The notes under the pieces: generated by a model
What the model was told of the DNA's origin: nothing
Seen by the model: only the letters and a program-made list of their open reading frames with translations
Databases searched by the model: none
Program-made: the position numbers and the translations under genes
NCBI RefSeq assembly: GCF_900215335.1
Contig: NZ_OCMT01000001.1
Coordinates: 992,001 to 1,056,000 of the forward strand
DNA: 64,000 bases
Direction of reading: 5' to 3'
From: Pedobacter xixiisoli
Lineage (GTDB): Bacteria > Bacteroidota > Bacteroidia > Sphingobacteriales > Sphingobacteriaceae
In this document: positions 1 to 64,000 of the stretch, piece after piece
How the letters are laid out: each line of letters starts with the position of its first letter
Position numbering within the stretch: position 1 is the stretch's first letter

Positions 1-358
1 CATTTGCTGCTCTTCGTTTTTCAAAATATCTGGCAATGGTTAAACCTGCAAAATAATTTTCTACCTTTTTACGCTTCCATAGCACAAGTAATGCAGCTAA
101 GGTTAGGGTAAGGGTAGCAGCTAAAAATCCTAAAACGTGACTCCCAAAGAATACTGATAAGGAGAAAGATAAGGTAATGCTGGTAAGAAAGATAACTAGC
201 AGCAAGCAAACAACAATCGAAGCATTGGTAATTAAGTCGGCTAAAAGTTTAAAAATAGCAAGTACTACTTTGTACTTTTGTGCTTGTATTCTTGCTTTAG
301 CGTGGTTTTTTGCGGTATTCCAATAATTAACGAAAAGTTGTCGTAGTTTTTTCTGCAT
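1..358 (-). CDS. Phage-holin-family-like small membrane protein, cut by the left window edge
   Basis: An ATG at 358-356 on the minus strand opens a frame that runs without a stop to the window edge (119 codons visible). The N-terminus is basic and polar (starts MQKKLRQLFVNYWNTAK). Two hydrophobic stretches follow, at about residues 45-65 and 70-90, separated by a short Gly-containing turn. After them comes a basic segment (LWKRKKVENYF). This two-helix hairpin with a cytoplasmic basic tail resembles the 'phage holin family' membrane proteins found singly in Bacteroidota chromosomes. Their role is unproven and does not imply a prophage. The C-terminus is outside the window, so family assignment is tentative. 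Confidence 0.6.
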   Translation of the reverse strand, partial: MQKKLRQLFVNYWNTAKNHAKARIQAQKYKVVLAIFKLLADLITNASIVVCLLLVIFLTSITLSFSLSVFFGSHVLGFLAATLTLTLAALLVLWKRKKVENYFAGLTIARYFEKRRAAN

Positions 359-768
359 AGTATTAAATTGAATAAGTCTAACCCTGTAACCGCAAAAAAT
401 GTTTGTAAAAACTTCATTTTGAAGAAATGAAGATGGTTTTAGGTCGAGTCAGATAAGGTTTTTTGAGCTCAGGCTTTTGCTTTTGAACAATAAATTTTCG
501 TTGTAATAATTGGTCTATTTTTTGCTTTTTAAAACTATATGGAATGATTGCCTCTAAAATCACAAACAGTTTAACGAGGTTCATTTCAATACATTTGGAT
601 TTTTTTAGAAGTTTTAAGTGCGTAATCAGCTCTATAACAATGTCAAAAGCTTTTTACTTTTGAATATTAATGTATTTGGTTGAATAATAAAAGTTAAGTA
701 ACTAGTTATACATGATTTGTTTTTAAGTCTAAAAAAAGACACGCTTTATTAACCGTAAACCAGCAATC
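359..768. other. Intergenic gap between the holin-like gene and the hybrid kinase
   Basis: This 410-base AT-rich gap separates divergently transcribed genes, so it should contain both promoters. I see one perfect 8-bp inverted repeat (412-419 with 425-432, 5-base loop), which has no T-run and is not a convincing terminator. The only open frame is the weak 56-codon candidate on the minus strand. No clear TAnnTTTG element could be fixed upstream of the kinase start. Confidence 0.5.
414..584 (-). CDS. Possible 56-residue small protein upstream of the holin-like gene
   Basis: An ATG at 584-582 opens a 56-codon frame ending in TGA at 416-414, on the same strand as the holin-like gene and 55 bases before it. 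The product would be strongly basic, with Lys/Gln-rich stretches (SFKKQKIDQLLQRKF) and a hydrophobic start (MNLVKLFVILEAII). I recognise no family. In AT-rich DNA an open frame of this length is uncommon but can arise by chance. No promoter-like -7 element is obvious. It is kept as a candidate because the surrounding 409-base gap otherwise has no gene. Confidence 0.22.
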   Translation of the reverse strand: MNLVKLFVILEAIIPYSFKKQKIDQLLQRKFIVQKQKPELKKPYLTRPKTIFISSK

Positions 769-3700
769 TTGAAAAATAATATTAACATCTCTACAACTAC
801 CGAGAAAATTAACTTCCCAAGTTTGCTATCTGCCTACAAAATTATAGGGACTGCTAACGAAGAAGAATTCGATCGAATTGCTAAGCTGGCCTCAATTGTT
901 TGCTCAACTCCAATTGCGTTAATTTCTTTTGCAGATACACAAAGGCACTGGTTTAAATCAAAAATTGGAATTCAATTAAACGAAGTTCCTATTGAATTAG
1001 ATTTGTTTAATGATCTGAAAACAAAAGAAGTATCTGAATTTAGCTTAGACGATGACTGGCAAAGTAAGCGAGCGCTAGCAATCCCAGAAATTGCTGATAT
1101 CCGTTTTTATGCTGGCTATCCTTTAATAGATGCCGAAGGTGTTGCCTTTGGCACATTAACCGTGATGGATTATCGTTCAAGAAGCCTAAATAAAGAACAA
1201 CGTACAGCGTTGGGCTTACTTGCTGAAAGCTTAATGACGCTACTGCTCGAACGTAAGAATAAAGAAGACTTAAGCTCTTTTGAGAAACTTTTTGAACTTT
1301 CTGGAGACATGTTGAGTTGGATTGGTGCAGATGGTTTGTTCAAAAAGGCAAATCCAGCTTTGCTTGATATGGTTGGCTTAACCCAAGAGCAAATGTGTGC
1401 GATTTCTTTGTTTGAGTTCATGCATCCAGACGACCACGAACATGCAATGACTTATCTCGAACGCATCAAGGCTGGAGAATCTGTAGTGAAATTTATATTT
1501 CGTGGAAAACATAAGACTGGAGAATATCGCTATGTACAGTGCACATGTAGTCCAGACCCCGAATCTGGTCAGTTTTTTACCTTGGCTCGTGATGTTACAC
1601 AGGAAGTTTTAAAAGATAAGCAGATTGAAGAAAGCGAAGCAAGATTTAGAACTGTATTTGAGGGGTCTCAATCTATGATTGCTACCCACGATTTGGATGG
1701 AACTTTGCTGTCCCTTAATCCCGCAGGTGCGGCAATGCTAGGTTTTAATGCCGATGAAATAAAAGATAAGACGCTTTTTGATGTTTTTCCTTCCACAGAA
1801 TGGGAGCGGTTACGCACATATTTGGAAGCTATTGCTATAGACGGAAAACGCCAGAACCAGTTGACTTTCAATTTGCCTAACGGCGATAGAAGAAGCATCA
1901 TTTTTAATCATTTACTGCATTTATCTGCCAAAGGCGACAGGTATGTGATTTCTAATGGAACTGATATTACAGAAAGGTACCTGATTGAAAAAGAACTTGA
2001 ACTGGCTAGGAATATGTTGGAAGAAACAAGTTCTGTCGCTGGAATTGGTGGATGGCAACTTAACGTCGAAAAACAGCAGCTTCACTGGAGCACCATCACC
2101 AAAGACATTCATGGCGTACCACAGTCTTATGAGCCTACTTTGGAATCTGCCATCCATTTTTATACTGAATCAAGTAGAGAGTTGATCCAAACTGCTGTAG
2201 ATGCAGCAATGAAAGACAATAAAAAATGGGATTTAGAATTACAGATTACCACTGCGCAAGGTAAAACAATATGGGTTAGAGCGTTGGGGAAAGCTGAATT
2301 CGAAAATGGTGTCTGTAAAAGACTTTACGGTACTTTTCAAGATATTGATGAGAAAAAAACAATACAGCTGGAGATGCAAAAATCCCAGGCGATACTGTCT
2401 GCTTTTGTGCAACACACGCCAGTAGCAGTTGCTATGTTAGATAAACAAATGAATTACATTGCCGCCAGTAACCGTTGGATATCAGATTTTTCATTGGAAG
2501 ATTCTTTTGCTTTAGGGAAATCTTACTACGAACTTTTCCCTACACTTTCTGATGAAGCAAAAGCTCGACACCAACGTGTATTGGCAGGTGCTTTAGAGGC
2601 ATCTGCAGAAGATAAAACTACACTTGCTGATTTTGCTAAAGTTCGTCACGTAGCTTGGGAAATGCGACCTTGGTTTGAGTTTGATGATGCTATTGGTGGC
2701 ATGATGATTTCTGCACAGGATGTGAGTGATTTGGTAGAGCAACGAGAGGAAATAAAAAAGGCAAAACTAATAGCTGATGATGCTAATAGAGCTAAATCTG
2801 AGTTTTTGGCCAACATGAGCCATGAAATTAGAACGCCACTTAACGGTGTGATTGGTTTCAGCGATTTACTTCAAAAAACGGAACTTTCCACAACTCAACA
2901 GCAATATGTCAGCATTGTTAACCAGTCGGCATCGGCGTTGTTAACTTTGATAGACGATGTATTGGATTTTTCGAAGATAGAAGCAGGGAAGTTGGAATTG
3001 GATATCGAGCCTTGTGATATCGTTGAAGTAGCACATCAGGCAGCAGATATTCTCACTTATCAAGTGCAGAAAAAAGGATTGCAGATGAAACTGGGCTTAG
3101 CCGATGATTTGCCAAAAACCGTGCTTGCAGATGGGAGTAGGCTGAAACAGGTCTTACTCAATTTATTGTCTAATGCTTCGAAATTCACAGAAGAAGGAAG
3201 TATAGAACTAGATGTAGCTTTACAATTTGCTACAGCTACCGAAGTTACACTTCGATTTTCAGTTCATGATACGGGCATAGGTATCAGGAAAGAGCACCAA
3301 CATAAAATATTCGATGCTTTTACACAGGAAGAGCGTTATACGGCCAAACGTTATGGAGGCACTGGGCTAGGTCTATCGATCTCGAATAAATTATTGGCAA
3401 TGATGGGGAGCAAGCTGCAATTAGAAAGTGAATTAGAAAAGGGGAGTATCTTCTTTTTCGATTTGAAGCTTCCGTTGGCTAAATCTTCAAAAAAACCGGA
3501 TCGTGTTGATATGAAGTTTAACTTGGATAAACAACAAACCATCGATAGTTTAATGGGAAGTAAGCTTCACATATTAGTTGCAGAAGATAATGCCATTAAT
3601 ATGATGTTAACTGCAGCCATGTTAAATAGAATTGTACCAAATGCACAATTAACGAAAGTAACTAACGGAAAAGAGGCGCTGGAAGCTTGTAAGTTGAGCA

Positions 3701-3936
3701 TGCCCGATTTAATTTTAATGGACTTGCAAATGCCCCTAATGAATGGCTACGAAGCTACAAACGAAATACGACAGCTGGAAAAAGGAAATACAGTGCCTGT
3801 AATTGCGCTAACAGCAAGCCATACTATGAATGAAGTAGATAAATCAAAGAAAAATGGAATGAACGATTTCATAGCAAAGCCCATCGTTGAGAAAACTTTT
3901 TCGGCGGCAATCTTAAAATGGATTAAAAAAGACTAA
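769..3936 (+). CDS. Hybrid sensor histidine kinase / response regulator with GAF and multiple PAS domains
   Basis: This 1055-residue protein has no signal peptide or membrane helix, so it is probably a cytosolic sensor. Domains in order: GAF-like (about 25-165), a series of about four PAS/PAC modules (about 170-660), HisKA with the H-box around His685 (NMSHEIRTPLNGVIGFS), HATPase_c with N-box (LLNLLSNASKFT), G1 (DTGIGI) and G2 (GGTGLGLSI), and a C-terminal receiver (about 935-1053) with Asp985 (LILMDLQMPLMNG) and the conserved Lys (FIAKPI). All catalytic residues needed for autophosphorylation and intramolecular phosphotransfer are present. The start must be TTG at 769, because an in-frame stop lies at 730 and no ATG occurs near the N-terminus. 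There is no DNA-binding output domain and no adjacent HPt or regulator gene, so the downstream partner is unknown. Confidence 0.93.
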   Translation: MKNNINISTTTEKINFPSLLSAYKIIGTANEEEFDRIAKLASIVCSTPIALISFADTQRHWFKSKIGIQLNEVPIELDLFNDLKTKEVSEFSLDDDWQSKRALAIPEIADIRFYAGYPLIDAEGVAFGTLTVMDYRSRSLNKEQRTALGLLAESLMTLLLERKNKEDLSSFEKLFELSGDMLSWIGADGLFKKANPALLDMVGLTQEQMCAISLFEFMHPDDHEHAMTYLERIKAGESVVKFIFRGKHKTGEYRYVQCTCSPDPESGQFFTLARDVTQEVLKDKQIEESEARFRTVFEGSQSMIATHDLDGTLLSLNPAGAAMLGFNADEIKDKTLFDVFPSTEWERLRTYLEAIAIDGKRQNQLTFNLPNGDRRSIIFNHLLHLSAKGDRYVISNGTDITERYLIEKELELARNMLEETSSVAGIGGWQLNVEKQQLHWSTITKDIHGVPQSYEPTLESAIHFYTESSRELIQTAVDAAMKDNKKWDLELQITTAQGKTIWVRALGKAEFENGVCKRLYGTFQDIDEKKTIQLEMQKSQAILSAFVQHTPVAVAMLDKQMNYIAASNRWISDFSLEDSFALGKSYYELFPTLSDEAKARHQRVLAGALEASAEDKTTLADFAKVRHVAWEMRPWFEFDDAIGGMMISAQDVSDLVEQREEIKKAKLIADDANRAKSEFLANMSHEIRTPLNGVIGFSDLLQKTELSTTQQQYVSIVNQSASALLTLIDDVLDFSKIEAGKLELDIEPCDIVEVAHQAADILTYQVQKKGLQMKLGLADDLPKTVLADGSRLKQVLLNLLSNASKFTEEGSIELDVALQFATATEVTLRFSVHDTGIGIRKEHQHKIFDAFTQEERYTAKRYGGTGLGLSISNKLLAMMGSKLQLESELEKGSIFFFDLKLPLAKSSKKPDRVDMKFNLDKQQTIDSLMGSKLHILVAEDNAINMMLTAAMLNRIVPNAQLTKVTNGKEALEACKLSMPDLILMDLQMPLMNGYEATNEIRQLEKGNTVPVIALTASHTMNEVDKSKKNGMNDFIAKPIVEKTFSAAILKWIKKD

Positions 3937-4032
3937 TATATTTTATATTCGCTTCATCATTTAATTTCTCGTTGAAGATTGAAATATTGATTACGTTTGT
4001 GAACCCTTAAATAACTATCTCACCTTTTGCTA

Positions 4033-5064
4033 ATGACTGGATATCATCAGTTGCTTTTCTTTTTTAGTGCTTTGGGCGCTTTTAATGGCTTTTTACTTTC
4101 GATTTACTTCGCCGTTAACGCTAAAAAGAAACATTTTGCAAACTATTTTCTGTCTCTCTTGCTGTTGGTTTTAAGCGTTCGAATTGTCAAGTCGGTATTT
4201 TTTTATTTTAACCCCAATGTTTCTAATGTTTTTATCCAAATTGGACTTTCTGCCTGTGCACTAATCGGACCCTTTCTTTTTTTATACCTTAAATCTTACA
4301 CTACAAATGAAAAAATAAATTGGGTAAAACATATATTGCCTTATGCCTTCATCGTTACCGTGTTGGGTGTTGTTTATCCTTACTTTGAAAATAATAACTT
4401 GTGGGTTAGATGGATTATTAATGGCATATACGCACAGTGGTTCATTTACATCGCTTTTTCCTTTAAATACATCCGCCCAATTGTTAAAAAAATAAAGGAA
4501 AAAGAAAGTTTAAAGAAGATAGATGTTTGGTTCCTTAGCATTTATTTAGGCATTGCATTTATATGGCTAGCTTATGCAGTTGCAACTTACACCTCCTACA
4601 TCGTTGGCGCTTTATCATTCTCATTTATACTCTATTTAGTTATTTTACTTTTCATTTTTAGAAATAGTAAAGAATCTACTTTCTTAATAGAAAAGGAACG
4701 GTATAAAAACAAAGAAATCGATAAGGAAACAATGGCTTTAATTGACCAAAAACTTTCTATTATTATTGAAAAAGAATTGTTCCTTAATTCAAATTTCTCG
4801 CTTGAAGATGCTTCCAAAGAACTAAAGGTGACGAAACATTTGTTGTCGCAATATGTAAATGAAGTACTAGGGAAGTCTTTTTCCAATCTGATTAAAGATT
4901 ATAGAATCGAGAAAGCGAAACGTTTGTTAGAAACCGAGAAAAACTACACCATCGAAAGCTTAGGCTACGATAGTGGATTCAATTCTAAATCAACTTTCTT
5001 TACTGCATTTAAGAAAAACACAGGCTTAACGCCAGCAGAATATCAAAAAGCACACTCCAAATAA
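4033..5064 (+). CDS. Membrane-anchored AraC-family transcriptional regulator
   Basis: The protein (343 residues from the ATG at 4033) has about six to seven hydrophobic helices in residues 5-215 and a charged linker. An AraC-type double helix-turn-helix occupies the C-terminal 100 residues, including the family signature around YDSGFNSKSTFFTAFKKNTG and the final LTPAEYQK. This layout (multi-TM sensor plus AraC HTH) is common in Bacteroidota. An alternative TTG start 6 bases upstream is less likely than the ATG. The gene sits 103 bases before an outer-membrane barrel gene on the same strand, so that gene is the obvious candidate target. The ligand is unknown. Confidence 0.88.
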   Translation: MTGYHQLLFFFSALGAFNGFLLSIYFAVNAKKKHFANYFLSLLLLVLSVRIVKSVFFYFNPNVSNVFIQIGLSACALIGPFLFLYLKSYTTNEKINWVKHILPYAFIVTVLGVVYPYFENNNLWVRWIINGIYAQWFIYIAFSFKYIRPIVKKIKEKESLKKIDVWFLSIYLGIAFIWLAYAVATYTSYIVGALSFSFILYLVILLFIFRNSKESTFLIEKERYKNKEIDKETMALIDQKLSIIIEKELFLNSNFSLEDASKELKVTKHLLSQYVNEVLGKSFSNLIKDYRIEKAKRLLETEKNYTIESLGYDSGFNSKSTFFTAFKKNTGLTPAEYQKAHSK

Positions 5065-5167
5065 GTTCAATTTTATAAAGCAGAACTTCAATTCTATCAA
5101 CTAGAAATCTTTAAAATATCGGCTCATTGATATTTGCACTCATTATTAAAAAGATAAAATTTTAAAA

Positions 5168-7564
5168 ATGAGAAAAGCGTTTTTATTGATGGTGTTTATG
5201 GTATTTGCTTTCTGCAATGCATTAAATGCTCAAATTAAAATTTCGGGCAAAGTACTTACGCTCGAAAAAAATCCCTTAGAATATGCAGAAGTTGCGCTGC
5301 TGTCTGATAAAGCTATACCACTTGTAAGTCACATAACAAATGAGAATGGAGAATTTGTGATTGACTTTAAAAAAGGGGTCTACAAATTAGAAATTCGCCA
5401 ATTTAAACAGGTGCTATATACAAAAGATATAGAACTGAATTCCGATTTTGATGCAGGAACTATCACAGTTGATGTTACAAGTATTTTGGGAACCGTTACA
5501 ATTTACAAAAAGAAAGAACTAGTAGAAAGAAAAATTGATAGGCTCGTTTTTAATATAGAAAACACGATTAGCGCTGTTGGCGGAGATGCGTTAGACGCAT
5601 TAAAAATAACACCTGGAGTATCGGTTAGAAACGAAAATATCACCATCGTTGGTAAACAATCAATTAGGGTAATGGTTGATGATAAGATATTGGAGCTTGG
5701 AACGGAAGATTTGGCAAGTTTCCTAAGGTCAATTCCAGCAGATAATATCAAAAACATAGAAGTAATTACTACTCCGCCTGCTAAATATGATGCTGCAGGT
5801 GGCAGTGGGCTTATTAATATCAAATTGAAAAAGGCGCAGTCAGATGCTTGGAGTCTATCTTTAGGAAGTACTTATCTGCGAAGATACAATGAGGGGGAAG
5901 GAGCTGTAACAAGTAACTTCATGTACAGCAAGAATAGGTTAAGTCTTTCGTCTTCATTTAATTATAGAGACGGCGGCGAAACATTTGATTATCAGGATTA
6001 CAACTCTTTTCCAGATGATATATGGAATACAAAACAAGTGTTTAACCGGAAGTTCAAAAGATTTAACGGCGTATTAGGAATGCAGTATTCGGCAACTGAT
6101 CATTGGATGTTAGGCTTTCAATATATCGCTAACTTGAATAAAACACATACCAACCGACCTGCAAAATCATCAGTTTTTAATTATAATAACGATATACCTT
6201 TTAACGAAATCTTATCACTTAATACTGCCGGCCAAAAGCCGCAATTTAATTCTATAAATTTATTTAATGAGTTTAAGCTTGATTCTGCTGGGAAAAAGAT
6301 AATCCTGAATTTAGATTACTTTAATTATGCAAATAATGATACAAGACCATATGAAGGGACTTCAGTAATGAATAATCCTTATGCTATTCAATATTTCAAA
6401 GGAATTAATGATAATGAGCAAAAAACCAATAATTATTCAGGTAAAGTTGACGTCGAATTGCCAACAAAATTCGCTAATTGGAGTACGGGAGCAAAGGTTT
6501 CTGTTTCTAACACAGCAAACAACATCTCTGCTTTTAATAGCGGTTTGGTAAATAGTCCGATAACGAGTATGCCACAAACGAGCCATCAATTTAATTACAA
6601 TGAAGATGTGCAGGCACTTTATTTTTCTGGGAGCAAGAAATTAAAGAATAATTTAGAAGCTCAGATTGGGCTTAGAATGGAAGCTACGCAAACGAAGTCT
6701 TACAATGGAAATTCAAATCAATCTTTGAGTTACAATTACGCCAAGCTATTTCCTACTGTTAATTTAGCCTATGCTCCGGCTGGAAATTCAACTTATAGGT
6801 TTAGCTACGGCAGAAGAATAGCTCGACCTAATTTTGCAGAACTGAATCCAAATGTGACCTACATCACCCAATTTCTAACCATAGAGGGTAATCAAGTGTT
6901 AAGACCTTATTTTATAGATAATTTCGAATTTATTTATTCTTACAAAAAACTTGAAAGTAAGTTATATTACAGCATAGAAAACGATGTATTTAACCAATTA
7001 GGATTACCGGATGTAAATACCAACCGCATTCGTTTGATTTATAAAAACATCTTTAACCTGAAGAGATATGGTTTTTCAGAATCGTTTACCTTCGATAAAA
7101 TTAGCTGGTGGAACAGTACCAATATGCTAAATGTGAATTATACAACTGTACAAACTATCGATTCGTCAGCAAAGGGTGCAGATGGTTTTACTTCATTTTT
7201 CACCACTAATAACGACTTTACTTTAAATAAAGCTAAAACGGTATCCTTTAATCTAGGTTTCGATTATTATATGTCTGGTGCATACGGCATAGATAGAATC
7301 AAACCATTTACTTCCACTTCGGTTGCTATTCAGTACCTGTTGCTCAATAAAGATTTAAGGATAAACCTAAGAGCCAATGATATTTTCAGATCAGACAGAT
7401 TTAGGTTCAGCTCAACTGTGAACGGGGTTCATAGAAGTTCTAACTATTATTTTGATACCAGATTGTTTCAATTGTCGGTAAACTACAAATTCGGCAGTAA
7501 TAAAATCGATGTTAAAAAGAGGCGAACTGGAAACGAAGAGGAGAGGGCAAGGACTGGAAATTAA
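5168..7564 (+). CDS. Outer-membrane beta-barrel protein of the TonB-dependent receptor superfamily
   Basis: This 798-residue protein begins with a signal peptide (cleavage expected after NALNAQ, residue about 22). A carboxypeptidase-regulatory-like beta-sandwich follows (about 24-100), then a plug-like domain (about 115-215, with VITTPPAKYDAAGGSGLINI) and a long aromatic-rich barrel ending near YKFGSNK. The tail after the barrel is basic and ends with a repeated RTGN motif; as I recall, this type of charged tail is usual for the 'outer membrane beta-barrel' subfamily (OMP_b-brl_3). No SusD partner is adjacent, so glycan import is not specifically supported. Position after the AraC-type regulator suggests regulated expression. 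A terminator follows at 7594-7624. Confidence 0.88.
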   Translation: MRKAFLLMVFMVFAFCNALNAQIKISGKVLTLEKNPLEYAEVALLSDKAIPLVSHITNENGEFVIDFKKGVYKLEIRQFKQVLYTKDIELNSDFDAGTITVDVTSILGTVTIYKKKELVERKIDRLVFNIENTISAVGGDALDALKITPGVSVRNENITIVGKQSIRVMVDDKILELGTEDLASFLRSIPADNIKNIEVITTPPAKYDAAGGSGLINIKLKKAQSDAWSLSLGSTYLRRYNEGEGAVTSNFMYSKNRLSLSSSFNYRDGGETFDYQDYNSFPDDIWNTKQVFNRKFKRFNGVLGMQYSATDHWMLGFQYIANLNKTHTNRPAKSSVFNYNNDIPFNEILSLNTAGQKPQFNSINLFNEFKLDSAGKKIILNLDYFNYANNDTRPYEGTSVMNNPYAIQYFKGINDNEQKTNNYSGKVDVELPTKFANWSTGAKVSVSNTANNISAFNSGLVNSPITSMPQTSHQFNYNEDVQALYFSGSKKLKNNLEAQIGLRMEATQTKSYNGNSNQSLSYNYAKLFPTVNLAYAPAGNSTYRFSYGRRIARPNFAELNPNVTYITQFLTIEGNQVLRPYFIDNFEFIYSYKKLESKLYYSIENDVFNQLGLPDVNTNRIRLIYKNIFNLKRYGFSESFTFDKISWWNSTNMLNVNYTTVQTIDSSAKGADGFTSFFTTNNDFTLNKAKTVSFNLGFDYYMSGAYGIDRIKPFTSTSVAIQYLLLNKDLRINLRANDIFRSDRFRFSSTVNGVHRSSNYYFDTRLFQLSVNYKFGSNKIDVKKRRTGNEEERARTGN

Positions 7565-7593
7565 TAGAAATAAATTAAAATATAACAAAAACG

Positions 7594-7624
7594 AAAAGCT
7601 TTGCAGAAATGTGAAGCTTTTTTT
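7594..7624 (+). terminator. Rho-independent terminator after the outer-membrane barrel gene
   Basis: An 8-bp stem (AAAAGCTT at 7594-7601 with AAGCTTTT at 7614-7621) is followed directly by a T-run. It lies about 30 bases after the stop of the barrel gene and separates it from the Ter operon. Confidence 0.75.
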
Positions 7625-7795
7625 GGTTTAGGTAAGGAATGAAATATAACTCCGTCCTAAAATCCGTTGTTTAGCAAATACTTGGCACAGTTGCAGGAAT
7701 GGTATCTACGGTGACTTTTCGCCTAAAATCCTTTAATTTTAAACTTAATTAGAGATTTGTGGTTTAAGAATTTATAAAAACTTAAACTAATTAAG

Positions 7796-7826
7796 TTGCT
7801 AAGGGAAGTATTAAATTTTATATTTA
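7796..7826 (+). promoter_or_regulatory. Putative Bacteroidota-type promoter of the Ter operon
   Basis: A TTG (7796-7798) lies 20 bases upstream of TATATTTA (7819-7826). This matches the Bacteroidota -33/-7 arrangement (TTTG, 19-21 bases, TAnnTTTG) except for the last -7 base. The ATG of the first operon gene is at 7845, giving a predicted leader of roughly a dozen bases. It is the best candidate for driving the whole 7845-19915 operon. Confidence 0.45.
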
Positions 7827-7844
7827 CGCTTATTTGAACGTATA

Positions 7845-8558
7845 ATGTTTAACGAACAGCTATTACAAGATTTCAGTAAATACAGACATATTTCATTTGA
7901 TTTATGGCTTACGCTCATTAGGTCAAATCCAGAATATAAACCTAAAAGAAACCAGCTTTTTAGAGATTTTTTTGCGATAGATAAACCTATCGAGGAAGTT
8001 GCCGCTGTCATTAGAAAATTCGATATCCTTACCAATGGTATCAATGAAAAGGTAAATCGAAATTTTGATACTTACGAAATCTATTGCTTAATTCTCGATG
8101 CCTTAGAGGTCAAATTGGAGAGTTATCAGCGTCAACAACTAGAAGATTTTTACAAACATACCGAAGAATTGATGATGCAGTACAAACCATTACTGCTAGA
8201 CGATAACTTGCCTAAGTTTTTAAAGCAATTGCACGATGATGGCAAAACCATGAACATCTTGAGCAATACCGCTTTTATTAAAGGCAGTTCATTGCGCCAC
8301 ATTATCGCACATTATCAACTCGATAGCTATTTCGCATTTCAGGCTTTTTCAGATGAAACTGGCTTTTCAAAACCTGGGCTAGCAATGTACGAATACGCCT
8401 ATCAAAATATCAAACTATTAGCGCCAATAGAAAAGCATGAAGTACTCCACGTGGGAGATAATGTAGTGTCCGATTATAACGGAGCGCTTGCTTATGGATT
8501 TGATGCTTATCTAATCACACACAAAACAACAGATGAATCTAAGTTACAGCCGCTATAA
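7845..8558 (+). CDS. HAD-superfamily hydrolase, first gene of the Ter operon
   Basis: This 237-residue protein has the HAD motif series: motif I HISFDLWLTLI (nucleophile Asp19), motif II LSNTAF, the conserved Lys in GFSKPGLAMYEYA, and motif IV HVGDNVVSDYNGA. The second motif-I aspartate, which acts as general acid/base in HAD phosphatases, is replaced by Trp21. Haloacid-dehalogenase and phosphonatase members also lack that Asp, so a classical phosphatase activity is doubtful. HAD proteins next to phosphoribosyltransferases are known companions of TerD-type systems and have been proposed to act in nucleotide-like metabolite processing; that role is inference here. The 3' end overlaps the next gene by 26 bases, indicating co-translation. 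Confidence 0.88.
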   Translation: MFNEQLLQDFSKYRHISFDLWLTLIRSNPEYKPKRNQLFRDFFAIDKPIEEVAAVIRKFDILTNGINEKVNRNFDTYEIYCLILDALEVKLESYQRQQLEDFYKHTEELMMQYKPLLLDDNLPKFLKQLHDDGKTMNILSNTAFIKGSSLRHIIAHYQLDSYFAFQAFSDETGFSKPGLAMYEYAYQNIKLLAPIEKHEVLHVGDNVVSDYNGALAYGFDAYLITHKTTDESKLQPL

Positions 8559-9393
8559 AATTACCGACAAAAATAATTGTCCTTTCTCAGAAAGCGAATA
8601 CAGTAAGTTTAAGTTTGGAGATAGTGCTATCGCCAGAAAATTTGCCGACGAATTATTCGATGGTTTCATTGCAGAACATAAAGACCTCATTTTATCGAAT
8701 GAAGAAATTGTAATTCTGCCAAGCCCTTATCATTCTATACCTACGGCATCAAATTACCTTAGTTTCTATTTTAAAACTAAAATGAATACCTTTCTTTATG
8801 AGCATAACAGAAAGGCATTGGTAGAATCTAAAATTTATCGAAATCAAACCTATACCACCGATTATGGTAATCTAGATTATGAACAAAGGGTAAAACTAAT
8901 TGCCAATGATACCTATTACATCGATAGAAATTTTATAGATGGCAAGCTGTGTCTGTTTTTAGATGATATTAAGATTACCGGTAGTCACGAGCATATCGTA
9001 AAAAAGATATTGGAACAGTACAATGTTCAGGGAAAATTTGTATTTATGTATTATGCTGAACTGAAAAATAGCGATATACACCCTAATATTGAAAATTATT
9101 ACAATTATTTTTACGTTAAGGATATTGAAAGTCTAAGCACAATTATTAACGCTCAGTCATTTGTGTTCAATACCCGTACGGTAAAGTACATTTTAAAACT
9201 AGAAAAAAGTGAGTTGTTGCTGTTGGTAGCGCAAGTTGAAGATACGTTGTTAGAGCAACTTTTTCATCTGGCGGTAAGCAATAATTACCATACCATAGCA
9301 GATTACCAAGAAAATCTCGCTTATATTAACCAAAGTATAAAAAATAAAATAACGCATAATTATGGCTATCAATTTACAGAAGGGTCAACGTGA
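8533..9393 (+). CDS. Phosphoribosyltransferase-like protein of the Ter system
   Basis: This 286-residue protein carries the PRTase PRPP-binding loop FLDDIKITG (residues 142-150): hydrophobic strand, two acidic residues, then TG. An upstream LPSPYHSIPTASNY segment could form part of the substrate pocket. No signal peptide or TM helix is seen, so it is cytosolic. It overlaps both neighbours (26 bases with the HAD gene, 32 with terD), so the three are almost certainly one translational unit. PRTase plus HAD genes are reported partners of Ter operons, where they are thought to make or modify a nucleoside-like metabolite. The substrate cannot be read from sequence. The C-terminal about 90 residues have no recognised motif. 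Confidence 0.8.
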   Translation: MNLSYSRYKITDKNNCPFSESEYSKFKFGDSAIARKFADELFDGFIAEHKDLILSNEEIVILPSPYHSIPTASNYLSFYFKTKMNTFLYEHNRKALVESKIYRNQTYTTDYGNLDYEQRVKLIANDTYYIDRNFIDGKLCLFLDDIKITGSHEHIVKKILEQYNVQGKFVFMYYAELKNSDIHPNIENYYNYFYVKDIESLSTIINAQSFVFNTRTVKYILKLEKSELLLLVAQVEDTLLEQLFHLAVSNNYHTIADYQENLAYINQSIKNKITHNYGYQFTEGST

Positions 9394-9916
9394 GACTCTT
9401 AATGCACCAAAATTCACGATAGGTTTAGGATGGGATACTAACGCAACTTCTACAGGAGCTGCTTTTGACCTTGATGCATCGGTATTTATTCTTGGCGAAA
9501 ACAAGAAAATTATTGCCGATGAGTTTTTTGTGTTTTACAACAACCTTAAATCTCCAGATGAAGCGGTAGAGCACACCGGAGATAATCTTACAGGAGACGG
9601 CGATGGTGATGACGAGCAAATCAATGTTGATTTATCTAAAATAGATCCTAGGGTAACTGAAATCTGTATTGTAGTGACTATTCACGATGCTGACGCTAGA
9701 AAGCAAAACTTTGGGCAGGTAAGAAACTCATTTGTACGTATTGTAGATTCTGTTACTGGTAACGAATTGGTGAAATACGAATTGGAGGAAGATTTCTCAA
9801 TTGAGACTGCGGTTGAATTCGGCAGGATTTACAAAAGAAACGACGAGTGGAAGTTTGAGGCCGTAGGTGCTGGCCAACGTGGCGGATTAGAGCAATACGT
9901 AACTAAATACAACTAA
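9362..9916 (+). CDS. terD: TerD-family protein, copy 1
   Basis: This 184-residue protein starts with the TerD hallmark MAINLQKGQR. It has the core WDTNATSTGAAFDLDASVFIL, interrupted here as WDTN and FDLDASVFIL, and the acidic metal-binding stretch GDNLTGDGDGDDEQ. The end EWKFEAVGAGQRGGLEQYV is typical. TerD proteins are cytosolic calcium-binding beta-sandwich proteins linked to tellurite, phage and stress resistance. It is roughly three-quarters identical by eye to the copy at 12627-13181 and of the same length, so the two are paralogues from duplication. The ATG lies inside the preceding PRTase gene, and the next terD-like gene starts 3 bases after the stop. The symbol is used at family level; terE is equally possible. 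Confidence 0.95.
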   Translation: MAINLQKGQRETLNAPKFTIGLGWDTNATSTGAAFDLDASVFILGENKKIIADEFFVFYNNLKSPDEAVEHTGDNLTGDGDGDDEQINVDLSKIDPRVTEICIVVTIHDADARKQNFGQVRNSFVRIVDSVTGNELVKYELEEDFSIETAVEFGRIYKRNDEWKFEAVGAGQRGGLEQYVTKYN

Positions 9917-9919
9917 AAC

Positions 9920-10528
9920 ATGGCTATCAATTTAGAAAAAGGACAGCGCATTAACTTAGAAAAAAGTAATGGTGCTAAGTTGCAAAGTATATGTGTAGGT
10001 ATCAACTGGGGTGCTATTGTAAAAAAAGGTTTATTCGGAAATAAAAAAGAACCGGTAGATCTTGATGCAAGTTGTGCAATTTATGACGAGAACAAAAGAA
10101 ATTTAGATACAGTAAGCTTTAGACAGTTAAAATCTAGAGATGGTGCCATTAAACACAGTGGTGATGATTTAACAGGCGATCTTAATGGTGACGATGGCTT
10201 GGACAATGAAGTAATTACGCTTGATTTGAGCAAGTTAAACCCTGCAGCAAATTATGTAGGTTTCTTCATCAATAGTTTTCGTGGGCAAGATTTTAAAGAT
10301 ATCCCTTTTGCTTCGATTAGAATTTATGAGGGCACACCTACCAGAGTTAACGAAGTTTTTGCCAAATACGATATAGCAAACGATAGTGCTTTTGCAGGTA
10401 ACGTTTCTATGGTTTTAGGCGTGTTTTACAAAAGAAACGGCGATTGGAAATTCAACGCTATCGGTCTTCCTACAGCCGACAGAAACTTGGAACAAACTGT
10501 AGTAACCATTCAACAAAACCATTTATAA
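9920..10528 (+). CDS. TerD-family protein, TerZ-like, copy 1
   Basis: This 202-residue TerD-superfamily protein shares the MAINLEKGQR start but has a different core (CVGINWGAIVKKGLFGNKKE, then VDLDASCAIYDEN) and the acidic loop GDLNGDDGLDNE. The insertion after INWG and the Cys in DLDASC are features I associate with the TerZ/TerA-like branch. It is expected to be a cytosolic metal-binding protein. It follows terD by 3 bases and precedes the TelA-family gene by 1 base. A paralogue with the same features lies at 13209-13868, so the terD-terZ-like pair has been duplicated as a unit. Confidence 0.92.
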   Translation: MAINLEKGQRINLEKSNGAKLQSICVGINWGAIVKKGLFGNKKEPVDLDASCAIYDENKRNLDTVSFRQLKSRDGAIKHSGDDLTGDLNGDDGLDNEVITLDLSKLNPAANYVGFFINSFRGQDFKDIPFASIRIYEGTPTRVNEVFAKYDIANDSAFAGNVSMVLGVFYKRNGDWKFNAIGLPTADRNLEQTVVTIQQNHL

Positions 10529-10529
10529 C

Positions 10530-11618
10530 ATGGAAAATAATGAACTTAGCTTAACTGCTACCGCATCTCCGATAGACAAAGAAGGAAATGTAACTTTAGA
10601 GAACATCAAAGAAGCAGACTTAGCGACTTATAAAAACATCTCTGATAAGCTTTCGGAAAAGGATACAAATTCTATTCTGAACTTTGGTGCCGAAATACAG
10701 AATTCTATTTCTCGTCAGAGTGATACCTTTTTAACCAACGTTAGAGCGCAACAAGGTGGGGAAGTAGGAGGGTTAATCAACGAACTATTAGCCGAGTTGA
10801 ATTATATCGACGTTAATGAGCTTAACCAAAATGCGTTTCAAAGGTTTATCTCAAATGTTCCTTTTCTTAAAAGGTTGGTTGTTGACGTAAAGAAACTGTT
10901 TCAGAAATACGATAAAATTACCGCTAACGTAGACAAGATTAGCAACAAGGTTAAAGCAGGGATGATTAACTCTGTGAAAGATAACACCTCGTTGCAAACC
11001 ATGTTTGATAGCAATGTTAGCTTAATTAAAGAGCTTGAAAATTACATTGTAGCAGGTCAGTTAAAGTTTAAAGAACTAACTGAAGAGCTAGCGGTAATGG
11101 AAGGCAATCCGGCTAACTATCAAGATTATGAAATCGCTGATAAAAGAACTTTCATCAATAGGTTAGATAAAAGACTGGCTGACATGAAGATTGTTCGTTT
11201 CATCCTGTTACAATCTTTGGCGCAAATACGTGTGGTGCAAAACAACAATACTTCTATTGCAGAAAAAGCACAGAGTATTTTAACCACCACCATGCCGGTT
11301 TGGAAAAACCAGTTGACTTTGGCTGTTGCATTGCAAAGACAGAAGCAAAACATTGAAGTACAGCGAAAAGTTTCGGAAACTACCAATACCATTTTGCGTA
11401 AAAATGCCGAAATGTTGCAACAAAACAGCATTGAAGTAGCCAAAGAAAATGAGAACACGGTGGTATCTTTAGAGACATTGCAAATGACTACCAAATCGTT
11501 GATAGATACACTTAATGAAGTGAAACAAATTCACGAACAAGGCACGCAAAAGAGAAGAGAATTAGATGCCGGATTACAAAGTTTAGAAGCTGAATTAAAA
11601 AAGGGAGTAGTTAACTAA
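10530..11618 (+). CDS. telA: TelA-family toxic anion resistance protein
   Basis: This 362-residue protein has no membrane segment and is mostly helical. It has long heptad-like stretches in the last 120 residues (EVQRKVSETTNTILRKNAEM and onward) that suggest coiled coils. Overall composition and motifs such as FISNVPFLKRLV, YKNISDKL and LAVALQRQKQNIEVQ match the TelA/KlaA family, associated with tellurite and other toxic-anion resistance and frequent in ter clusters. Its biochemical role is unknown. It begins 1 base after the TerZ-like gene. A 23-base gap with no obvious regulatory element precedes the next gene. Confidence 0.9.
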   Translation: MENNELSLTATASPIDKEGNVTLENIKEADLATYKNISDKLSEKDTNSILNFGAEIQNSISRQSDTFLTNVRAQQGGEVGGLINELLAELNYIDVNELNQNAFQRFISNVPFLKRLVVDVKKLFQKYDKITANVDKISNKVKAGMINSVKDNTSLQTMFDSNVSLIKELENYIVAGQLKFKELTEELAVMEGNPANYQDYEIADKRTFINRLDKRLADMKIVRFILLQSLAQIRVVQNNNTSIAEKAQSILTTTMPVWKNQLTLAVALQRQKQNIEVQRKVSETTNTILRKNAEMLQQNSIEVAKENENTVVSLETLQMTTKSLIDTLNEVKQIHEQGTQKRRELDAGLQSLEAELKKGVVN

Positions 11619-11641
11619 AAACTCCCGTATGGTAACATGAG

Positions 11642-12625
11642 ATGGTGGAAGGGTTGGAAGAAATATATGCTCAGATAATTAAGGACAGTGCCAAAAGGCT
11701 ACGGGTTGTAAAAATGTTATCCAACTTTTTTAACCATAAGGATCTCTTTGCAGTTTACATTCGCACAAAGGTGATTCATAACCTTTTTGAGTCTAATAAA
11801 AATCTAGATATAAATAAGCTGGAACTGTTTCATATACAATATACCAGTAGCTTAATTGAATTGTTCCAGAAACTTAAGAAATCTAAAGAGCAGCAATATT
11901 TATTAATTACCGATGAGATTTATATCAACGATGATCTCATCAAAAAACTAGAACAGGAGACAGAAGGCAGCAATTTTCAAATTGCGGCTAAAAAGCATGG
12001 TACGCTTATGTCTAGCAAACTTCGGGAGATTTATACCATGCTAGATGCTGGCACTGCTTCTCCCACGTTTGGCTGGGGCGACATCATGGTGTTTTCTGCT
12101 CGTAAGGGTAAGGAGTTTTTTAGAGAGTTGCCAGGTGGCGAAGCTTTTTTACAACTCACAGAATGCGCTGGAAAAAAGACCTATCAAGCAGAGTATGCTG
12201 TAATTGAGAAAAAGCTAATAGGTAAACTTAATAAGCTGAATTTCAGAGTGAAGTTTGCCTGCGGCTTAAGGTTTGAAAATGAATATGTAGAGGTTTTTGA
12301 TTTTGTAGACTCGAACGATCAGTTTATATTTATTAATAGTATTAAAACATTTTACCTGCTCGACGAGATAATGTCTGAAGGTTTAGATTTATCGAGAAAC
12401 AGTTCTGATAAGGCAACAATTGTATTTGAATTGAGAAGCAAAAATGTTTTGTTGCGAGATAAGTTGACTACCGTTAAAACATCACTTCCCGAAAGTGTAG
12501 AAGAAGTGTTAGCAGGTTATCTGGCAAAGATATCGGGAGTTGATTTTCTAGAAGAACTGCAAAATGTAGACGAGCAGACCAATATTTTACGAGCAATGTT
12601 AAACATCAATATCAACACAAAATAA
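11642..12625 (+). CDS. Uncharacterised 327-residue protein inside the Ter operon
   Basis: I do not recognise a family. The protein is soluble by inspection. It has an all-helical N-terminal part (about 1-110, Lys/Leu-rich) and a central segment with Gly/aromatic clusters (TFGWGDIMVFSARKGKEFF and ELPGGEAFLQL). A probable alpha/beta C-terminal part includes FACGLRFENEYVEVFDFVD. It sits between telA and the second terD copy, with only a 1-base gap to the latter, so it is an integral member of the operon. The start is ATG 11642, two bases after a stray overlapping ATG that gives only 13 codons. Function cannot be assigned; a role as adaptor or partner of TelA/TerD is inference from position. Confidence 0.85.
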   Translation: MVEGLEEIYAQIIKDSAKRLRVVKMLSNFFNHKDLFAVYIRTKVIHNLFESNKNLDINKLELFHIQYTSSLIELFQKLKKSKEQQYLLITDEIYINDDLIKKLEQETEGSNFQIAAKKHGTLMSSKLREIYTMLDAGTASPTFGWGDIMVFSARKGKEFFRELPGGEAFLQLTECAGKKTYQAEYAVIEKKLIGKLNKLNFRVKFACGLRFENEYVEVFDFVDSNDQFIFINSIKTFYLLDEIMSEGLDLSRNSSDKATIVFELRSKNVLLRDKLTTVKTSLPESVEEVLAGYLAKISGVDFLEELQNVDEQTNILRAMLNININTK

Positions 12626-12626
12626 A

Positions 12627-13181
12627 ATGGCAATAAATTTAGAAAAAGGACAAAGACAAAATATCAGTGCCCCAAAGTTTACCGTAGGTTTGGGTTGGGA
12701 CGCTAATTCAAGCAGTACTGGCGAAGCATTTGATTTAGATGCATCTGTATTTGTTTTGGGTGCAAATGGCAAATTAATTAGCGATAGCCACCTCATCTTT
12801 TACAATAACCTAAAATCACCAGATGAGGCGGTAATACATGCAGGAGATAACCTAACTGGAGCAGGCGATGGCGACGATGAGCAGGTAATTGTAGATCTAT
12901 CAAAAATTGCAGATGCCGTAAATGAAATCTGTTTCGTTGTAACCATTCACCAAGCAGAAGCTAGAAGACAAAACTTTGGTCAGATCAGAAATTCATTTAT
13001 CCGTATTGTAGATGGCGCTAACAATGCTGAATTAGTAAAATACGAATTAGATGAAGACTTCTCTATTGAAACTGCGGTAGAATTCGGAAGACTTTACAAA
13101 AGAAATAACGAGTGGAAATTTGAAGCGGTAGGTTCGGGATTAAAAGGAGGACTTCAAGATTTCTTGAATAAATACAACTAA
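12627..13181 (+). CDS. terD: TerD-family protein, copy 2
   Basis: This 184-residue TerD protein is collinear with copy 1 at 9362-9916. It shares MAINLEKGQR, APKFTVGLGWD, FDLDASVFVLG, the acidic loop GDNLTGAGDGDDEQ and EWKFEAVGSGLKGG. Differences are spread along the sequence, so the duplication is old and both copies appear functional. The acidic loop residues expected to bind calcium are retained in both. It begins 1 base after the stop of the unknown 327-residue gene. Confidence 0.95.
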   Translation: MAINLEKGQRQNISAPKFTVGLGWDANSSSTGEAFDLDASVFVLGANGKLISDSHLIFYNNLKSPDEAVIHAGDNLTGAGDGDDEQVIVDLSKIADAVNEICFVVTIHQAEARRQNFGQIRNSFIRIVDGANNAELVKYELDEDFSIETAVEFGRLYKRNNEWKFEAVGSGLKGGLQDFLNKYN

Positions 13182-13208
13182 ACTTAACCAAAATAAACAG
13201 ATACTACT

Positions 13209-13868
13209 ATGGCAATTAATTTATCTAAAGGTCAAAAAATCGATCTTAAAAAAAGTACGGGCGAAACACTTACCAATTTTTGTGTTGGCGTTAACTGGGG
13301 CGCAATTGAAACAAAAGGTTTCTTAGGGCTGAGCAAAAAAGTACAAAATATAGATCTTGATTTAAGCTGCATACTTATTGATGAGAACAACACTATTTGT
13401 GATCATTTATATTCGCCACTTTACCGTGTAGAGGTTTTACAGCAATTTGGTTTGCCAAAAGGTAAGCTGGTTACTGTCGATAATGCAATGAGACACACAG
13501 GAGATGATTTACAGGGAGACTCTGGTGGCGACGATGGCTTAGACAATGAAATCATCACCGTAGATTTAAGTAGAATTTCACCTAACGTTGCGCAGATATT
13601 CTTTTTCTTAAACAATGCGGGTAGCGAAGATTTCTCACAAATTCCTTACTCAAAAATTAGAATGTACGAAGGTACACCTACTCATGTAAAATCTGAGTTT
13701 GCGTCTTACAATGTTTCTGCTGAGTCGCAATATGTGGGTAAACAATCTATCATTATGGGTAAATTGTACAAACGCAACAACGAATGGAAATTTAGTGCTA
13801 TCGGCGATCCAACAGAAGATACTTTCTTAGGTCAGACGATACATCGTATTGTTCAGTCTTATTTGTAA
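13209..13868 (+). CDS. TerD-family protein, TerZ-like, copy 2
   Basis: This 219-residue protein resembles the copy at 9920-10528 in the start, in the CVGVNWGAIETKGFLGLSKK segment, the acidic GDSGGDDGLDNE loop and the C-terminal WKFSAIGDPTED. It carries an extra insert of about 15-20 residues (around DHLYSPLYRVEVLQQFGLP) before the acidic loop, so it is longer than its paralogue. It is a probable cytosolic metal-binding member of the Ter complex. Gaps are 27 bases upstream and 3 bases downstream. Confidence 0.92.
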   Translation: MAINLSKGQKIDLKKSTGETLTNFCVGVNWGAIETKGFLGLSKKVQNIDLDLSCILIDENNTICDHLYSPLYRVEVLQQFGLPKGKLVTVDNAMRHTGDDLQGDSGGDDGLDNEIITVDLSRISPNVAQIFFFLNNAGSEDFSQIPYSKIRMYEGTPTHVKSEFASYNVSAESQYVGKQSIIMGKLYKRNNEWKFSAIGDPTEDTFLGQTIHRIVQSYL

Positions 13869-13871
13869 GCG

Positions 13872-14285
13872 ATGAAAATCAAGAATATCGATGGCTTAAG
13901 TGTATCAGAGATACAAGCCATTGTAAACGACGGAGGCAGGTTTGTGTTTTTTCCTTACACTGTTTCCGTGGTTCTTGCCACTTTTAAAAGAGCTTCGTCT
14001 ATCTACCTCATCAGACCTTATGAAAAATCTATCAAGTACTCTTACAAGCATGTAATTACCAATGCTGTGGTAGGTTGGTGGGGTATTCCTTGGGGGCCGA
14101 TCTATACCATCGGATCAATTTATGATCACATGAAGGGTGGCAAAGATGTAACAGATATTGTGATGAGCGAACTGTTACAAAACGATCCCGAAGCAAATAC
14201 CAGCACTTACAATATTGGAGGTGTAGTATCATCTAACGCGGTACAAAGAGACGATCAACCGCCAACGTATAATATTCCAAGGTAA
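13872..14285 (+). CDS. Small conserved-looking protein with a WWGIPWGP motif, in the Ter operon
   Basis: This 137-residue protein has a striking aromatic/Gly/Pro motif GWWGIPWGPIYTI at about residues 68-80. It is preceded by GGRFVFFPYTVSVVLATFKR and SIYLIRPYEKS, and followed by MKGGKDVTDIVM. The central region is hydrophobic enough for one or two membrane-associated segments. I recall similar short proteins with the same motif in many bacteria, all uncharacterised. The last 30 residues are polar and Pro/Asn-rich. Position between the TerD pair and the two TerY genes, with gaps of 3 and 10 bases, makes it part of the operon. A membrane tether is a possible role (inference). Confidence 0.82.
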   Translation: MKIKNIDGLSVSEIQAIVNDGGRFVFFPYTVSVVLATFKRASSIYLIRPYEKSIKYSYKHVITNAVVGWWGIPWGPIYTIGSIYDHMKGGKDVTDIVMSELLQNDPEANTSTYNIGGVVSSNAVQRDDQPPTYNIPR

Positions 14286-14295
14286 ACGATAAGCT

Positions 14296-14931
14296 ATGAG
14301 AAGACTACCAGTTTATTTTCTACTTGATACTTCTGGGTCTATGTATGGCGAGCCCATACAGGCGTTAAATAATGCGCTGAGCGGAATGATAAACACCTTG
14401 CGTAGCGATGCGCAGGCGTTGGATTCCCTTTGGATCAGTATCATCACGTTTGATAGAGAAGTAAAAGAAGTTGTGCCGCTTACAGAGTTGGTACAATTTC
14501 GCCTACCAGAAATTACCTGCCCGCAAAGCGGACCAACCAATACAGGCGCCGCTTTAGATTTTGTGATGAACAAAGTTAGACAAGATGTAATTAAAGGATC
14601 AGATACGCAAAAAGGAGATTGGAAACCGTTATTGTTCCTTTTTACTGATGGAAAACCAAGCGACATTCAATTGTACCACGAAAAAACAGCCGAAGTACGT
14701 GCTTTTGATTTTGGTGCTGTAGTGGGTTGTGCTGCTGGTCATTTGGCAAACGATGCCATGTTAAAGCAGCTAACCGACAATGTAGTTCACCTCGATTCGG
14801 CCGATAGCCAAACGCTTAAAACGTTTTTCAAATGGGTAAGCGAAACCATAGAGCAAGGCAATAAAAGTCAGGGTACGGGCGAAGTTTCAAAACTACCACC
14901 ACCACCTAGCGAAATTACCGTAGTTATTTAA
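14296..14931 (+). CDS. terY: TerY-like von Willebrand factor A domain protein
   Basis: This 211-residue single vWA domain protein starts RRLPVYFLLDTSGSM. It has an intact MIDAS: DxSxS (Asp11, Ser13, Ser15), the Thr in GPTNTGAAL and the Asp in LFLFTDGKPSD. There is no signal peptide, as expected for cytosolic TerY. The C-terminus is a short Pro-rich tail (KLPPPPSE). TerY proteins occur in ter clusters with a PP2C phosphatase and a protein kinase, exactly the arrangement that follows here. It probably binds partner proteins through a metal ion at the MIDAS. Its closest neighbour is the second vWA gene 11 bases downstream. Confidence 0.93.
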   Translation: MRRLPVYFLLDTSGSMYGEPIQALNNALSGMINTLRSDAQALDSLWISIITFDREVKEVVPLTELVQFRLPEITCPQSGPTNTGAALDFVMNKVRQDVIKGSDTQKGDWKPLLFLFTDGKPSDIQLYHEKTAEVRAFDFGAVVGCAAGHLANDAMLKQLTDNVVHLDSADSQTLKTFFKWVSETIEQGNKSQGTGEVSKLPPPPSEITVVI

Positions 14932-14942
14932 CAGAACAACCT

Positions 14943-15992
14943 ATGAGAAGGCTTCCAATATATTTTCTTATCGATATTTCTGAGTCGATGGTTGGCGAAC
15001 CTATACAGCAGGTAGAAGAGGGATTGGCGAGTATCATTCAAGCCCTAAAATCTGATCCTTATGCTTTGGAAACCGTTTGGGTATCCATTATCGTATTTGC
15101 GGGCCAGCCTAAAACTTTGGTGCCCTTGCAAGAGATCGTGAATTTTTATCCACCACGTTTTCCAATCGGGAGCGGAACTTCGTTAAGCAAAGGGCTAGGG
15201 CATTTGATGTATGAGCTTCGAAACAATATCGTAAAAACTACTTATGATCAAAAAGGCGACTGGAAACCCATCATCTTTTTATTTACAGATGGTGTACCTA
15301 CAGATGACACCACTGCTGCCATAGGCGAGTGGAAACGCAATTGGCAACGTTCTACCAATATGATTGCCATTTCGTTCGGCAACGAAGCAGATGGTGCCTT
15401 ATTGGGGCAATTGACCAATGAAGTACATCTATTCAAAAATACGAGCCCACAATCTTATAAAGAGTTCTTTAGATGGGTATCTGATTCTATTAAAACCAGT
15501 AGCGTTAGTGTAGAGAGCAATTCTTCGGGCTTTGAATTGGCTAAAACCAATGGCGATACCATTTCTAAAATAGATTTATCAAAAGCAGCAGATAAAAAGC
15601 CTTTGGTAGATGATAATTTCGTGGTACTTGCTGCAAAATGTCAAAACACTAATCGTCCGTATTTAATGAAATATACCAGAAACCTCAACGAAGGTGATTT
15701 TGGAGGGATGAAACTCTTGACCAAATCTTATCGCCTTGCAGGAGCATTTCCGGTAGATAATTCGTATTACGAGCTGGCAGATGACAAAGTAGAAAACAGA
15801 ATTCATAGCGACGAATTGATAGGTGCTCCCAACTGTCCTTGCTGCGGTAATCCTTACGGTTTAGCAGTTTGTGCTTGCCAAAAAATACATTGCTTAGGCG
15901 AAGAGTTAGAAAGCACTTGCCCTTGGTGTGGCACTAAAGGCAAATATGGCTTGGGTAACGGTGGTTTCGATATTTCAAGAGCCCAAGGCTAA
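14943..15992 (+). CDS. TerY-like vWA protein with C-terminal zinc ribbon
   Basis: This 349-residue protein has an N-terminal vWA domain (about 1-200) starting RRLPIYFLIDISESM, with MIDAS residues Asp11, Ser13 and Ser15, the Thr of GSGTSLSKG and the Asp of LFTDGVPTDD. A linker domain (about 200-290) leads to a Cys-rich end: CxCC at 298-301, CxC at 310-312, Cys317 and CPWC at 326-329. These are consistent with a zinc-binding TerY-C type domain. It is a longer sister of the preceding gene and probably acts with it, and with the kinase that carries a similar zinc ribbon. The TAATG junction overlaps the next start by one base, which implies translational coupling to the phosphatase. Confidence 0.92.
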   Translation: MRRLPIYFLIDISESMVGEPIQQVEEGLASIIQALKSDPYALETVWVSIIVFAGQPKTLVPLQEIVNFYPPRFPIGSGTSLSKGLGHLMYELRNNIVKTTYDQKGDWKPIIFLFTDGVPTDDTTAAIGEWKRNWQRSTNMIAISFGNEADGALLGQLTNEVHLFKNTSPQSYKEFFRWVSDSIKTSSVSVESNSSGFELAKTNGDTISKIDLSKAADKKPLVDDNFVVLAAKCQNTNRPYLMKYTRNLNEGDFGGMKLLTKSYRLAGAFPVDNSYYELADDKVENRIHSDELIGAPNCPCCGNPYGLAVCACQKIHCLGEELESTCPWCGTKGKYGLGNGGFDISRAQG

Positions 15993-17386
15993 TGGACGAA
16001 ACAGACAGGTACATACGGGCACTTTTGCAACAACAAGGCATTAGCATTGACGAAAATCAAAGTGAATTGTTTCGGGCATTTGTAAATACAGAAGCAAACA
16101 TTAACAGCGTAAAAAATATTCGGCTACTTCAACAAAACATGACAAAAGATTGGAAAATAATAGCTCGGCGAGCAGAAATTAATGCTTTGCAGCTAGCTTT
16201 TCCAAATGGAATAGCAGGCAAGCCCTATCAAACTAAATTCGACTTTAAGCAATATGGACTGGAAGACATTACCTCTTATGGTTTAAGCGGGTTTGAAAAT
16301 ACTGGTTTGGCCTATGATGCTAATTCAAAAACAATTAGCGGTACGCCTAAAACTAGTGGAGATATCGCAATGCTTTTTAGTTATAATTTTGAAGGCGAAG
16401 ATGAAAATAGCCCTTTAAACGAGAAGAAAGTAACGATTATCATCAACCCAGATCCTAAATCGTTATGGAAAGATATTCCTAGTGATACGAATGATATTTA
16501 TGCAAAGGCAGATAATGTAGCTGAAACAGCTTCTCTTTTAGATTTTACCTTACTTGCGGCTTCAAAAAGAGGTCGCTCACATGCTAATAAGGGTAGTTTT
16601 AGAGATGATGATTATGCTTACGCTGAATTGCAAAATGGTTGGGGTATTGTAGCCATCTCAGACGGCGCAGGCTCTGCCAAGTTTTCACGCAAAGGTTCGC
16701 TTTTGGCATGCAATGCTGTGGTCGATTATTTTACCACGCACTTTAGCTTAGAAAATGTTGCGTTATTGGATGAAGCCATCACCATTTATCAAACAGATAC
16801 TTCCATAAGAGCTAAGTTGCTCGATATTGCCGGAGCACATTTATCAGCGGCAGCTAAAAAAGCTTATGCAACAATTAATGATTTTGCGCTGGATGCTAAT
16901 GCATCAGTTAGCGATTTTCATGCAACCTTAGCTTTTGTACTGGTAAAGAAATTTGCAAATGGTTATGCCTTTTTAAGCTTTTCTGTAGGCGATTGTCCAA
17001 TGGCGCTCGTTAATAAATCTTTTGAATGGGTAAAGCCACTCAATAAGCTAGATGTGGGCGAATACGGCGGCGGAACGAGGTTCATCACCATGGAAGATAT
17101 TTTTACGAAAGAAAACTTTGAAGAACGTTTTAATTTCGAATTTACAACTGATTTGCCATACCTGGTTTTAATGACAGATGGTATTTACGACCCGAAATTT
17201 GAAGTTGAAGCTAACCTGGCGAAAACTGAAAAATGGAAACTCTTTTTCGAAGATTTGGAAGGAAATAATAGTGAAGGGATAAATGCGCTATCAAAAGATG
17301 CTGATAACCAGAGCAACCTATCTGATTGGATGGATTTTTGGAGCCCAGGTAACCATGATGATAGAACTTTAATTGTTTTATCTTAG
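15992..17386 (+). CDS. PP2C-type protein phosphatase with an N-terminal Ig-like (He_PIG-type) domain
   Basis: The protein has 464 residues. The C-terminal two-thirds (about 185-460) is a PP2C fold with FRDDDYAYAEL, the metal-binding VAISDGAGSAKFS (Asp224), FLSFSVGDCPMALV and YLVLMTDGIYDPKF. Residues about 64-152 look like a putative Ig domain of the He_PIG type: FPNGIAGKPYQTKF, then GLAYDANSKTISGTPKTSG. Such domains are normally found in secreted surface proteins, but no signal peptide is present. The first 60 residues are helical. TerY, PP2C and kinase triads are known in Ter systems; this enzyme probably reverses the neighbouring kinase. It overlaps the zinc-ribbon vWA gene by one base. Confidence 0.92.
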   Translation: MDETDRYIRALLQQQGISIDENQSELFRAFVNTEANINSVKNIRLLQQNMTKDWKIIARRAEINALQLAFPNGIAGKPYQTKFDFKQYGLEDITSYGLSGFENTGLAYDANSKTISGTPKTSGDIAMLFSYNFEGEDENSPLNEKKVTIIINPDPKSLWKDIPSDTNDIYAKADNVAETASLLDFTLLAASKRGRSHANKGSFRDDDYAYAELQNGWGIVAISDGAGSAKFSRKGSLLACNAVVDYFTTHFSLENVALLDEAITIYQTDTSIRAKLLDIAGAHLSAAAKKAYATINDFALDANASVSDFHATLAFVLVKKFANGYAFLSFSVGDCPMALVNKSFEWVKPLNKLDVGEYGGGTRFITMEDIFTKENFEERFNFEFTTDLPYLVLMTDGIYDPKFEVEANLAKTEKWKLFFEDLEGNNSEGINALSKDADNQSNLSDWMDFWSPGNHDDRTLIVLS

Positions 17387-17392
17387 CTTTTG

Positions 17393-18916
17393 ATGATGAA
17401 TATAGTAACCGTGAGGTCGGTGAACGACCCAAATAAGACATATCAGTTTAACGATAATGGCGAACCGATGAGGGGAGGGATAAAGGATGTTTATTTCAGT
17501 CCTGATAAATCTTACGTGGTGGCGCTGTTTAGAGATAAATTGGATGAGAATCAGAAAGAACGGTTAAAGAGAATTACCAATTATTATCGTCCACAAATAC
17601 AAAATAAAGAAGCTGCAGATTATTTTCTGGAGGAGGTTTTTCGTTGGCCAGCAGATGTGGTGGAGCATAGAGGTTTAACAGGCATCATCGTTCCAACGTA
17701 TAAAGGGAAATTCTTTTTTAAGCAGGGACACGAAACAGGAGATTTAATTAAAGGCAAGGAAAAGAACGGAAAATGGTTTGCTGCGGCTAAGTTCAGAAAC
17801 GAGCAGTTTCCGTTAAGAGTGGCGAAAGCAGAGTTAGGTAACTGGTTAAGCTACTTTCAAATCTGTGTTAACTTGGTGCGTGGCGTTAAAAAAATGCATG
17901 CCATGGGCTTGGCACATTCTGATCTTTCTTACAATAACGTGTTGATAGACCCGATAGAAAAATCGGCTTGTATGATAGATTTAGATGGGCTGGTAGTACC
18001 TGGTCTATTTCCTGCGGAAGTAATTGGCACTGCCGAGTTTATTGCGCCAGAGGTATTGGCAACAAAACACTTGGACAAAGCCGATCCAAATAGGGTATTA
18101 CCAAGTAGATTGACAGATTTACATGCATTGCCTGTGCTGATTTATATGTTTCTATTACATCGCCACCCATTAAAAGGCGGTAAAGTACATAACTTAGATA
18201 CAGAAATGGACGACTTGTTGTCGATGGGAAAAGGGGCATTGTTTATTGAGCATCCAACAGATCATAGTAATAGACCAAAAGTCAATCGTTTTTCTAAATG
18301 GGATTTACCATGGAGCGATATCAATAAATTACCATATTCCATTACCGGTCCTTATTTGACAGAGATGTTCAATAGGACTTTTATAGAAGGATTGCATCAT
18401 CCACAAGAAAGACCACCTGCCGAAAGCTGGGAACAAGCTTTGCTTAAAACAGTTGATCTAATGCAGCAATGTACAAATCCGTCTTGTAGTGAAGGTTGGT
18501 ATGTGTTTGATAATTCTACAGAACCTAAATGTCCATTTTGTGGTACAAAACATAAAGGAACGTTACCAATACTCGATTTTTATTATGAATTTAGTCCGGG
18601 AGTTTGGAAGCCTGATAATTCGAGGTTAATGGTGTACAATAATCAGTATTTATTTAACTGGCATGTAGACCGTAACGTGGTAAGAAATGAACGTTTAGAT
18701 CCTAAAGATAGAGTGCCTGTTGGCTATTTTACCTTTTACGAAGGGCAATGGGTTTTGGTAAATCAGAAACTGGAACACATGAAAGATTTAACAGTGAATA
18801 AGGATGTGCCAGTAAATGAAATGATAGTACTTACACAAGGGAAAAAAATCCTACTTTCTACAGAAGAAGGTGGAAGACTAGTATTGATAACAATAACAAA
18901 TGAAAAACAATCTTAA
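17393..18916 (+). CDS. Serine/threonine protein kinase-like protein with C-terminal zinc ribbon
   Basis: The protein has about 507 residues (ATG at 17393 preferred; a TTG one codon upstream and a second ATG at 17396 are alternatives). The kinase fold shows a Gly-rich loop (MRGGIKDVYFS), the catalytic loop AHSDLSYNNVLID (Asp177) and a DLD metal motif in MIDLDGL in place of DFG, then GTAEFIAPEVL. The beta-3 segment reads YVVALFRDK, so the usual VAxK lysine is not in its normal position. Residues about 355-385 form a zinc ribbon (CTNPSC and CPFCG), followed by a beta-rich tail. Together with TerY and PP2C it forms the phospho-signalling module of the operon. Activity should be considered likely but atypical. 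Confidence 0.9.
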   Translation: MMNIVTVRSVNDPNKTYQFNDNGEPMRGGIKDVYFSPDKSYVVALFRDKLDENQKERLKRITNYYRPQIQNKEAADYFLEEVFRWPADVVEHRGLTGIIVPTYKGKFFFKQGHETGDLIKGKEKNGKWFAAAKFRNEQFPLRVAKAELGNWLSYFQICVNLVRGVKKMHAMGLAHSDLSYNNVLIDPIEKSACMIDLDGLVVPGLFPAEVIGTAEFIAPEVLATKHLDKADPNRVLPSRLTDLHALPVLIYMFLLHRHPLKGGKVHNLDTEMDDLLSMGKGALFIEHPTDHSNRPKVNRFSKWDLPWSDINKLPYSITGPYLTEMFNRTFIEGLHHPQERPPAESWEQALLKTVDLMQQCTNPSCSEGWYVFDNSTEPKCPFCGTKHKGTLPILDFYYEFSPGVWKPDNSRLMVYNNQYLFNWHVDRNVVRNERLDPKDRVPVGYFTFYEGQWVLVNQKLEHMKDLTVNKDVPVNEMIVLTQGKKILLSTEEGGRLVLITITNEKQS

Positions 18917-18931
18917 ATTAACCAAAAAATA

Positions 18932-19915
18932 ATGGACAATCTAATCAATCACCCTGGAATAATTGCAGTATTTTCAGTGGTAATTTTAATTATGCTGCTA
19001 CTAGATTTGGGCATTTTCAACAAGAAAAGCCATGAGGTGTCTAACAAAGAAGCCATCACTTGGTCGTTAGTATGGATAAGCCTTTCAATGATTTTTAGTG
19101 GGGTAATCTACTACTTTATGGGCGTAGAGAAGTTCTCTCAATTTCAGTCGGCCTATTGGATAGAAAAAGCCCTTTCGGTAGATAATCTTTTCGTGTTTAT
19201 TCTCGTATTTGGTTTTTTTAATGTACCTAAGCATTTACATCATAAAGTACTATTTTGGGGTATTATTGGTGCATTGGTACTAAGAGCTATCTTTATTTTC
19301 AGCGGTGTGGGCTTAATTAAGCTTACCTATCTTCCCGAAATGGTAATTCTAGGCTATACCCTTAAAATTAATGTTGTACTTACACTATTCGGTATCTTCT
19401 TAATTTACGCAGGTATTAAATCTTGGTTTGCAGAAGATGACGATGACGAAGAAAAAGATTTCAATAAAAGCCCTGGTGCTAGGGTGGTACACAAGTTTTT
19501 TAAGGTAAGTTCTAATTACGATGGAGATAAGTTTTTTACGATTGAGAACGGAAAGAAACTAGCTACGCCTTTATTGGTTGTAGTTGGTGTTATTGAATTT
19601 ACCGATTTACTTTTCGCAGTAGATTCTATCCCTGCTATTTTCGCTATTGCACCAGACGATCCGTTTATACTTTATACTTCAAATATTTTCGCGATTTTAG
19701 GCTTGAGAGCACTTTATTTCTTATTAGCTAACTTCATCCATTTGTTTAGCAAACTTAAGTTCGGTTTGGCCATTATTCTTGCTTTCATTGGTGTTAAAAT
19801 GGTGATTTCTCCAATTTATCATATCGAATCAATTCATTCACTATTGGTAGTAGCTGGCGTGTTAATTTTGTCGGTACTCGCATCAGTGATGTTTCCAGAA
19901 AAAGCAGAAGAATAA
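18932..19915 (+). CDS. terC: TerC-family integral membrane protein
   Basis: This 327-residue protein has about eight to nine hydrophobic helices. It carries family features including the acidic intramembrane LLLDLGIF near residue 25, EKALSVDNLFVFILVF around residue 80 and TDLLFAVDSIPAIFAI around residue 225, plus an acidic cytoplasmic loop (DDDDEEKDF). TerC proteins are inner-membrane proteins implicated in tellurite resistance and metal (often manganese) export. In Ter systems they are the membrane hub for TerD. It is the last gene of the operon, 15 bases after the kinase, and a strong terminator follows. Confidence 0.95.
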   Translation: MDNLINHPGIIAVFSVVILIMLLLDLGIFNKKSHEVSNKEAITWSLVWISLSMIFSGVIYYFMGVEKFSQFQSAYWIEKALSVDNLFVFILVFGFFNVPKHLHHKVLFWGIIGALVLRAIFIFSGVGLIKLTYLPEMVILGYTLKINVVLTLFGIFLIYAGIKSWFAEDDDDEEKDFNKSPGARVVHKFFKVSSNYDGDKFFTIENGKKLATPLLVVVGVIEFTDLLFAVDSIPAIFAIAPDDPFILYTSNIFAILGLRALYFLLANFIHLFSKLKFGLAIILAFIGVKMVISPIYHIESIHSLLVVAGVLILSVLASVMFPEKAEE

Positions 19916-20039
19916 TTACCTGCGGATAGGTACTTCGTGTTATAAGCGATGTAAATAGGTTTATAACATATTTTTTGAGGTGAAAAGAATTATATCCTCA
20001 TGTTTGTTCAGATATAATAGAACTGATAACTAATTTATG

Positions 20040-20090
20040 ATCCCGAAAAAGAATTTAGTTTTTACTGAATCTTTTCCGGGATTCTTTTTT
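20040..20090 (+). terminator. Rho-independent terminator of the Ter operon
   Basis: A long hairpin (ATCCCGAAAAAGA from 20040 pairing with TCTTTTCCGGGAT ending near 20083, one mismatch, loop of about 18 bases) is followed by TTCTTTTTT. It lies 125 bases after terC and marks the end of the 12-kb operon. Confidence 0.85.
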
Positions 20091-20251
20091 AATTACTTCC
20101 AGATTTTAGAAATATTTGTGTTTTACACTACAGCGCTGTAGGGCATAAGGCAGGTTTTAGAGCAAATTGCTTAGTTTATTTTAAGGGGTACTCACCGAAT
20201 CACTCACTTTTTTTATGGGAATTCGTGTAAGTTTTGGTAAAATCCTAAAAG
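20091..20251. other. Gap between the Ter operon terminator and the tRNA-Lys terminator
   Basis: Together with the tRNA and flanks this belongs to the 654-base stretch between terC and ubiX that has no protein gene. I see no further structured element in this part apart from a short GC-palindrome around 20129-20140 (CTACAGCGCTGTAG). Confidence 0.4.
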
Positions 20252-20289
20252 GAAAAACCCTGCTAATCGTGCGATTGCAGGGTTTTTTA
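20252..20289 (-). terminator. Terminator downstream of tRNA-Lys
   Basis: A GC-rich stem (CCCTGC with GCAGGG, flanked by A and T runs on both sides) sits just beyond the 3' end of the tRNA. On the minus strand it reads as a hairpin followed by five Ts. It could also work on the plus strand, where six Ts follow. Confidence 0.75.
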
Positions 20290-20297
20290 GATCTTTG

Positions 20298-20370
20298 TGA
20301 TCCCGCTGGGATTCGAACCCAGGACCACTACATTAAAAGTGTAATGCTCTACCAGCTGAGCTACGGAATC
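20298..20370 (-). tRNA. tRNA-Lys (anticodon UUU)
   Basis: This 73-nt cloverleaf reads from 20370 to 20298 on the minus strand. The acceptor stem GATTCCG pairs with CGGGATC (one G-T wobble), followed by discriminator A. The D-arm is AGCTCAGCTGGTAGAGC. The anticodon stem-loop TTACACTTTTAATGTA gives anticodon TTT, and the T-arm contains GGTTCGAATCC. The CCA end is not encoded (the genome reads CAA after the discriminator region). Confidence 0.96.
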
Positions 20371-20582
20371 TTCCTTTTTTGAAGAACTTCTTCGTTCTAA
20401 GGAGGTGCAAATATAGAAATAGGTTTAATTACCTGCAAATAAAAAATAGAGATAAGTTGTACTTCGCTGATTTAGAGCGTAATTATTTATTTCGCACAAT
20501 TAGAAACTCTAATTTTAGGGCTATAAACGATGATTTTATCTAACTAATACGGTTTTTTGAAGCTAGCTAGTGCATCAGGTTG

Positions 20583-20590
20583 TATATTTG
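20583..20590 (+). promoter_or_regulatory. Putative -7 element of ubiX
   Basis: TATATTTG matches TAnnTTTG exactly and lies only 3 bases before the chosen ATG at 20594. A T-run with TTG (20557-20559) lies 23 bases upstream, slightly long for the -33 box. If used, transcription would start at or within the start codon, giving a leaderless mRNA. Confidence 0.35.
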
Positions 20591-20593
20591 TAT

Positions 20594-21160
20594 ATGCTAA
20601 ATAAAAAGAAAATCGTAGTTGCCATTACAGGAGCCAGTGGTTCAATTTATGCTAAACTCTTGTTAGACAATTTGAAAGCACTACAGTCGCAGATAGATAA
20701 AGTGGGCATTGTAATGTCTGATAACGCAAAAGAAGTTTGGCGTTACGAATTAGGTAATGACGATTATGATAGCTACGGTTTCGATTTCTATGCAAAAATG
20801 GATTTCAATGCACCTTTCGCATCAGGTTCGGCAAAATACGACACGATGATCATTGCACCTTGTTCTATGGGCGCATTAGGACGTATCGCTCACGGTATCT
20901 CTAACGATTTAATTTCTAGAGCTGCTGATGTGATTTTGAAAGAACGAAGAAAATTGATTGCTGTAGTTCGTGATACCCCTTTCAGTTTGATTCATTTAAA
21001 TAACATGAAGGCATTAACAGAAGCTGGAGGAATTATCTGTCCTGCTAATCCGTCTTTTTACAGTTTGCCAAAAACGATAGAGGAAGTTGCTCAAACGGTA
21101 GTAGACAGAGTTATTGATTTAGCAGGTTTAGAAAAAGAGAGTTATCGCTGGAACGACTAA
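20594..21160 (+). CDS. ubiX: UbiX family flavin prenyltransferase
   Basis: The protein has 188 residues from the ATG at 20594, which starts MLNKKKIVVAITGASGS. The Rossmann-like flavin-binding start ITGASGSIYAKLLL, IIAPCSMGALGRIAHG and the conserved ERRKLIAVVRDTPFSLIHLNNM are diagnostic of UbiX/Pad1. It makes prenylated FMN from FMN and dimethylallyl phosphate for UbiD-type decarboxylases. No ubiD gene lies in this window. An in-frame GTG 24 bases upstream would add eight residues with no family similarity and is rejected. The gene is apparently monocistronic; mtaB follows after 111 bases containing a 7-bp-periodic array. Confidence 0.93.
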   Translation: MLNKKKIVVAITGASGSIYAKLLLDNLKALQSQIDKVGIVMSDNAKEVWRYELGNDDYDSYGFDFYAKMDFNAPFASGSAKYDTMIIAPCSMGALGRIAHGISNDLISRAADVILKERRKLIAVVRDTPFSLIHLNNMKALTEAGGIICPANPSFYSLPKTIEEVAQTVVDRVIDLAGLEKESYRWND

Positions 21161-21162
21161 AT

Positions 21163-21249
21163 AGTTTAATAGTGGAAAGTTAAAAGTATTGTTAACGGTT
21201 TGTCAAACGCTATGCAACTGACAACTGTTAACTGATAACTAAAAACTAA
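21163..21249 (+). repeat. Heptad (7-bp) array upstream of mtaB
   Basis: The clearest part, 21215-21249, is five consecutive 7-mers of the form NAACTRA (for example CAACTGA, TAACTGA, AAACTAA). The upstream half (21163-21214) keeps the same period more loosely. It fills the gap between the ubiX stop and the mtaB -7 element. The same consensus, phased as CTRANNN, recurs at 25855-25923, 41887-42022, 45443-45480 and 61662-61740. Confidence 0.65.
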
Positions 21250-21254
21250 ATTCT

Positions 21255-21262
21255 TATCTTTG
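21255..21262 (+). promoter_or_regulatory. -7 promoter element of mtaB
   Basis: TATCTTTG is an exact TAnnTTTG match and lies 9 bases before the ATG at 21272. No good -33 TTTG is seen at 19-21 bases upstream, since that position lies inside the heptad array. The predicted leader is only a few bases. Confidence 0.5.
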
Positions 21263-21271
21263 CATCCTCAA

Positions 21272-22594
21272 ATGAAGAAAGTAGCTTTTTATACGCTTGG
21301 CTGTAAGTTGAATTTCTCGGAAACGTCAACAATTGGTAGATTATTTACCGATGCAGGCTACAGTGTGGTAGAATTTACGGAGGCGGCAGACGTTTACGTA
21401 ATCAACACTTGTTCTGTAACTGACCACGCAGATAAGAAGTGCCGAAAGGTAGTTAAAGAAGCGCTTAAATATGCTCCAAATGCTTACGTAACTATCGTAG
21501 GTTGTTACGCACAGCTAAAACCTCAAGAAATTGCAGAAATTGAAGGGGTGGATATGGTTTTAGGCGCAGCAGAGAAATTCCGTATCGTTGAATTTATTAC
21601 CGATTTAACTAAGCAGCCAAAAGCGGTTGTGCATCAGCAAGATATTGAGAAAGTAAACCATAACTTTATTGCCGCTTATTCTATTGGTGATAGAACCCGT
21701 ACTTTCCTAAAAGTGCAGGATGGTTGCGATTATCCATGTACTTATTGTACTATTCCTTTAGCACGTGGCAATAGCCGTAGCGACACTATTGAAAGCGTAT
21801 TGCAAAAAGCACAACAAATTGCAGCTAGTGGTGTAAAGGAAATCGTACTTACAGGTGTAAATTTGGGTGATTTTGGCATCAGGGAAGGTCAACGTGAAGA
21901 CCGGTTCTTTGATTTGGTAAAAGCTTTAGATGAAGTAGAGGGAATCGAGAGAATCCGTATTTCTTCTATAGAACCTAATTTGTTAAGCAACGATATCATC
22001 GAATTTGTAGCTACTTCAAAAAGATTTGTACCGCATTTCCACATTCCTTTGCAATCTGGTTCTAATAAGATTCTAGGTTTAATGAAACGTCGCTATCAAC
22101 GTGAATTGTACGTAGACAGAGTGGCTAAAATTAAAGAATTGATGCCTAATTGTTGCATAGGTGTAGATGTGATTGTTGGTTTTCCAGGCGAAACGCAGGA
22201 AGATTTCTTAGATACTTATGAGTTCTTAAACGGATTGGATATTTCTTATTTGCACGTATTTACCTATTCGGAGCGTGAGCAAACGGAAGCTGCTGTAATG
22301 AAAGGTAAAGTTGCAGGCAGTACTCGTTTCGAACGTAATAAAATGTTGCACATACTGTCGGATAAAAAACGTAGGGCTTTCTATCAATCTCAAATAGGTA
22401 GCGAAGGCCAAGTGCTTTTTGAAGATGACCAAAAGAACGGTTTTATGCATGGTTTCACCAAAAACTATGTAAAAGTGAAAGCTAAATACGATCCATTGAT
22501 GGTTAACGAACTTAAAAATGTGAAGTTAATAGAGCTTACGGCAGAAGGAGAGGTAGAAGTAGCTGAAATGGAGACCGTTTACGCTCACCATTAA
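21272..22594 (+). CDS. mtaB: tRNA t6A37 methylthiotransferase MtaB-type radical SAM enzyme
   Basis: The protein has 440 residues from the ATG at 21272 (start MKKVAFYTLGCKLNFSE); a TTG 12 bases upstream is part of the promoter. An N-terminal UPF0004 domain carries three cluster-binding Cys (TLGCKLN, INTCSVTDHADKKC, IVGCYAQ). The radical SAM triad CDYPCTYCTI follows at about residues 150-160, then a C-terminal TRAM-like region. The CKLN form of the first motif and overall pattern fit MtaB (converting t6A37 to ms2t6A37) rather than MiaB or RimO. The Gly-rich SAM site includes VLTGVNLGDFG. Confidence 0.93.
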   Translation: MKKVAFYTLGCKLNFSETSTIGRLFTDAGYSVVEFTEAADVYVINTCSVTDHADKKCRKVVKEALKYAPNAYVTIVGCYAQLKPQEIAEIEGVDMVLGAAEKFRIVEFITDLTKQPKAVVHQQDIEKVNHNFIAAYSIGDRTRTFLKVQDGCDYPCTYCTIPLARGNSRSDTIESVLQKAQQIAASGVKEIVLTGVNLGDFGIREGQREDRFFDLVKALDEVEGIERIRISSIEPNLLSNDIIEFVATSKRFVPHFHIPLQSGSNKILGLMKRRYQRELYVDRVAKIKELMPNCCIGVDVIVGFPGETQEDFLDTYEFLNGLDISYLHVFTYSEREQTEAAVMKGKVAGSTRFERNKMLHILSDKKRRAFYQSQIGSEGQVLFEDDQKNGFMHGFTKNYVKVKAKYDPLMVNELKNVKLIELTAEGEVEVAEMETVYAHH

Positions 22595-22765
22595 AATTTA
22601 CGTTTTTTAATCATTAAGTAATGAAGAAAATGAAGTTTTAATGAGCCTCAATCTTTGATGTGTAATTTTTAGTCGACATATCTTTTTTTTAGAAAAGCAA
22701 CCTAGTAGCTTATGGCAAAGTTAGTCCTGCTTTCACTTCAATCTTTTTGTTTTCACCCATCCCGC

Positions 22766-22817
22766 AAACCTCATAGGTTTCCTCTGCTCGATGTCTGTTA
22801 AACCTATGAGGTTTTTT
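22766..22817 (+). terminator. Terminator-like 15-bp inverted repeat downstream of mtaB
   Basis: AAACCTCATAGGTTT (22766-22780) is the exact reverse complement of 22800-22814. The loop is 19 bases and six Ts follow. It lies about 170 bases after the mtaB stop, so it is a likely distal terminator. Confidence 0.7.
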
Positions 22818-22885
22818 AGTGACAAAAAGTATTTTTCGTTCAATTAGGTTTATGAAAATAAACTGATATATAGAAACTGCCTTTC

Positions 22886-22980
22886 AAACCCGATAGGAGC
22901 GAACATCCCCGATATTATCGGGATAAAGCGTATAGCGGGACTGCCGAAATAGGAAGCGAATAACTTTACTTTTTCAAATC
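22886..22980. repeat. Probable dispersed intergenic repeat
   Basis: This GC-richer block stands out from its AT-rich surroundings. It contains a CCCGATATTATCGGG hairpin (about 22909-22922) flanked by CCCGATAGGAGCG and TATAGCGGGACTGCCG. I recall similar blocks in intergenic regions of Pedobacter-type genomes, but there is only one copy in this window so repetition cannot be shown here. The rest of the 474-base mtaB-lgt gap holds the terminator and AT-rich DNA with no gene. Confidence 0.4.
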
Positions 22981-23068
22981 CTAAAAATGACTTCAATGAG
23001 CTTTAAAAAGCGATCAAAAAGAGCAAAAGAATAGGCAAATTTTATATATTCGCCTAAACTTTTAATGT

Positions 23069-24223
23069 ATGTTTCCAACCGTATCCCATTTTATTTCTTA
23101 TTTGTTTGGCATAGAGGTACCTCTACCGTTTAATACCTTTGGCGTATTTGTGGCTTTGGCATTTGTTGCAGGGTATTGGGCTTTTAGCAAGGAGTTAAAA
23201 CGTAAAGAAGCTTTGGGTATTTTGAAGCCAGTAAAGCACGTGACCACCATTGGAGAGCCTGCTTCTATAGGCGAGTTAATATCAAATGCTTTATTTGGAT
23301 TTTTGATTGGATATAAACTCATTTATGCTTTAGCAAATTACAAATTGTTTGTAGCGGATTCGCAAACTGTATTGCTATCTACTAAAGGAAATTTATTGGG
23401 AGGCTTGGCTTTGGCGGCGCTATTTGTGTATTGGTCGTACAAAGAGAAGGAAAAAGTGAAATTGCCCTCACCTAAAAAGATAGAGGTTACTGTTCGTCCT
23501 CACGAGTTGATGAGCAGCATGATTGTTTGGGCGGCTGTTTGGGGCTTTTTAGGTGCTAAAATATTCGATAATCTAGAGCATTGGGATACATTTATACAAG
23601 ACCCAATTGGTGGTTTGCTTTCATTTAGTGGTTTAACCTTCTATGGAGGTTTAATTTGCGGTGGTGCAGCGGTATTATACATTGCTCATAAAAATGGCAT
23701 CAAACCTTTACATATGTTGGATGTTGGCGGACCGGGAATGATGTTGGCCTACGGCGTTGGTCGTATTGGCTGTCATTTGTCTGGTGATGGTGATTGGGGA
23801 ATTGATAACTTAAACCCGAAGCCATTTAATTGGTTGCCAGATTGGTTGTGGGCGTATACTTATCCCAATAACGTAGCTGGAGAAGGTAATCCTATTCCTG
23901 GCTGCGTAGGAAGATTTTGTAACGAATTGCCGAATCCTGTTTATCCAACACCTATTTATGAGGTTATTGCAGCTTTATTGATTTTCTGGTTTTTATGGAA
24001 AATTAGAACTAAAGTAAACATCCCTGGTATGATGTTCGGTATTTATTTAATGTTTAGTGGCGTGGAGCGTTTCTTAGTGGAATTAATCAGGGTAAATTCT
24101 AAATATACGGTTGCCGGTATTTCTTTTACCCAAGCAGAGCTGATTTCTCTGATTCTCTTTATCGCTGGTGCTTTATTGGTGTCGAATGCTTTAAAAAACA
24201 AAGATAAACTCGCAAATTACTAG
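23069..24223 (+). CDS. lgt: Prolipoprotein diacylglyceryl transferase
   Basis: This 384-residue polytopic membrane protein matches the Lgt family: FNTFGVFVALAFVAGYW near the start, FYGGLICGG, and the signature region YGVGRIGCHLSGDGDWG at about residues 227-243. ERFLVELIRVN lies near the C-terminus, followed by a final TM helix. It transfers diacylglycerol to the lipobox Cys of prolipoproteins, several of which are encoded in this window. It is about 90 residues longer than typical proteobacterial Lgt, with an insert around residues 60-150 and another around 250-290. The downstream phosphatase gene starts 3 bases after the stop, so the two are co-transcribed. Confidence 0.93.
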   Translation: MFPTVSHFISYLFGIEVPLPFNTFGVFVALAFVAGYWAFSKELKRKEALGILKPVKHVTTIGEPASIGELISNALFGFLIGYKLIYALANYKLFVADSQTVLLSTKGNLLGGLALAALFVYWSYKEKEKVKLPSPKKIEVTVRPHELMSSMIVWAAVWGFLGAKIFDNLEHWDTFIQDPIGGLLSFSGLTFYGGLICGGAAVLYIAHKNGIKPLHMLDVGGPGMMLAYGVGRIGCHLSGDGDWGIDNLNPKPFNWLPDWLWAYTYPNNVAGEGNPIPGCVGRFCNELPNPVYPTPIYEVIAALLIFWFLWKIRTKVNIPGMMFGIYLMFSGVERFLVELIRVNSKYTVAGISFTQAELISLILFIAGALLVSNALKNKDKLANY

Positions 24224-24226
24224 CCA

Positions 24227-25021
24227 ATGAATTACGAATTATTATGCAATAAAGTAATTGCTATTGCGAGACTTACTGGGAATTTCATTAGAAAGGAATC
24301 CTTGGCTTTTGATAGTAATGCCATAGAATATAAAGGTTTAAACGACCTAGTTTCTTACGTAGATAAAACTGCTGAGAGACAACTGGTAAAAAACTTAAAA
24401 AAAGTGCTGCCAGAATCTGGTTTTATCACAGAAGAAGATGAAACGGAGAATACGTACGATAAACCTTTTACGTGGATTATTGATCCTTTGGATGGTACTA
24501 CCAATTTCATTCATGGTATCCCGACTTTTTCTATCAGCATTGCTTTGTATGAAGGAAAAGAACCTGTATTAGGCGTGGTCTATGAAATTAACAGGGGAGA
24601 AATGTTCTACTCTTACAAAGGTGCCCCAGCTTATTTAAACAACAAAGAAATTAGGGTTTCCAAAGCAAGCGATTTATCCCAATGTCTATTGGCGACGGGT
24701 TTTCCTTACTATCAATTCGATAAACAGCCAGAGTATATCAAGTTATTTACAGAGATGATGCAAAGATGCCACGGATTACGCAGGATAGGTTCTGCTGCTG
24801 TAGATTTAGCTTACGTAGCTTGTGGTAGATTCGACGCCTACTTTGAATATAACCTTAATTCTTACGACATGGCTGCTGGTGCTTTTTTAGTAAAGCAAGC
24901 CGGTGGCACTTTGGTTAATTTTTCGGGTGGCGATGAATATCTTGAAACTAGAGAGATCGTAGCAACCAATGGATTAATTACACAAGAAATTCTAGATACG
25001 ATTAAGAAGCATTTTAACTAA
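24227..25021 (+). CDS. Inositol monophosphatase family protein
   Basis: This 264-residue cytosolic enzyme has the lithium-sensitive phosphatase motifs: the Glu pair in GFITEEDET, WIIDPLDGTTNFIHGIP (Asp86 and Asp89 metal ligands) and the C-terminal RIGSAAVDLAYVACGRFD followed by SYDMAAGAFLVKQAGG. Substrates in this family include inositol-1-phosphate, PAP (CysQ) and fructose-1,6-bisphosphate, and sequence alone does not decide. Length and motif spacing are closest to SuhB-type IMPases. It is in an operon with lgt (3-base gap). A large imperfect inverted repeat follows directly. Confidence 0.9.
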   Translation: MNYELLCNKVIAIARLTGNFIRKESLAFDSNAIEYKGLNDLVSYVDKTAERQLVKNLKKVLPESGFITEEDETENTYDKPFTWIIDPLDGTTNFIHGIPTFSISIALYEGKEPVLGVVYEINRGEMFYSYKGAPAYLNNKEIRVSKASDLSQCLLATGFPYYQFDKQPEYIKLFTEMMQRCHGLRRIGSAAVDLAYVACGRFDAYFEYNLNSYDMAAGAFLVKQAGGTLVNFSGGDEYLETREIVATNGLITQEILDTIKKHFN

Positions 25022-25044
25022 GTTTTACTCGTTGTTTTAAGAGC

Positions 25045-25135
25045 AAAAAGACTTACGAAGTTTAACTTATTTTGTATGATTCTTGTTAATGTAAAGTTAA
25101 GGGCTTCGCCGTTTAAAAACTTCGTAACTCTTTTT
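25045..25135 (+). terminator. Large imperfect inverted repeat after the IMPase gene
   Basis: A 19-base arm (25045-25063, containing TTACGAAGTTT) pairs with 25117-25135 with a single mismatch. The loop is 53 bases and the right arm ends in a T-run. It begins 24 bases after the IMPase stop and probably ends transcription. A small mobile palindromic element is the alternative. Confidence 0.5.
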
Positions 25136-25150
25136 AATTAATATTTTAGG

Positions 25151-25176
25151 ATTGCTTCGCACCTCGCAATGACGAC
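25151..25176. repeat. Short intergenic repeat of the ATTGC...GCAATGACG type
   Basis: ATTGCTTCGCACCTCGCAATG is a short palindromic block (ATTGC and GCAAT arms) followed by ACGACACGC. Sequences of this kind are widespread intergenic repeats in Bacteroidota from memory. Only one copy is seen here, so the call is tentative. Confidence 0.35.
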
Positions 25177-25186
25177 ACGCATAGGC

Positions 25187-25221
25187 AAAAAAAAATCCGG
25201 AACGTTCAGTTACGGATTTTT
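25187..25221 (-). terminator. Terminator of the NifU-like gene
   Basis: AAAAATCCG (25191-25199) pairs with CGGATTTTT (25213-25221). On the minus strand the stem is followed by a run of nine Ts. It lies 18 bases beyond the stop of the NifU-like gene. Confidence 0.8.
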
Positions 25222-25238
25222 ATATAAGCTTTGTACTC

Positions 25239-25787
25239 TTAAAGTGCTTCAGAAACTACATCTTTCACTTCTGGTACCATACGTTGCAATAAGTTCTGTA
25301 TGCCCGATTTTAAAGTAATGGTACTTGATGGACAACCACTGCAAGAACCTCTTAATTCTACTGTAACCACACCTTCGTCGAAAGATTTGTAGGTAATCGC
25401 ACCACCGTCTTGCTCAACTGCTGGACGAACGTAGTCGTGTAAAATTTGTTGTATCTTGATTTCAGTTTCGGTGCCTTCAAAGTTTGGAGCTTCTTCGGCA
25501 GCATCTTTAATTTTAAGTTCTGCTTCTACTGCACCTTTTACGAACTCTTTTAAAATAGCTTCAATATCGCCCCATTCTGCATCTTCAGTTTTAGTGATAG
25601 TTACAAAATTACTTGCGAAGAAAACACCATTCACAAAGTTGAATTTGAACAACTCCTTTGCAAAAGGTGAGCTTTCAGCACTTTCTTTAGTTGCAAAATC
25701 TTCGCTACCGTTAATTAAAAGTTTATTTACCATAAACTTCATCGTAGCTGGATTAGGCGTTTGTTCTGTATATACGTTAATAGTCAT
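25239..25787 (-). CDS. NifU-like Fe-S scaffold/carrier protein (NFU type)
   Basis: This 182-residue protein has an N-terminal Nfu_N domain (TEQTPNPATMKF at 8-19) and a C-terminal NifU domain with the cluster-binding CxxC (GSCSGCPSS, Cys149 and Cys152). An HDYVRPAVEQDGG segment precedes it. This two-domain layout matches NFU1-type proteins that deliver Fe-S clusters to client enzymes. A possible client nearby is MtaB, a 4Fe-4S radical SAM enzyme, though that link is inference. It is monocistronic on the minus strand with its own terminator. Confidence 0.94.
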   Translation of the reverse strand: MTINVYTEQTPNPATMKFMVNKLLINGSEDFATKESAESSPFAKELFKFNFVNGVFFASNFVTITKTEDAEWGDIEAILKEFVKGAVEAELKIKDAAEEAPNFEGTETEIKIQQILHDYVRPAVEQDGGAITYKSFDEGVVTVELRGSCSGCPSSTITLKSGIQNLLQRMVPEVKDVVSEAL

Positions 25788-25854
25788 GTCTAATAGAATT
25801 TATATTACAAAAATATACAATTGCGATCCCAATTGTTGTCTATTTTAGGTCATT

Positions 25855-25923
25855 AATTTTAGGGGTCAGGTGTTAGTTGCTTGTGACCAGTCCATATTCC
25901 TAAAAACTAAACAACCAACAAAC
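25855..25923. repeat. Two-armed heptad array between the NifU-like gene and purB
   Basis: On the minus strand, 25880-25855 reads as CTAACAC, CTGACCC and CTAAAAT in consecutive 7-mers. On the plus strand 25900-25923 reads CTAAAAA and CTAAACA, then two degenerate units. The arms point in opposite directions, as at 41887-42022. The region fills the gap upstream of the NifU-like gene and just after the purB stop. Confidence 0.45.
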
Positions 25924-27269
25924 TAGTAAATTCCAGTATAGCTAAATGGTGTAATTTGCTTCAATTCAGCTTTAATAATGTCGTTAACTTCTAAACCGTC
26001 AATAAACTCAACAATAGTTTCTGCAGTGATTTTTTGGTTAGTTCTAGTCAAAGCTTTCAGCGCTTCGTAAGGGTTAGGGTAAGCTTCTCTACGTAATACC
26101 GTCTGAATTGCTTCCGCAACTACGGCCCAGTTGTCTTCCAGATCAGCATTGATGGCCTGTTGGTTAAGTATGATTTTGCCTAAGCCTCTTAAAGTTGAGT
26201 TAATTGCAATTAATGTATGTGCCATTGGTACACCAACGTTTCTAAGTACTGTAGAGTCTGTTAAATCTCTTTGTAAACGAGAAATTGGTAATTTAGCAGC
26301 TAAAAATTCAAATAACGCATTTGCAATTCCTGCATTTCCTTCGGCATTTTCAAAATCGATTGGGTTTACCTTATGTGGCATAGCCGATGAACCAACTTCT
26401 CCTTCTTTAATTTTTTGTTTAAAATAGTTTTTAGAAATGTAAGTCCAGATATCACGGTCTAAATCTATAATGATGTTATTGATACGCTTTAAAGCATCGC
26501 ATTGAGCAGCGAATTGATCGTAATGTTCTATTTGTGTAGTGTGTTGCGCTCTACTCAACCCTAAAGTTCCATTAACAAATTGATTAGAAAAATCTACCCA
26601 ATTTATCTGAGGGTACGCAATATGGTGAGCATTGAAGTTTCCTGTTGCACCGCCAAACTTAGCGCCGTTAGGTATCGTTTCCAAATTAGCCAATTGAACT
26701 TTTAAGCGCTCTACAAACACCATAAATTCTTTCCCTAATTTGGTAGGCGAGGCTGGCTGACCATGGGTGTGAGCTAATAATGGTACGTTGTTCCATTCGT
26801 TAGCAAGTTCCGCCAATTTTTCGATTAATTGTTTAATAGCAGGGTAGTAACTTTCTGTTAAGGCTAGTTTAAAAGTATATGGAATAGCAGTGTTATTGAT
26901 ATCTTGAGAAGTTAACCCAAAATGGATAAATTCTTTATAAGCCTGCAAGCCTAGTCCATCAAATTTACCTTTGATGAAATACTCTACAGCCTTTACATCG
27001 TGATTAGTTACACTTTCTGTGTCTTTTACGCTTTGCGCATCAGCTTCGTTAAAATCTTCATAAATTTTTCTTAGCTGAGCAAATAGGTTTTTATCGAAAC
27101 TCTCTGTACCTGGAACATTTGCTTCTACTAAGGCAATAAAATATTCTACTTCTACCAGTACTCTGTATTTGATTAATGCATATTCAGAAAAATAGTCGGC
27201 AAGTTTAGCAGTAGTTTTTCTGTAGCGGCCATCAATAGGAGAGATAGCTTGTAATGAAGATAAGGTCAT
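25923..27269 (-). CDS. purB: Adenylosuccinate lyase
   Basis: This 448-residue member of the fumarase/aspartase superfamily carries the signature GSSAMPHKVNPIDFENAEGN, in the flexible catalytic loop with the catalytic Ser. It also has the substrate-site His motifs ESVTNHDVKAVEYF and THGQPASPTKLGKEF. The length and motif set match the E. coli-type PurB, which catalyses two fumarate-releasing steps in purine synthesis. An exact TAnnTTTG element lies 27 bases upstream of the start. The gene is apparently single; the neighbouring lipoprotein gene upstream has its own terminator in between. Confidence 0.96.
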   Translation of the reverse strand: MTLSSLQAISPIDGRYRKTTAKLADYFSEYALIKYRVLVEVEYFIALVEANVPGTESFDKNLFAQLRKIYEDFNEADAQSVKDTESVTNHDVKAVEYFIKGKFDGLGLQAYKEFIHFGLTSQDINNTAIPYTFKLALTESYYPAIKQLIEKLAELANEWNNVPLLAHTHGQPASPTKLGKEFMVFVERLKVQLANLETIPNGAKFGGATGNFNAHHIAYPQINWVDFSNQFVNGTLGLSRAQHTTQIEHYDQFAAQCDALKRINNIIIDLDRDIWTYISKNYFKQKIKEGEVGSSAMPHKVNPIDFENAEGNAGIANALFEFLAAKLPISRLQRDLTDSTVLRNVGVPMAHTLIAINSTLRGLGKIILNQQAINADLEDNWAVVAEAIQTVLRREAYPNPYEALKALTRTNQKITAETIVEFIDGLEVNDIIKAELKQITPFSYTGIY

Positions 27270-27295
27270 ATTTTATTGATTTTTATAAAGATGTG

Positions 27296-27303
27296 CAAAG
27301 TTA
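27296..27303 (-). promoter_or_regulatory. -7 promoter element of purB
   Basis: On the minus strand this reads TAACTTTG, an exact TAnnTTTG match, about 27 bases before the purB ATG. No convincing -33 TTTG lies at the expected distance. Confidence 0.5.
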
Positions 27304-27348
27304 ACATTTGTTGACTATTAACATAGCCGAAAAAAGTTTATAAACGAA

Positions 27349-27375
27349 AAAAGCCCCGATTATATCGAGGCTTTT
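27349..27375 (-). terminator. Terminator after the small Thr-rich lipoprotein gene
   Basis: AAAAGCCCCGAT (27349-27360) pairs with ATCGAGGCTTTT (27364-27375) with one mismatch. On the minus strand it ends in a T-run. It separates the lipoprotein gene from purB. Confidence 0.8.
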
Positions 27376-27395
27376 CTTATACTTTACGTATTTGA

Positions 27396-27593
27396 CTAGT
27401 GTTTTGCAGTTGTATCAACAACAGTAGTATCAGTAGTAGTTTTAACAACTGTATCAGTTACAGTAGTATCAGCAGTGATAGTAGTGTCTGAAGCTACAGT
27501 ATCAGTAGTTTCTGCTTTTTTCTCAGAAGAACAAGCAACTACAGTTAAAGATAAAGCTAATGCTAAGAAGCCAAATTTGAATAAGTTTTTCAT
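27396..27593 (-). CDS. Small Thr/Asp/Val-repeat lipoprotein
   Basis: This 65-residue protein has a lipoprotein signal peptide (hydrophobic segment ALALSLTVVAC, lipid-bearing Cys at residue 21). The mature part is made almost entirely of T, D, V, A and K, with loose TDTT/TDTV repeats and a His at the end. No family or catalytic motif is visible, and such small Thr-rich lipoproteins are common in this lineage with unknown function. It is probably anchored to the outer or inner membrane facing the periplasm. Low-complexity sequence makes any homology claim unreliable. It has its own terminator. Confidence 0.75.
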   Translation of the reverse strand: MKNLFKFGFLALALSLTVVACSSEKKAETTDTVASDTTITADTTVTDTVVKTTTDTTVVDTTAKH

Positions 27594-27751
27594 TTTAATT
27601 TTCGTTTAAACTTTTTTAATTAATTAATTACTGATTAATACCTCTATCTAAAAAAGGTAACCCTGAAAAAATTAAATATTTTTAAATAAGTTTTAAGTTA
27701 TTGATAATCAATTTATTAAAATTATATTTTTTTGGTAAAAAAAATGGTTAC

Positions 27752-28390
27752 CTATTTAATGGCTACTTCGCCAGGCCTTGTACTTTGCGAACCTGTCTCG
27801 TTGGCTTCATTAATTAATTTAGTAGTTTCTGCCTGTTGCGCCTTAATAACGGTAGATGCATTTTTTGCGTAGTTCGTTAAATCTGTGTTGGATAGATTTT
27901 TAGCCTCTTCGAACAAAGTGGTATAGGCAGCTTGAAAGGATTGTAGCTTTTGTAAGATTTGCTGGTCTAGGGTTGGAGACGAAAGTTCTTTTATCGAATT
28001 GATTTCTTTCTGTTGGGTGTCAGAAAGCTTTCTTTCCAGTAGCACGCCCTTTCCCTTTGCAATCATTTCTATGTCATCAGTAAGTTTTATGTAGCTGGGG
28101 GCGATCTTCTTTGCAAAAGATTTTAAACCGGCGTGCTTGCTTTTAGCGGCTAAGTTGGTTAATTCTGAAACGTAAAGGTTTTGCGAGTGTACTGAAAGTA
28201 TAAAGGCTTTTTCTGCACCGTCCATGTCAATGTCTGCAGTGTTTACCTTTGCCTTATTCGTATCATCAATTGTTGAGTCTACCTCTTCAACTGATTTATC
28301 ACGATGTTCTCTTTCTGGAGAACTGCAAGAAGTTGCGAATAACAACGCTGTTGTAGCGCCGACAATCATCATTTTATTTAGGTTAATCAT
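27752..28390 (-). CDS. DUF4142-family lipoprotein
   Basis: The protein has 212 residues from the ATG at 28390; a TTG 33 bases upstream would place extra residues before the signal peptide and is rejected. Lipobox LLFATSCSS follows a hydrophobic stretch. The mature protein is a helical bundle typical of DUF4142 (AEKAFILSVHSQNLYVSELT, KSFAKKIAPSYIKLTDDI, LQSFQAAYTTLFEEAKN), a ferritin-like fold of unknown function in the cell envelope. The last 15 residues are polar. It is divergent from the L,D-transpeptidase gene, so they share a 154-base promoter region. Confidence 0.82.
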   Translation of the reverse strand: MINLNKMMIVGATTALLFATSCSSPEREHRDKSVEEVDSTIDDTNKAKVNTADIDMDGAEKAFILSVHSQNLYVSELTNLAAKSKHAGLKSFAKKIAPSYIKLTDDIEMIAKGKGVLLERKLSDTQQKEINSIKELSSPTLDQQILQKLQSFQAAYTTLFEEAKNLSNTDLTNYAKNASTVIKAQQAETTKLINEANETGSQSTRPGEVAIK

Positions 28391-28544
28391 AACTTTTAGA
28401 ATTAATGTTTTCCTTATAACCAATTATAATTCATTTTGATTGCCAAATATCAAAATAGTAGTCTCCAGCTGTCCTAAAAGGATAATTGTTGCGTGGTTAA
28501 TTAAAATAATCCAAACAAAATGTCGAAATTTTAATTAAATAAAT

Positions 28545-30080
28545 ATGAATACACATCGAACCTCCATTAATGGCTTGTCTATTTTTATCGTAGCACTTTT
28601 AATAATTATCATTGGATTTTCTGCTTGTAAAAAAAGTGAATCAGAAGTGGGAAAACTTGCTTTTAAAGTTTCAGGAAATAAGATTTTTAAAGAAATAAAT
28701 GACGAAGCTTTTGCTGAAAAATTAAAAACAGTTAGCAAAGAAAAATCAATGGATTTTAAAAACCCGAAATTTTTGACAGCATTTTATGAAAAACATAATT
28801 ATGCGCCTGTGCTTTTAACAAAGATTTTAAAAGATAATCAGTTGGATAGTGTTGTGTCTGTTTTGAATAGGGTGGATGCTCATGGTTTAAGTTCTAAGTT
28901 GTTTGATGGAGAGCAGATCAAATCGACATATGAAAAAATTGCTCACAAAAATAAAATTTCGGACTTAGGAGAAGCATATAGCGTACTTGTGGATTTGGAG
29001 CTTTCTTTGGCTAATGCGATCACTAATTATAGTAATGCCATGCAATTTGGAGTGGTTAGCCCTAGGAGGATATATGCGCAGTATTATACCAAAACAAAAC
29101 GCCCTGATGAAAAGAGTTTTTTTGAGGCATTAGAAGCGATAGATCCCACGAAGTTTTTGGATAGCGTACAGCCGAAAGATAAGCAGTATGTCGCATTGCA
29201 GAAAGCGTTAAAATCTCAGAGAACATCTACTAGTGCTGGTGGAGAGGAAGCAGAACGCATTTTGATAGTTAATTTGGAGCGTTTACGCTGGCAAAATAAA
29301 CCGAGCGAGGATAAGTACGTTTGGGTTAATATTCCAGATTTTAGTTTAGATGTAATTGAAGATGAAAAGTCTACCTTACGAATGAAAGTATGTGTTGGGG
29401 AGGGTAGAAATCAAGATTATAAAGATAAATTGATCGAGTATGACGAGTCGGGATTGAAAAAAGATCGTCCTTTTAATAGAGAAACTCCACAGCTTAGTAG
29501 CTTAATTCACAGTGTGCAAGTTAATCCAGTATGGAACATTCCCGAAAGTATCGCTAATAATGAAATTACCAAATACGCTGCCGCCGATCCTTACTATTTG
29601 GCCAATAATAATATTGACGTGTATCTAAATGGAAAAAAAGTAGAAGATCCAGAAACAGTTAATTGGGCTGTTGATGGGGCAGGTAAAAAGTACAAATTCA
29701 AGCAGCGTCCTGGTGAGGATAATTCACTAGGCAAGATCAAATTTCTTTTTGATAACCAAAGCAGTGTTTATTTGCACGATACACCTAATCAACAAGCTTT
29801 TAATCAGCAGGTAAGAGCTGTAAGCCATGGTTGTGTAAGAGTAGAAAAGCCTTTAGAGTTGGCACAAGCATTATTTGGTAATGGTGCTACTTACGAAGGA
29901 ATTAAAAAAGCTATGCAAACAGGAGAACCGAAAGTAAACGACATCGCCTTGAAGAATAAAGTGCCTGTATATCTAAGTTATCTCACTTGCTGGCAAGATG
30001 ATACTGGTAAATTGCAATATCGTAAAGATGTATATGGTTTAGATATCGTGTTGTATACACACTTAATACGATTAAAGTAG
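28545..30080 (+). CDS. L,D-transpeptidase lipoprotein (YcbB/YkuD type)
   Basis: This 511-residue protein has a lipoprotein signal (IIGFSACKKSE, Cys at about residue 28), a helical domain with peptidoglycan-binding-like features (residues about 50-230), and a YkuD catalytic domain. The active-site motif VSHGCVRVEKP holds catalytic Cys430 and the preceding His; LHDTPNQQAFNQ comes just before. The layout resembles YcbB-type L,D-transpeptidases, which make 3-3 cross-links or attach proteins to peptidoglycan. It is convergent with a second YkuD-like gene only 6 bases away. Confidence 0.9.
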   Translation: MNTHRTSINGLSIFIVALLIIIIGFSACKKSESEVGKLAFKVSGNKIFKEINDEAFAEKLKTVSKEKSMDFKNPKFLTAFYEKHNYAPVLLTKILKDNQLDSVVSVLNRVDAHGLSSKLFDGEQIKSTYEKIAHKNKISDLGEAYSVLVDLELSLANAITNYSNAMQFGVVSPRRIYAQYYTKTKRPDEKSFFEALEAIDPTKFLDSVQPKDKQYVALQKALKSQRTSTSAGGEEAERILIVNLERLRWQNKPSEDKYVWVNIPDFSLDVIEDEKSTLRMKVCVGEGRNQDYKDKLIEYDESGLKKDRPFNRETPQLSSLIHSVQVNPVWNIPESIANNEITKYAAADPYYLANNNIDVYLNGKKVEDPETVNWAVDGAGKKYKFKQRPGEDNSLGKIKFLFDNQSSVYLHDTPNQQAFNQQVRAVSHGCVRVEKPLELAQALFGNGATYEGIKKAMQTGEPKVNDIALKNKVPVYLSYLTCWQDDTGKLQYRKDVYGLDIVLYTHLIRLK

Positions 30081-30086
30081 ATTGCT

Positions 30087-30863
30087 TTAATCCATGTGCG
30101 TAGTTTGATAGTCGTTGGCAAAACTTGCTGCTAAAGTTTCATTTAAGTATTTGGATTGATAGTTTTCTACCGATTTGTTGATGAATAGTACAGTTTTATC
30201 TTCAATAGTATTGATTACTTTATCTGCCAATTCTGGAGCTACAGCTGGGCAGCCTTGACTACGTCCTAGACGACCTAATGCTTTGATGGTTCCATTGCTT
30301 ACGTAAGGAGCACCATGTACTACTATGGCTCTGCTTCGAGCGTTTGAGTTGAAACCTTCGTCCATTCCGTCCAGTTTTAATGATTTTCCGTGAATACCTC
30401 TGTAAACTTCTCCCGTAACATAAAAACCTAAGCTGCTGGATAAAGAATTGTTGATGTTGGAAAAATTGGTTGCTTCATCGCCACCGCTGTTTTGCCCATG
30501 TGCCACCCAAGTATTTAAAAGCAATGCTTTTTTGTTCAAATCGATGATATAAAGTCGCTTTTTAGTGCTTAGTTGATCAAAGTCTGCGATAGTTAAAATT
30601 CCTTTCTCAGAGGTATGACCAGAATATCTGAGGTTGTAAAAGCCTGTCAGTGCTTTTTCGAAAACCGGCAGTGATAAACCAACTTCTTTTAAATGCAAAT
30701 CTGCATAAAGTGTGTTAATATAGCTGTTGTAGATACTGTCCGCAGCCAAAGGTGCTTTAGTAGCATTTTTAGTTTCGAAATCCGTATTCGGTTTACGTGC
30801 TGAAGCTAATAATAATAAGAGTGCTAATCCTGATACGCTTAATCCCAAAAGGTTCTTTCTCAC
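30087..30863 (-). CDS. Murein L,D-transpeptidase catalytic domain protein (YkuD_2 type)
   Basis: This 258-residue protein has an N-terminal signal segment (SVSGLALLLLLASA). The catalytic domain contains VAHGQNSGGDEATNFSN, IVVHGAPYVSNG and the Cys motif GRSQGCPAVAPELADKV. This matches the YkuD_2 (murein L,D-transpeptidase catalytic domain) family rather than classical YkuD, where the motif is SxGCxR. It is periplasmic. The exact reaction (transpeptidation or hydrolysis) is not known for most members. It is convergent with the larger L,D-transpeptidase gene, with no room for a terminator between them. Confidence 0.88.
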   Translation of the reverse strand: MRKNLLGLSVSGLALLLLLASARKPNTDFETKNATKAPLAADSIYNSYINTLYADLHLKEVGLSLPVFEKALTGFYNLRYSGHTSEKGILTIADFDQLSTKKRLYIIDLNKKALLLNTWVAHGQNSGGDEATNFSNINNSLSSSLGFYVTGEVYRGIHGKSLKLDGMDEGFNSNARSRAIVVHGAPYVSNGTIKALGRLGRSQGCPAVAPELADKVINTIEDKTVLFINKSVENYQSKYLNETLAASFANDYQTTHMD

Positions 30864-30933
30864 TATATCTATTTATATTAAAGGTTACGTAAGCGGTTTA
30901 ATCTATAGGCTGTGATTTTTTTGTTTGTTGGTA

Positions 30934-30941
30934 CAAAAGTA
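30934..30941 (-). promoter_or_regulatory. -7 promoter element of the YkuD_2-type gene
   Basis: On the minus strand this reads TACTTTTG, an exact TAnnTTTG match, about 70 bases before the ATG. No clear -33 box lies at the expected spacing. Confidence 0.45.
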
Positions 30942-31118
30942 AGATTTGAATTTGTTTGTTTATAATATAGATTCTAATTCTTGCTATTTTATGACATTCC
31001 TTTTTTTTCTTTAATATGATGATTCAGCTTGTTTTATCTAATTCTGTCTCTCTAACGCTTTAGTGTTGTTCTTATTGTTCTAAAACAATTAATTGGTTTG
31101 AAAGTGGGATTTTTGTTT

Positions 31119-31158
31119 TAAAAAAAAACACTCCGTAAGTTTTACCTACGGAGTGTTT
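31119..31158 (-). terminator. Terminator of the zinc metalloprotease gene
   Basis: AAACACTCCGTA (31126-31137) pairs exactly with 31147-31158 across a 9-base loop. On the minus strand the hairpin is followed by a long T-run. Confidence 0.88.
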
Positions 31159-31180
31159 AAAGAATTAACTTTAAAAGTTA

Positions 31181-33835
31181 CTACTTAGCCGACGATGTAG
31201 AAGTTGCTTTGTCAATTAAGAATGTCAGAGCAGTTCTGTGGGCTTTTGTTTGTTCATCTGTGCTTGTAGCTGTAGCTAACTGACTTTTAATTTTAACTAA
31301 AGTAGCCAATGCAGCAGCTTTACTTGCATTATCGTAACCACCAGGGGCAGCAACAATAGCAGCGGCAGCTTTCACATATTCAGTCTGTAAATTTTGACGG
31401 AATAAGTTTACGTTTCCTTTTAAATCAGCAACAAAAATATCATTAGTCAAATCGTTCATCACGCTGGCTACCGAATAAGTGTTACCGTATAAGCCACTGT
31501 TGTTAATTCTGCTCAACGTAGTTGGATGTAATAACTGAGCCAAAGTGCCTAACTGTAAAGAAAGGAAAGTACTTTGAGGCTTGATGTCTTCAGTAGCGCC
31601 GAAGAAACCAAATCCTCTACGCTGAATTTGAAGGTAAGGGAATAAAGCTTTATCAGCATCAAATGCATTAGGTGAAAATACATATGTGCTCAATAATGCC
31701 AACGCTTTCTTTTGGTAAGCTTCTGGTACTGGTGTAAATGGTGCAGTTTTAGTTTCTTGACCTACAAAACTACGATCTACGTAAACGCCACCAATATAGC
31801 GACTTAAAGCAGCGGCCATACTTGCACGTTGACCATTAAGTTGATTGTATTTAATTCTTAATTCCTGATAACTTTGATTAGGTTTGCTAAATCTGTCTTT
31901 TAACTTAGGGATCATGCTATTGATTAATTTAAAGCGGTCTTCGCCATAAACAACCATGTCATTAGTTTGATCATTAACATTAACTCTAGGATCGATACCT
32001 CCACCTGGACTACGCATATCATCTGCGTCGTTACCGAAAGCTAATTGTGGATCAGTACTTCTGCTCAAAATTTTGTTTAAACCAGCCTCTTCTTCTTTTT
32101 CGCTGAAAGGAGTGTAGCCATATTCAATAGCCCATAAATCGTAAGGACCAGCTTTAGTGGTATAGTAATCACCCTGTTTGCTACGATCGCTGCTTACATT
32201 GATAGCAGGGTAATCCATTACAGAACCTTGTAAACCAATTTTACGTGTTAAGCTTTTGTCATTCATTTGAGCTGGGCTCAACATCTGACTAGCTTTCATA
32301 TTATGGTTCAGGCCTAAGGTATGGCCCATTTCATGCATAATTAGATAGTACAAGAATTGCTTATGCATTTCCTTAACAGTAGCTGCTCTTGCTGCTTCAG
32401 ATACATTCGCATCTAAAACCTCGATAGCAGCCAAACCAGTTTGATACTGCATGCTTAGCTCTTGTGCTAAAGAACAGAAAGCCAAGTGGTTTTTATCGCT
32501 ATGATTGTGTGCGCCGTGCTGAGTTTCCGCTACAGCTTGCACAGGATTTTCCCAAGGCAGATTCAGTGCCATAGACGGACCTCCGTTGTACAATTCATCC
32601 TGCACTGCGGTACCCGCACCTGATTTCCATTCTACAGTAATATCAGCACCCAAAATTTGTCCGGTTAAAGGATTATAGAAACTTGGGCCGATAGCACCAT
32701 AAGAAGGATAGGCAGAAGAAACCCAACGAATCACATTGTAAGAAATGTCAGAAGGATCCCAAGTAGCATTATCTGGCATTTGTTTCATGACAACTGCATT
32801 TTTAAAACCAGCCTTTTCAAATGCTTCATTCCATTTTTCGCCTGCTTCTTTGATGATTGAGCGATATTCTAATGGCGTAGTATTTTCAATCCAGAAAACA
32901 ATTGGTTCTACTGGCTCACTCAATTTAGCATTAGGGTTTTTCTTTTTCAAATCCCAGCGACTGATGAAGTCTTTATAAGGTGTAGCACCTACAGAAGTCA
33001 AGTTATCAACTTCGGCTCCAAAATAACCTACTCTAGGGTCATCTTTACGAGGTCTGAAGTCATTCTGTGGTACTTCCAAGAAAGAGTGTTGCATTTTTAC
33101 ACGAACATATCTTGCGTCGGTAATATCTTTACCACCTCCGTTTAAAGGCATCGGATTGTCGTAAGCTAGGTCTACCACCACATCAGTATTACCGTTAAAA
33201 GATTTTACTGCCTGATATTTTGACTTAGCAGCATTTAAACTTCCTAAGTTGAACATGGCACCAGGAGGCAATCCTGGAGGGGTAGTGGGTTTAACAGGAT
33301 CTAGTTTATCACTCAAAAACAAGCCATCTACAGCAATTAAATAACCGCCATCATCTTTAGCACTAAACTTGTCAGCAAAAAACACCGCATCAGAAACGTC
33401 TACGTTAGCAGCTTTACTCACTGGATTAGCCGGATCATAATAGAAAGCCGTATTTTTTTCTAAAAACTCAACCTTGTCATCCATCTGTTTGATGTGAAAT
33501 AATTTGGTGGATCTAATCATGTTCTGGTTTAAGAACAATCTGGTTGGTCCGCCCATAGAGAAACTCTGGTAGATAAAATCTTTACCTAACTGGTCTTTCT
33601 TTACATACAATTGCAGACTACCGGTAACGGTATCTTTGTAAAGAGTAAACAAACCATCAATTTTTTTGCTCGATTTGGTCTTGTCGGCAACTGTTGCTTT
33701 TGGTGGGGTTGGAGGAGTGGTAGGAGCCACTTTTTTAGTGGTGTCGGCAGGTTTGTCTGCTTTTTTTGTTTCCTGAGCATTAGCGCTGAAAGCGAATAGC
33801 GCCGCCGCGGGAATTAACCATAAATGTTTCTTCAT
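31181..33835 (-). CDS. Secreted zinc-dependent metalloprotease (metzincin-like, DUF5117/DUF4953 type)
   Basis: This 884-residue protein has a signal peptide (ALFAFSANAQ) and a Lys/Thr/Pro-rich linker (about 22-55). A beta-rich N-terminal domain follows (about 60-290), then a protease domain with the zinc site HEMGHTLGLNH (His501, Glu502, His505, His511) and a Met-turn GSVMDYPAIN about 40 residues later. These two motifs define metzincins. A large helical C-terminal domain follows (about 560-870). The overall architecture matches the 'zinc-dependent metalloprotease' family of Bacteroidota, exported to the periplasm or outside. Substrate unknown. It is a single gene with a strong terminator. 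Confidence 0.92.
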   Translation of the reverse strand: MKKHLWLIPAAALFAFSANAQETKKADKPADTTKKVAPTTPPTPPKATVADKTKSSKKIDGLFTLYKDTVTGSLQLYVKKDQLGKDFIYQSFSMGGPTRLFLNQNMIRSTKLFHIKQMDDKVEFLEKNTAFYYDPANPVSKAANVDVSDAVFFADKFSAKDDGGYLIAVDGLFLSDKLDPVKPTTPPGLPPGAMFNLGSLNAAKSKYQAVKSFNGNTDVVVDLAYDNPMPLNGGGKDITDARYVRVKMQHSFLEVPQNDFRPRKDDPRVGYFGAEVDNLTSVGATPYKDFISRWDLKKKNPNAKLSEPVEPIVFWIENTTPLEYRSIIKEAGEKWNEAFEKAGFKNAVVMKQMPDNATWDPSDISYNVIRWVSSAYPSYGAIGPSFYNPLTGQILGADITVEWKSGAGTAVQDELYNGGPSMALNLPWENPVQAVAETQHGAHNHSDKNHLAFCSLAQELSMQYQTGLAAIEVLDANVSEAARAATVKEMHKQFLYYLIMHEMGHTLGLNHNMKASQMLSPAQMNDKSLTRKIGLQGSVMDYPAINVSSDRSKQGDYYTTKAGPYDLWAIEYGYTPFSEKEEEAGLNKILSRSTDPQLAFGNDADDMRSPGGGIDPRVNVNDQTNDMVVYGEDRFKLINSMIPKLKDRFSKPNQSYQELRIKYNQLNGQRASMAAALSRYIGGVYVDRSFVGQETKTAPFTPVPEAYQKKALALLSTYVFSPNAFDADKALFPYLQIQRRGFGFFGATEDIKPQSTFLSLQLGTLAQLLHPTTLSRINNSGLYGNTYSVASVMNDLTNDIFVADLKGNVNLFRQNLQTEYVKAAAAIVAAPGGYDNASKAAALATLVKIKSQLATATSTDEQTKAHRTALTFLIDKATSTSSAK

Positions 33836-34155
33836 TTTTAAGTTAGTTAATGTGTACTGGTTGATTAGCGTTGGTTGGAACGATTGATTCCTTCCTGTTA
33901 ATTTTTAGCAAGTTAATTAATTGAGACTAAATATTAGATATTAGACGGGCTGAAAAGAGAAATGTTGCAGCTATTTATGAGATTAGCTAATAGAATTTGT
34001 AACTAATTATATAAGAAATCTTTACGTGCTATTTTGTTATCGGAGTTGTCAATCTGAGTTTATGCAAATGATTTGTGAAAGCTTTCCCTCAAAAAAAATG
34101 GCTGAAAGATTAAATCATTCAGCCATTTGTAGTTTCTTTTGCGATTGGTAAGTGC
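33836..34155. other. Gap between the metalloprotease and S9 peptidase genes
   Basis: This 320-base AT-rich gap holds the promoter region of the metalloprotease gene and the terminator of the S9 peptidase (34091-34128). I found no open frame, no repeat and no clear TAnnTTTG element. Confidence 0.5.
34091..34128 (-). terminator. Terminator of the S9 peptidase gene
   Basis: AAATGGCTGAA (34096-34106) pairs exactly with TTCAGCCATTT (34118-34128), loop 11 bases. On the minus strand it ends in a run of eight Ts. Confidence 0.85.
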
Positions 34156-36327
34156 CTACCTTCCTCCTGGAGGACAATTCTCTTTTAAAAACTTCGTAAA
34201 AATTAAAGCCAAGTGCTCTCTAGTACCTTCACCTTCTGCAATGCCATGCGTACGATTTGGATAACTCATCAACTGAAAAACCTTTTTGTGTTTAACCAAT
34301 TCATTAATCAACATTTCGGCATTTTGGTAGTGCACATTATCATCTCCCGTACCATGAATGTACAATAGATTTCCCTTTAAGTTTTTTGCATGCGTAATTG
34401 GCGAACCTTTCACGTAAGCATCAGTGTTAGGGAAAGGAGTTCCCATGTAGCGCTCTTGATAAATATTGTCGTAAGTTAATTGATTCGCTACAGCTGCTAC
34501 TGCAATACCTGTTTTGTAAATTTCTGGATATTGGAATAGTAGATTTAGGGTAGAAGAGCCTCCACCACTCCAGCCATGTACTGCAACACGATCTTTATCC
34601 ATAAACGGATACGTTGCCAATAGCTTTTTAGTAGCCATTGCCTGGTCACGGATATTGATTACGCCAATGTTCTTGTAAATTGCTTTTCTCCAAGCTGTGC
34701 CTTTGGGAACAGGTGCACCACGGTTATCCATAGAAATATAGATATAACCATCTTTAGCCAAGTCTCCCGCATATAATCCTGTTTTTCCGGCTCCCCAAAC
34801 GTCTGCTGCCGTCTGTGAGGCGGGTTCTCCGTACACATAAAATAAAACCGGATATTTTTTCGTAGCATCGAAATTGTCTGGTTTTTTCATCCAACCATCC
34901 ATTTCTACACCATCTTCTGTAGTTACTTTAAAGAATTCGACTTTGTTTTTAATGGCTTGTTGCTTACCTAGTTGATTGGTGATACTTCCTTCCATACTTA
35001 ATGGATTGTTTGTAGTAAAGTTCATCCATTCGGTAACTGGCGCAATAGTAGAGCTGTTATAACTATGGCGAGCAAAAAGTCCGTTAGGAGAAATAGAATA
35101 GCTGTGCGTACCTGGTAAAACAGAAGGTGTAACCATTTCTAATTTACCTTTGCCATCTAATTTTGTTTTATATAGATATTTCTGGGTGGCATTATTTGGA
35201 GATGCCATAAAATAGATAGTGTTGCTTTTCTCATCAACCAAATTCAAATCAATTACATCATAATTTCCTTTGGTTATCAATGTTTCTTTTTTTCCATCCT
35301 TGCTTATGCGATAAAAGTGGTTGTAGCCATCTTTTTCAGTTTGATAGATAAACTCTTTGTTGCCGTTAAGCCAAATGAATTGGTCTTGTGCATCTATCCA
35401 AGACTTATTGGTTTCTTTATAGATTTCGGCAATTGCTCCAGTAGTGGCATTAGCTACAAACAGCTTGCTTTCGTTTTGTTCACGATTTAATTGTTGCAAT
35501 ATAATTTCATTGGTATTAGGAATCCAGTCCATACGAGGGATATAGTTTTGGATAGCGCTACTTGGAACTGCTAACCAATTTGTTTTTGCAGTAGCAATAT
35601 CTACTACACCAATTTTGCAAGCAGATGGGTCTTGACCAACTTTTGGATATTCTACAGGAACATTGAATGAATAGATAGAATCCGTGTTGTTAATCATCAG
35701 GAAGTTTTTGATTTTAGTAGCATCGATTTGCCAGTAAGCTATTGATTTACTATCTGGCGACCACCTGAAACCGTCCAAACAACCAAATTCTTCTTCGTAA
35801 ACCCAATCGAAAGTTCCGTTAATCATTCTAGCAGTTCCGTTGGTTGTAAGAGCCTTGATGTTTCCACTTGCTAAATCTTCTACGTACACGTTATGCTCAC
35901 TCACGTAGGCTACTTTTGAGCCATCAGGTGAAAACTTTGCAAACATTAAAGATGACACTGGTTTGCCTTTCCCAATTTGTTTTAAAGTATTGTTGGTGAT
36001 GTCTGCAACCCAATAATCGCCACGGCTATCTTGACGCCAAACTCTTTTAGTATTAGTGTAGATTAGTGCTTTGGTGCCGTCATCAGTTAATTGAAAACTT
36101 CTTACTTTAAGTGGGCTAGAAGCATTGCTTGGAGTTAATAATTGACTGCTAATGATAGTTTTTCTATCATTTTTTGGCAAAGTGATAGTCACGATTTCTC
36201 CGCCAGTGTTTTGGTAGTAACTGTTACCATCTTTGGTCCAGTTGATACCGCCTCTTTGCGCTTTTGCATTGCTAGCTCCAAAAATTGAAACTACTGCAAG
36301 AGCAATAAATAATTTGGTGATTTTCAT
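34156..36327 (-). CDS. S9 family peptidase, dipeptidyl-peptidase IV-like
   Basis: This 723-residue protein has a signal peptide (VVSIFGASNAKAQ). The N-terminal beta-propeller (about 30-470) contains the DPP IV Glu motif DWVYEEEFG, which binds the substrate amino terminus. The alpha/beta-hydrolase domain has nucleophile HGWSGGGS (Ser587), Asp near 662 (HGTGDDNVH) and His694 (RTHGI). All catalytic residues are intact. It removes X-Pro or X-Ala dipeptides from peptides in the periplasm. It lies 37 bases after the LTA-synthase-type gene on the same strand and may be co-transcribed with it. It ends with a Cys-Pro-Pro-Gly-Gly-Arg tail. Confidence 0.93.
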   Translation of the reverse strand: MKITKLFIALAVVSIFGASNAKAQRGGINWTKDGNSYYQNTGGEIVTITLPKNDRKTIISSQLLTPSNASSPLKVRSFQLTDDGTKALIYTNTKRVWRQDSRGDYWVADITNNTLKQIGKGKPVSSLMFAKFSPDGSKVAYVSEHNVYVEDLASGNIKALTTNGTARMINGTFDWVYEEEFGCLDGFRWSPDSKSIAYWQIDATKIKNFLMINNTDSIYSFNVPVEYPKVGQDPSACKIGVVDIATAKTNWLAVPSSAIQNYIPRMDWIPNTNEIILQQLNREQNESKLFVANATTGAIAEIYKETNKSWIDAQDQFIWLNGNKEFIYQTEKDGYNHFYRISKDGKKETLITKGNYDVIDLNLVDEKSNTIYFMASPNNATQKYLYKTKLDGKGKLEMVTPSVLPGTHSYSISPNGLFARHSYNSSTIAPVTEWMNFTTNNPLSMEGSITNQLGKQQAIKNKVEFFKVTTEDGVEMDGWMKKPDNFDATKKYPVLFYVYGEPASQTAADVWGAGKTGLYAGDLAKDGYIYISMDNRGAPVPKGTAWRKAIYKNIGVINIRDQAMATKKLLATYPFMDKDRVAVHGWSGGGSSTLNLLFQYPEIYKTGIAVAAVANQLTYDNIYQERYMGTPFPNTDAYVKGSPITHAKNLKGNLLYIHGTGDDNVHYQNAEMLINELVKHKKVFQLMSYPNRTHGIAEGEGTREHLALIFTKFLKENCPPGGR

Positions 36328-36364
36328 TTGGTTATAAATAGTTAAGTTGTTGTAAGTATTTGTT

Positions 36365-38230
36365 TTACAGGTTGATAAAATATTGGTAAGCCGACTGAAT
36401 GTATGATTTTCCTGAATTTAAGATTGCATTGGTTTGCTTAGCATTTTCCGGATTACTATTGTAAAGCACACTTTTACCAACATTGTCGAAGGTTACCGTA
36501 TGTCCATTATCGATAAATCCAAAACCATTATCCCAGCTAAAATAAGCAAAATGTTTGCTGTATGGATTTAAAAGGTTTTTACTCCATATAAACTCGGTAC
36601 TCTTCATTTTTAATTGAGCCAATAGCGTTGCTGCTAAATCTTGTTGGCTGCCAGTTTTATCAAATGCTTGTCCTCTAAAATTTTCTTTAATTACTTCTCC
36701 GTAAAATATCATCGGGATGTGATAACGTTGAGGTTCGTAAATTTCATGGTCCATTTTTGGAAGCGTATGCCCATGGTCAGCTACGAAAATAAATAAGGTG
36801 TTTTTGTACCAGGGCTGTTTTTTAGCTTCACTTAAGTAACTTCCAATACACGAATCTGTATAAAAGGCAGTGCTTTTAAACCGCTGTACGTTATCTGCGC
36901 TACCAAATTTATAATTAACTGGTAATTCAAAAGGTTCGTGATTAGTTAATGATAAAATGGTGGAGAAAAAAGGTTGCTTAGTCGCATTGGCATCGGTTAA
37001 TTGCCTGTTAAAAACAAGACCATCGTAAGCACCCCATTTAGAGTTCATGTCTTTTTTATCAAAGGTATTTCTATCTGTAAGTTTGTTGTATTGATGACCC
37101 AAGATAAATGCCTTGTAGTTATCAAATTCAGATTCCCCACCATAATAAAATGAGGTTTGATAACCATTTTGATGCATTTTCTGACTTATTGCCGGGATTT
37201 TCTGCATCTTTTCTGGCCATTTTACAATGCTGCCTACACCTAAAGTTGGAAAACCAGTTAACGAACCGATTAGGCCTTTATCTGTACGATTGCCCGTTGA
37301 GTAAATTTGGCTAAACGAAACTCCATTTTTTGTTAAGCTATCTAAAATCGGAGTAACTCCATCTTCGCCACCTAAAGATTTAACTAAATCTGCGGTAAAG
37401 CTCTCTAAGATGAAAATTACTACATTGGGTTTATCTGTTCTTAAAAAGGAAATAGTGGTATCTTTTTCTACATGATATAAATTACTTACCTCTAAGTCAG
37501 CTTGTTTTTGGTCTAAGTAGATGTACGGGTTTTTCTTCACCTTGCCACTAGCCAAAATACTCGACATTAAGTTCCACTCTGTGTTTAATGAAGCATGGTT
37601 TAATATCTGATAATTAGAGTAGAAAGCCATGCTTTGGGAATTTGGAGCAGTTGCGGTTCCGCCTCTAATAAGTAGAAAGTTAAAACCTAGTACCAAAATT
37701 GCAATAATTAGCTTTGCCCAAACTGGTGTTTTGGTAAACTGTATTTGGCGTTTAATGAGGATGAAATTCAAGTAAAATCCTACTGCTAATAAAATCAGGA
37801 GTACAAATAAAGTAAGGAAAATAGGGGAAGAAGCGCTTGATGCTAAAGACTCGTTCGGCGTGCGAATAGCAAATTCTATGGCACGGGCATTTACCTTGCT
37901 TCCCCATTCGCGGTAAATGTTAAAGTTGATGATTGAGATGAAACTGAAAAGCACAATCAATACGCCGTTGTAAATTCTTACCCAGTTAAAGGCAATTTTT
38001 TCTCTGTTAGTGAAATACCAGAAAGTGTACACCAATACTGGAATAGCCGCAATGTAAGCGGTCATCGATAGATCTAGCCTTAATGCATGGTAATAAGCCG
38101 CAAATTTTTCGGAAAGAGGAATATCTCTGAGTTTAACGTGGAAGATAAACATGAAAATGAACCTATCCACTGCGAAATAGAGTAGCCAGAACAGAAAGTA
38201 TCTGGCGAAAAAAATTAGACTTTTAAACAT
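36365..38230 (-). CDS. LTA synthase family protein (membrane sulfatase-fold phosphoglycerol transferase type)
   Basis: This 621-residue protein has five predicted TM helices in residues 1-185 and an extracytoplasmic alkaline-phosphatase/sulfatase domain (about 255-600). Landmarks are VVIFILESFTADLVKSLGGE (metal-binding Glu), STGNRTDKGLIGSLTGFP (catalytic Thr316) and FVADHGHTLPKMDHEIYEPQ. This is the LtaS/OpgB-type architecture. Bacteroidota lack lipoteichoic acid, so the likely reaction is transfer of phosphoglycerol or phosphoethanolamine to an envelope glycan or lipid; that is inference. Catalytic residues are intact. It is transcribed toward the S9 peptidase gene. Confidence 0.88.
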   Translation of the reverse strand: MFKSLIFFARYFLFWLLYFAVDRFIFMFIFHVKLRDIPLSEKFAAYYHALRLDLSMTAYIAAIPVLVYTFWYFTNREKIAFNWVRIYNGVLIVLFSFISIINFNIYREWGSKVNARAIEFAIRTPNESLASSASSPIFLTLFVLLILLAVGFYLNFILIKRQIQFTKTPVWAKLIIAILVLGFNFLLIRGGTATAPNSQSMAFYSNYQILNHASLNTEWNLMSSILASGKVKKNPYIYLDQKQADLEVSNLYHVEKDTTISFLRTDKPNVVIFILESFTADLVKSLGGEDGVTPILDSLTKNGVSFSQIYSTGNRTDKGLIGSLTGFPTLGVGSIVKWPEKMQKIPAISQKMHQNGYQTSFYYGGESEFDNYKAFILGHQYNKLTDRNTFDKKDMNSKWGAYDGLVFNRQLTDANATKQPFFSTILSLTNHEPFELPVNYKFGSADNVQRFKSTAFYTDSCIGSYLSEAKKQPWYKNTLFIFVADHGHTLPKMDHEIYEPQRYHIPMIFYGEVIKENFRGQAFDKTGSQQDLAATLLAQLKMKSTEFIWSKNLLNPYSKHFAYFSWDNGFGFIDNGHTVTFDNVGKSVLYNSNPENAKQTNAILNSGKSYIQSAYQYFINL

Positions 38231-38254
38231 GGGCGGCTAAATTACTAAAAAAGC

Positions 38255-38287
38255 AGAAAAAAAGCCCACGACTTCAATCGTGGGCTT
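38255..38287 (-). terminator. Terminator of the DUF4412-like gene
   Basis: AAGCCCACGA (38262-38271) pairs with TCGTGGGCTT (38278-38287). The minus-strand hairpin is followed by seven Ts. It separates this gene from the LTA-synthase-type gene. Confidence 0.85.
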
Positions 38288-38310
38288 CCAATATTTATTT
38301 AATGTTGACC

Positions 38311-38991
38311 TTATTCGCCACCACCTTGCATAGCCATTATTTCTTGCATGGTTTTAAGTTCGTAACCACTAGGTACTTCTAAAGAGAATGGACCAACTTT
38401 ATCTTCAGATACATTTTTAACAGTTAAAGTCACTTTCATTCCATTTTGGAAAGTAGTGTATTTTACCAAAGCACCTTTGATATCTTTAAATTGTTGACCA
38501 GCAAAACCAGTAGGAAGCTCGATGTCTGTAGTAGCCCATAATTCGTAAGTGCCACCTTTATCATCTTTGTAACTGTATTTTTCTGCGTTGTAGTTACCTA
38601 CTTTTTGTTTCTCACCAGTAGCTTTAAAATCACTTAATTTTGGAGCAGCTTCCTCAGCTTTTGCTACTTCTTCTTTAGTCATTTTAACCGCATATTGCAT
38701 TTGTGCCATTGGAACATCAATTAGCATTAAACCTGTTTTTTCTACAAAATCCTGTAAAATTCCAATGGAAGCAGGACCTTGTTGCATATCCATACGCATT
38801 ACATTGCCACTAAATTTTACTTTTTGCTCCTTAGGCAACTGAGAAGCTAATGCAGCTTGTTCTGCTGGTAATGAGTACTCTACACCGTAAGTTACTGTGC
38901 CTTGAGAAATTTTCTTTTGAGCATTGGCAATAATTGCCGAACCTAATAAGATAGTTGCTAAAAAGCCTGTTTTTACTGATTTAAACATCAT
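38311..38991 (-). CDS. Secreted protein, DUF4412-like
   Basis: This 226-residue protein has a signal peptide (ATILLGSAIIANAQ). The mature protein is beta-rich, with a GTVTYGVEYSLP start and an MRMDMQQGPASIGILQDF segment. KVGNYNAEKYSYKDD and YELWATTDIELP follow, a pattern I associate with DUF4412/GLPGLI-like envelope proteins of unknown function (possibly LolA-fold). The C-terminus is Met/Gly-rich. It lies 20 bases after the enoyl-CoA hydratase gene on the same strand and probably shares its transcript. The family call is by eye and moderate in confidence. Confidence 0.65.
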   Translation of the reverse strand: MMFKSVKTGFLATILLGSAIIANAQKKISQGTVTYGVEYSLPAEQAALASQLPKEQKVKFSGNVMRMDMQQGPASIGILQDFVEKTGLMLIDVPMAQMQYAVKMTKEEVAKAEEAAPKLSDFKATGEKQKVGNYNAEKYSYKDDKGGTYELWATTDIELPTGFAGQQFKDIKGALVKYTTFQNGMKVTLTVKNVSEDKVGPFSLEVPSGYELKTMQEIMAMQGGGE

Positions 38992-39011
38992 ATTGTTTTA
39001 GTTATAGTTTT

Positions 39012-39788
39012 TTACCACTTAATTTTTTCCTTTGCCAAGAAAGATGAAATTCCTTTTTTGAAATCATCACTTTCTCGTGTTTTGGCGTTTACTTTAATCG
39101 CATTATTCAAACAACTATCGAGCCAAGTATTACTAGTTTGGTTGATGAGTTGCTTGGTTAAAGCTAGCGAATTTCCCGAAGTATTATCACTCAAATTTAC
39201 TGCGAATTCACGCACAATTTGATTGATTTCTTCACTTTTTGTTACATAAGTAATCAAATTATATTTCAGGGCTTCCTCTGCTGTGAACAAATCTCCACTG
39301 AGCAATAGTTTCTTCGCTAAAGTTTCTCCTGTTTTTTGTACCAAATAACAACTTACAATAGCGGGTACAAAACCTAATTTTACTTCTGTGTAACCAAATT
39401 TAGCTTCTGGTACAGCAAAAATAATATCGCAAATGGTAGCTAAACCGCAACCGCCAGCAATAGCATGACCTTCAACCTGTGCAACTACAACCTTAGATAA
39501 GGTACGAATGGTCTCGAAAAGTTCCTTTAATGTTGTAGAATCTTGAATGTTCTCTTCGTAAGAAAAATGCTGGAGCTGCTGCATATAGTTCAAATCTGCA
39601 CCGGCACTGAAAACATCGCCATTGGCTTTTAAGACTACTATTTTTACATTTTCATCACTTTGTGCACTTAAGAAAGCTGCTGTTAATTCAGCAACCAAAG
39701 TTGGATTTAATGCATTTCTTTTGTCGGGTCGGTTAATGGTAATCTCCGCAATGCGTTGCTCAACCTGATATATTACTAATGATTCCAT
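39012..39788 (-). CDS. Enoyl-CoA hydratase/isomerase family protein
   Basis: This 258-residue crotonase-fold enzyme has the oxyanion-hole segments FSAGADLNYMQQ and EGHAIAGGCGLATICDI. It also has catalytic-type Glu positions in AKFGYTEVKLGFVPAIVS, which suggests hydratase activity (methylglutaconyl-CoA hydratase-like members share the GYTEVKLGF motif). It is cytosolic and probably acts in branched-chain amino acid or fatty acid catabolism. The gene begins 3 bases after comEC ends, so the two are in the same operon although functionally unrelated. Confidence 0.9.
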   Translation of the reverse strand: MESLVIYQVEQRIAEITINRPDKRNALNPTLVAELTAAFLSAQSDENVKIVVLKANGDVFSAGADLNYMQQLQHFSYEENIQDSTTLKELFETIRTLSKVVVAQVEGHAIAGGCGLATICDIIFAVPEAKFGYTEVKLGFVPAIVSCYLVQKTGETLAKKLLLSGDLFTAEEALKYNLITYVTKSEEINQIVREFAVNLSDNTSGNSLALTKQLINQTSNTWLDSCLNNAIKVNAKTRESDDFKKGISSFLAKEKIKW

Positions 39789-39791
39789 AAA

Positions 39792-41879
39792 CTAATTAAA
39801 CTTTAGCGTTACTGCCTTTCGCTTTTTTAATGCATGAACGGTTACTTTTAAGCTATCGGCTTGTTGCCCAAACTTAGCAATTATATAATCTTTATTGCTG
39901 GCATCTAAAATTAAATTCGAAAACTCGATTTCTTCTTTTAAAAACTCCATTTTTTGTCTCGGGTTGTTATGCATCCAAAGGAAATCAAAGCTATGTTTTT
40001 GACTCAATTTTTTAGCATTAAATTTTTCATCTATCAATAAAAATTGTTTTCCTTTATAGTTGATTTGGTGGTCTTTCTTTATAAAATGTTGAGATTGAAA
40101 ATCCGTATCCCAATTAATAAACTGAATGGTTTTAACTTGTTTTTGGTCTAAAGCAGGCTTTACGAAGAATTCGAAGTTTCTATCAGTTGAATTTAAATCG
40201 GTAAGCAAAATACTTTCATTACCATCGATAAATGCCGCTGCGTAATTTTTTCTCAAGCTAAAAAAGATGAGCTCTTGTTGCTTGGTAGACATTATTTTTT
40301 GGTAGGCAAAAGTAACTTGAATAACTAGCAGTATAATTGCGCTGCTCAACAGATATTTCTTTTTATACTGGATTAGTGCTATGGTAAGTAAGATCATAAA
40401 TAAACACAATAACAGCAACTGCCATTTATTGAGCCATATTTCGGTGATACCAGCATAAGGGAGTTCCGAAATCCACTTTAATCCTTTGTTGATAAATACA
40501 ATAAGCCACTCAAAAGCAGGTGCTATAAAATGAACTTTTAGTAATAAGATAGCAATACCTACGTACATTAATATTGTAATTGGTATAAGGATAAAAAGGT
40601 TGCTAATGATAAAGTAAACTGGGAATTGATGGAAATAATAGATGCTCAACGGGAGTGTAGCCAACTGTGCCGCCAAACTCATGGCAACAGTTCCCCATAA
40701 TTTATCTAGCCATTTATTTTTGAAATAACACCATTTATAGATTTTAGGTTGATAATAAATTAGCCCAAATACGGCTAAAAATGAAAGTTGAAAACCGACA
40801 TCCCAGACTAAAAATGGATTGTAGGCTAATAAGCCAAATGCAGTAAAAGCTACAATATTGTAACTGTTGCTACTCCGTTTAAACTGTTTGGCTAAGATAA
40901 AAGCTGTAAGCATAATTGCCGATCTTAACACAGAAGGAGAAAAGCCAGTTAAAAGAGAATAGTACCAAATTAAGCTGCAAATGAGTATAACTTTAAAAAC
41001 GCGACCCGCATTCTTCTTATCGAGGAAAGACAGCAGCCAGTTTAGCATAATGTAAATAATACCTACATGCATACCCGAAACAGATAGGGCGTGAATAGTT
41101 CCTGTTTTACTGTAAGCGGCTAAAGTTTCCTTGCTTAAATCGGCACGATAGCCTAAAATTAAGGTTGAAGCTACTGCAAAAGCTTCATCATCATGAATAA
41201 GTTTTCTGTAAATCTCTACTTGTTGCTTTCTAACTTTTAAGGCATAATCTATGATCGGATTTCCTTCACTTTCTAGAAGTTTTATTAATTCATCTTGTCG
41301 TATAAAGCTTTGATGATAGATGTTTTTAGCAGCTAACCATTGTTTGAAATCAAATTCTGCAGGATTGTAAGGTGGTTCTACCGGAAGGTAATTTGCTAAA
41401 ATCAATAATTCGTCGCCATAGCTTAGATGGATAGGAGATAGACTGTCTACTTTTAGTGCGATAAGTAAATTTCCGCTACATTTTTCTGCTACATTATTTA
41501 AATATCCATCCGTAACTGCAACTTCAAATCTTAAAATATCATTCGTTTGTTGAGGTTCGCTATTTATCCAAACTTTTAATTGATGATACTGCTTATGGGC
41601 ATAATAGTTTTTACGAAGGAAGTTGGTATGAAATAGTGTAAGGAATATTCCTAAAAAGAAAAACAGGAGATAATAGAGGCTGGCAATTGGTTTTTTATAG
41701 TTCCAAGCTTTGAGTTTCTTGTAGAAGGTATTAATTAAGAGTGCAGCGATTGATAATGATGCCAAAACTATTGCGGCTACTCTTAATAGTTGTTGGTTCT
41801 GTAAATAGTAGCCTAAGATGATGCCGCCAATCAACGGCAAAAGTATCTTGACAAATACTATTTCTGCTCTAAATATCAA
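39792..41879 (-). CDS. comEC: ComEC/Rec2-family DNA-uptake channel protein
   Basis: This 695-residue membrane protein has an N-terminal DUF4131-like region (about 1-200, with a periplasmic OB-like part), then the Competence domain with about nine TM helices (about 230-530). The latter contains ALSVSGMHVGIIY and LTGFSPSVLRSAIM, both diagnostic. The C-terminal 150 residues do not show metallo-beta-lactamase motifs (no HxHxDH), as is common in Bacteroidota. ComEC carries single-stranded DNA across the inner membrane. The start appears to be TTG at 41879, since no ATG occurs in the first part of the frame. The HHH-barrel gene lies directly upstream across a repeat-rich gap. Confidence 0.92.
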   Translation of the reverse strand: MIFRAEIVFVKILLPLIGGIILGYYLQNQQLLRVAAIVLASLSIAALLINTFYKKLKAWNYKKPIASLYYLLFFFLGIFLTLFHTNFLRKNYYAHKQYHQLKVWINSEPQQTNDILRFEVAVTDGYLNNVAEKCSGNLLIALKVDSLSPIHLSYGDELLILANYLPVEPPYNPAEFDFKQWLAAKNIYHQSFIRQDELIKLLESEGNPIIDYALKVRKQQVEIYRKLIHDDEAFAVASTLILGYRADLSKETLAAYSKTGTIHALSVSGMHVGIIYIMLNWLLSFLDKKNAGRVFKVILICSLIWYYSLLTGFSPSVLRSAIMLTAFILAKQFKRSSNSYNIVAFTAFGLLAYNPFLVWDVGFQLSFLAVFGLIYYQPKIYKWCYFKNKWLDKLWGTVAMSLAAQLATLPLSIYYFHQFPVYFIISNLFILIPITILMYVGIAILLLKVHFIAPAFEWLIVFINKGLKWISELPYAGITEIWLNKWQLLLLCLFMILLTIALIQYKKKYLLSSAIILLVIQVTFAYQKIMSTKQQELIFFSLRKNYAAAFIDGNESILLTDLNSTDRNFEFFVKPALDQKQVKTIQFINWDTDFQSQHFIKKDHQINYKGKQFLLIDEKFNAKKLSQKHSFDFLWMHNNPRQKMEFLKEEIEFSNLILDASNKDYIIAKFGQQADSLKVTVHALKKRKAVTLKFN

Positions 41880-41886
41880 ATTGGTT

Positions 41887-42022
41887 GGTTAACTGTTCAA
41901 ATTGTATAAATGGTTAATTGTTGATGGCTTATAGTTGATAGATTATTTTTTTTTAGACTACTGACCATGAAATCATCAACTATAAGCTAGCTGGTTACTA
42001 ATCGCTGATCCCTAACTCTAAA
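41887..42022. repeat. Inverted pair of heptad arrays upstream of comEC, with hairpin
   Basis: On the minus strand, 41940-41887 is a run of 7-mers (for example CTATCAA, CTATAAG, CAATTAA) leading up to the comEC start. On the plus strand, 41974-42022 shows the same period with CTGGTTA, CTAATCG, CTGATCC and CTAAATT. The arms meet in an exact 13-bp inverted repeat (41927-41939 with 41975-41987). The loop contains a T-run. It occupies essentially the whole gap between the HHH-barrel gene and comEC, and may also end transcription of the upstream gene. Confidence 0.6.
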
Positions 42023-44065
42023 TTAAAACTGATACCTTAATTGTACTCTCATTTCAGATTTCATCTTTCCTTGTATTTCGTCTAATCCAGAGCCTACAGT
42101 TTCTACGTTTTCGTAATTATAGAGTGCATACCTGCCCCAGACATCTAATTTCTTTGCTAATCTGTATTTTAAGTTTGCATAGCCTCTAATGCCTTTGCCA
42201 TTGTATAAACCGAAAGTAAAGTTGTATAATACATCATCTTCGTAAGCATAAATACGGCTGTCATAAGAAGCGGTATTGAAGTACGAGACTCTGATGTTTC
42301 CAGAAATTCTGGAAGAAAGTGGACTATAACTCACATCTTGATAAGCTAAATAACCAAACTCCGAATTTGCATTTCCTTTTTTAAACTGCACAATCTCTAC
42401 ACGGTTTTGGAAACCAAGTGATTTGCCTACTACCCATTTAACTTCTGCACGGTAGTTTTCTTTCTTTACATCATCAAGGTAATTGAATGGAACTGTTAAG
42501 TTAGTGTTCTGCTGTTTGATTTCAGATTTGAATCTTAATATCGCTTTAAAAGTTTTACTTGGGCTATAGGTAACTTGTCCTAAAAATTCATAGCCGTCAG
42601 AAGGGGCATCAACCCTAAAACGTAACCAAGGAAATTTGAAATAATCGCCGTAAAACTGAATGCTCCAAACTTTCGATGGATTGATATTTAAACCAGCATA
42701 CAGCCCTTTTTCATTAAATGCTTCACTAGCTTCGGCAGTTGCCTGATTAAAGAAGTTGTGGTAGTTTTTTTGGTAGTTTCTATGTAAAACCACAGCCGAA
42801 ACCGTTGATGATAAACTCACCAATGCACCGTTTACGTAAGCTAAGCCTGCATCTATACCTTTTCCAAATTCACCAAAAAAATAGAAGTTTTTGTAAGTAT
42901 AACTATAATGTGCACCTACGTTGGCCAATTCTTTTCCAGTAAAGTTAAAATGTTGGTATAAGCTAGAGCCTGGCACAAATAATCTATTGAAAGAAGTGTG
43001 ATAAGCTATAGCGCCAATATTTAGTGCGTTGTTTCTGTATTGTAAAACGCCACCATAAACAATCTGCTCAGTACTGTTTTTATTGTTGATTTCTGTTTGC
43101 GTTCTATGTAAACCTGTTTCGTTAATTGTACTAAGCGTCTGTTCGCCGTCAATGTTAGTACTTAAAGATGCATCCAGTTTTCTGTGAGATACAAAAGGAC
43201 TGAAATCTATATTTTTAGTAATAAGTATTGTTGTAGCGATGCCTCGTAAAAAAGAAAACTCGTTGGCAGAAGTATAAGGTCTTAAGCCTACATCACGTTT
43301 AACGACGCCTGTAACGTCTGGAGATTTACCGAAAGCAAAACCCGACCAAAGCGTTAATGCTTGACCAAATTGCATGGTATAATCTCCCAAAACTATTTTT
43401 TTAAATCTTCCTGTATTTAATATCGCTAAGTGTCCCGACATAAAGTCGAATGGTTTTTGTTTCGGACCGTTAAAAAGGTGCTCGCCCGCATCTTTCTCAA
43501 ATACTAAAGATGCTGAAATACGGTTTGCGTAGGTGTAACGATACCTTAACAAATATCGGTCTGGAGTGCCTAAATACCTACTTCCCGGTAAATCGGTGTA
43601 GCCTTTTGTTTTTTCGAGTACTTTGCCATAACGTATGATTAAATCGTTGTTGCCATATTTGGTTAGGTTGGTGGCGGTGATTTTATCTGCCATAGCTGTT
43701 TGGTCTAAAGTTGCAAAAGGAATTAATCTTTGGATGGTTTGTAAATCAAATTCTGCAATACTTTGTAGCTCTAACAAATCGATTAGTTTGCCATTCTTCC
43801 TAATATGCTCAAACAAATTACTGATTTGAAGAGGCGATAAGAAAATCAAAGTCTTTAATTCTTCGGCATTGGTATTATTAAGGTTTATAGGGTGTTTACG
43901 ATAGTAGGTTAAGCGGTCCTGTAATTCGGAAAGGTCATAGTCTTCTGGCAGATTTTCGGCGATGCTTTCTATTAAATCTTTAATTAATTGGTCTTCTTGC
44001 GTTTGTGCTGTTGCTGAAAATCCAATTAGCAAAAAAGCAGTAATGATGATAAATCTAAAGCGCAT
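42023..44065 (-). CDS. Helix-hairpin-helix protein fused to an outer-membrane beta-barrel
   Basis: The protein has 680 residues from the ATG at 44065 (start MRFRFIIITAFLLIGFSATAQ, a signal peptide); a frame extending 10 codons upstream is rejected. Residues about 50-130 contain two helix-hairpin-helix-like motifs (INLNNTNAEELKTLIFLSP and ELQSIAEFDLQTIQRLIPF), as in ComEA. From about 150 to the C-terminus there is a long aromatic beta-strand pattern ending in MRVQLRYQF, typical of an outer-membrane barrel. HHH motifs bind DNA backbones, and comEC lies immediately downstream, so a DNA-binding outer-membrane role is attractive but unproven. It overlaps the upstream gene by 11 bases. Confidence 0.85.
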   Translation of the reverse strand: MRFRFIIITAFLLIGFSATAQTQEDQLIKDLIESIAENLPEDYDLSELQDRLTYYRKHPINLNNTNAEELKTLIFLSPLQISNLFEHIRKNGKLIDLLELQSIAEFDLQTIQRLIPFATLDQTAMADKITATNLTKYGNNDLIIRYGKVLEKTKGYTDLPGSRYLGTPDRYLLRYRYTYANRISASLVFEKDAGEHLFNGPKQKPFDFMSGHLAILNTGRFKKIVLGDYTMQFGQALTLWSGFAFGKSPDVTGVVKRDVGLRPYTSANEFSFLRGIATTILITKNIDFSPFVSHRKLDASLSTNIDGEQTLSTINETGLHRTQTEINNKNSTEQIVYGGVLQYRNNALNIGAIAYHTSFNRLFVPGSSLYQHFNFTGKELANVGAHYSYTYKNFYFFGEFGKGIDAGLAYVNGALVSLSSTVSAVVLHRNYQKNYHNFFNQATAEASEAFNEKGLYAGLNINPSKVWSIQFYGDYFKFPWLRFRVDAPSDGYEFLGQVTYSPSKTFKAILRFKSEIKQQNTNLTVPFNYLDDVKKENYRAEVKWVVGKSLGFQNRVEIVQFKKGNANSEFGYLAYQDVSYSPLSSRISGNIRVSYFNTASYDSRIYAYEDDVLYNFTFGLYNGKGIRGYANLKYRLAKKLDVWGRYALYNYENVETVGSGLDEIQGKMKSEMRVQLRYQF

Positions 44066-44858
44066 AAGACAAGCCAATTTGAGGGGTGTAACCAATTTGA
44101 GGATGACTTTCTACTGCTATGTCTAAAATCCATTTTTGATAGTTTAAGCCAATACCAAAATATTGTTTGAAAGGCTTGGCACTCAATCCGCCGCGTAAAC
44201 TCAATAATTCGTAAAATTTATAATCAACACCTAATGCAACATCAAATTTGCGTTCTAAATCTTTGGAAACATTAATAGCTAATAATACTTTATTGGAAGG
44301 AGTATAGCTAGCTCCAAAATGAACAGCAGCTGGAATATAAGTCTCAACATTAGTGGCTTTATATTTTTGTGAAGAAGGATTGTTCACGAAAACTCCCAAG
44401 CCAATTTGCTTACTCAACGAATAATTTACTCCAGCGTCAACCGAAAAAGTTGTGGCGTTGCCATAATTGGTAATCTTAATTTGATGAATATTGGCTTTGA
44501 CACCTATAGCAAGGTCATCTCCAAATTTTTTCGCAAAACAAAAGCCAGCTTTAATTTCGTTGAACTCACTAATTCCATATCGATTGATGCTAAGGCCTGC
44601 GAAGTTATTGCCAAACGGATGTACGAATGCAAAGCTTTGTTCACTAAGCTCATCACCAAATAAATAGCGAGCGTAGTTTAAAGCAACCATTGAAGATTTT
44701 AAGCCTGTGATTCCAGCAGGATTGGCATTTAAACTCCAAACATCATTTACGGCAGCGCTGGCATTGGCCATAGCTTTAAGTCTAGCACCTTGGTTATATT
44801 GGGCAAGGGCATCCGTAAACAGAAAAGTTAGGATAAGGGTTAATAGATTTTTTGTCAT
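44055..44858 (-). CDS. PorV/PorQ-like outer-membrane protein
   Basis: This 267-residue protein has a signal peptide (TFLFTDALAQ). The mature start GARLKAMANASAAVNDVWSLNANPAGI is typical of the PorV/PorQ/FadL-like barrels (written here as ARLKAMANAS and NANPAGI). The rest alternates hydrophobic and polar residues as in a 14-strand-type barrel and ends in GLSYAL. PorV/PorQ proteins act in type IX secretion substrate handling, but many homologues have unknown roles. The 3' end overlaps the HHH-barrel start by 11 bases, so the two are translationally coupled and probably act together at the outer membrane. Confidence 0.75.
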   Translation of the reverse strand: MTKNLLTLILTFLFTDALAQYNQGARLKAMANASAAVNDVWSLNANPAGITGLKSSMVALNYARYLFGDELSEQSFAFVHPFGNNFAGLSINRYGISEFNEIKAGFCFAKKFGDDLAIGVKANIHQIKITNYGNATTFSVDAGVNYSLSKQIGLGVFVNNPSSQKYKATNVETYIPAAVHFGASYTPSNKVLLAINVSKDLERKFDVALGVDYKFYELLSLRGGLSAKPFKQYFGIGLNYQKWILDIAVESHPQIGYTPQIGLSYAL

Positions 44859-44935
44859 ACATAGCTTAGATACACCAATTTAAGGCATTGCAACTAAGCT
44901 TTGAAGAAAAATCAAAAGAAGTTTAGAGGTTTTAG

Positions 44936-45271
44936 CTATATCTCGTCGTTAAGTTTCAAAAGAAAACCCTTCAAACGTTCTAGCGAATCAATAATTTTTT
45001 GATTTTCCTTCACTTCACCACTGTTACTCTTCATGTGCTCTTTTGCTCCTTTTAGGGTAAAACCTTTATCATCTACTAAATGAAAAATAATCTTTAAGTT
45101 CTCGATATCTTCAGGGGTGAAAAGACGATTTCCTTTTTTGTTTTTCTTGGGTTTAAGAACTTCAAATTCCTTCTCGTAAAACCTAATCTGTGAAGCATTT
45201 ACATCAAACATTTCGGTCACTTCGCCCATGGTATAATACATTTTATTGATTTCTCTTTCTTTGTATGGCAT
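44936..45271 (-). CDS. MerR-family transcriptional regulator
   Basis: This 111-residue protein has an N-terminal winged helix (YYTMGEVTEMFDVNASQIRFYEKEF, seen as YYTMGEVTEMF then IRFYEKEFEVL) and RLFTPEDIENLKIIFHLVDD. A short coiled-coil helix follows, with no metal-binding Cys. It is shorter than metal-sensing MerR proteins, so the effector is unknown. It is transcribed divergently from alaS, 217 bases apart. Its targets could include the PorV/Q-HHH-comEC genes that follow it on the same strand after a 77-base gap; that is inference. Confidence 0.9.
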   Translation of the reverse strand: MPYKEREINKMYYTMGEVTEMFDVNASQIRFYEKEFEVLKPKKNKKGNRLFTPEDIENLKIIFHLVDDKGFTLKGAKEHMKSNSGEVKENQKIIDSLERLKGFLLKLNDEI

Positions 45272-45358
45272 GTTTGATACTGATTATTAAACGATTATAG
45301 AATTTACTTAAAGTGTTCAAATGTAAACTGATTTTAGCAGAAAACCACAATAAAATTA

Positions 45359-45366
45359 TAATTTTG
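45359..45366 (+). promoter_or_regulatory. Possible -7 element for alaS
   Basis: TAATTTTG matches TAnnTTTG exactly, about 120 bases upstream of the alaS start. The region from here to the ATG includes a block (about 45381-45411, CACAAAGAACACAAAG) and a perfect heptad array, so the leader would contain that array. Confidence 0.35.
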
Positions 45367-45442
45367 TTCCTCATTAAATTATTACCACTAAGACACAAAG
45401 AACACAAAGGGATTTTGGTTAAGACGATGGGATTGTTAATTC

Positions 45443-45480
45443 CCTAAAACCTAAAACCTAAAACCTAAAACCTAATACCT
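45443..45480 (+). repeat. Heptad array (CCTAAAA) upstream of alaS
   Basis: Four perfect CCTAAAA units are followed by one CCTAATA and a partial unit, ending 8 bases before the alaS ATG. It is the purest of the five heptad arrays in the window. It could form part of the 5' leader of alaS and is a candidate for slippage-based length variation. Confidence 0.85.
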
Positions 45481-45488
45481 TATAAAAA

Positions 45489-48122
45489 ATGACAGCAAAA
45501 GAAATAAGACAGACCTTTTTGGAGTTTTTCAAAAGCAAACAACATCATATTGTACCCTCAGCGCCAATTGTGGTTAAAAATGATCCAACATTGATGTTTA
45601 CCAATGCCGGAATGAACCAATTTAAAGATTTGTTTTTAGGTGAAGCGGCTGTAAAATATCCACGTGTGGTGGATACGCAACGTTGTTTACGGGTTTCGGG
45701 TAAACATAACGATTTGGAGGAAGTTGGTATTGATACTTATCACCACACCATGTTCGAAATGTTGGGCAACTGGAGTTTTGGCGATTATTTCAAAAAAGAA
45801 GCGATTGCGTGGAGTTGGGAGCTATTAACTGAAGTTTACAAAATTCCTAAAGACCAATTGTACGTTTCTGTTTTTGAGGGCGATGAAAAAGAAGGCTTGC
45901 CAATGGATACCGAAGCATTTGAGCTTTGGAAGCAATTTGTACCAGAAGAACGTATCGTTTTAGGTAATAAGAAAGATAATTTTTGGGAAATGGGAGATAC
46001 GGGCCCTTGTGGTCCGTGCTCTGAAATTCACGTAGACTGCCGTACCGCTGAAGAGCGTGCCGATGGAAAAGGAAAATCTTTGGTGAATGCAGACCATCCT
46101 CAGGTAATTGAGATTTGGAACAACGTATTTATGCAGTTTAACCGCTTAAAAGACGGTTCTTTAAATCCACTTCCGGCACAACACGTAGATACGGGGATGG
46201 GTTTTGAGCGTTTGGTGCGTGTATTGCAAGGTAAAACTTCAAACTATGATACTGACGTTTTTCAACCGTTGATCAATTTTATTGCAGAAAAATCTGGATT
46301 TGAATATGTAGGTAGCGCCGAACCTGGAGAAAAAGGTTGGAACGAAGCGGTGGCAATGCGTGTAATGGCAGACCACATTCGTGCTATTTCTTTCGTAATT
46401 GCTGATGGTCAGTTACCTTCTAACAATAAAGCTGGTTACGTAATTCGTCGTATTTTACGTAGAGCGGTGCGTTATGCTTATACTTTCCTGAACTTAAAAG
46501 AACCATTCTTAAATCAGTTAGTTCCAGTATTAGCAGAGCAATTTAATGGTGTATTTGATGAGTTATACTTGCAAAAAGATTTTGTGCAAAAAGTAGTTTT
46601 AGAGGAAGAAGTTTCTTTCTTGAGGACTTTGGCTACGGGTATCCAGCGCTTCGAAAAATACGAAGGCGGTAAAATCATTGATGGTAATTTCGCTTTTGAG
46701 TTATATGATACTTTCGGTTTTCCGATAGATTTAACCGATTTGATGGCTCGCGAAAAGGGACTTTCAGTAGATATGGAAGGCTTTAACAAAGCCTTAGAAG
46801 AACAGAAAAATCGTTCTCGTGCAGCAACAGCTATCGATACTGGAGACTGGGTGATCGTTAACGAAGACAGAGAAACTGAATTTGTAGGTTACGATTTATC
46901 AGAGATAGAAACTGAAATTGTTAAGTATAGAAAAGTAACAGCTAAAGGTAAAGAGCAATATCAAATTGTGTTGGCTCAAACGCCTTTCTATGCAGAAAGT
47001 GGTGGTCAGGTTGGTGATACAGGTAGGTTGGAAGACCACAGCAGACAATTTTGGGTGGAAATTACCGACACTAAAAAAGAAAACGGTGTAACTGTACACT
47101 TCACAGATACTTTGCCAGCAGATTTAGAAGGCAAGTTTTGGGCTGTTATCGATGAAGAAAAACGTAAAGCTTCAGAAAACAATCACTCGGCTACGCACTT
47201 ATTACATGCGGCAATGAAGCAAGTTTTAGGTACGCATGTCAATCAAAAAGGTAGTTTGGTGAATTCGGATTACCTGCGTTTCGATTTTTCTCACTTCGCT
47301 AAAGTAACTGATGATGAATTGAACCAGATCGAAGATATCGTTAATGAGAAAATCAGAGAGAATATCCTATTAAAAGAACAAAGAAATGTGCCATATCAAG
47401 AAGCAATTGATAGTGGTGTAACCGCTTTGTTTGGCGAAAAATATGGTGATTTTGTTCGTGTAATCACTTTTGATGACCATTTTTCGAAAGAGCTTTGCGG
47501 CGGAACTCACGTAAAAGCTACAGGTCAAATTGGTTTCTTTAAGTTAACTTCTGAATCTGCGGTTGCGGCAGGTGTACGTAGGATAGAAGCGATTACTGGC
47601 GAACGTTCTGCTGCTGTGATTCGAGAGCACTTCGATTTAGTGAAGAACTTGAATGCCTTATTGAACAATCCTAAAGATTTTGTTTCTGCCTTAGGTAAGA
47701 TCATAGATGATAACAGTGCCCTAAAAAAAGAGATTGAAAAAAGTATCACTGAAAGAGCGGTTGCTTTAAGAACTGATTTAGAAGCACAAATACAAAATAT
47801 TGATGGCGTGAACTTTATTGCAACTACTGTTGATTTGCCAAATGCTGATGCTGTGAAAACTTTAGCTTATGCTGTAAAAGGTGCTGTGCAGAATTTATTC
47901 TTAGTGTTAGGTGTGGTGGTAGATGGCAAGCCTCAACTTACCATAGCTATTGATGACGAATTGGTAAAAGAAAAAGGCTACAATGCAGGGCAGATTGTGA
48001 GAGAATTAGCTAAAGAAATACAAGGTGGTGGCGGTGGTCAACCTTTCTATGCAACTGCTGGCGGTAAAGATGCCGCTGGTTTGGATAGAGCGATTGAGAA
48101 AGCGAAATCATTTTTGAAGTAA
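45489..48122 (+). CDS. alaS: Alanyl-tRNA synthetase
   Basis: This 877-residue enzyme has all class II AlaRS parts. The aminoacylation domain contains FTNAGMNQFKDLFLG, GDTGPCGPCSEIH and FERLVRVLQGKTSNYDTDVF. The editing domain has zinc-site motifs HSATHLLHAAMKQ and CGGTHVKATGQIGFF. The C-terminal C-Ala domain ends with GGGGGQPFYATAGGKD. Length matches the family. The ATG at 45489 is fixed by the conserved start TAKEIRQTFLEFFKSKQHH. A terminator follows at 48133-48196. Confidence 0.97.
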   Translation: MTAKEIRQTFLEFFKSKQHHIVPSAPIVVKNDPTLMFTNAGMNQFKDLFLGEAAVKYPRVVDTQRCLRVSGKHNDLEEVGIDTYHHTMFEMLGNWSFGDYFKKEAIAWSWELLTEVYKIPKDQLYVSVFEGDEKEGLPMDTEAFELWKQFVPEERIVLGNKKDNFWEMGDTGPCGPCSEIHVDCRTAEERADGKGKSLVNADHPQVIEIWNNVFMQFNRLKDGSLNPLPAQHVDTGMGFERLVRVLQGKTSNYDTDVFQPLINFIAEKSGFEYVGSAEPGEKGWNEAVAMRVMADHIRAISFVIADGQLPSNNKAGYVIRRILRRAVRYAYTFLNLKEPFLNQLVPVLAEQFNGVFDELYLQKDFVQKVVLEEEVSFLRTLATGIQRFEKYEGGKIIDGNFAFELYDTFGFPIDLTDLMAREKGLSVDMEGFNKALEEQKNRSRAATAIDTGDWVIVNEDRETEFVGYDLSEIETEIVKYRKVTAKGKEQYQIVLAQTPFYAESGGQVGDTGRLEDHSRQFWVEITDTKKENGVTVHFTDTLPADLEGKFWAVIDEEKRKASENNHSATHLLHAAMKQVLGTHVNQKGSLVNSDYLRFDFSHFAKVTDDELNQIEDIVNEKIRENILLKEQRNVPYQEAIDSGVTALFGEKYGDFVRVITFDDHFSKELCGGTHVKATGQIGFFKLTSESAVAAGVRRIEAITGERSAAVIREHFDLVKNLNALLNNPKDFVSALGKIIDDNSALKKEIEKSITERAVALRTDLEAQIQNIDGVNFIATTVDLPNADAVKTLAYAVKGAVQNLFLVLGVVVDGKPQLTIAIDDELVKEKGYNAGQIVRELAKEIQGGGGGQPFYATAGGKDAAGLDRAIEKAKSFLK

Positions 48123-48132
48123 AAAACACGGA

Positions 48133-48196
48133 AATTGTAGCATTTTATCTTTTCTAGTCGTATTGTAAAAGTAGAAAGCGCTACAATTTTTTTTTG
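48133..48196 (+). terminator. Terminator of alaS
   Basis: AAATTGTAGC (48133-48142) pairs exactly with GCTACAATTT (48181-48190). Inner TTTCTA/TAGAAA pairing is possible, and a run of nine to ten Ts follows. It lies 10 bases after the alaS stop. Confidence 0.85.
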
Positions 48197-48228
48197 TTAC
48201 ATCACCATTAAATAAACGAACACATTAA

Positions 48229-48777
48229 ATGAAAAAAAATCTATTAACACTAATATTATCATTCTCGGTAATATCAGTTTTTGCTCAAAAAGATAGCACA
48301 AAAGTAACTGATAGAACAGTTGGAAGAAATGAAATTAGACTTAACTTGTTAAACACTATCATTGGCATACCAGAAATAAGCTATGAGCGAATATTTAACG
48401 ATAACAGTGGCGCTGGTCTGTCTATTTTGTTTGGGATAGATGACAATACAGATTATAAACTTGGAGCAATACCTTACTACAGAGTTTATTTTGGAAATAA
48501 TAACAAAATGGGTACAGGTTTTTTCATCGAAGCAAATGCTGCAGTGATGCAGGTTGAAGATGATAGGATTTATCTAACCGATCCTAACGGTTATGCTTAT
48601 TCATATAGAGAGACTAATGTGACTAGCTTTGGTTTAGGTGCTGCTGCCGGAGGTAAATTTCTTACCAAAAACGGATTTGTAGGAGAGGTTTACTTGGGTG
48701 CTGGTCGTTTTTTCAATAAGAAGAATTATGTAGAAGCTTACCCGAGAATAGGTATTACCATTGGTAAAAGATTTTAA
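48229..48777 (+). CDS. Small outer-membrane barrel-like protein (DUF3575-like)
   Basis: This 182-residue protein has a signal peptide (LILSFSVISVFAQ). The mature protein has NEIRLNLLNTIIGIPEISYERIF and alternating beta-strands ending in RIGITIGKRF, which suggests a small eight-strand barrel related to DUF3575. Gly-rich turns (GLGAAAGGKF) support this. Function unknown; members are envelope proteins. It is a single gene between the alaS terminator and a 23-bp palindromic terminator that overlaps its stop codon. Confidence 0.72.
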   Translation: MKKNLLTLILSFSVISVFAQKDSTKVTDRTVGRNEIRLNLLNTIIGIPEISYERIFNDNSGAGLSILFGIDDNTDYKLGAIPYYRVYFGNNNKMGTGFFIEANAAVMQVEDDRIYLTDPNGYAYSYRETNVTSFGLGAAAGGKFLTKNGFVGEVYLGAGRFFNKKNYVEAYPRIGITIGKRF

Positions 48778-48821
48778 AACTACAAAGCCCCGATAATTTC
48801 GGGGCTTTGTAGTTTTAAAAT
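48771..48821. terminator. Long palindrome, copy A (bidirectional terminator)
   Basis: A perfect stem of about 23 bp (48771-48793 with 48799-48821) and a 5-base loop TAATT. The core arm AAAACTACAAAGCCCCGA recurs exactly at 59563-59580. It overlaps the stop of the barrel gene and lies beyond the stop of the convergent 412-residue gene. T-runs flank it on both strands, so it can terminate both transcripts. Confidence 0.85.
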
Positions 48822-48857
48822 TTAAGTGTATTTCATTACTGGTAACTGAAAATAAGG

Positions 48858-50096
48858 TTAAGACTGTTTGCTATATTTAATTTCTACATTACCATTAATT
48901 GGATTGTTATTAAAATCGACACCGCTATAAACTCCCGAAAAATCGTTTTCAGGTTTAATTAAGTAGTACATTTTAATGTATATGCTGACTTTTTGTATGT
49001 ATGAAACCCCTAATACTTCAAAATCTAAATATGCATTTTGTCCTCTATTAATTAATTTAACAATATCATTTTCAATAATTACATCTGGGTTTTTGCTTGA
49101 GATATTGTAATTAAGGGAATCAATACTGAGTTCGAGCGTATGAAAATCCTCACTATCACCGTGAAACTTAAATTGGTAGTCTCCTGATAAATTGGAGAAC
49201 AAGGAAGCGAACGGGCTTGTATTCGAAATTTTTGAAGAAATGCTTGGTAAATGACTTTCAATAATAATTCGTTTCCCCTTAAGTTCTTGTGTAAGCAAAG
49301 GATTGATTTGACGGGTAGAAAATTCATTTTCCATTTCTGTCTTACTGGCGAACTTTTTTAAGATGATCTTGCCAGCAATAGTTCTGTTATATTTATCAAA
49401 CCCAGAGTACGTACCTATTAAGTAATTTCTCTCTGTAGAAGTAGATTTTCCGACAAAAAAAACAAAGTTTGCACCTTCTTTTTTTATATTATTTGAAACG
49501 TATTTGGTATGCATAAACATTAAATCTTCGCTTATTTTAATGTCGCCATAAAAAACATATTCTGATTTGATGTCGTTTTCATCAAAATAAACAAAGCGAA
49601 ATTCCATATTACTCCAATTGTTGTAAATTGTTAGTTTTCCTTTGTTCATTTTTTGATCTTCACCGTAGTAATAGCAACAATAATAGAAATCCTCATTAGA
49701 TTGCGCAGTTTCAATAAGTGCAAGCTGTGCTTTCATTTCTAGTTCATCAAAAATTTCATTTTCTAGAAAGGATTCTATCCTGTCGTAATTCAAGTAGTTC
49801 AAAAAAGCATATTTGTATTCTCTGTTGAGTCTAATGATTGGTTTCCCTTGTTTTAACTCTCTGTTTTTAGTGTATAGGTATTTTCCATTGATGTATCCTT
49901 TCGTTATTTGTTCAAATTCATTTTTTAAACTAGGCTTTAAAGGATCGTAATTTGCAAAGCCAAACAGTTGCGAGTCGCTGATGAAATCCACTTTGTGTTT
50001 ATTGTTAAACTTATTCATAATCGCTTTTAGCAACTTATCAAAGCAATATTTGGAGAGAATTAATTGGTCCGATACTAATGTTTTATCGTTTTCCAT
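48858..50096 (-). CDS. Uncharacterised 412-residue protein with internal beta repeats
   Basis: I do not recognise the family. There is no signal peptide or TM helix. The first 130 residues look helical and polar. Residues about 135-412 are beta-rich and contain a loose repeat: GTYSGFDKYNRTIAGKIIL at about 228-246 and GVYSGVDFNNNPINGNVEI at about 388-406. A weaker copy lies near 304 (SGDYQFKFHGDS). This spacing resembles lipocalin-like C-terminal modules seen on some effector or sensor proteins, but that is inference. It is transcribed divergently from the TonB-dependent receptor gene (110-base gap). Base composition is AT-rich like the neighbours. Confidence 0.8.
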   Translation of the reverse strand: MENDKTLVSDQLILSKYCFDKLLKAIMNKFNNKHKVDFISDSQLFGFANYDPLKPSLKNEFEQITKGYINGKYLYTKNRELKQGKPIIRLNREYKYAFLNYLNYDRIESFLENEIFDELEMKAQLALIETAQSNEDFYYCCYYYGEDQKMNKGKLTIYNNWSNMEFRFVYFDENDIKSEYVFYGDIKISEDLMFMHTKYVSNNIKKEGANFVFFVGKSTSTERNYLIGTYSGFDKYNRTIAGKIILKKFASKTEMENEFSTRQINPLLTQELKGKRIIIESHLPSISSKISNTSPFASLFSNLSGDYQFKFHGDSEDFHTLELSIDSLNYNISSKNPDVIIENDIVKLINRGQNAYLDFEVLGVSYIQKVSIYIKMYYLIKPENDFSGVYSGVDFNNNPINGNVEIKYSKQS

Positions 50097-50206
50097 TGTT
50101 TTCTTGTTTTTGTCATAGGAAATATTTGTTAGGTATAAAGTAATCGTAAAAAAAAAGATTAGTTAACAATTACAATAGCTTTAATTTAAAATTAATCTAT
50201 TGTAAA

Positions 50207-52558
50207 ATGAAAAAAATCACAATTCTCTTATTCTTAATTTTTCCAATTGTTCTCTTCGGACAGAGGGCTATCAAAGGAAATGTAAAAGGAGCCGATGGCA
50301 ATTTAATTGGTGTATCAATAAGTACAAAAGATAATAGCCAAGGTACACTTACAGATTCACAGGGAAATTTTAAACTCACAGTCTCTGATAAAGCTACAAC
50401 ACTAGTGTTTACCTTTTTGGGATATGTTACCAAGGAAGTGGTACTTGATCAAGAAAAAGAATATCAGGTTTTTCTAGATAAGGAAACAAAACAGTTAAAA
50501 GAAGTAGCTGTTAAAGGCTTCTCTGGAGTTATTGGTCAGGCAAGACGTAGATTAGAATCTGTCCAGTCTGTACCAGAATCTGTAGTTACACTTACCTCCC
50601 AAGAAATAGAATCAAAGGGAATTGTGAACGTCCAAACTTTTGCAAACACGATTCCTAACGTGAACTTCACCACTTCGCAAGGGGTTGGAAATAATTTTAT
50701 TACCGTTAGAGGGATTTCCCATATAAGAAATGGAGAATCGCCGATAGCATTTGTGATAGATGGTGTTACCTTGCCAGACGCTAATTTAATTAATCAAGAA
50801 TTGTTTGATTTGGCGATGATAGAAATTGTTAAGGGACCACAAGGTGCATTGTATGGTAAAAATGCGATAGCAGGAGCAATTAACATTACTACAAACCAGC
50901 CTACCAATGACTTTAGTAACAAAATTTCTTTGGGCTACGGCAGTGGAAATTTATTTAAAACGCAGCTTTCTTTTTCTGGCCCCATTATGAAAGATAAGTT
51001 GTTTTATAGGGTTTCTGGTTCTTATAGAAAAGGAGATGGTGTAATTAAAAACACCTATTTAAATAAGCCTGTAGATTATATTGAAGATTTATCGTTGAGA
51101 GCCCAAATAAAAGCCAACCTGTCGAATAAAATAAATGCAACAGCGACGGGACAAATAATTAATACAAAAGCTGGTGCAACGTATTATGCAGCTGGGGTTA
51201 CAACTCCTAATTTTGGGGCAGATGATTTTAATAACCAAGCAGTTATTGCCGACCAATTTGGAACTTCGAAATTGAAAGGGAATTATGGAAATTTAAAGGT
51301 GAATTTTGATTTAGAAGGAGTAACACTTACATCATCCACAACTTACAACAAAAGCGACAGAAATCACACAGGTGATTTAGATTTTACCTCTGCCGATATT
51401 CTTAGGCAATTTCAAAATAGTGACTCTAAAACTTTCAATCAGGAAATCAAATTAAGCTCGAAAAATAAAGAAACTACCAAGTTAACATGGGATTTAGGGG
51501 CATTCTACCAAAACTCTGCAAAATTATTGTATACTCAAGCAACTGCTGATTTTGGTTTTTTTGCCCCTCCTTACGCCCCAACAGGAGCTCAATCTACTTT
51601 GGCAGTTTCCGATTTTACCAATACTTATTCAACACTTGCAGCTTTTGGTTTTGTAGACTATAAAGTGACGGATAAATTTACAGTTTCTGCTGGTCTTCGT
51701 TACGACAACGATCATATTAAACAAGATAACAGAACCCTTAATACCAAGCCAGATAAAACCGATTCGCAGTTACAGCCGAAATTATCTCTGTCTTTAAAAG
51801 CTACAGAAAATATGTTGCTGTACACAAACTATGGGCGAGGTTATAGAAGTGGCGGATTTAATCAGGCAAATACCGTACGTTTTAACGAAGGTTACGAAGC
51901 AGAAATCACCAATAACTATGAGTTTGGTATCAAGAATAGTTTTCTGAACAACCGTATCATTTTAAACCTATCTACTTACTATATCGATTTTAAAAATCAG
52001 CAACAATACGCCCTGCTAATTAATGGGTCTGGAAATATATTGATAGGAAATTTTAATTTTCCAAAAAGCGAATCGTATGGTTTTGAAGCAGATTTTAAGA
52101 TAAGAGCAACAAATTACTTAGATATTTTAGCTAGTTATGGACTTAGTAAATCGATCATTCTAGAAGGAACATCAACCTATAGCGTGGGAGCCAATAACTC
52201 TTTTAATGTTGCAAAAAAGAATACGCCATTGGTTCCTCAAAATAGTTATGTTCTAGCGCTAGAATCTAATTTCAATTTAACAAAGAAAGTATCTTTCAAT
52301 GGTAATCTTACCTTGAGGGGAACTGGCAAAATCTATTGGCATGAAGATAACCGAGCAATATCATCCGCTTACAATCTTCTTAGCTCAAAAGTTGGGATAG
52401 CCGTTAATGGTTTTGCGGTAAACGTGTTTGGAAATAACATCTTAAATCAAAAATACATCACAGAATATTTCGGACAGGATTTTTCTAATGGCTCTGGAGA
52501 TTTAGCTTGGAAGGGACAACCTGCTGTTTTTGGAGTTGATTTCAGTTATAAATTTTAG
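50207..52558 (+). CDS. TonB-dependent receptor
   Basis: This 783-residue protein has a signal peptide (LLFLIFPIVLFGQ) and a carboxypeptidase-regulatory-like domain (about 20-95, AIKGNVKGADGNLIGVSI). The plug domain spans about 110-235, with FITVRGISHIRNGESPIAF and KGPQGALYGKNAIAGAINI. A 22-strand-type barrel ends in AVFGVDFSYKF. The plug and barrel motifs are of the siderophore/small-molecule type rather than SusC, and no SusD is present. It lies upstream of the hydantoinase genes on the same strand and probably imports their substrate or a precursor; that link is inferred from position only. Confidence 0.93.
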   Translation: MKKITILLFLIFPIVLFGQRAIKGNVKGADGNLIGVSISTKDNSQGTLTDSQGNFKLTVSDKATTLVFTFLGYVTKEVVLDQEKEYQVFLDKETKQLKEVAVKGFSGVIGQARRRLESVQSVPESVVTLTSQEIESKGIVNVQTFANTIPNVNFTTSQGVGNNFITVRGISHIRNGESPIAFVIDGVTLPDANLINQELFDLAMIEIVKGPQGALYGKNAIAGAINITTNQPTNDFSNKISLGYGSGNLFKTQLSFSGPIMKDKLFYRVSGSYRKGDGVIKNTYLNKPVDYIEDLSLRAQIKANLSNKINATATGQIINTKAGATYYAAGVTTPNFGADDFNNQAVIADQFGTSKLKGNYGNLKVNFDLEGVTLTSSTTYNKSDRNHTGDLDFTSADILRQFQNSDSKTFNQEIKLSSKNKETTKLTWDLGAFYQNSAKLLYTQATADFGFFAPPYAPTGAQSTLAVSDFTNTYSTLAAFGFVDYKVTDKFTVSAGLRYDNDHIKQDNRTLNTKPDKTDSQLQPKLSLSLKATENMLLYTNYGRGYRSGGFNQANTVRFNEGYEAEITNNYEFGIKNSFLNNRIILNLSTYYIDFKNQQQYALLINGSGNILIGNFNFPKSESYGFEADFKIRATNYLDILASYGLSKSIILEGTSTYSVGANNSFNVAKKNTPLVPQNSYVLALESNFNLTKKVSFNGNLTLRGTGKIYWHEDNRAISSAYNLLSSKVGIAVNGFAVNVFGNNILNQKYITEYFGQDFSNGSGDLAWKGQPAVFGVDFSYKF

Positions 52559-52627
52559 TTGAAGAAGCGTATTGAAATCAATGTTTTTCAAATAGCCAAT
52601 TTGATTTAAAAACATTCAAAAAATAAC

Positions 52628-52669
52628 GATTACCATATACTGATTGATGCGTAAAAGTATATGGTAATC
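52628..52669. promoter_or_regulatory. 14-bp perfect inverted repeat between the TonB receptor and hyuA
   Basis: GATTACCATATACT (52628-52641) pairs exactly with 52656-52669, with a 14-base loop. No T-run follows, so it is a poor terminator. Position (70 bases after the receptor gene, 65 bases before hyuA) suits an operator or an mRNA-stabilising hairpin that separates expression of the two parts. Confidence 0.5.
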
Positions 52670-52734
52670 TGTTCTATAGCATTTAATCGCTTATCAATGA
52701 TTGAAGCTATCAAGTAAATGATTAATAAATAAAT

Positions 52735-54789
52735 ATGAGAGTAGCTACAGATATCGGTGGAACCTTTACGGATTTAGTATGTCTTGAATTTGATAAGACA
52801 ACGGGAAAGCCAATAGGTTTGAAAGTTTCAAAAACAGATACCATTCCCTCTAACTTTGAAGAAGGAATTTTAAATGCAATAAATAAGCATGGTTTAGATT
52901 TAGACAAGGTAGGTTTTTTTGCGCATGGCACCACCGTAGTAATTAATGCACTTACTGAGCACAAGGGAGCTAGAACTGCTTTAATAACCACCAAAGGGTT
53001 TAGGGATGTTTTAGAGATTGCAAGGTCTAACCGCCCTGATTTATTCAATTTCAACTTTATAAAACAACCTCCATTTGTACCTAGGTACCTCCGTTTTGAA
53101 GTTGAAGAGAGAATGAACTATAAAGGCGAAATAATTCAACCTATCAGCTATGAAAACATAGCTTCAATTGTCCGTACTTGCAAAGAGGAACAAATAGAAG
53201 CTTTAGCCGTTTGTTTTTTACATTCTTATAAAAACCCAGCGCATGAATTGGCTTTCATTCAAAAAATAAAACCTTTACTAAACGGAGTCGAAATCATCGC
53301 TTCTCATGAAATAACTAGAGAATGGCGAGAATATGAACGTACAAGCACTACGGTTTTGTCAAGTTATGTATTGCCGCTTACCAAAAATTATCTGGTAAAA
53401 CTGGAGCAGAAACTGAAACTAAATGGTCTGAAGAACGCTCCGTACATTATGCAGTCTAATGGTGGAATCACTACTATCAAGGATATCAAAGAAAATCCTA
53501 TTACCATTGTTGAATCTGGACCGGCAAGTGGCGTTTATGGGGTTATAGCTTTAGGCAATGTCATTAATAGAAAGAATATGATTGTCTTAGATATTGGTGG
53601 CACAACGGCAAAATGTGCATTGGTTGAAAATGGACAAGTAAAAATTACTACTAATTATAAAATTGACCATTCCAAAACTAAAGCGGGTTATCCAATCCAA
53701 ACACCAGTAATAGATATTGTAGAAATAGGAAATGGAGGTGGCAGCATAGCTTGGGTAGACACTGGTGGAAAAATGCATGTGGGACCTAAAAGTGCAGCAG
53801 CAATGCCGGGGCCAGCTGCTTATGGAAGAGGAGGAAAGCACTTAACTACAACTGATGCTAATGTGATTTTGGGTCGCATTCATCCAGATTATTTTTTGGG
53901 AGGAGAACTTACCCCTAATTATAAAAGTATTGATGAAGCTTCGAAAATGCTCTGTGAAACCTTCAATACTAATAAAGAAGCCATTGCCAGAGGCATTATA
54001 AGGATTGCAAATGCAAACATGATTAATGCACTAAAGCTTGTTTCGATTAACAAGGGCTACGATACTAGAGATTTTTCTTTAGTAGTAATTGGGGGTGGTG
54101 GTGCCATGCATGGAGCAGATTTAGCTAGAGAACTTCAGGTAAAAGAACTGATAGTTCCTAAAAATGCAGGTGTTTTTTCGGCGGTTGGAATGTTGATGTC
54201 TGATTTGAGAAGGGACTCGATACGAACCAATGTGGTGGTATTAACCGACAAAACAAAAGTGAAAATCCAGGATACGTTCTTGGATATGGAGAACGATGCC
54301 ATCAAAAAGTACGAAAATGATGGGTTCGAAAAAGAGCAAATTGAATTTTCATATTATACTGATTTGCGTTACGCTGGACAAGAACATTATGTAAAAGTGC
54401 AAATACCGCTTTCTATTAATATTATACTGGATGAGATGATCAAGGATTTCCATGAAGCGCATCAGAAGCAGTATTCATTTAGACTAGACAATAAAGTAGA
54501 GCTGGTGAATTTTCATTTAGTTGCCCAGGTTAAGGTAGATAAGCCTGACTTCCCGAAAATAGAAACTAAGGGAAAACTAGTGTGTGATGCCATTTTTGAA
54601 TTTAAAGAAGTGGATTTTGATGATTTAGGAATACATCGTACCGCATTTTACAATCGTGATTTATTGGAACCCGATATGCTTATCAACGGTCCTGCGATAA
54701 TAGCAGAAAATGCCACTACAACCTTAGTTACACCGCTACAAAAACTATTAGTTGACAGCTATGGAAATCTAATCATAACAATGCTATAA
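52735..54789 (+). CDS. hyuA: Hydantoinase/oxoprolinase subunit A (HyuA family)
   Basis: This 684-residue protein has the ASKHA ATP-binding start VATDIGGTFTDLVCLEF, the HGTTVVINAL motif, VESGPASGVYGVIAL, NMIVLDIGGTTAKCALVENG and the C-terminal-type VVIGGGGAMHGADLARELQ. It matches the A subunits of ATP-dependent N-methylhydantoinases, 5-oxoprolinases and acetone carboxylases, which activate the substrate carbonyl by phosphorylation. The exact substrate cannot be read from sequence. It is followed by hyuB with a 1-base gap, forming the usual A/B pair. Confidence 0.92.
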   Translation: MRVATDIGGTFTDLVCLEFDKTTGKPIGLKVSKTDTIPSNFEEGILNAINKHGLDLDKVGFFAHGTTVVINALTEHKGARTALITTKGFRDVLEIARSNRPDLFNFNFIKQPPFVPRYLRFEVEERMNYKGEIIQPISYENIASIVRTCKEEQIEALAVCFLHSYKNPAHELAFIQKIKPLLNGVEIIASHEITREWREYERTSTTVLSSYVLPLTKNYLVKLEQKLKLNGLKNAPYIMQSNGGITTIKDIKENPITIVESGPASGVYGVIALGNVINRKNMIVLDIGGTTAKCALVENGQVKITTNYKIDHSKTKAGYPIQTPVIDIVEIGNGGGSIAWVDTGGKMHVGPKSAAAMPGPAAYGRGGKHLTTTDANVILGRIHPDYFLGGELTPNYKSIDEASKMLCETFNTNKEAIARGIIRIANANMINALKLVSINKGYDTRDFSLVVIGGGGAMHGADLARELQVKELIVPKNAGVFSAVGMLMSDLRRDSIRTNVVVLTDKTKVKIQDTFLDMENDAIKKYENDGFEKEQIEFSYYTDLRYAGQEHYVKVQIPLSINIILDEMIKDFHEAHQKQYSFRLDNKVELVNFHLVAQVKVDKPDFPKIETKGKLVCDAIFEFKEVDFDDLGIHRTAFYNRDLLEPDMLINGPAIIAENATTTLVTPLQKLLVDSYGNLIITML

Positions 54790-54790
54790 A

Positions 54791-56458
54791 ATGAAAGACT
54801 TTACATTAGAAATCATACAAGATTCATTAATTGCTGCAGGCGATGAAATGTTTAAAACATTAGAACGCACCAGTATGAGTCCAATTATATACGAATCTTT
54901 GGATTATGCTGTTGGGATTACCGATAGCAAGGGTGAGTTACTGGCTCAAGGAAATGGAATTACTGCATTTTTAGCTGCACTTGATTCTGTAGTGAGAAGT
55001 ACATTGGAAAAATATACTGGAGAAAATTTATTGAAAGAAGGTGATGTCATTATTGCGAATACGCCTTATGCCGGCGGAGGGACACATCTTTCGGACGTAT
55101 CTGTGGTATATCCTGTATTCTATCATAATGAATTGGTTGCTTTTACGGTTAATAAGGCGCATTGGACAGAATTAGGGGGTACTTATCCAGGTTCTGTTTC
55201 TACAATAGCTACCGAAATTTTTCATGAGGGAATACATTTTCCTTTTATAAAGATTAAGAGTAAAGGAGAACTTAATCAGGCGGTGATAGATATCATTAAA
55301 GCCAATGTACGTTTGCCCGAAAGTACGCTGGGTGATTTATTTGCAGGTATTGCCGCTGCCGAAGTTGGAGCAAGACGGGTCATCTCAATTATAGAAAAGT
55401 ACGGGTTAGAAGTTTATAAGGAAGCTGGAGTTTCATTTTTAAATTATGGAGAGCGTATGAGCTTAGAAGCGCTCAAATCAATCCCGAAAGGTACTTACTT
55501 AGGTGAATCTGCGGTAGAAAATAATGGTTTTGGAGACGGCCCTTTTCCTGTTAAAGCAAAAGTAACCATTACAGACAGCAAGTTTACCGTGGATTTTAAT
55601 GGTTCGCACCCGCAAGTTAAGGGAGCTGTAAATTTATCTTTTAATGGATTGATAACTGGATGCAGAACTATTTTTAAAGCCATAACAACCCCCGAAATGG
55701 ATGCAAATGGTGGAGCTTTTAGACCTATGGAAGTTCTTTGCGAACCTGGTACGATAGTAAGCGCCGAGTTTCCGGCAGCTGTATCTATCTATTATGAAAC
55801 CTTAATTGTTGCGATAGATTTAGTCTGGAAAATATTGGCTCCATTAATACCAGATAAGCTACCTGCTGGACATTTACGCTCTGTTTGCGCCACATTTATA
55901 TCAGGCATACATCCATATACTAATGAATTTTATATTCAGGCAGAACCGCTAGCTGGTGGCTGGGGCGCTTCAAAAAGCCACGATGGAAATAGAGGGCAAC
56001 TTTCTTGCGGAAGTGGCGAATCCTATAATATTCCTGTTGAAATTAGGGAAATGCGCTACGGAATAGAAGTGCAACAATATGCATTTCATAACGAAGGTGG
56101 GGGTTATGGTAAATTCCAGGGAGGTAATGGGCAATACATCGATTATAAAATACTTTCGGATGGAGCTTCTTTAACGGCGGCGTTTCTTGGTGCCGAAACC
56201 AAAACTTGGGGTATTGATGGTGGCCATGATGGTTCCTATAATTATTTTAAGATCATTCGGGTTAATGGCGAAGAAGAGCGTCACAGTTTGGGTACCAATA
56301 TCAATCTCAAAAAGGGAGATATCGTACGTTGTGTTACGGCAACTGGTGGCGGTTATGGAAAGCCAGAAAATCGACCTAAAGAACAAGTTCTGTTAGATAT
56401 TAAAAATGAATATATCACCATCGAACAAGCTAAAGAAGCGTATCAAATATCAATATGA
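54791..56458 (+). CDS. hyuB: Hydantoinase/oxoprolinase subunit B (HyuB family)
   Basis: This 555-residue protein has the HyuB start FTLEIIQDSLIAAGDEMFKT and RTSMSPIIYESLDYAVGITD. DVIIANTPYAGGGTHLSDVS, FTVNKAHWTELGGTYPGS and the Gly-rich end CVTATGGGYGKPENRP follow. B subunits bind metal and carry out the ring-opening or carboxylation step with subunit A. Length fits the family. A 56-base gap separates it from the cupin gene, the only notable gap in this gene set. Confidence 0.92.
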   Translation: MKDFTLEIIQDSLIAAGDEMFKTLERTSMSPIIYESLDYAVGITDSKGELLAQGNGITAFLAALDSVVRSTLEKYTGENLLKEGDVIIANTPYAGGGTHLSDVSVVYPVFYHNELVAFTVNKAHWTELGGTYPGSVSTIATEIFHEGIHFPFIKIKSKGELNQAVIDIIKANVRLPESTLGDLFAGIAAAEVGARRVISIIEKYGLEVYKEAGVSFLNYGERMSLEALKSIPKGTYLGESAVENNGFGDGPFPVKAKVTITDSKFTVDFNGSHPQVKGAVNLSFNGLITGCRTIFKAITTPEMDANGGAFRPMEVLCEPGTIVSAEFPAAVSIYYETLIVAIDLVWKILAPLIPDKLPAGHLRSVCATFISGIHPYTNEFYIQAEPLAGGWGASKSHDGNRGQLSCGSGESYNIPVEIREMRYGIEVQQYAFHNEGGGYGKFQGGNGQYIDYKILSDGASLTAAFLGAETKTWGIDGGHDGSYNYFKIIRVNGEEERHSLGTNINLKKGDIVRCVTATGGGYGKPENRPKEQVLLDIKNEYITIEQAKEAYQISI

Positions 56459-56514
56459 AATTCTGGGCGATATATTAAGAGCCTTAAGCGTTTACAACAT
56501 GCTGAAATTAAAAA

Positions 56515-56853
56515 ATGGAAATAAAGAAAATCAGCTATGCAGCTGAAAATGAGCATTACAATAAAGAACTTTTTTTGATTCAGGAAGAAGGCTTGTCTAT
56601 GACATTCGGAACCGTTTTTTTAATGAAGGGTACCAGAATACCTGAGAAAGGATTTTCTAAACATGAACAGCATGAAATTTCTGTGATTCAGCAGGGTAAA
56701 ATTGAAATGCTTAATGAAAACGGGACGATAAAAGGGTATTTAACTGCTGGAGATGTAGTATTTATTACCGCACTCGAAGCGCAAGCAGGAAATGTGCTAG
56801 AAGAAACCCAAATTATTTACACACTGTTCGGTAAAAAGGGAAAAAACAAATGA
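56515..56853 (+). CDS. Small cupin-fold protein
   Basis: This 112-residue single-domain cupin has GFSKHEQHEISVIQQGKIEM (motif 1, His residues at HEQHE and the Gly) and a turn GYLTAGDVVFITALEAQAGN (motif 2 region). The second motif lacks the usual His (TALEAQAGN), so metal binding may be partial. It has no signal peptide. Cupins next to hydantoinase-type genes could act in substrate isomerisation or as sensors; role unknown. It overlaps the DUF917 gene by 4 bases (ATGA), so the two are translationally coupled. Confidence 0.82.
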   Translation: MEIKKISYAAENEHYNKELFLIQEEGLSMTFGTVFLMKGTRIPEKGFSKHEQHEISVIQQGKIEMLNENGTIKGYLTAGDVVFITALEAQAGNVLEETQIIYTLFGKKGKNK

Positions 56854-57935
56854 AAAAAATAACAATCGAAGACCTCGAATATATCTCTTTAGGTTCGACC
56901 ATATTGGGAACTGGAGGTGGCGGTAATCCTTACATCGGTAAGTTATTGGCGAAACAAGCAATTCAAGCTTATGGCGACGTAACGTTAATAAAAGCACATG
57001 AACTAGATAACGATGCATTAGTAGTACCTGTCGCCGCTTTTGGCGCTCCTATGATTCTCGTCGAAAAGCTGTTTTCTGCAGAGGAATTTTATAATGCTTT
57101 CGATATGATGGAAAATTATCTGGGAAGAAAAATTGATGCTGTTATGCCTGTAGAAGCGGGTGGGCTCAATGGTATAATTCCATTTGCTGTTGCTGCAAAA
57201 AAAAGAATTCCAATTGTTGATGCTGATGGTATGGGACGGGCATTTCCTCGTTTAGAAATGACAACTTTTACCCTTCATGGAATTCCCGCATCTCCAATTA
57301 CGCAAGCAGACGAGAAAGGAAATAGAAATTTATATCATACTATAGATAATACTTGGGGCGAAACCTTAGTTGGAGCTACGACTATACAAATGGGTGGCAG
57401 TTGTGCTGTTACCTGTTATTCAATGAGTGGTGCCGAAGTTAAAAAATCCGCTGTACACGATACCATTTCGTATGCTAAAATACTGGGAGAATCAGTGCTG
57501 AATGCGAAAAAAAATCAGCTAAATCCAATTTCAGCTTTAATGCAACAGACACAAGCTTTTAAACTCTTTTCAGGAAAAATATCCAATATTTCTATGAAGA
57601 CCGAAGGTAGATGGAATACAGGCATTTGTGAAATAGACGGATTGGAAGAAGATAACGGTTCGAAAATGGAAATAGATTTTCAAAATGAATTTCTAATTGC
57701 AAAAAAGAATGGTGAACCAGCTGCCATTACACCCGATTTAATTGTGTTGTTAGATGCTGAAAATGCACACCCAATTACGGCAGAAACTATTCAATATGGT
57801 ACCAGGGTAATTGTGATTGGGATTAAAGCTGATAAGCAATGGCGTACTGCTGCTGGAATTGTGCTAGGTGGTCCGGAGAAGTTTGGATATACAGAGAAAT
57901 TTATCCCAATAGAATTATTAAACGCTAAACAATAA
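56850..57935 (+). CDS. DUF917 family protein
   Basis: This 361-residue cytosolic protein has the DUF917 start EDLEYISLGSTILGTGGGGNPYIG and PVEAGGLNGIIPFAVAAKK, then IVDADGMGRAFPRLEMTTFT and a C-terminal IGIKADKQWRTAAGIVLGG. DUF917 proteins are often encoded next to, or fused with, hydantoinase A-like proteins. No activity is established from sequence. Its neighbours on both sides (cupin 4-base overlap, HyuA-like 3-base gap) show that it belongs to the operon. Confidence 0.9.
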   Translation: MKKITIEDLEYISLGSTILGTGGGGNPYIGKLLAKQAIQAYGDVTLIKAHELDNDALVVPVAAFGAPMILVEKLFSAEEFYNAFDMMENYLGRKIDAVMPVEAGGLNGIIPFAVAAKKRIPIVDADGMGRAFPRLEMTTFTLHGIPASPITQADEKGNRNLYHTIDNTWGETLVGATTIQMGGSCAVTCYSMSGAEVKKSAVHDTISYAKILGESVLNAKKNQLNPISALMQQTQAFKLFSGKISNISMKTEGRWNTGICEIDGLEEDNGSKMEIDFQNEFLIAKKNGEPAAITPDLIVLLDAENAHPITAETIQYGTRVIVIGIKADKQWRTAAGIVLGGPEKFGYTEKFIPIELLNAKQ

Positions 57936-57938
57936 CGT

Positions 57939-59522
57939 ATGTTTTATAAGATAGGAGTAGATGTAGGTGGAACTAATACCGATGCAGTATTGGTTTCTAA
58001 TGCAGATGAAATTATAGCTAAGACCAAACAAACAACTACATCAGATATCAGTAGTGGTATCGAAAATGCCATTAGTGAGGTGCTTTCACAAAGCAAAATC
58101 CCTAAGGAATTGATTAAATATATCATGCTAGGGACAACCCATTGTACAAATGCTTTGGTAGAAAGAAAAGAACTCAATAAAGTGGGAGCAATTCGCATCG
58201 GCTTGCCGGCCGGTAGTGCTATTCCTATAATGACAGATTTTCCAGAAGACCTAAAAAAGATGCTAGAGAAGCATTGTTATATGGTAAATGGGGGATATGA
58301 ATATGATGGGCGTCTCTTAAATCCTTTGAATGAAATGCAAATTAAAGCGTGTCTTCTAAAAATGAAAGGAGAAGTAGAATCACTTGCTATTACTGGGATA
58401 TTCTCAAAAATTAACGCTGACCAGGAAATACAGGTTAAAGATTGGGCGAAAGAGATTTTAGGAGATGACATTAAAGTTAGTTGTTCATTTCAAATTGGAG
58501 GATTAGGCTTATTGGATAGGGAAAATGCATGTATATTAAATGCTGCACTACATGGAGTCGCTCTTAAAATGGTTCATGCTTTCAGAGCCACAGTTAGTCG
58601 CTTACAATTAAATGCTCAACTATTTATCGGACAAAATGATGGTACTTTGATGTCTTTGGAACAAGTTCAGCAATTCCCTATCCATACCATTTCATCAGGG
58701 CCTACAAATAGCATTAGAGGAGCGGGCTTAATGTCGAAAGTGAAGAACGGTATTGTGATAGATGTTGGTGGCACCACTTCTGATGCAGGTGCATTAATTA
58801 ATTTTTTTCCTAGAGAAAGTACCCAGGCAACTGAAATAGGAGGTGTTCTAACTAACTTTAGAATGCCCGACGTGGTATCTGTGGGTATCGGAGGAGGAAC
58901 AATTGTGCGATTCGACCATGATGTTTGTACGCTTGGTCCTGATTCCGTTGGATTTAGATTAAAAGAAAAGTCAATCGCTTTTGGCGGAGATACACTTACA
59001 CTTTCCGATTTCTTTATAGCCGACAACCAGCTGCAATTAAATGATGTGCTGCAAAAGAGAGAGCTTGTGGCAAAAATCAGCAGCACTTTGCTTATCTCTT
59101 ACGAGCAGGCATTGGAACTTGTGAAAACAGAGATTCAACAAAAAATAGAAAAGCTGGTTGATGCACTGAAAAACAATGCCGACGAGGTTTCTGTAGTGGG
59201 CTGTGGAGGAGGTGCATTCCTATTACCTAAAAAAATCGCAGGCGTTTCCGAAGTGCTTTTTCCTCGAGATATGGAGGTCGCAAACGCATTTGGAGTTTGT
59301 ATCGCAAAAATTAGCAGCGAAGAAGAAATTGTTATTAATACCATGTGTGCTGATGAAAAGGAAGAAATGCAAAAACTTTTAGATAAGGCAAAAAGTAACC
59401 TATTATCGAAGGGAGCCAAACAAGAAACCATTGCAGTACTTATAAAAGAAGCTGTTCCGTTGGCGTATTTGCCTGGAGCGATGTTACTTAGGATAAAGCT
59501 TTTTGGTGATTTAAATAACTAA
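57939..59522 (+). CDS. Second hydantoinase A-like protein (DUF917-associated)
   Basis: This 527-residue ASKHA protein has IGVDVGGTNTDAVLV, LGTTHCTNALVERKEL, GLGLLDRENACILNAAL, TISSGPTNSIRGAG and IVIDVGGTTSDAGAL, with VGIGGGTIVRFD further on. It is about 150 residues shorter than the HyuA at 52735 and lacks the C-terminal part that usually pairs with subunit B. This is the form that accompanies DUF917. It probably acts with the DUF917 protein as a separate enzyme from HyuA-HyuB. It is the last gene of the cluster and is followed by palindrome copy B. Confidence 0.9.
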   Translation: MFYKIGVDVGGTNTDAVLVSNADEIIAKTKQTTTSDISSGIENAISEVLSQSKIPKELIKYIMLGTTHCTNALVERKELNKVGAIRIGLPAGSAIPIMTDFPEDLKKMLEKHCYMVNGGYEYDGRLLNPLNEMQIKACLLKMKGEVESLAITGIFSKINADQEIQVKDWAKEILGDDIKVSCSFQIGGLGLLDRENACILNAALHGVALKMVHAFRATVSRLQLNAQLFIGQNDGTLMSLEQVQQFPIHTISSGPTNSIRGAGLMSKVKNGIVIDVGGTTSDAGALINFFPRESTQATEIGGVLTNFRMPDVVSVGIGGGTIVRFDHDVCTLGPDSVGFRLKEKSIAFGGDTLTLSDFFIADNQLQLNDVLQKRELVAKISSTLLISYEQALELVKTEIQQKIEKLVDALKNNADEVSVVGCGGGAFLLPKKIAGVSEVLFPRDMEVANAFGVCIAKISSEEEIVINTMCADEKEEMQKLLDKAKSNLLSKGAKQETIAVLIKEAVPLAYLPGAMLLRIKLFGDLNN

Positions 59523-59561
59523 AAGTACTATCAGTTTTAAAAGCTATAATGCTTTAAATTA

Positions 59562-59604
59562 TAAAACTACAAAGCCCCGAGATTATCGGGGCTTTGTAGT
59601 TTTA
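59562..59604. terminator. Long palindrome, copy B (bidirectional terminator)
   Basis: A 19-bp perfect stem with arm AAAACTACAAAGCCCCGA at 59563-59580 and its reverse complement at 59586-59603, loop GATTA. The arm is identical to copy A at 48776-48793. The loop is the near-reverse-complement of copy A's loop, so the copies are in opposite orientation. It lies between convergent genes and can end both. Confidence 0.85.
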
Positions 59605-59949
59605 GTGTCTTCCTCTTCCATTACCTTTATGATGTTTGAAAGATTTATTATGATGTTTATAATGAACTTTCTTGTTGTAATGATGCCTAGGCGGAGCACT
59701 GTAGTAATGTCTAGTTTTTACCGTTCTGTAATGCTTACTAGGTCTATAATTGTTTCTTTCTACGTAAACATACCTTGTAGGTGCGGGTGCGTAATAAGTA
59801 CGATGAACAACTGGTCTAGCATAGTAGTCGGTATAATAACCGTACCTGGGCTGCGCACCAATATTGATATTTAAACTTACTTGAGCGTTGGCTGTTTGCA
59901 ATGTCGCTGCTACTATAGCAACGGTAAACATCAGGATTAATCGTTTCAT
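59602..59949 (-). CDS. Secreted Tyr/His/Arg-rich low-complexity protein
   Basis: The protein has 115 residues from the ATG at 59949; an upstream in-frame start would add 18 residues before the signal peptide and is rejected. The signal peptide is MKRLILMFTVAIVAATLQTANAQ, written as far as ATLQTANAQ. The mature protein is rich in Tyr, His, Arg, Lys and Pro (for example RYVYVERNNYRPSKHYR) and ends in an HHK/GRGRH tail. No family is recognised, and homology would be composition-driven. It is probably a periplasmic or surface protein. The His-rich tail could bind metal (inference). Confidence 0.72.
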   Translation of the reverse strand: MKRLILMFTVAIVAATLQTANAQVSLNINIGAQPRYGYYTDYYARPVVHRTYYAPAPTRYVYVERNNYRPSKHYRTVKTRHYYSAPPRHHYNKKVHYKHHNKSFKHHKGNGRGRH

Positions 59950-60146
59950 ATAACTTAGTTTTCTGTGTGTATTAAAACCTATACGAATACCGTGCCATTG
60001 CAAACTAACATTTTTCTCTGCTACATAATTGATACATTAAATGCTGTGACTTATCTATAGTCGTACAGATATTTCATTTACCTCGTTAATTTGTTTAATA
60101 TCTGTGTATATGTAGCTAAAAACCTAGTTTATATTAGGATAATCGC

Positions 60147-60154
60147 TATATTTG
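60147..60154 (+). promoter_or_regulatory. -7 promoter element of gatB
   Basis: TATATTTG is an exact TAnnTTTG match about 40 bases before the gatB ATG. The -33 position has only a weak TTTA. Confidence 0.5.
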
Positions 60155-60193
60155 AAAAGCTAAAAAGGACGCACCACGCAGTAATTTCAATTA

Positions 60194-61660
60194 ATGAGTA
60201 CAACCACTATTGCAAAAGATACTAGCAGTTTCGAGCTCGTTTCGGGTTTAGAAATCCATGTTCAGTTAAATACACAATCCAAAATATTCTGTTCAGACAG
60301 TGCTGCTTTTGGCGCTGGACCAAATGAACATATCTCTACCGTTTCCTTAGGTTTGCCAGGAGCTTTACCGAAATTAAATAAGGAAGTCATTGAAAAAGCG
60401 ATGCGTATTGGTCTGGCTTTAAACTGCGAAATCAATCAATACAACTTCTTCGATAGGAAGAATTATTTCTATGCAGACTTACCAAAGGGATATCAAATTA
60501 CACAAGACAACAGCCCGATTTGTAAAAATGGCTATTTAAATGTGCGTTTGAGCGATGGTTCTGAAAAGAGAATTGGCATTAACCGTATCCATTTAGAAGA
60601 AGATGCTGGTAAAAGTATGCACGATCAGGACGATAATTATTCTTTCGTGGATTTGAACCGTGCCGGTGTTCCCTTAATCGAAATTGTAACCGAACCAGAT
60701 ATTAGAAGTTCTGAAGAAGCTGCTGCCTTGCTTACAGAGATTAGGCAGTTGGTACGTTTCCTAGATGTTAGCGATGGCAATATGGAAGAGGGTTCGCTGC
60801 GTTGCGACGCCAATATTTCTATCCGCGAGAAAGGAACAACAACTTATGGTACCAGATGCGAGGTGAAGAACGTAAACTCTATTCGTAATGTGCGCAGAGC
60901 GATGGATTTTGAATTTGGAAGACAAGTAGAAGTGGTAGCAGCAGGAGGAGAAATTATCCAAAGTACTTTAAACTTCGATGCGGATAAGGGGACTACCTCG
61001 CCGATGCGTAGCAAAGAAGAAGCTAACGATTATCGCTACTTCCCAGATCCAGATTTGCCGCCAGTAGTAATTGATGATGAATGGTTAGCTAGGGTTAAAT
61101 CGGCCATGCCAGTTTTACCAAAAGAGCTTGCTCAAAATTTAATAACCGAACTTGGTATAAGTCTTTCAGAGGCAACTTTATTAGCAGACGATAAGGGATT
61201 GTATCAATATTACATCGATGCTCAAGAGCATGTTCTTCATAAAAAAAGCTTATTAAATTGGTTGCTGGGCAGCATAAGAGCTATTTTAAACGAAAAACAA
61301 ATCGATATAACCACTTATACTGTAAAGCCCCTGCAAATGGCCCAAACTATCAATTTGGTTGATGAGAAGAAGATTTCGCAGCAAAATGCTATCCAGATCT
61401 TATTGCCTGCACTAGAAAAAGATGCAAATGCCAGTCCAGAAAAATTAGCTAAACAACTTAATTTACTGATTGTTGAAGACGTGGATGTTATTGCTGGATT
61501 GATTGATGAGGTTCTATCAAAATATCAACCGCAGGTAGAAGCATACAAAAAAGGAAAGAAAGGCGTTTTAGGTTTGTTTGTTGGCGAAGTAATGAAGCTA
61601 GCTAAAGGCAAAGCCGATGCGAAGAAACTAAATGAATTGATTCTAGAAAAGTTAAAATAG
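60194..61660 (+). CDS. gatB: Asp-tRNA(Asn)/Glu-tRNA(Gln) amidotransferase subunit B
   Basis: This 488-residue protein has the GatB features LVSGLEIHVQLNTQSKIFC, LPGALPKLNKEVIEKAM, FDRKNYFYADLPKGYQI, NRAGVPLIEIVTEPDI and EGSLRCDANISIREKG. The C-terminal YqeY-like helical tail ends in KGKADAKKLNELILEKL. It forms the GatCAB kinase/transamidase that makes Gln-tRNA(Gln) or Asn-tRNA(Asn) in bacteria. gatA and gatC are not in this window. The next gene starts 82 bases after its stop, across a heptad array. Confidence 0.97.
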   Translation: MSTTTIAKDTSSFELVSGLEIHVQLNTQSKIFCSDSAAFGAGPNEHISTVSLGLPGALPKLNKEVIEKAMRIGLALNCEINQYNFFDRKNYFYADLPKGYQITQDNSPICKNGYLNVRLSDGSEKRIGINRIHLEEDAGKSMHDQDDNYSFVDLNRAGVPLIEIVTEPDIRSSEEAAALLTEIRQLVRFLDVSDGNMEEGSLRCDANISIREKGTTTYGTRCEVKNVNSIRNVRRAMDFEFGRQVEVVAAGGEIIQSTLNFDADKGTTSPMRSKEEANDYRYFPDPDLPPVVIDDEWLARVKSAMPVLPKELAQNLITELGISLSEATLLADDKGLYQYYIDAQEHVLHKKSLLNWLLGSIRAILNEKQIDITTYTVKPLQMAQTINLVDEKKISQQNAIQILLPALEKDANASPEKLAKQLNLLIVEDVDVIAGLIDEVLSKYQPQVEAYKKGKKGVLGLFVGEVMKLAKGKADAKKLNELILEKLK

Positions 61661-61661
61661 G

Positions 61662-61740
61662 TTATAAGTTATACGTGATAAGTTTTACGTATCTAGGCAG
61701 CATGTCTAAATACTAAATACTCACATCTCAATACTAAAAA
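61662..61740 (+). repeat. Heptad array between gatB and the TlpA-like gene
   Basis: The whole gap from 61662 to the ATG at 61743 can be read in 7-base units. The first four are TTATAAG, TTATACG, TGATAAG and TTTTACG. The last five are CTAAATA (twice), CTCACAT, CTCAATA and CTAAAAA. The array directly abuts the start codon region of the downstream gene. It shares the CTRANNN consensus with the other arrays. Confidence 0.7.
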
Positions 61741-61742
61741 GA

Positions 61743-62858
61743 ATGAAAAAAATAAGCATAATACTATTAGTAGCAATCAGCATAATCACAGCTTGTAAAG
61801 ATAAATCAAAATTTACCATAAGTGGAAAATTGACTAATGCAGAGATGAAAAACAAGGTATATCTATATGGTATGGCCAGCAACAGTATGGTGCCATTAGA
61901 TTCTACCAACCTATCTGCAAATGGAGAGTTTAAATTTACCAATACTAAGCCCGAAGCAGATTTCTTTAGGGTTAACTACGCAAATAACGAATATATTGTA
62001 ATCGCTAAAAATGGTGATGAGATAGAAATTACAGCAGATGTAAATGATAAAAACCAACATTATACTATAGAAGGTGCGGATGATGCAACTAAACTTGCGG
62101 AGTTTAACGACCTGAAAATAAAACATCAACAGAAAATATTTGAAGTTAGCCAACAATTTGAGCAGAAAGTTGCTGATGCTCCGGATAAACGCGACCAATT
62201 ATTGCAAGAACTTTCTCCAGTTTATAATAATGCCTTAAACGAGCTTAATCAAGCTATCATCAAGTTTGCTTTAGATAACAACAAATCATTGGTAAGCTTT
62301 TATGCCATTAGTTTGGTTAATCCGCAAGGCAACGAAAAAGCAATGGTAGATTATGCAGAGAAAGTGGATGCAAGCTTGAAGCAACACTCGGCGGTAAAGA
62401 ATTTTGTAGAGAAAGTTTCGAGGTTAAAAGCGGTACAAGTAGGCCAGATAGCTCCTGATTTCACTATTCCTAGCATTGATGGTAAAGAGGTGAAGTTGAC
62501 CGATTACCGTGGTAAATATGTATTGCTAGATTTTTGGGCATCGTGGTGTGGACCTTGCAGAACTGAAAACCCGAACGTAGTTAAAGCTTATCAAACCTTT
62601 AGAAACAGAAATTTTACAGTGCTGGGCATATCCTTAGATAAAGACAAGAATGCTTGGATGCAGGCTATAAAACAAGATAATTTAACTTGGGACCAGGTAG
62701 GTGAATTGAAGGCTTTTGAAGGTGCTACGGTGAAGTTATATCAGGTTGAGGCTATTCCTAGCTCATTTTTGCTAGACCCACAAGGTAAAATCATAGCTAG
62801 AGACCTGCGAGGCGAGGAGTTAGAAGCTTTCTTAAACAAAACCTTAGCTAAACTCTAA
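61743..62858 (+). CDS. TlpA/DUF4369-type thioredoxin-fold lipoprotein
   Basis: This 371-residue protein has a lipoprotein signal (LLVAISIITACKDKS, Cys at about residue 19). A DUF4369-like domain (about 22-120, FTISGKLTNAEMKNKVYLYG) and a helical linker (about 120-225) lead to a TlpA-type thioredoxin domain with the active site ASWCGPCRTENPN (Cys269, Cys272). It is a periplasm-facing lipoprotein expected to reduce or oxidise disulfides, for example in cytochrome c maturation. The substrate is unknown. It starts directly after a heptad array. Confidence 0.92.
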   Translation: MKKISIILLVAISIITACKDKSKFTISGKLTNAEMKNKVYLYGMASNSMVPLDSTNLSANGEFKFTNTKPEADFFRVNYANNEYIVIAKNGDEIEITADVNDKNQHYTIEGADDATKLAEFNDLKIKHQQKIFEVSQQFEQKVADAPDKRDQLLQELSPVYNNALNELNQAIIKFALDNNKSLVSFYAISLVNPQGNEKAMVDYAEKVDASLKQHSAVKNFVEKVSRLKAVQVGQIAPDFTIPSIDGKEVKLTDYRGKYVLLDFWASWCGPCRTENPNVVKAYQTFRNRNFTVLGISLDKDKNAWMQAIKQDNLTWDQVGELKAFEGATVKLYQVEAIPSSFLLDPQGKIIARDLRGEELEAFLNKTLAKL

Positions 62859-62957
62859 TTCTATGTTAACACATGGTGTAGTCTTAACAATTTGTTAACT
62901 TAGGTTTAACTAAATGTTGCAATTGTATACTTACTTTCGTAACAAATTAAAACTATA

Positions 62958-63647
62958 ATGAGTACAGCTAAACAGAAGATTTTAATTGTTGATGACGAAC
63001 CAGATATTCTTGAATTGATTGAATACAATTTGAAGAAGGAAGGTTACCAAGTTTATTTGGCAAGCAATGGTCAAGACGGAATTAATGTAGCTAAAAAGGT
63101 TCAGCCTGATTTAATCATCTTAGATATTATGATGCCTAAGATGGATGGTATTGAAGCTTGTCGCTTAATGAGAGCTATTCCGGAGTTTAAAAATACGTTT
63201 ATGGTGTTTTTAACTGCTAGAAGTGAAGAATATTCTGAAATTGCTGGTTTCAACGTGGGTGCTGATGATTATATCGCGAAACCAATTAAGCCAAGAGCAT
63301 TAGTAAGCCGTATCAATGCAATTCTACGTCGTAATGTGAGCAGTGATGATGTTTCTGAAAATAAATTAGAAATTGGTGATTTGGTGATAGACCGCGAGTC
63401 TTACCTAGTTTATCAAGGTGGTGAGAAAGTCGTTTTAGCGAAAAAAGAGTTCGAATTACTTTATTTGCTAGCCTCTAAGCCTGGTAAAGTTTATACCCGC
63501 GAAGCGATATTGAAAAACATTTGGGAAGACTCGGTAGTGGTTACCAATAGAACTATTGATGTACACATCAGAAAACTGAGAGAAAAGTTAGGAGAAACTT
63601 ACGTGTCAACCGTAAAAGGAGTAGGTTATAAGTTTGAACTTTCTTAA
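62958..63647 (+). CDS. PhoB/OmpR-family response regulator
   Basis: This 229-residue protein has an N-terminal receiver (about 1-120) with ILIVDDEPDILELIEYN, phosphoacceptor Asp56 (LIILDIMMPKMDG), the Thr in FLTARSEE and Lys in YIAKPIKPRAL. The C-terminal winged helix ends in TRTIDVHIRKLREKLGE and YVSTVKGVGYKFEL. It is a DNA-binding output regulator. A histidine kinase gene usually adjoins such a regulator, but none follows before the window ends; it could lie beyond the edge or elsewhere. A terminator directly after the stop suggests a single-gene transcript. Confidence 0.94.
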   Translation: MSTAKQKILIVDDEPDILELIEYNLKKEGYQVYLASNGQDGINVAKKVQPDLIILDIMMPKMDGIEACRLMRAIPEFKNTFMVFLTARSEEYSEIAGFNVGADDYIAKPIKPRALVSRINAILRRNVSSDDVSENKLEIGDLVIDRESYLVYQGGEKVVLAKKEFELLYLLASKPGKVYTREAILKNIWEDSVVVTNRTIDVHIRKLREKLGETYVSTVKGVGYKFELS

Positions 63648-63654
63648 AATATTG

Positions 63655-63686
63655 AAAGCCTCGATGTAAATCGAGGCTTTTGTTTT
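63655..63686 (+). terminator. Terminator of the response regulator gene
   Basis: AAAGCCTCGAT (63655-63665) pairs exactly with ATCGAGGCTTT (63670-63680), with a 4-base loop GTAA and T-rich tail. It starts 8 bases after the stop. Confidence 0.88.
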
Positions 63687-63692
63687 TAACCT

Positions 63693-64000
63693 TGCCGTCA
63701 TTTCGACTGAAGCGCAGTGAAATGGAGAAATCTTTCGAAATGCCTTTGTGAAATACGTCATGCCCAACTTGATTGGGTATCGTAATGCGTTAGAAAAATA
63801 TATAGCAGAAGTACAATAGCTTTAAGATTAGCTTTGCTGAGCACTTCGTGGTTCCGTATTCTTGTATCGTGTGGATACAATTTCATTTGTCGTCATTCCC
63901 GCTTAGGCGGGAATCTTAAAGCGTTAATTTGGATACGCTATTGCATTACGATACCCGCTTTCACAGCCTGCTCCGATATTATCGGAAGGTATGACGGCAT
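63693..64000. repeat. Compound palindromic intergenic element at the right edge
   Basis: The element is bounded by TGCCGTCAT (63693-63701) and its reverse complement ATGACGGCA (63991-63999). Inside it are a nested 14-bp inverted repeat (63775-63788 with 63943-63956) and a series of small hairpins: 63699-63724, 63763-63777, 63862-63880, 63896-63913 (TTCCCGC/GCGGGAA) and 63972-63986. There is no gene. The part CATTTCGACTGAAGCGCAGTG resembles, from memory, a block repeated between genes in many Bacteroidota. It may continue past the window. Confidence 0.6.

Follow-up and report, generated by a model that had tools for sequence, protein, structure and literature searches.

A Ter-type stress-response operon of Pedobacter xixiisoli combines a constant core with an optional TerY-P cassette

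The window analysed here is a 64,000-nucleotide stretch of the Pedobacter xixiisoli genome (contig NZ_OCMT01000001.1, positions 992,001 to 1,056,000 of the forward strand). Its list of open reading frames includes 14 consecutive plus-strand ORFs that span 7845-19915, with intergene gaps of, in order, -26, -32, 3, 1, 23, 1, 27, 3, 10, 11, -1, 3 and 15 nt. The run opens with a HAD-fold protein (7845-8558; Pfam PF00702, 5.2e-12) and PRTase_3, a ComF-like phosphoribosyltransferase (8533-9393; PF15610, 8.6e-82), followed by a first TerD (9362-9916; PF02342, 1.1e-73; 5e-54 to the solved TerD 2kxt), a first TerZ-like TerD-domain protein (9920-10528; PF02342, 8.9e-33) and TelA (10530-11618; PF05816, 2e-93). 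Behind TelA lies a 327-aa protein of an unnamed family, here called U327 (11642-12625), which has no Pfam, NCBIfam or PDB relative. Second copies of TerD (12627-13181; PF02342, 6.5e-74) and of the TerZ-like protein (13209-13868; PF02342, 1.2e-29) bring the TerD-domain proteins to four, two with strong Pfam matches and two, the TerZ-like ones, with weaker matches. The second TerD copy is also found in Flavobacterium operons that have no TerY-P.

A small unnamed protein of 137 aa (U137; 13872-14285) precedes the TerY-P cassette, in which Pfam places side by side a TerY-like vWA protein (14296-14931; PF00092, 1.9e-13; MIDAS DxSxS present), a TerY-like vWA protein with a TerY_C metal-binding domain (14943-15992; PF15616, 1.9e-45), a PP2C phosphatase (PP2C_2, 15992-17386; PF13672, 3e-30, residues 193-422) and a Ser/Thr-type kinase (17390-18916; PF00069, 7.1e-9, matching profile positions 102-212 of 263 only). 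For the kinase ORF the called start is a TTG at 17390, and ATG codons stand at 17393 and 17396. The last gene encodes an Alx-type TerC of the membrane metal exporter family (18932-19915; PF03741, 3.4e-48), which scores 349.8 bits against NCBIfam TIGR03718, where the cut-off is 246.4.

The components by which Ter systems are recognised, TerD-domain proteins with TerC, TelA and PRTase and HAD companions, are thus all present by Pfam. A preliminary description, made from the letters alone, had rightly read the locus as a Ter-type operon of a metabolite pair, a TerD/TelA/TerC core and a TerY-P module on one strand, with gaps of 1-27 bases or overlaps. Each family that it recognised by motif (HAD, PRTase, TerD, TerZ-like, TelA, TerY-like vWA, PP2C, kinase and TerC) is confirmed by Pfam, and the two genes that it could not name, those of U327 and U137, have no family in Pfam or NCBIfam either (the NCBIfam scan covered 10 of the 14 proteins, including these two).

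Upstream of the operon, a promoter-like site, TTG-N20-TATATTTA, lies on the plus strand at 7796-7826 and is common to the window and six other loci (L020-L025). In our locus set, the best 80 of 199 matches, which lean to close relatives, TTG-N19-21-TATATTTA stands upstream of the operon in these 6 of 80 loci, and they make up exactly the window's own clade. The site at 7796 resembles the Bacteroidota -33/-7 promoter consensus. On the same strand an intrinsic terminator with a T tract occupies 20039-20093, ~120 nt past terC; its hairpin (20039-20083; -19.9 kcal/mol, z -5.0) is strong, in line with the single closing terminator noted earlier, and did not appear in a consensus terminator scan. 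One transcript across the 14 genes is plausible. Tens of other species share the gene order, which excludes chance as the source of the arrangement.

The order HAD, PRTase_3, TerD, (TerZ-like), TelA, U327 occurs in all 80 of the best-matching loci, and U327 is encoded directly behind TelA in 78 of them; in L024 and L025 one 121-aa ORF lies between the two. The same order is found in 18 of 20 Pedobacter regions drawn from 69 genomes with a match, the remaining two being the second copy of the long type and a decayed one. U327-type matches occur in 67 of 145 Pedobacter genomes, two long-type genomes aside. Across a sample of 296 Bacteroidota genomes, U327 and above-cut-off PRTase_3 are found in one and the same 8 genomes; TelA is above cut-off in those 8 and in one more (G002). 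Sub-cut-off matches in this sample, to PRTase_3 in G070, G109 and G180 and to TelA in four genomes, were dropped as noise, as was a U327 profile match in G125 (E 8.8e-4) that covers 69 positions of a 955-codon frame. Of 18 native Pedobacter operons, 10 have no adjacent TerC like that of the window, 8 of them carrying a TerC-like gene (25-27%) instead and 2 none, so that TerC does not strictly belong to the core in these operons. TerB, a common but not universal Ter member, has no match across the whole genome, nor was C-C_Bond_Lyase found there. The core keeps a constant order, usually with TerC, and often includes a TerZ-like protein.

The TerY-P cassette behaves differently. TerY_C was found in 31 of the best 80 loci; the other 49 have the core and no TerY_C within the DNA obtained (7 of 79 loci checked have <8 kb downstream of U327). 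Of the 28 loci in this set with TerY_C on the same strand, 27 have the cassette after the last TerZ-like gene and just before terC, and the 28th (L026) ends at a contig edge. It forms a convergent operon in 3 Chitinophaga loci of the same set and is unlinked to the core in 3 core-bearing genomes (G277, G210 and G265). None of 37 Chryseobacterium loci and none of the 18 native Pedobacter operons examined has it next to the core. On the tree, the core switches between having and lacking a neighbouring cassette no fewer than 5-6 times. The preliminary description had the modules locked into one transcript and proposed a neighbourhood comparison across Bacteroidota as a check; the core and TerY-P are not conserved together, the cassette being missing, convergent or unlinked in core-bearing loci and genomes, and the lock fails for that reason. 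TerY-P is optional.

Could the window then simply hold two or more abutting operons, independently regulated and without joint function? The plastic arrangement, convergent in Chitinophaga and unlinked in three genomes, would fit, as would the ~155-275 nt without a called gene before a vWA gene or the TerY_C gene in many Flavobacterium copies and the 113 nt before the kinase gene in P. ureilyticus. However, no gap in the window's operon exceeds 27 nt, the whole gene set moved as one unit (see below), and TerY_C is found only in core-bearing genomes: all 6 of the 296 sampled genomes with TerY_C are among the 8 with the core (hypergeometric 3e-11, a value that ignores kinship; three genera are involved). 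A functional link between core and cassette survives on this co-occurrence, and we consider abutting operons highly improbable.

U137 goes with the cassette: it occurs in 20 of the best 80 loci, all 20 with TerY-P. It is conserved in 17-21 sequences, with a GWWGIPWGPIYTIG motif, and its model is poor (pLDDT 57). A Pfam scan of 17 relatives gave no family and a single weak hit in one member (best E 0.16), and plasmid records held no match to U137. Within the cassette proper, the first vWA protein conserves its MIDAS motif, DTSGSM, and the kinase conserves HSDLSynN, IDlDG and C-x4-C...CPFC. A zinc ribbon closing the kinase is one mark of TerY-P triads; here the four cysteines of this last, zinc-ribbon-like spacing recur in 31 rows, but ~120 residues beyond them form a C-terminal extension.

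A horizontal origin is indicated by the phylogeny, a quick-method tree that groups the window with L020 within a Flavobacterium clade (SH-aLRT 100 and 96) and places the native Pedobacter operons elsewhere. The DNA block common to the window and P. ureilyticus is 7737-19912, and the flanks found no match in the 20-kb loci compared with window positions 1-30000. From these comparisons, the window's operon was acquired horizontally as one Flavobacterium-like unit. A tRNA-Lys gene at 20297, the only Rfam family above gathering score in 7400-20700, marks a synteny breakpoint. Integration into this tRNA gene is unsupported, because its 22-base 3' end has no second copy in the window and the window has no tyrosine-type integrase, the nearest on the same contig lying ~194 kb to its left.

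The two enzymes at the head of the core had been described as a nucleotide-type pair. Both are confirmed by Pfam, and PRTase_3 has an intact PRPP motif, DDIkITGsHE, of the DD-x-x-x-TG form and conserved in 81 rows. The HAD protein is less ordinary: its motif I reads D-L-W-L-T in the window, with Trp at the D+2 position, and all 106 relatives found have D-x-W, not the D-x-D of HAD phosphatases. Typical HAD phosphatases need the missing D+2 Asp, so the chemistry implied by the earlier label is uncertain, and the signal-making step of the model set out below may be wrong.

U327 is predicted to be mostly helical (pLDDT 84), with a conserved C-terminal tail, NIL[RK]xMLN, that is of low confidence in the model. 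Pfam hits among its 24 scanned relatives are scattered and weak, with no family recurring in more than 3 members and a best E of 0.0018, and a sequence search of the PDB reached an E of about 1 at best. Plasmid and phage records yielded no match to it at E 1e-5, and IMG/VR gave no confirmed relative. By fold, Foldseek gave E values of 0.2 at best in the PDB and 0.23 among viral models. With VIA-align, Z scores against long-helix proteins (flagellins, SMC hinges and F-BAR) reached 8.9; helical models commonly score in this range, and the fold is therefore left unassigned. A TelA paralogue or duplicate was ruled out by hhalign (probability 0.5%, 18 columns).

How does the operon compare with known Ter systems? 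PMC7824862 and PMC11090510 name TerD, TerC, TelA, PRTase/HAD companions and TerY-P triads among the components of Ter systems, so that the earlier reading as a candidate undescribed system variant is too strong. Compared with these Ter-dependent stress response systems, whose components the window's operon shares in the parts described, its metabolite module is reduced to HAD and PRTase_3, and U327 and U137 match no library family. Anantharaman, Iyer and Aravind reportedly surveyed Ter-dependent stress response systems in 2012. Among the papers listed from an open-licence full-text library, a scope outside which the 2012 survey falls, none gives an account of this Bacteroidota operon, of U327 or of U137. 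The Bacillus subtilis yceCDEFGH operon encodes three TerD proteins, MeeF/YceF, YceG and YceH, the last being TelA, and so unites TerD, a TerC-family exporter and TelA as the window's operon does. Next to TelA it has another partner, YceG, and it is not known to have PRTase/HAD or TerY-P. The window's operon is a Bacteroidota variant of known Ter systems with a predicted function.

Proteobacterial ter clusters on plasmids (of Aromatoleum aromaticum EbN1, L174, and of Lelliottia amnigena, L175) have the same order of vWA, vWA-TerY_C, PP2C and kinase genes, preceded by another vWA and a TerD gene; in the Aromatoleum plasmid TerC follows TerY-P, past an 80-aa ORF. The window's kinase is 50-51% identical to the kinases of these two clusters, and its TerY_C protein is 40-44% identical to the best 20 plasmid relatives. 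In contrast, the metabolite genes of the plasmid clusters encode an ATP-grasp protein, another phosphoribosyltransferase, StiP and an HpcH/HpaI-type C-C bond lyase, none of which Pfam finds in the window's operon. The clusters also have TerB and lack a neighbouring TelA or U327. One of their hypothetical proteins has the motif D-L-D-D-T, unlike the D-x-W of the window's HAD; this protein is a HAD-type Hydrolase_3 above the Pfam cut-off in Aromatoleum and has only sub-cut-off HAD-type hits in Lelliottia.

The cassette raises the question of phage defence. Judged by published descriptions, the TerY-P defence triad of the Gao 2020 type and of P. aeruginosa has vWA, PP2C and kinase as here, although the Gao type is stand-alone with an OB-fold behind the kinase, whereas the window's kinase has its Cys cluster and lies inside a Ter operon. 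If defence were the primary role, TerY-P would sense infection, and phosphorylation would turn the Ter core into a barrier to phage entry or injection at the membrane. TerY-P protects P. aeruginosa populations from phage, most cells surviving (PMC10889362), modules resembling TerY-P act as defence systems on their own (PMC11090510, citing Gao 2020), and enterobacterial ter genes are tied to phage inhibition and colicin resistance (PMC12054061, citing Whelan 1995); the patchy distribution and horizontal transfer of the operon point the same way. PADLOC, run on 13 of the 14 proteins, returned generic weak hits only, the best from the kinase to PD-T4-6 (3.2e-5), a result that says little because plasmid TerY-P proteins likewise get only generic kinase hits. 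Against defence, the Pfam hits of the 14 proteins include no nuclease or known killer domain, and the core is frequent in Pedobacter while most core loci examined are without TerY-P. We find a primarily defensive operon rather unlikely.

An operon for metal or oxyanion homeostasis, in which TerC exports Mn2+ or another metal, TerD buffers Ca2+, the rest regulates TerC and phage effects are secondary, is unlikelier still. The window's TerC is of the Alx type, TerC proteins are Mn2+ exporters (PMC12096827), and Klebsiella terC contributes to zinc and tellurite resistance (PMC12054061). Yet it is the window-like TerC that is so often non-adjacent in native Pedobacter, where PRTase, HAD, TelA and U327 are constant, and no riboswitch family reached E 0.5 in 7400-20700.

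We give about even weight to a two-unit Bacteroidota Ter stress-response operon, a core with a TerY-P cassette inserted before terC, in which the parts act as follows. HAD and PRTase_3 would make or process a nucleotide-like signal from PRPP, and the TerD and TerZ-like proteins, as Ca2+ binders, would respond to this signal or to metal. TelA may form a sub-membrane assembly with its constant partner U327, with U327 docking via its conserved flexible tail, and TerC would move a divalent metal across the membrane, Mn2+ in its best studied relatives. The vWA-kinase-phosphatase cassette would be a reversible phosphorylation switch that tunes the core and is dispensable for its action. Overall, the operon would protect the envelope and the metal balance under stress, such as oxyanions, oxidants, or phage or colicin-like attack. 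These roles draw on published Ter models: a PRTase/HAD signal, TerD sensing, TelA below and TerC in the membrane (PMC7824862), metal export by TerC (PMC12096827) and TerY-P as a proposed metal-sensing phosphorylation switch (PMC11090510).

A bolder version, which we hold only tentatively, is a signalling pathway of the Bacteroidota's own. Here the HAD, a non-phosphatase with Trp at D+2, and PRTase_3 would make a signal unlike that of the plasmid ter clusters, a membrane-associated TelA-U327 complex would read it, with U327 as an obligate adaptor docking by its free C-terminal peptide, and TerY-P would be a plug-in kinase switch repeatedly gained or lost.

The role of Ter genes is a question decades old. 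For this operon, a 14-gene puzzle narrows to a constant core of five or six genes and an optional switch, with an enzyme, the HAD, whose active site departs from the assumed chemistry, and with U327 as an unmodelled, constant TelA companion for which the docking-peptide prediction is clear. All gene types of the operon occur together in strain CI04 of Flavobacterium johnsoniae (L041), a genetically tractable species, so that core-only and core-plus-switch states could be compared there by plain gene deletions. The two-part build, the unnamed TelA partner and the unusual HAD in a soil-type bacterium make this worth testing.

The window holds 14 consecutive plus-strand genes, from 7845 to 19915, with intergenic gaps of at most 27 nt. 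By Pfam, the first seven encode HAD, PRTase_3, TerD, TerD (TerZ-like), TelA, a protein with no match and TerD, and the last seven encode TerD (TerZ-like), a second protein with no match, vWA, vWA-TerY_C, PP2C, a kinase and a TerC of the Alx type (NCBIfam). A promoter-like site (7796-7826) forms the 5' boundary and a hairpin terminator (about 20039-20093) the 3' boundary. The gene run, the family identities and these two boundaries confirm the preliminary description of a one-strand, 14-gene Ter-type operon with small gaps or overlaps, closed by one terminator. In the Ter model as outlined in PMC7824862, PRTase and HAD enzymes make a signal, TerB and TerD act as sensors, TerC sits in the membrane and TelA lies beneath. 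TerY-P is presented as a metal-sensing phosphorylation switch or a defence triad (PMC11090510, PMC10889362), and TerC proteins are described as exporting Mn2+ (PMC12096827). The operon fits this frame and is therefore a variant of known Ter systems; its function we infer. Elsewhere in the window, a hybrid histidine kinase that combines several PAS domains with a response-regulator domain adjoins an AraC-type regulator to the left of the operon (769-5064), and a minus-strand 690-aa ORF (42023-44095) without a Pfam match at E 1e-4 lies among metabolic genes.

We scanned an alignment of the first unmatched protein (U327, 327 aa, gene 11642-12625) against 84,980 species, each represented by one genome. 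This gave 199 stretches encoding a relative, of which the best 80, all titled Bacteroidota, were used as loci, so the sample is biased to close relatives. The core order HAD-PRTase_3-TerD-(TerZ-like)-TelA-U327 is kept in all 80, with the TerZ-like gene before TelA present in 42 and absent in 38. U327 immediately follows TelA in 78; a 121-aa ORF separates them in L024 (9588-9953) and L025 (9614-9979), both Flavobacterium loci from the clade that holds the window. The same core occurs in 18 of the 20 Pedobacter regions fetched, and the remaining two are L119, the other example of the long type seen in the window, and a decayed remnant (L137). Among 296 Bacteroidota genomes, a single-sequence U327 search and PRTase_3 above its cut-off pick out the identical 8 genomes, and TelA above its cut-off those 8 plus one more. 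One extra U327 match, from a profile search of these genomes, was weak and treated as noise. U327 genes are decayed or broken in two Pedobacter genomes (G362, the source of L137, and G297), so loss of the core is under way in places. In native Pedobacter loci L120, L122-L125, L129, L135 and L138, a distant TerC-like protein (25-27% identity) adjoins the HAD gene and replaces the window-like TerC, and most of them continue beyond it with a run of ORFs of ~125, 143 and 339 aa. Flavobacterium loci L021-L025, of the window's clade, have ORFs of ~248-259 aa and ~675 aa after the operon, and the search found no TerC beside the core in L024 and L025.

The predicted U327 model is fairly confident (mean pLDDT 84, pTM 0.59) and comprises helices, a small beta-containing middle domain, further helices and a low-confidence tail. 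Fold searches found no structural relative, and the idea that U327 is a TelA duplicate was rejected. The tail ranks among the best conserved parts of the protein: of 79 sequences, 66 have TNIL..MLN[LIV]N[LIV]N and the remaining 13 retain NIL[RK].MLN, with changes downstream of the motif. A conserved flexible end of this kind suggests a peptide that would dock onto a partner, most simply TelA.

The window is part of a Pedobacter-like genome, its nearest named locus being that of Pedobacter ureilyticus, with 90% U327 identity. In a PRTase-TelA-U327 tree (93 concatenated rows; quick method with SH-aLRT as its only support measure and some long branches flagged), a Flavobacterium clade encloses the window and P. 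ureilyticus (branch supports 100 and 96), and 12 native Pedobacter operons form a separate group with full support. Among 145 genomes of the genus, just 2 carry the 90-100% identical U327 type; 67 others have matches of ≤39% identity or fragments. DNA common to the window and P. ureilyticus spans window positions 7737-19912 at ~82% identity, and, outside this block, the 20-kb loci that were fetched have flanks with no match to window 1-30000. The promoter-like site also lies upstream of the P. ureilyticus locus and L021-L025 and in none of the rest of the 80 loci, a set that coincides exactly with the window's tree clade. In close relatives lacking a U327 match (G331, G412 and G418), the right flank is shared only as far as the tRNA-Lys gene or ~100 nt past it. 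Synteny with four related loci (L169-L172) ends at this minus-strand tRNA-Lys (20297-20370) or ~100 nt beyond. Neither a repeated tRNA-Lys end nor a tyrosine integrase was found within the window at this breakpoint, and no tyrosine-type integrase was found near the operon. From these sequence comparisons, the whole unit with its promoter is best read as horizontally acquired.

The TerY-P cassette (vWA, vWA-TerY_C, PP2C, kinase) is optional. Of the 80 loci, 31 encode TerY_C (30 of the 72 with at least 8 kb downstream, L023 left out), and its absence in a few loci could come from contig ends. Among 28 same-strand loci, 27 have the cassette after the last TerZ-like gene and ahead of terC; the 28th reaches a contig end. 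Seven loci have TerD-TerZ-like-TerC without it, which in Flavobacterium groups the second TerD/TerZ-like pair with the core. TerY_C is missing next to the core in all 37 Chryseobacterium loci (L069 and L077 are short downstream), and three Chitinophaga loci have the core and TerY-P as convergent operons facing each other. Three genomes with a short operon (G277, G210 and G265; family code f3, which differs from the window's) encode TerD-TerD-vWA-TerY_C-PP2C(-kinase) elsewhere in the assembly, the G265 contig stopping ahead of the kinase gene. TerY_C occurs in 6 of the 296 Bacteroidota genomes, all among the 8 bearing the core (hypergeometric 3e-11, ignoring kinship and covering three genera only). 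On the tree, TerY-P presence beside the core requires 6 changes, at least 5 by supported branches. The second unmatched protein (U137, 137 aa, 13872-14285) is found in 20 of the 80 loci, every one with TerY-P. Its GWWGxPWGPIYTIG motif suggests a membrane or hydrophobic hairpin, the structural model being poor. Many Flavobacterium operons (L030, L033, L035, L038 and similar loci) have an extra 151-163 aa ORF, absent in the window, between the second vWA and TerY_C.

The window's triad has the same build as that of plasmids. The vWA-TerY_C protein has relatives in 2309 of 72,556 plasmid records, and Lelliottia amnigena and Aromatoleum aromaticum plasmids carry vWA-TerD-vWA-TerY_C-PP2C-kinase with kinases 50-51% identical to the window's. 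These two clusters have a larger metabolite set and neither TelA nor U327 nearby. TerB and C-C_Bond_Lyase had zero matches in the window's genome. Both plasmid clusters have the usual phosphatase form, D-L-D-D-T-L, in the gene adjoining the phosphoribosyltransferase gene (HAD-type above the Pfam cut-off in Aromatoleum, below cut-off only in Lelliottia), whereas the HAD here has S-F-D-[LV]-W-L-T in 106 of 106 relatives (from 113 scanned loci, at least 3 of them fetched twice). The nucleophile Asp is kept, as are motifs II-IV, but Trp occupies D+2, the acid/base position of HAD enzymes; other HADs with an altered D+2 exist. With this substitution beside a PRTase that retains its PRPP motif, the PRTase-plus-phosphatase pathway that has been assumed may not apply to this operon.

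Part of what follows may already be in the 2012 survey that founded the Ter field. To the published frame, the present analysis adds a core that stays constant beside an optional switch, the pairing of TelA with U327, a departure in the HAD active site, and a probable cassette-like transfer.
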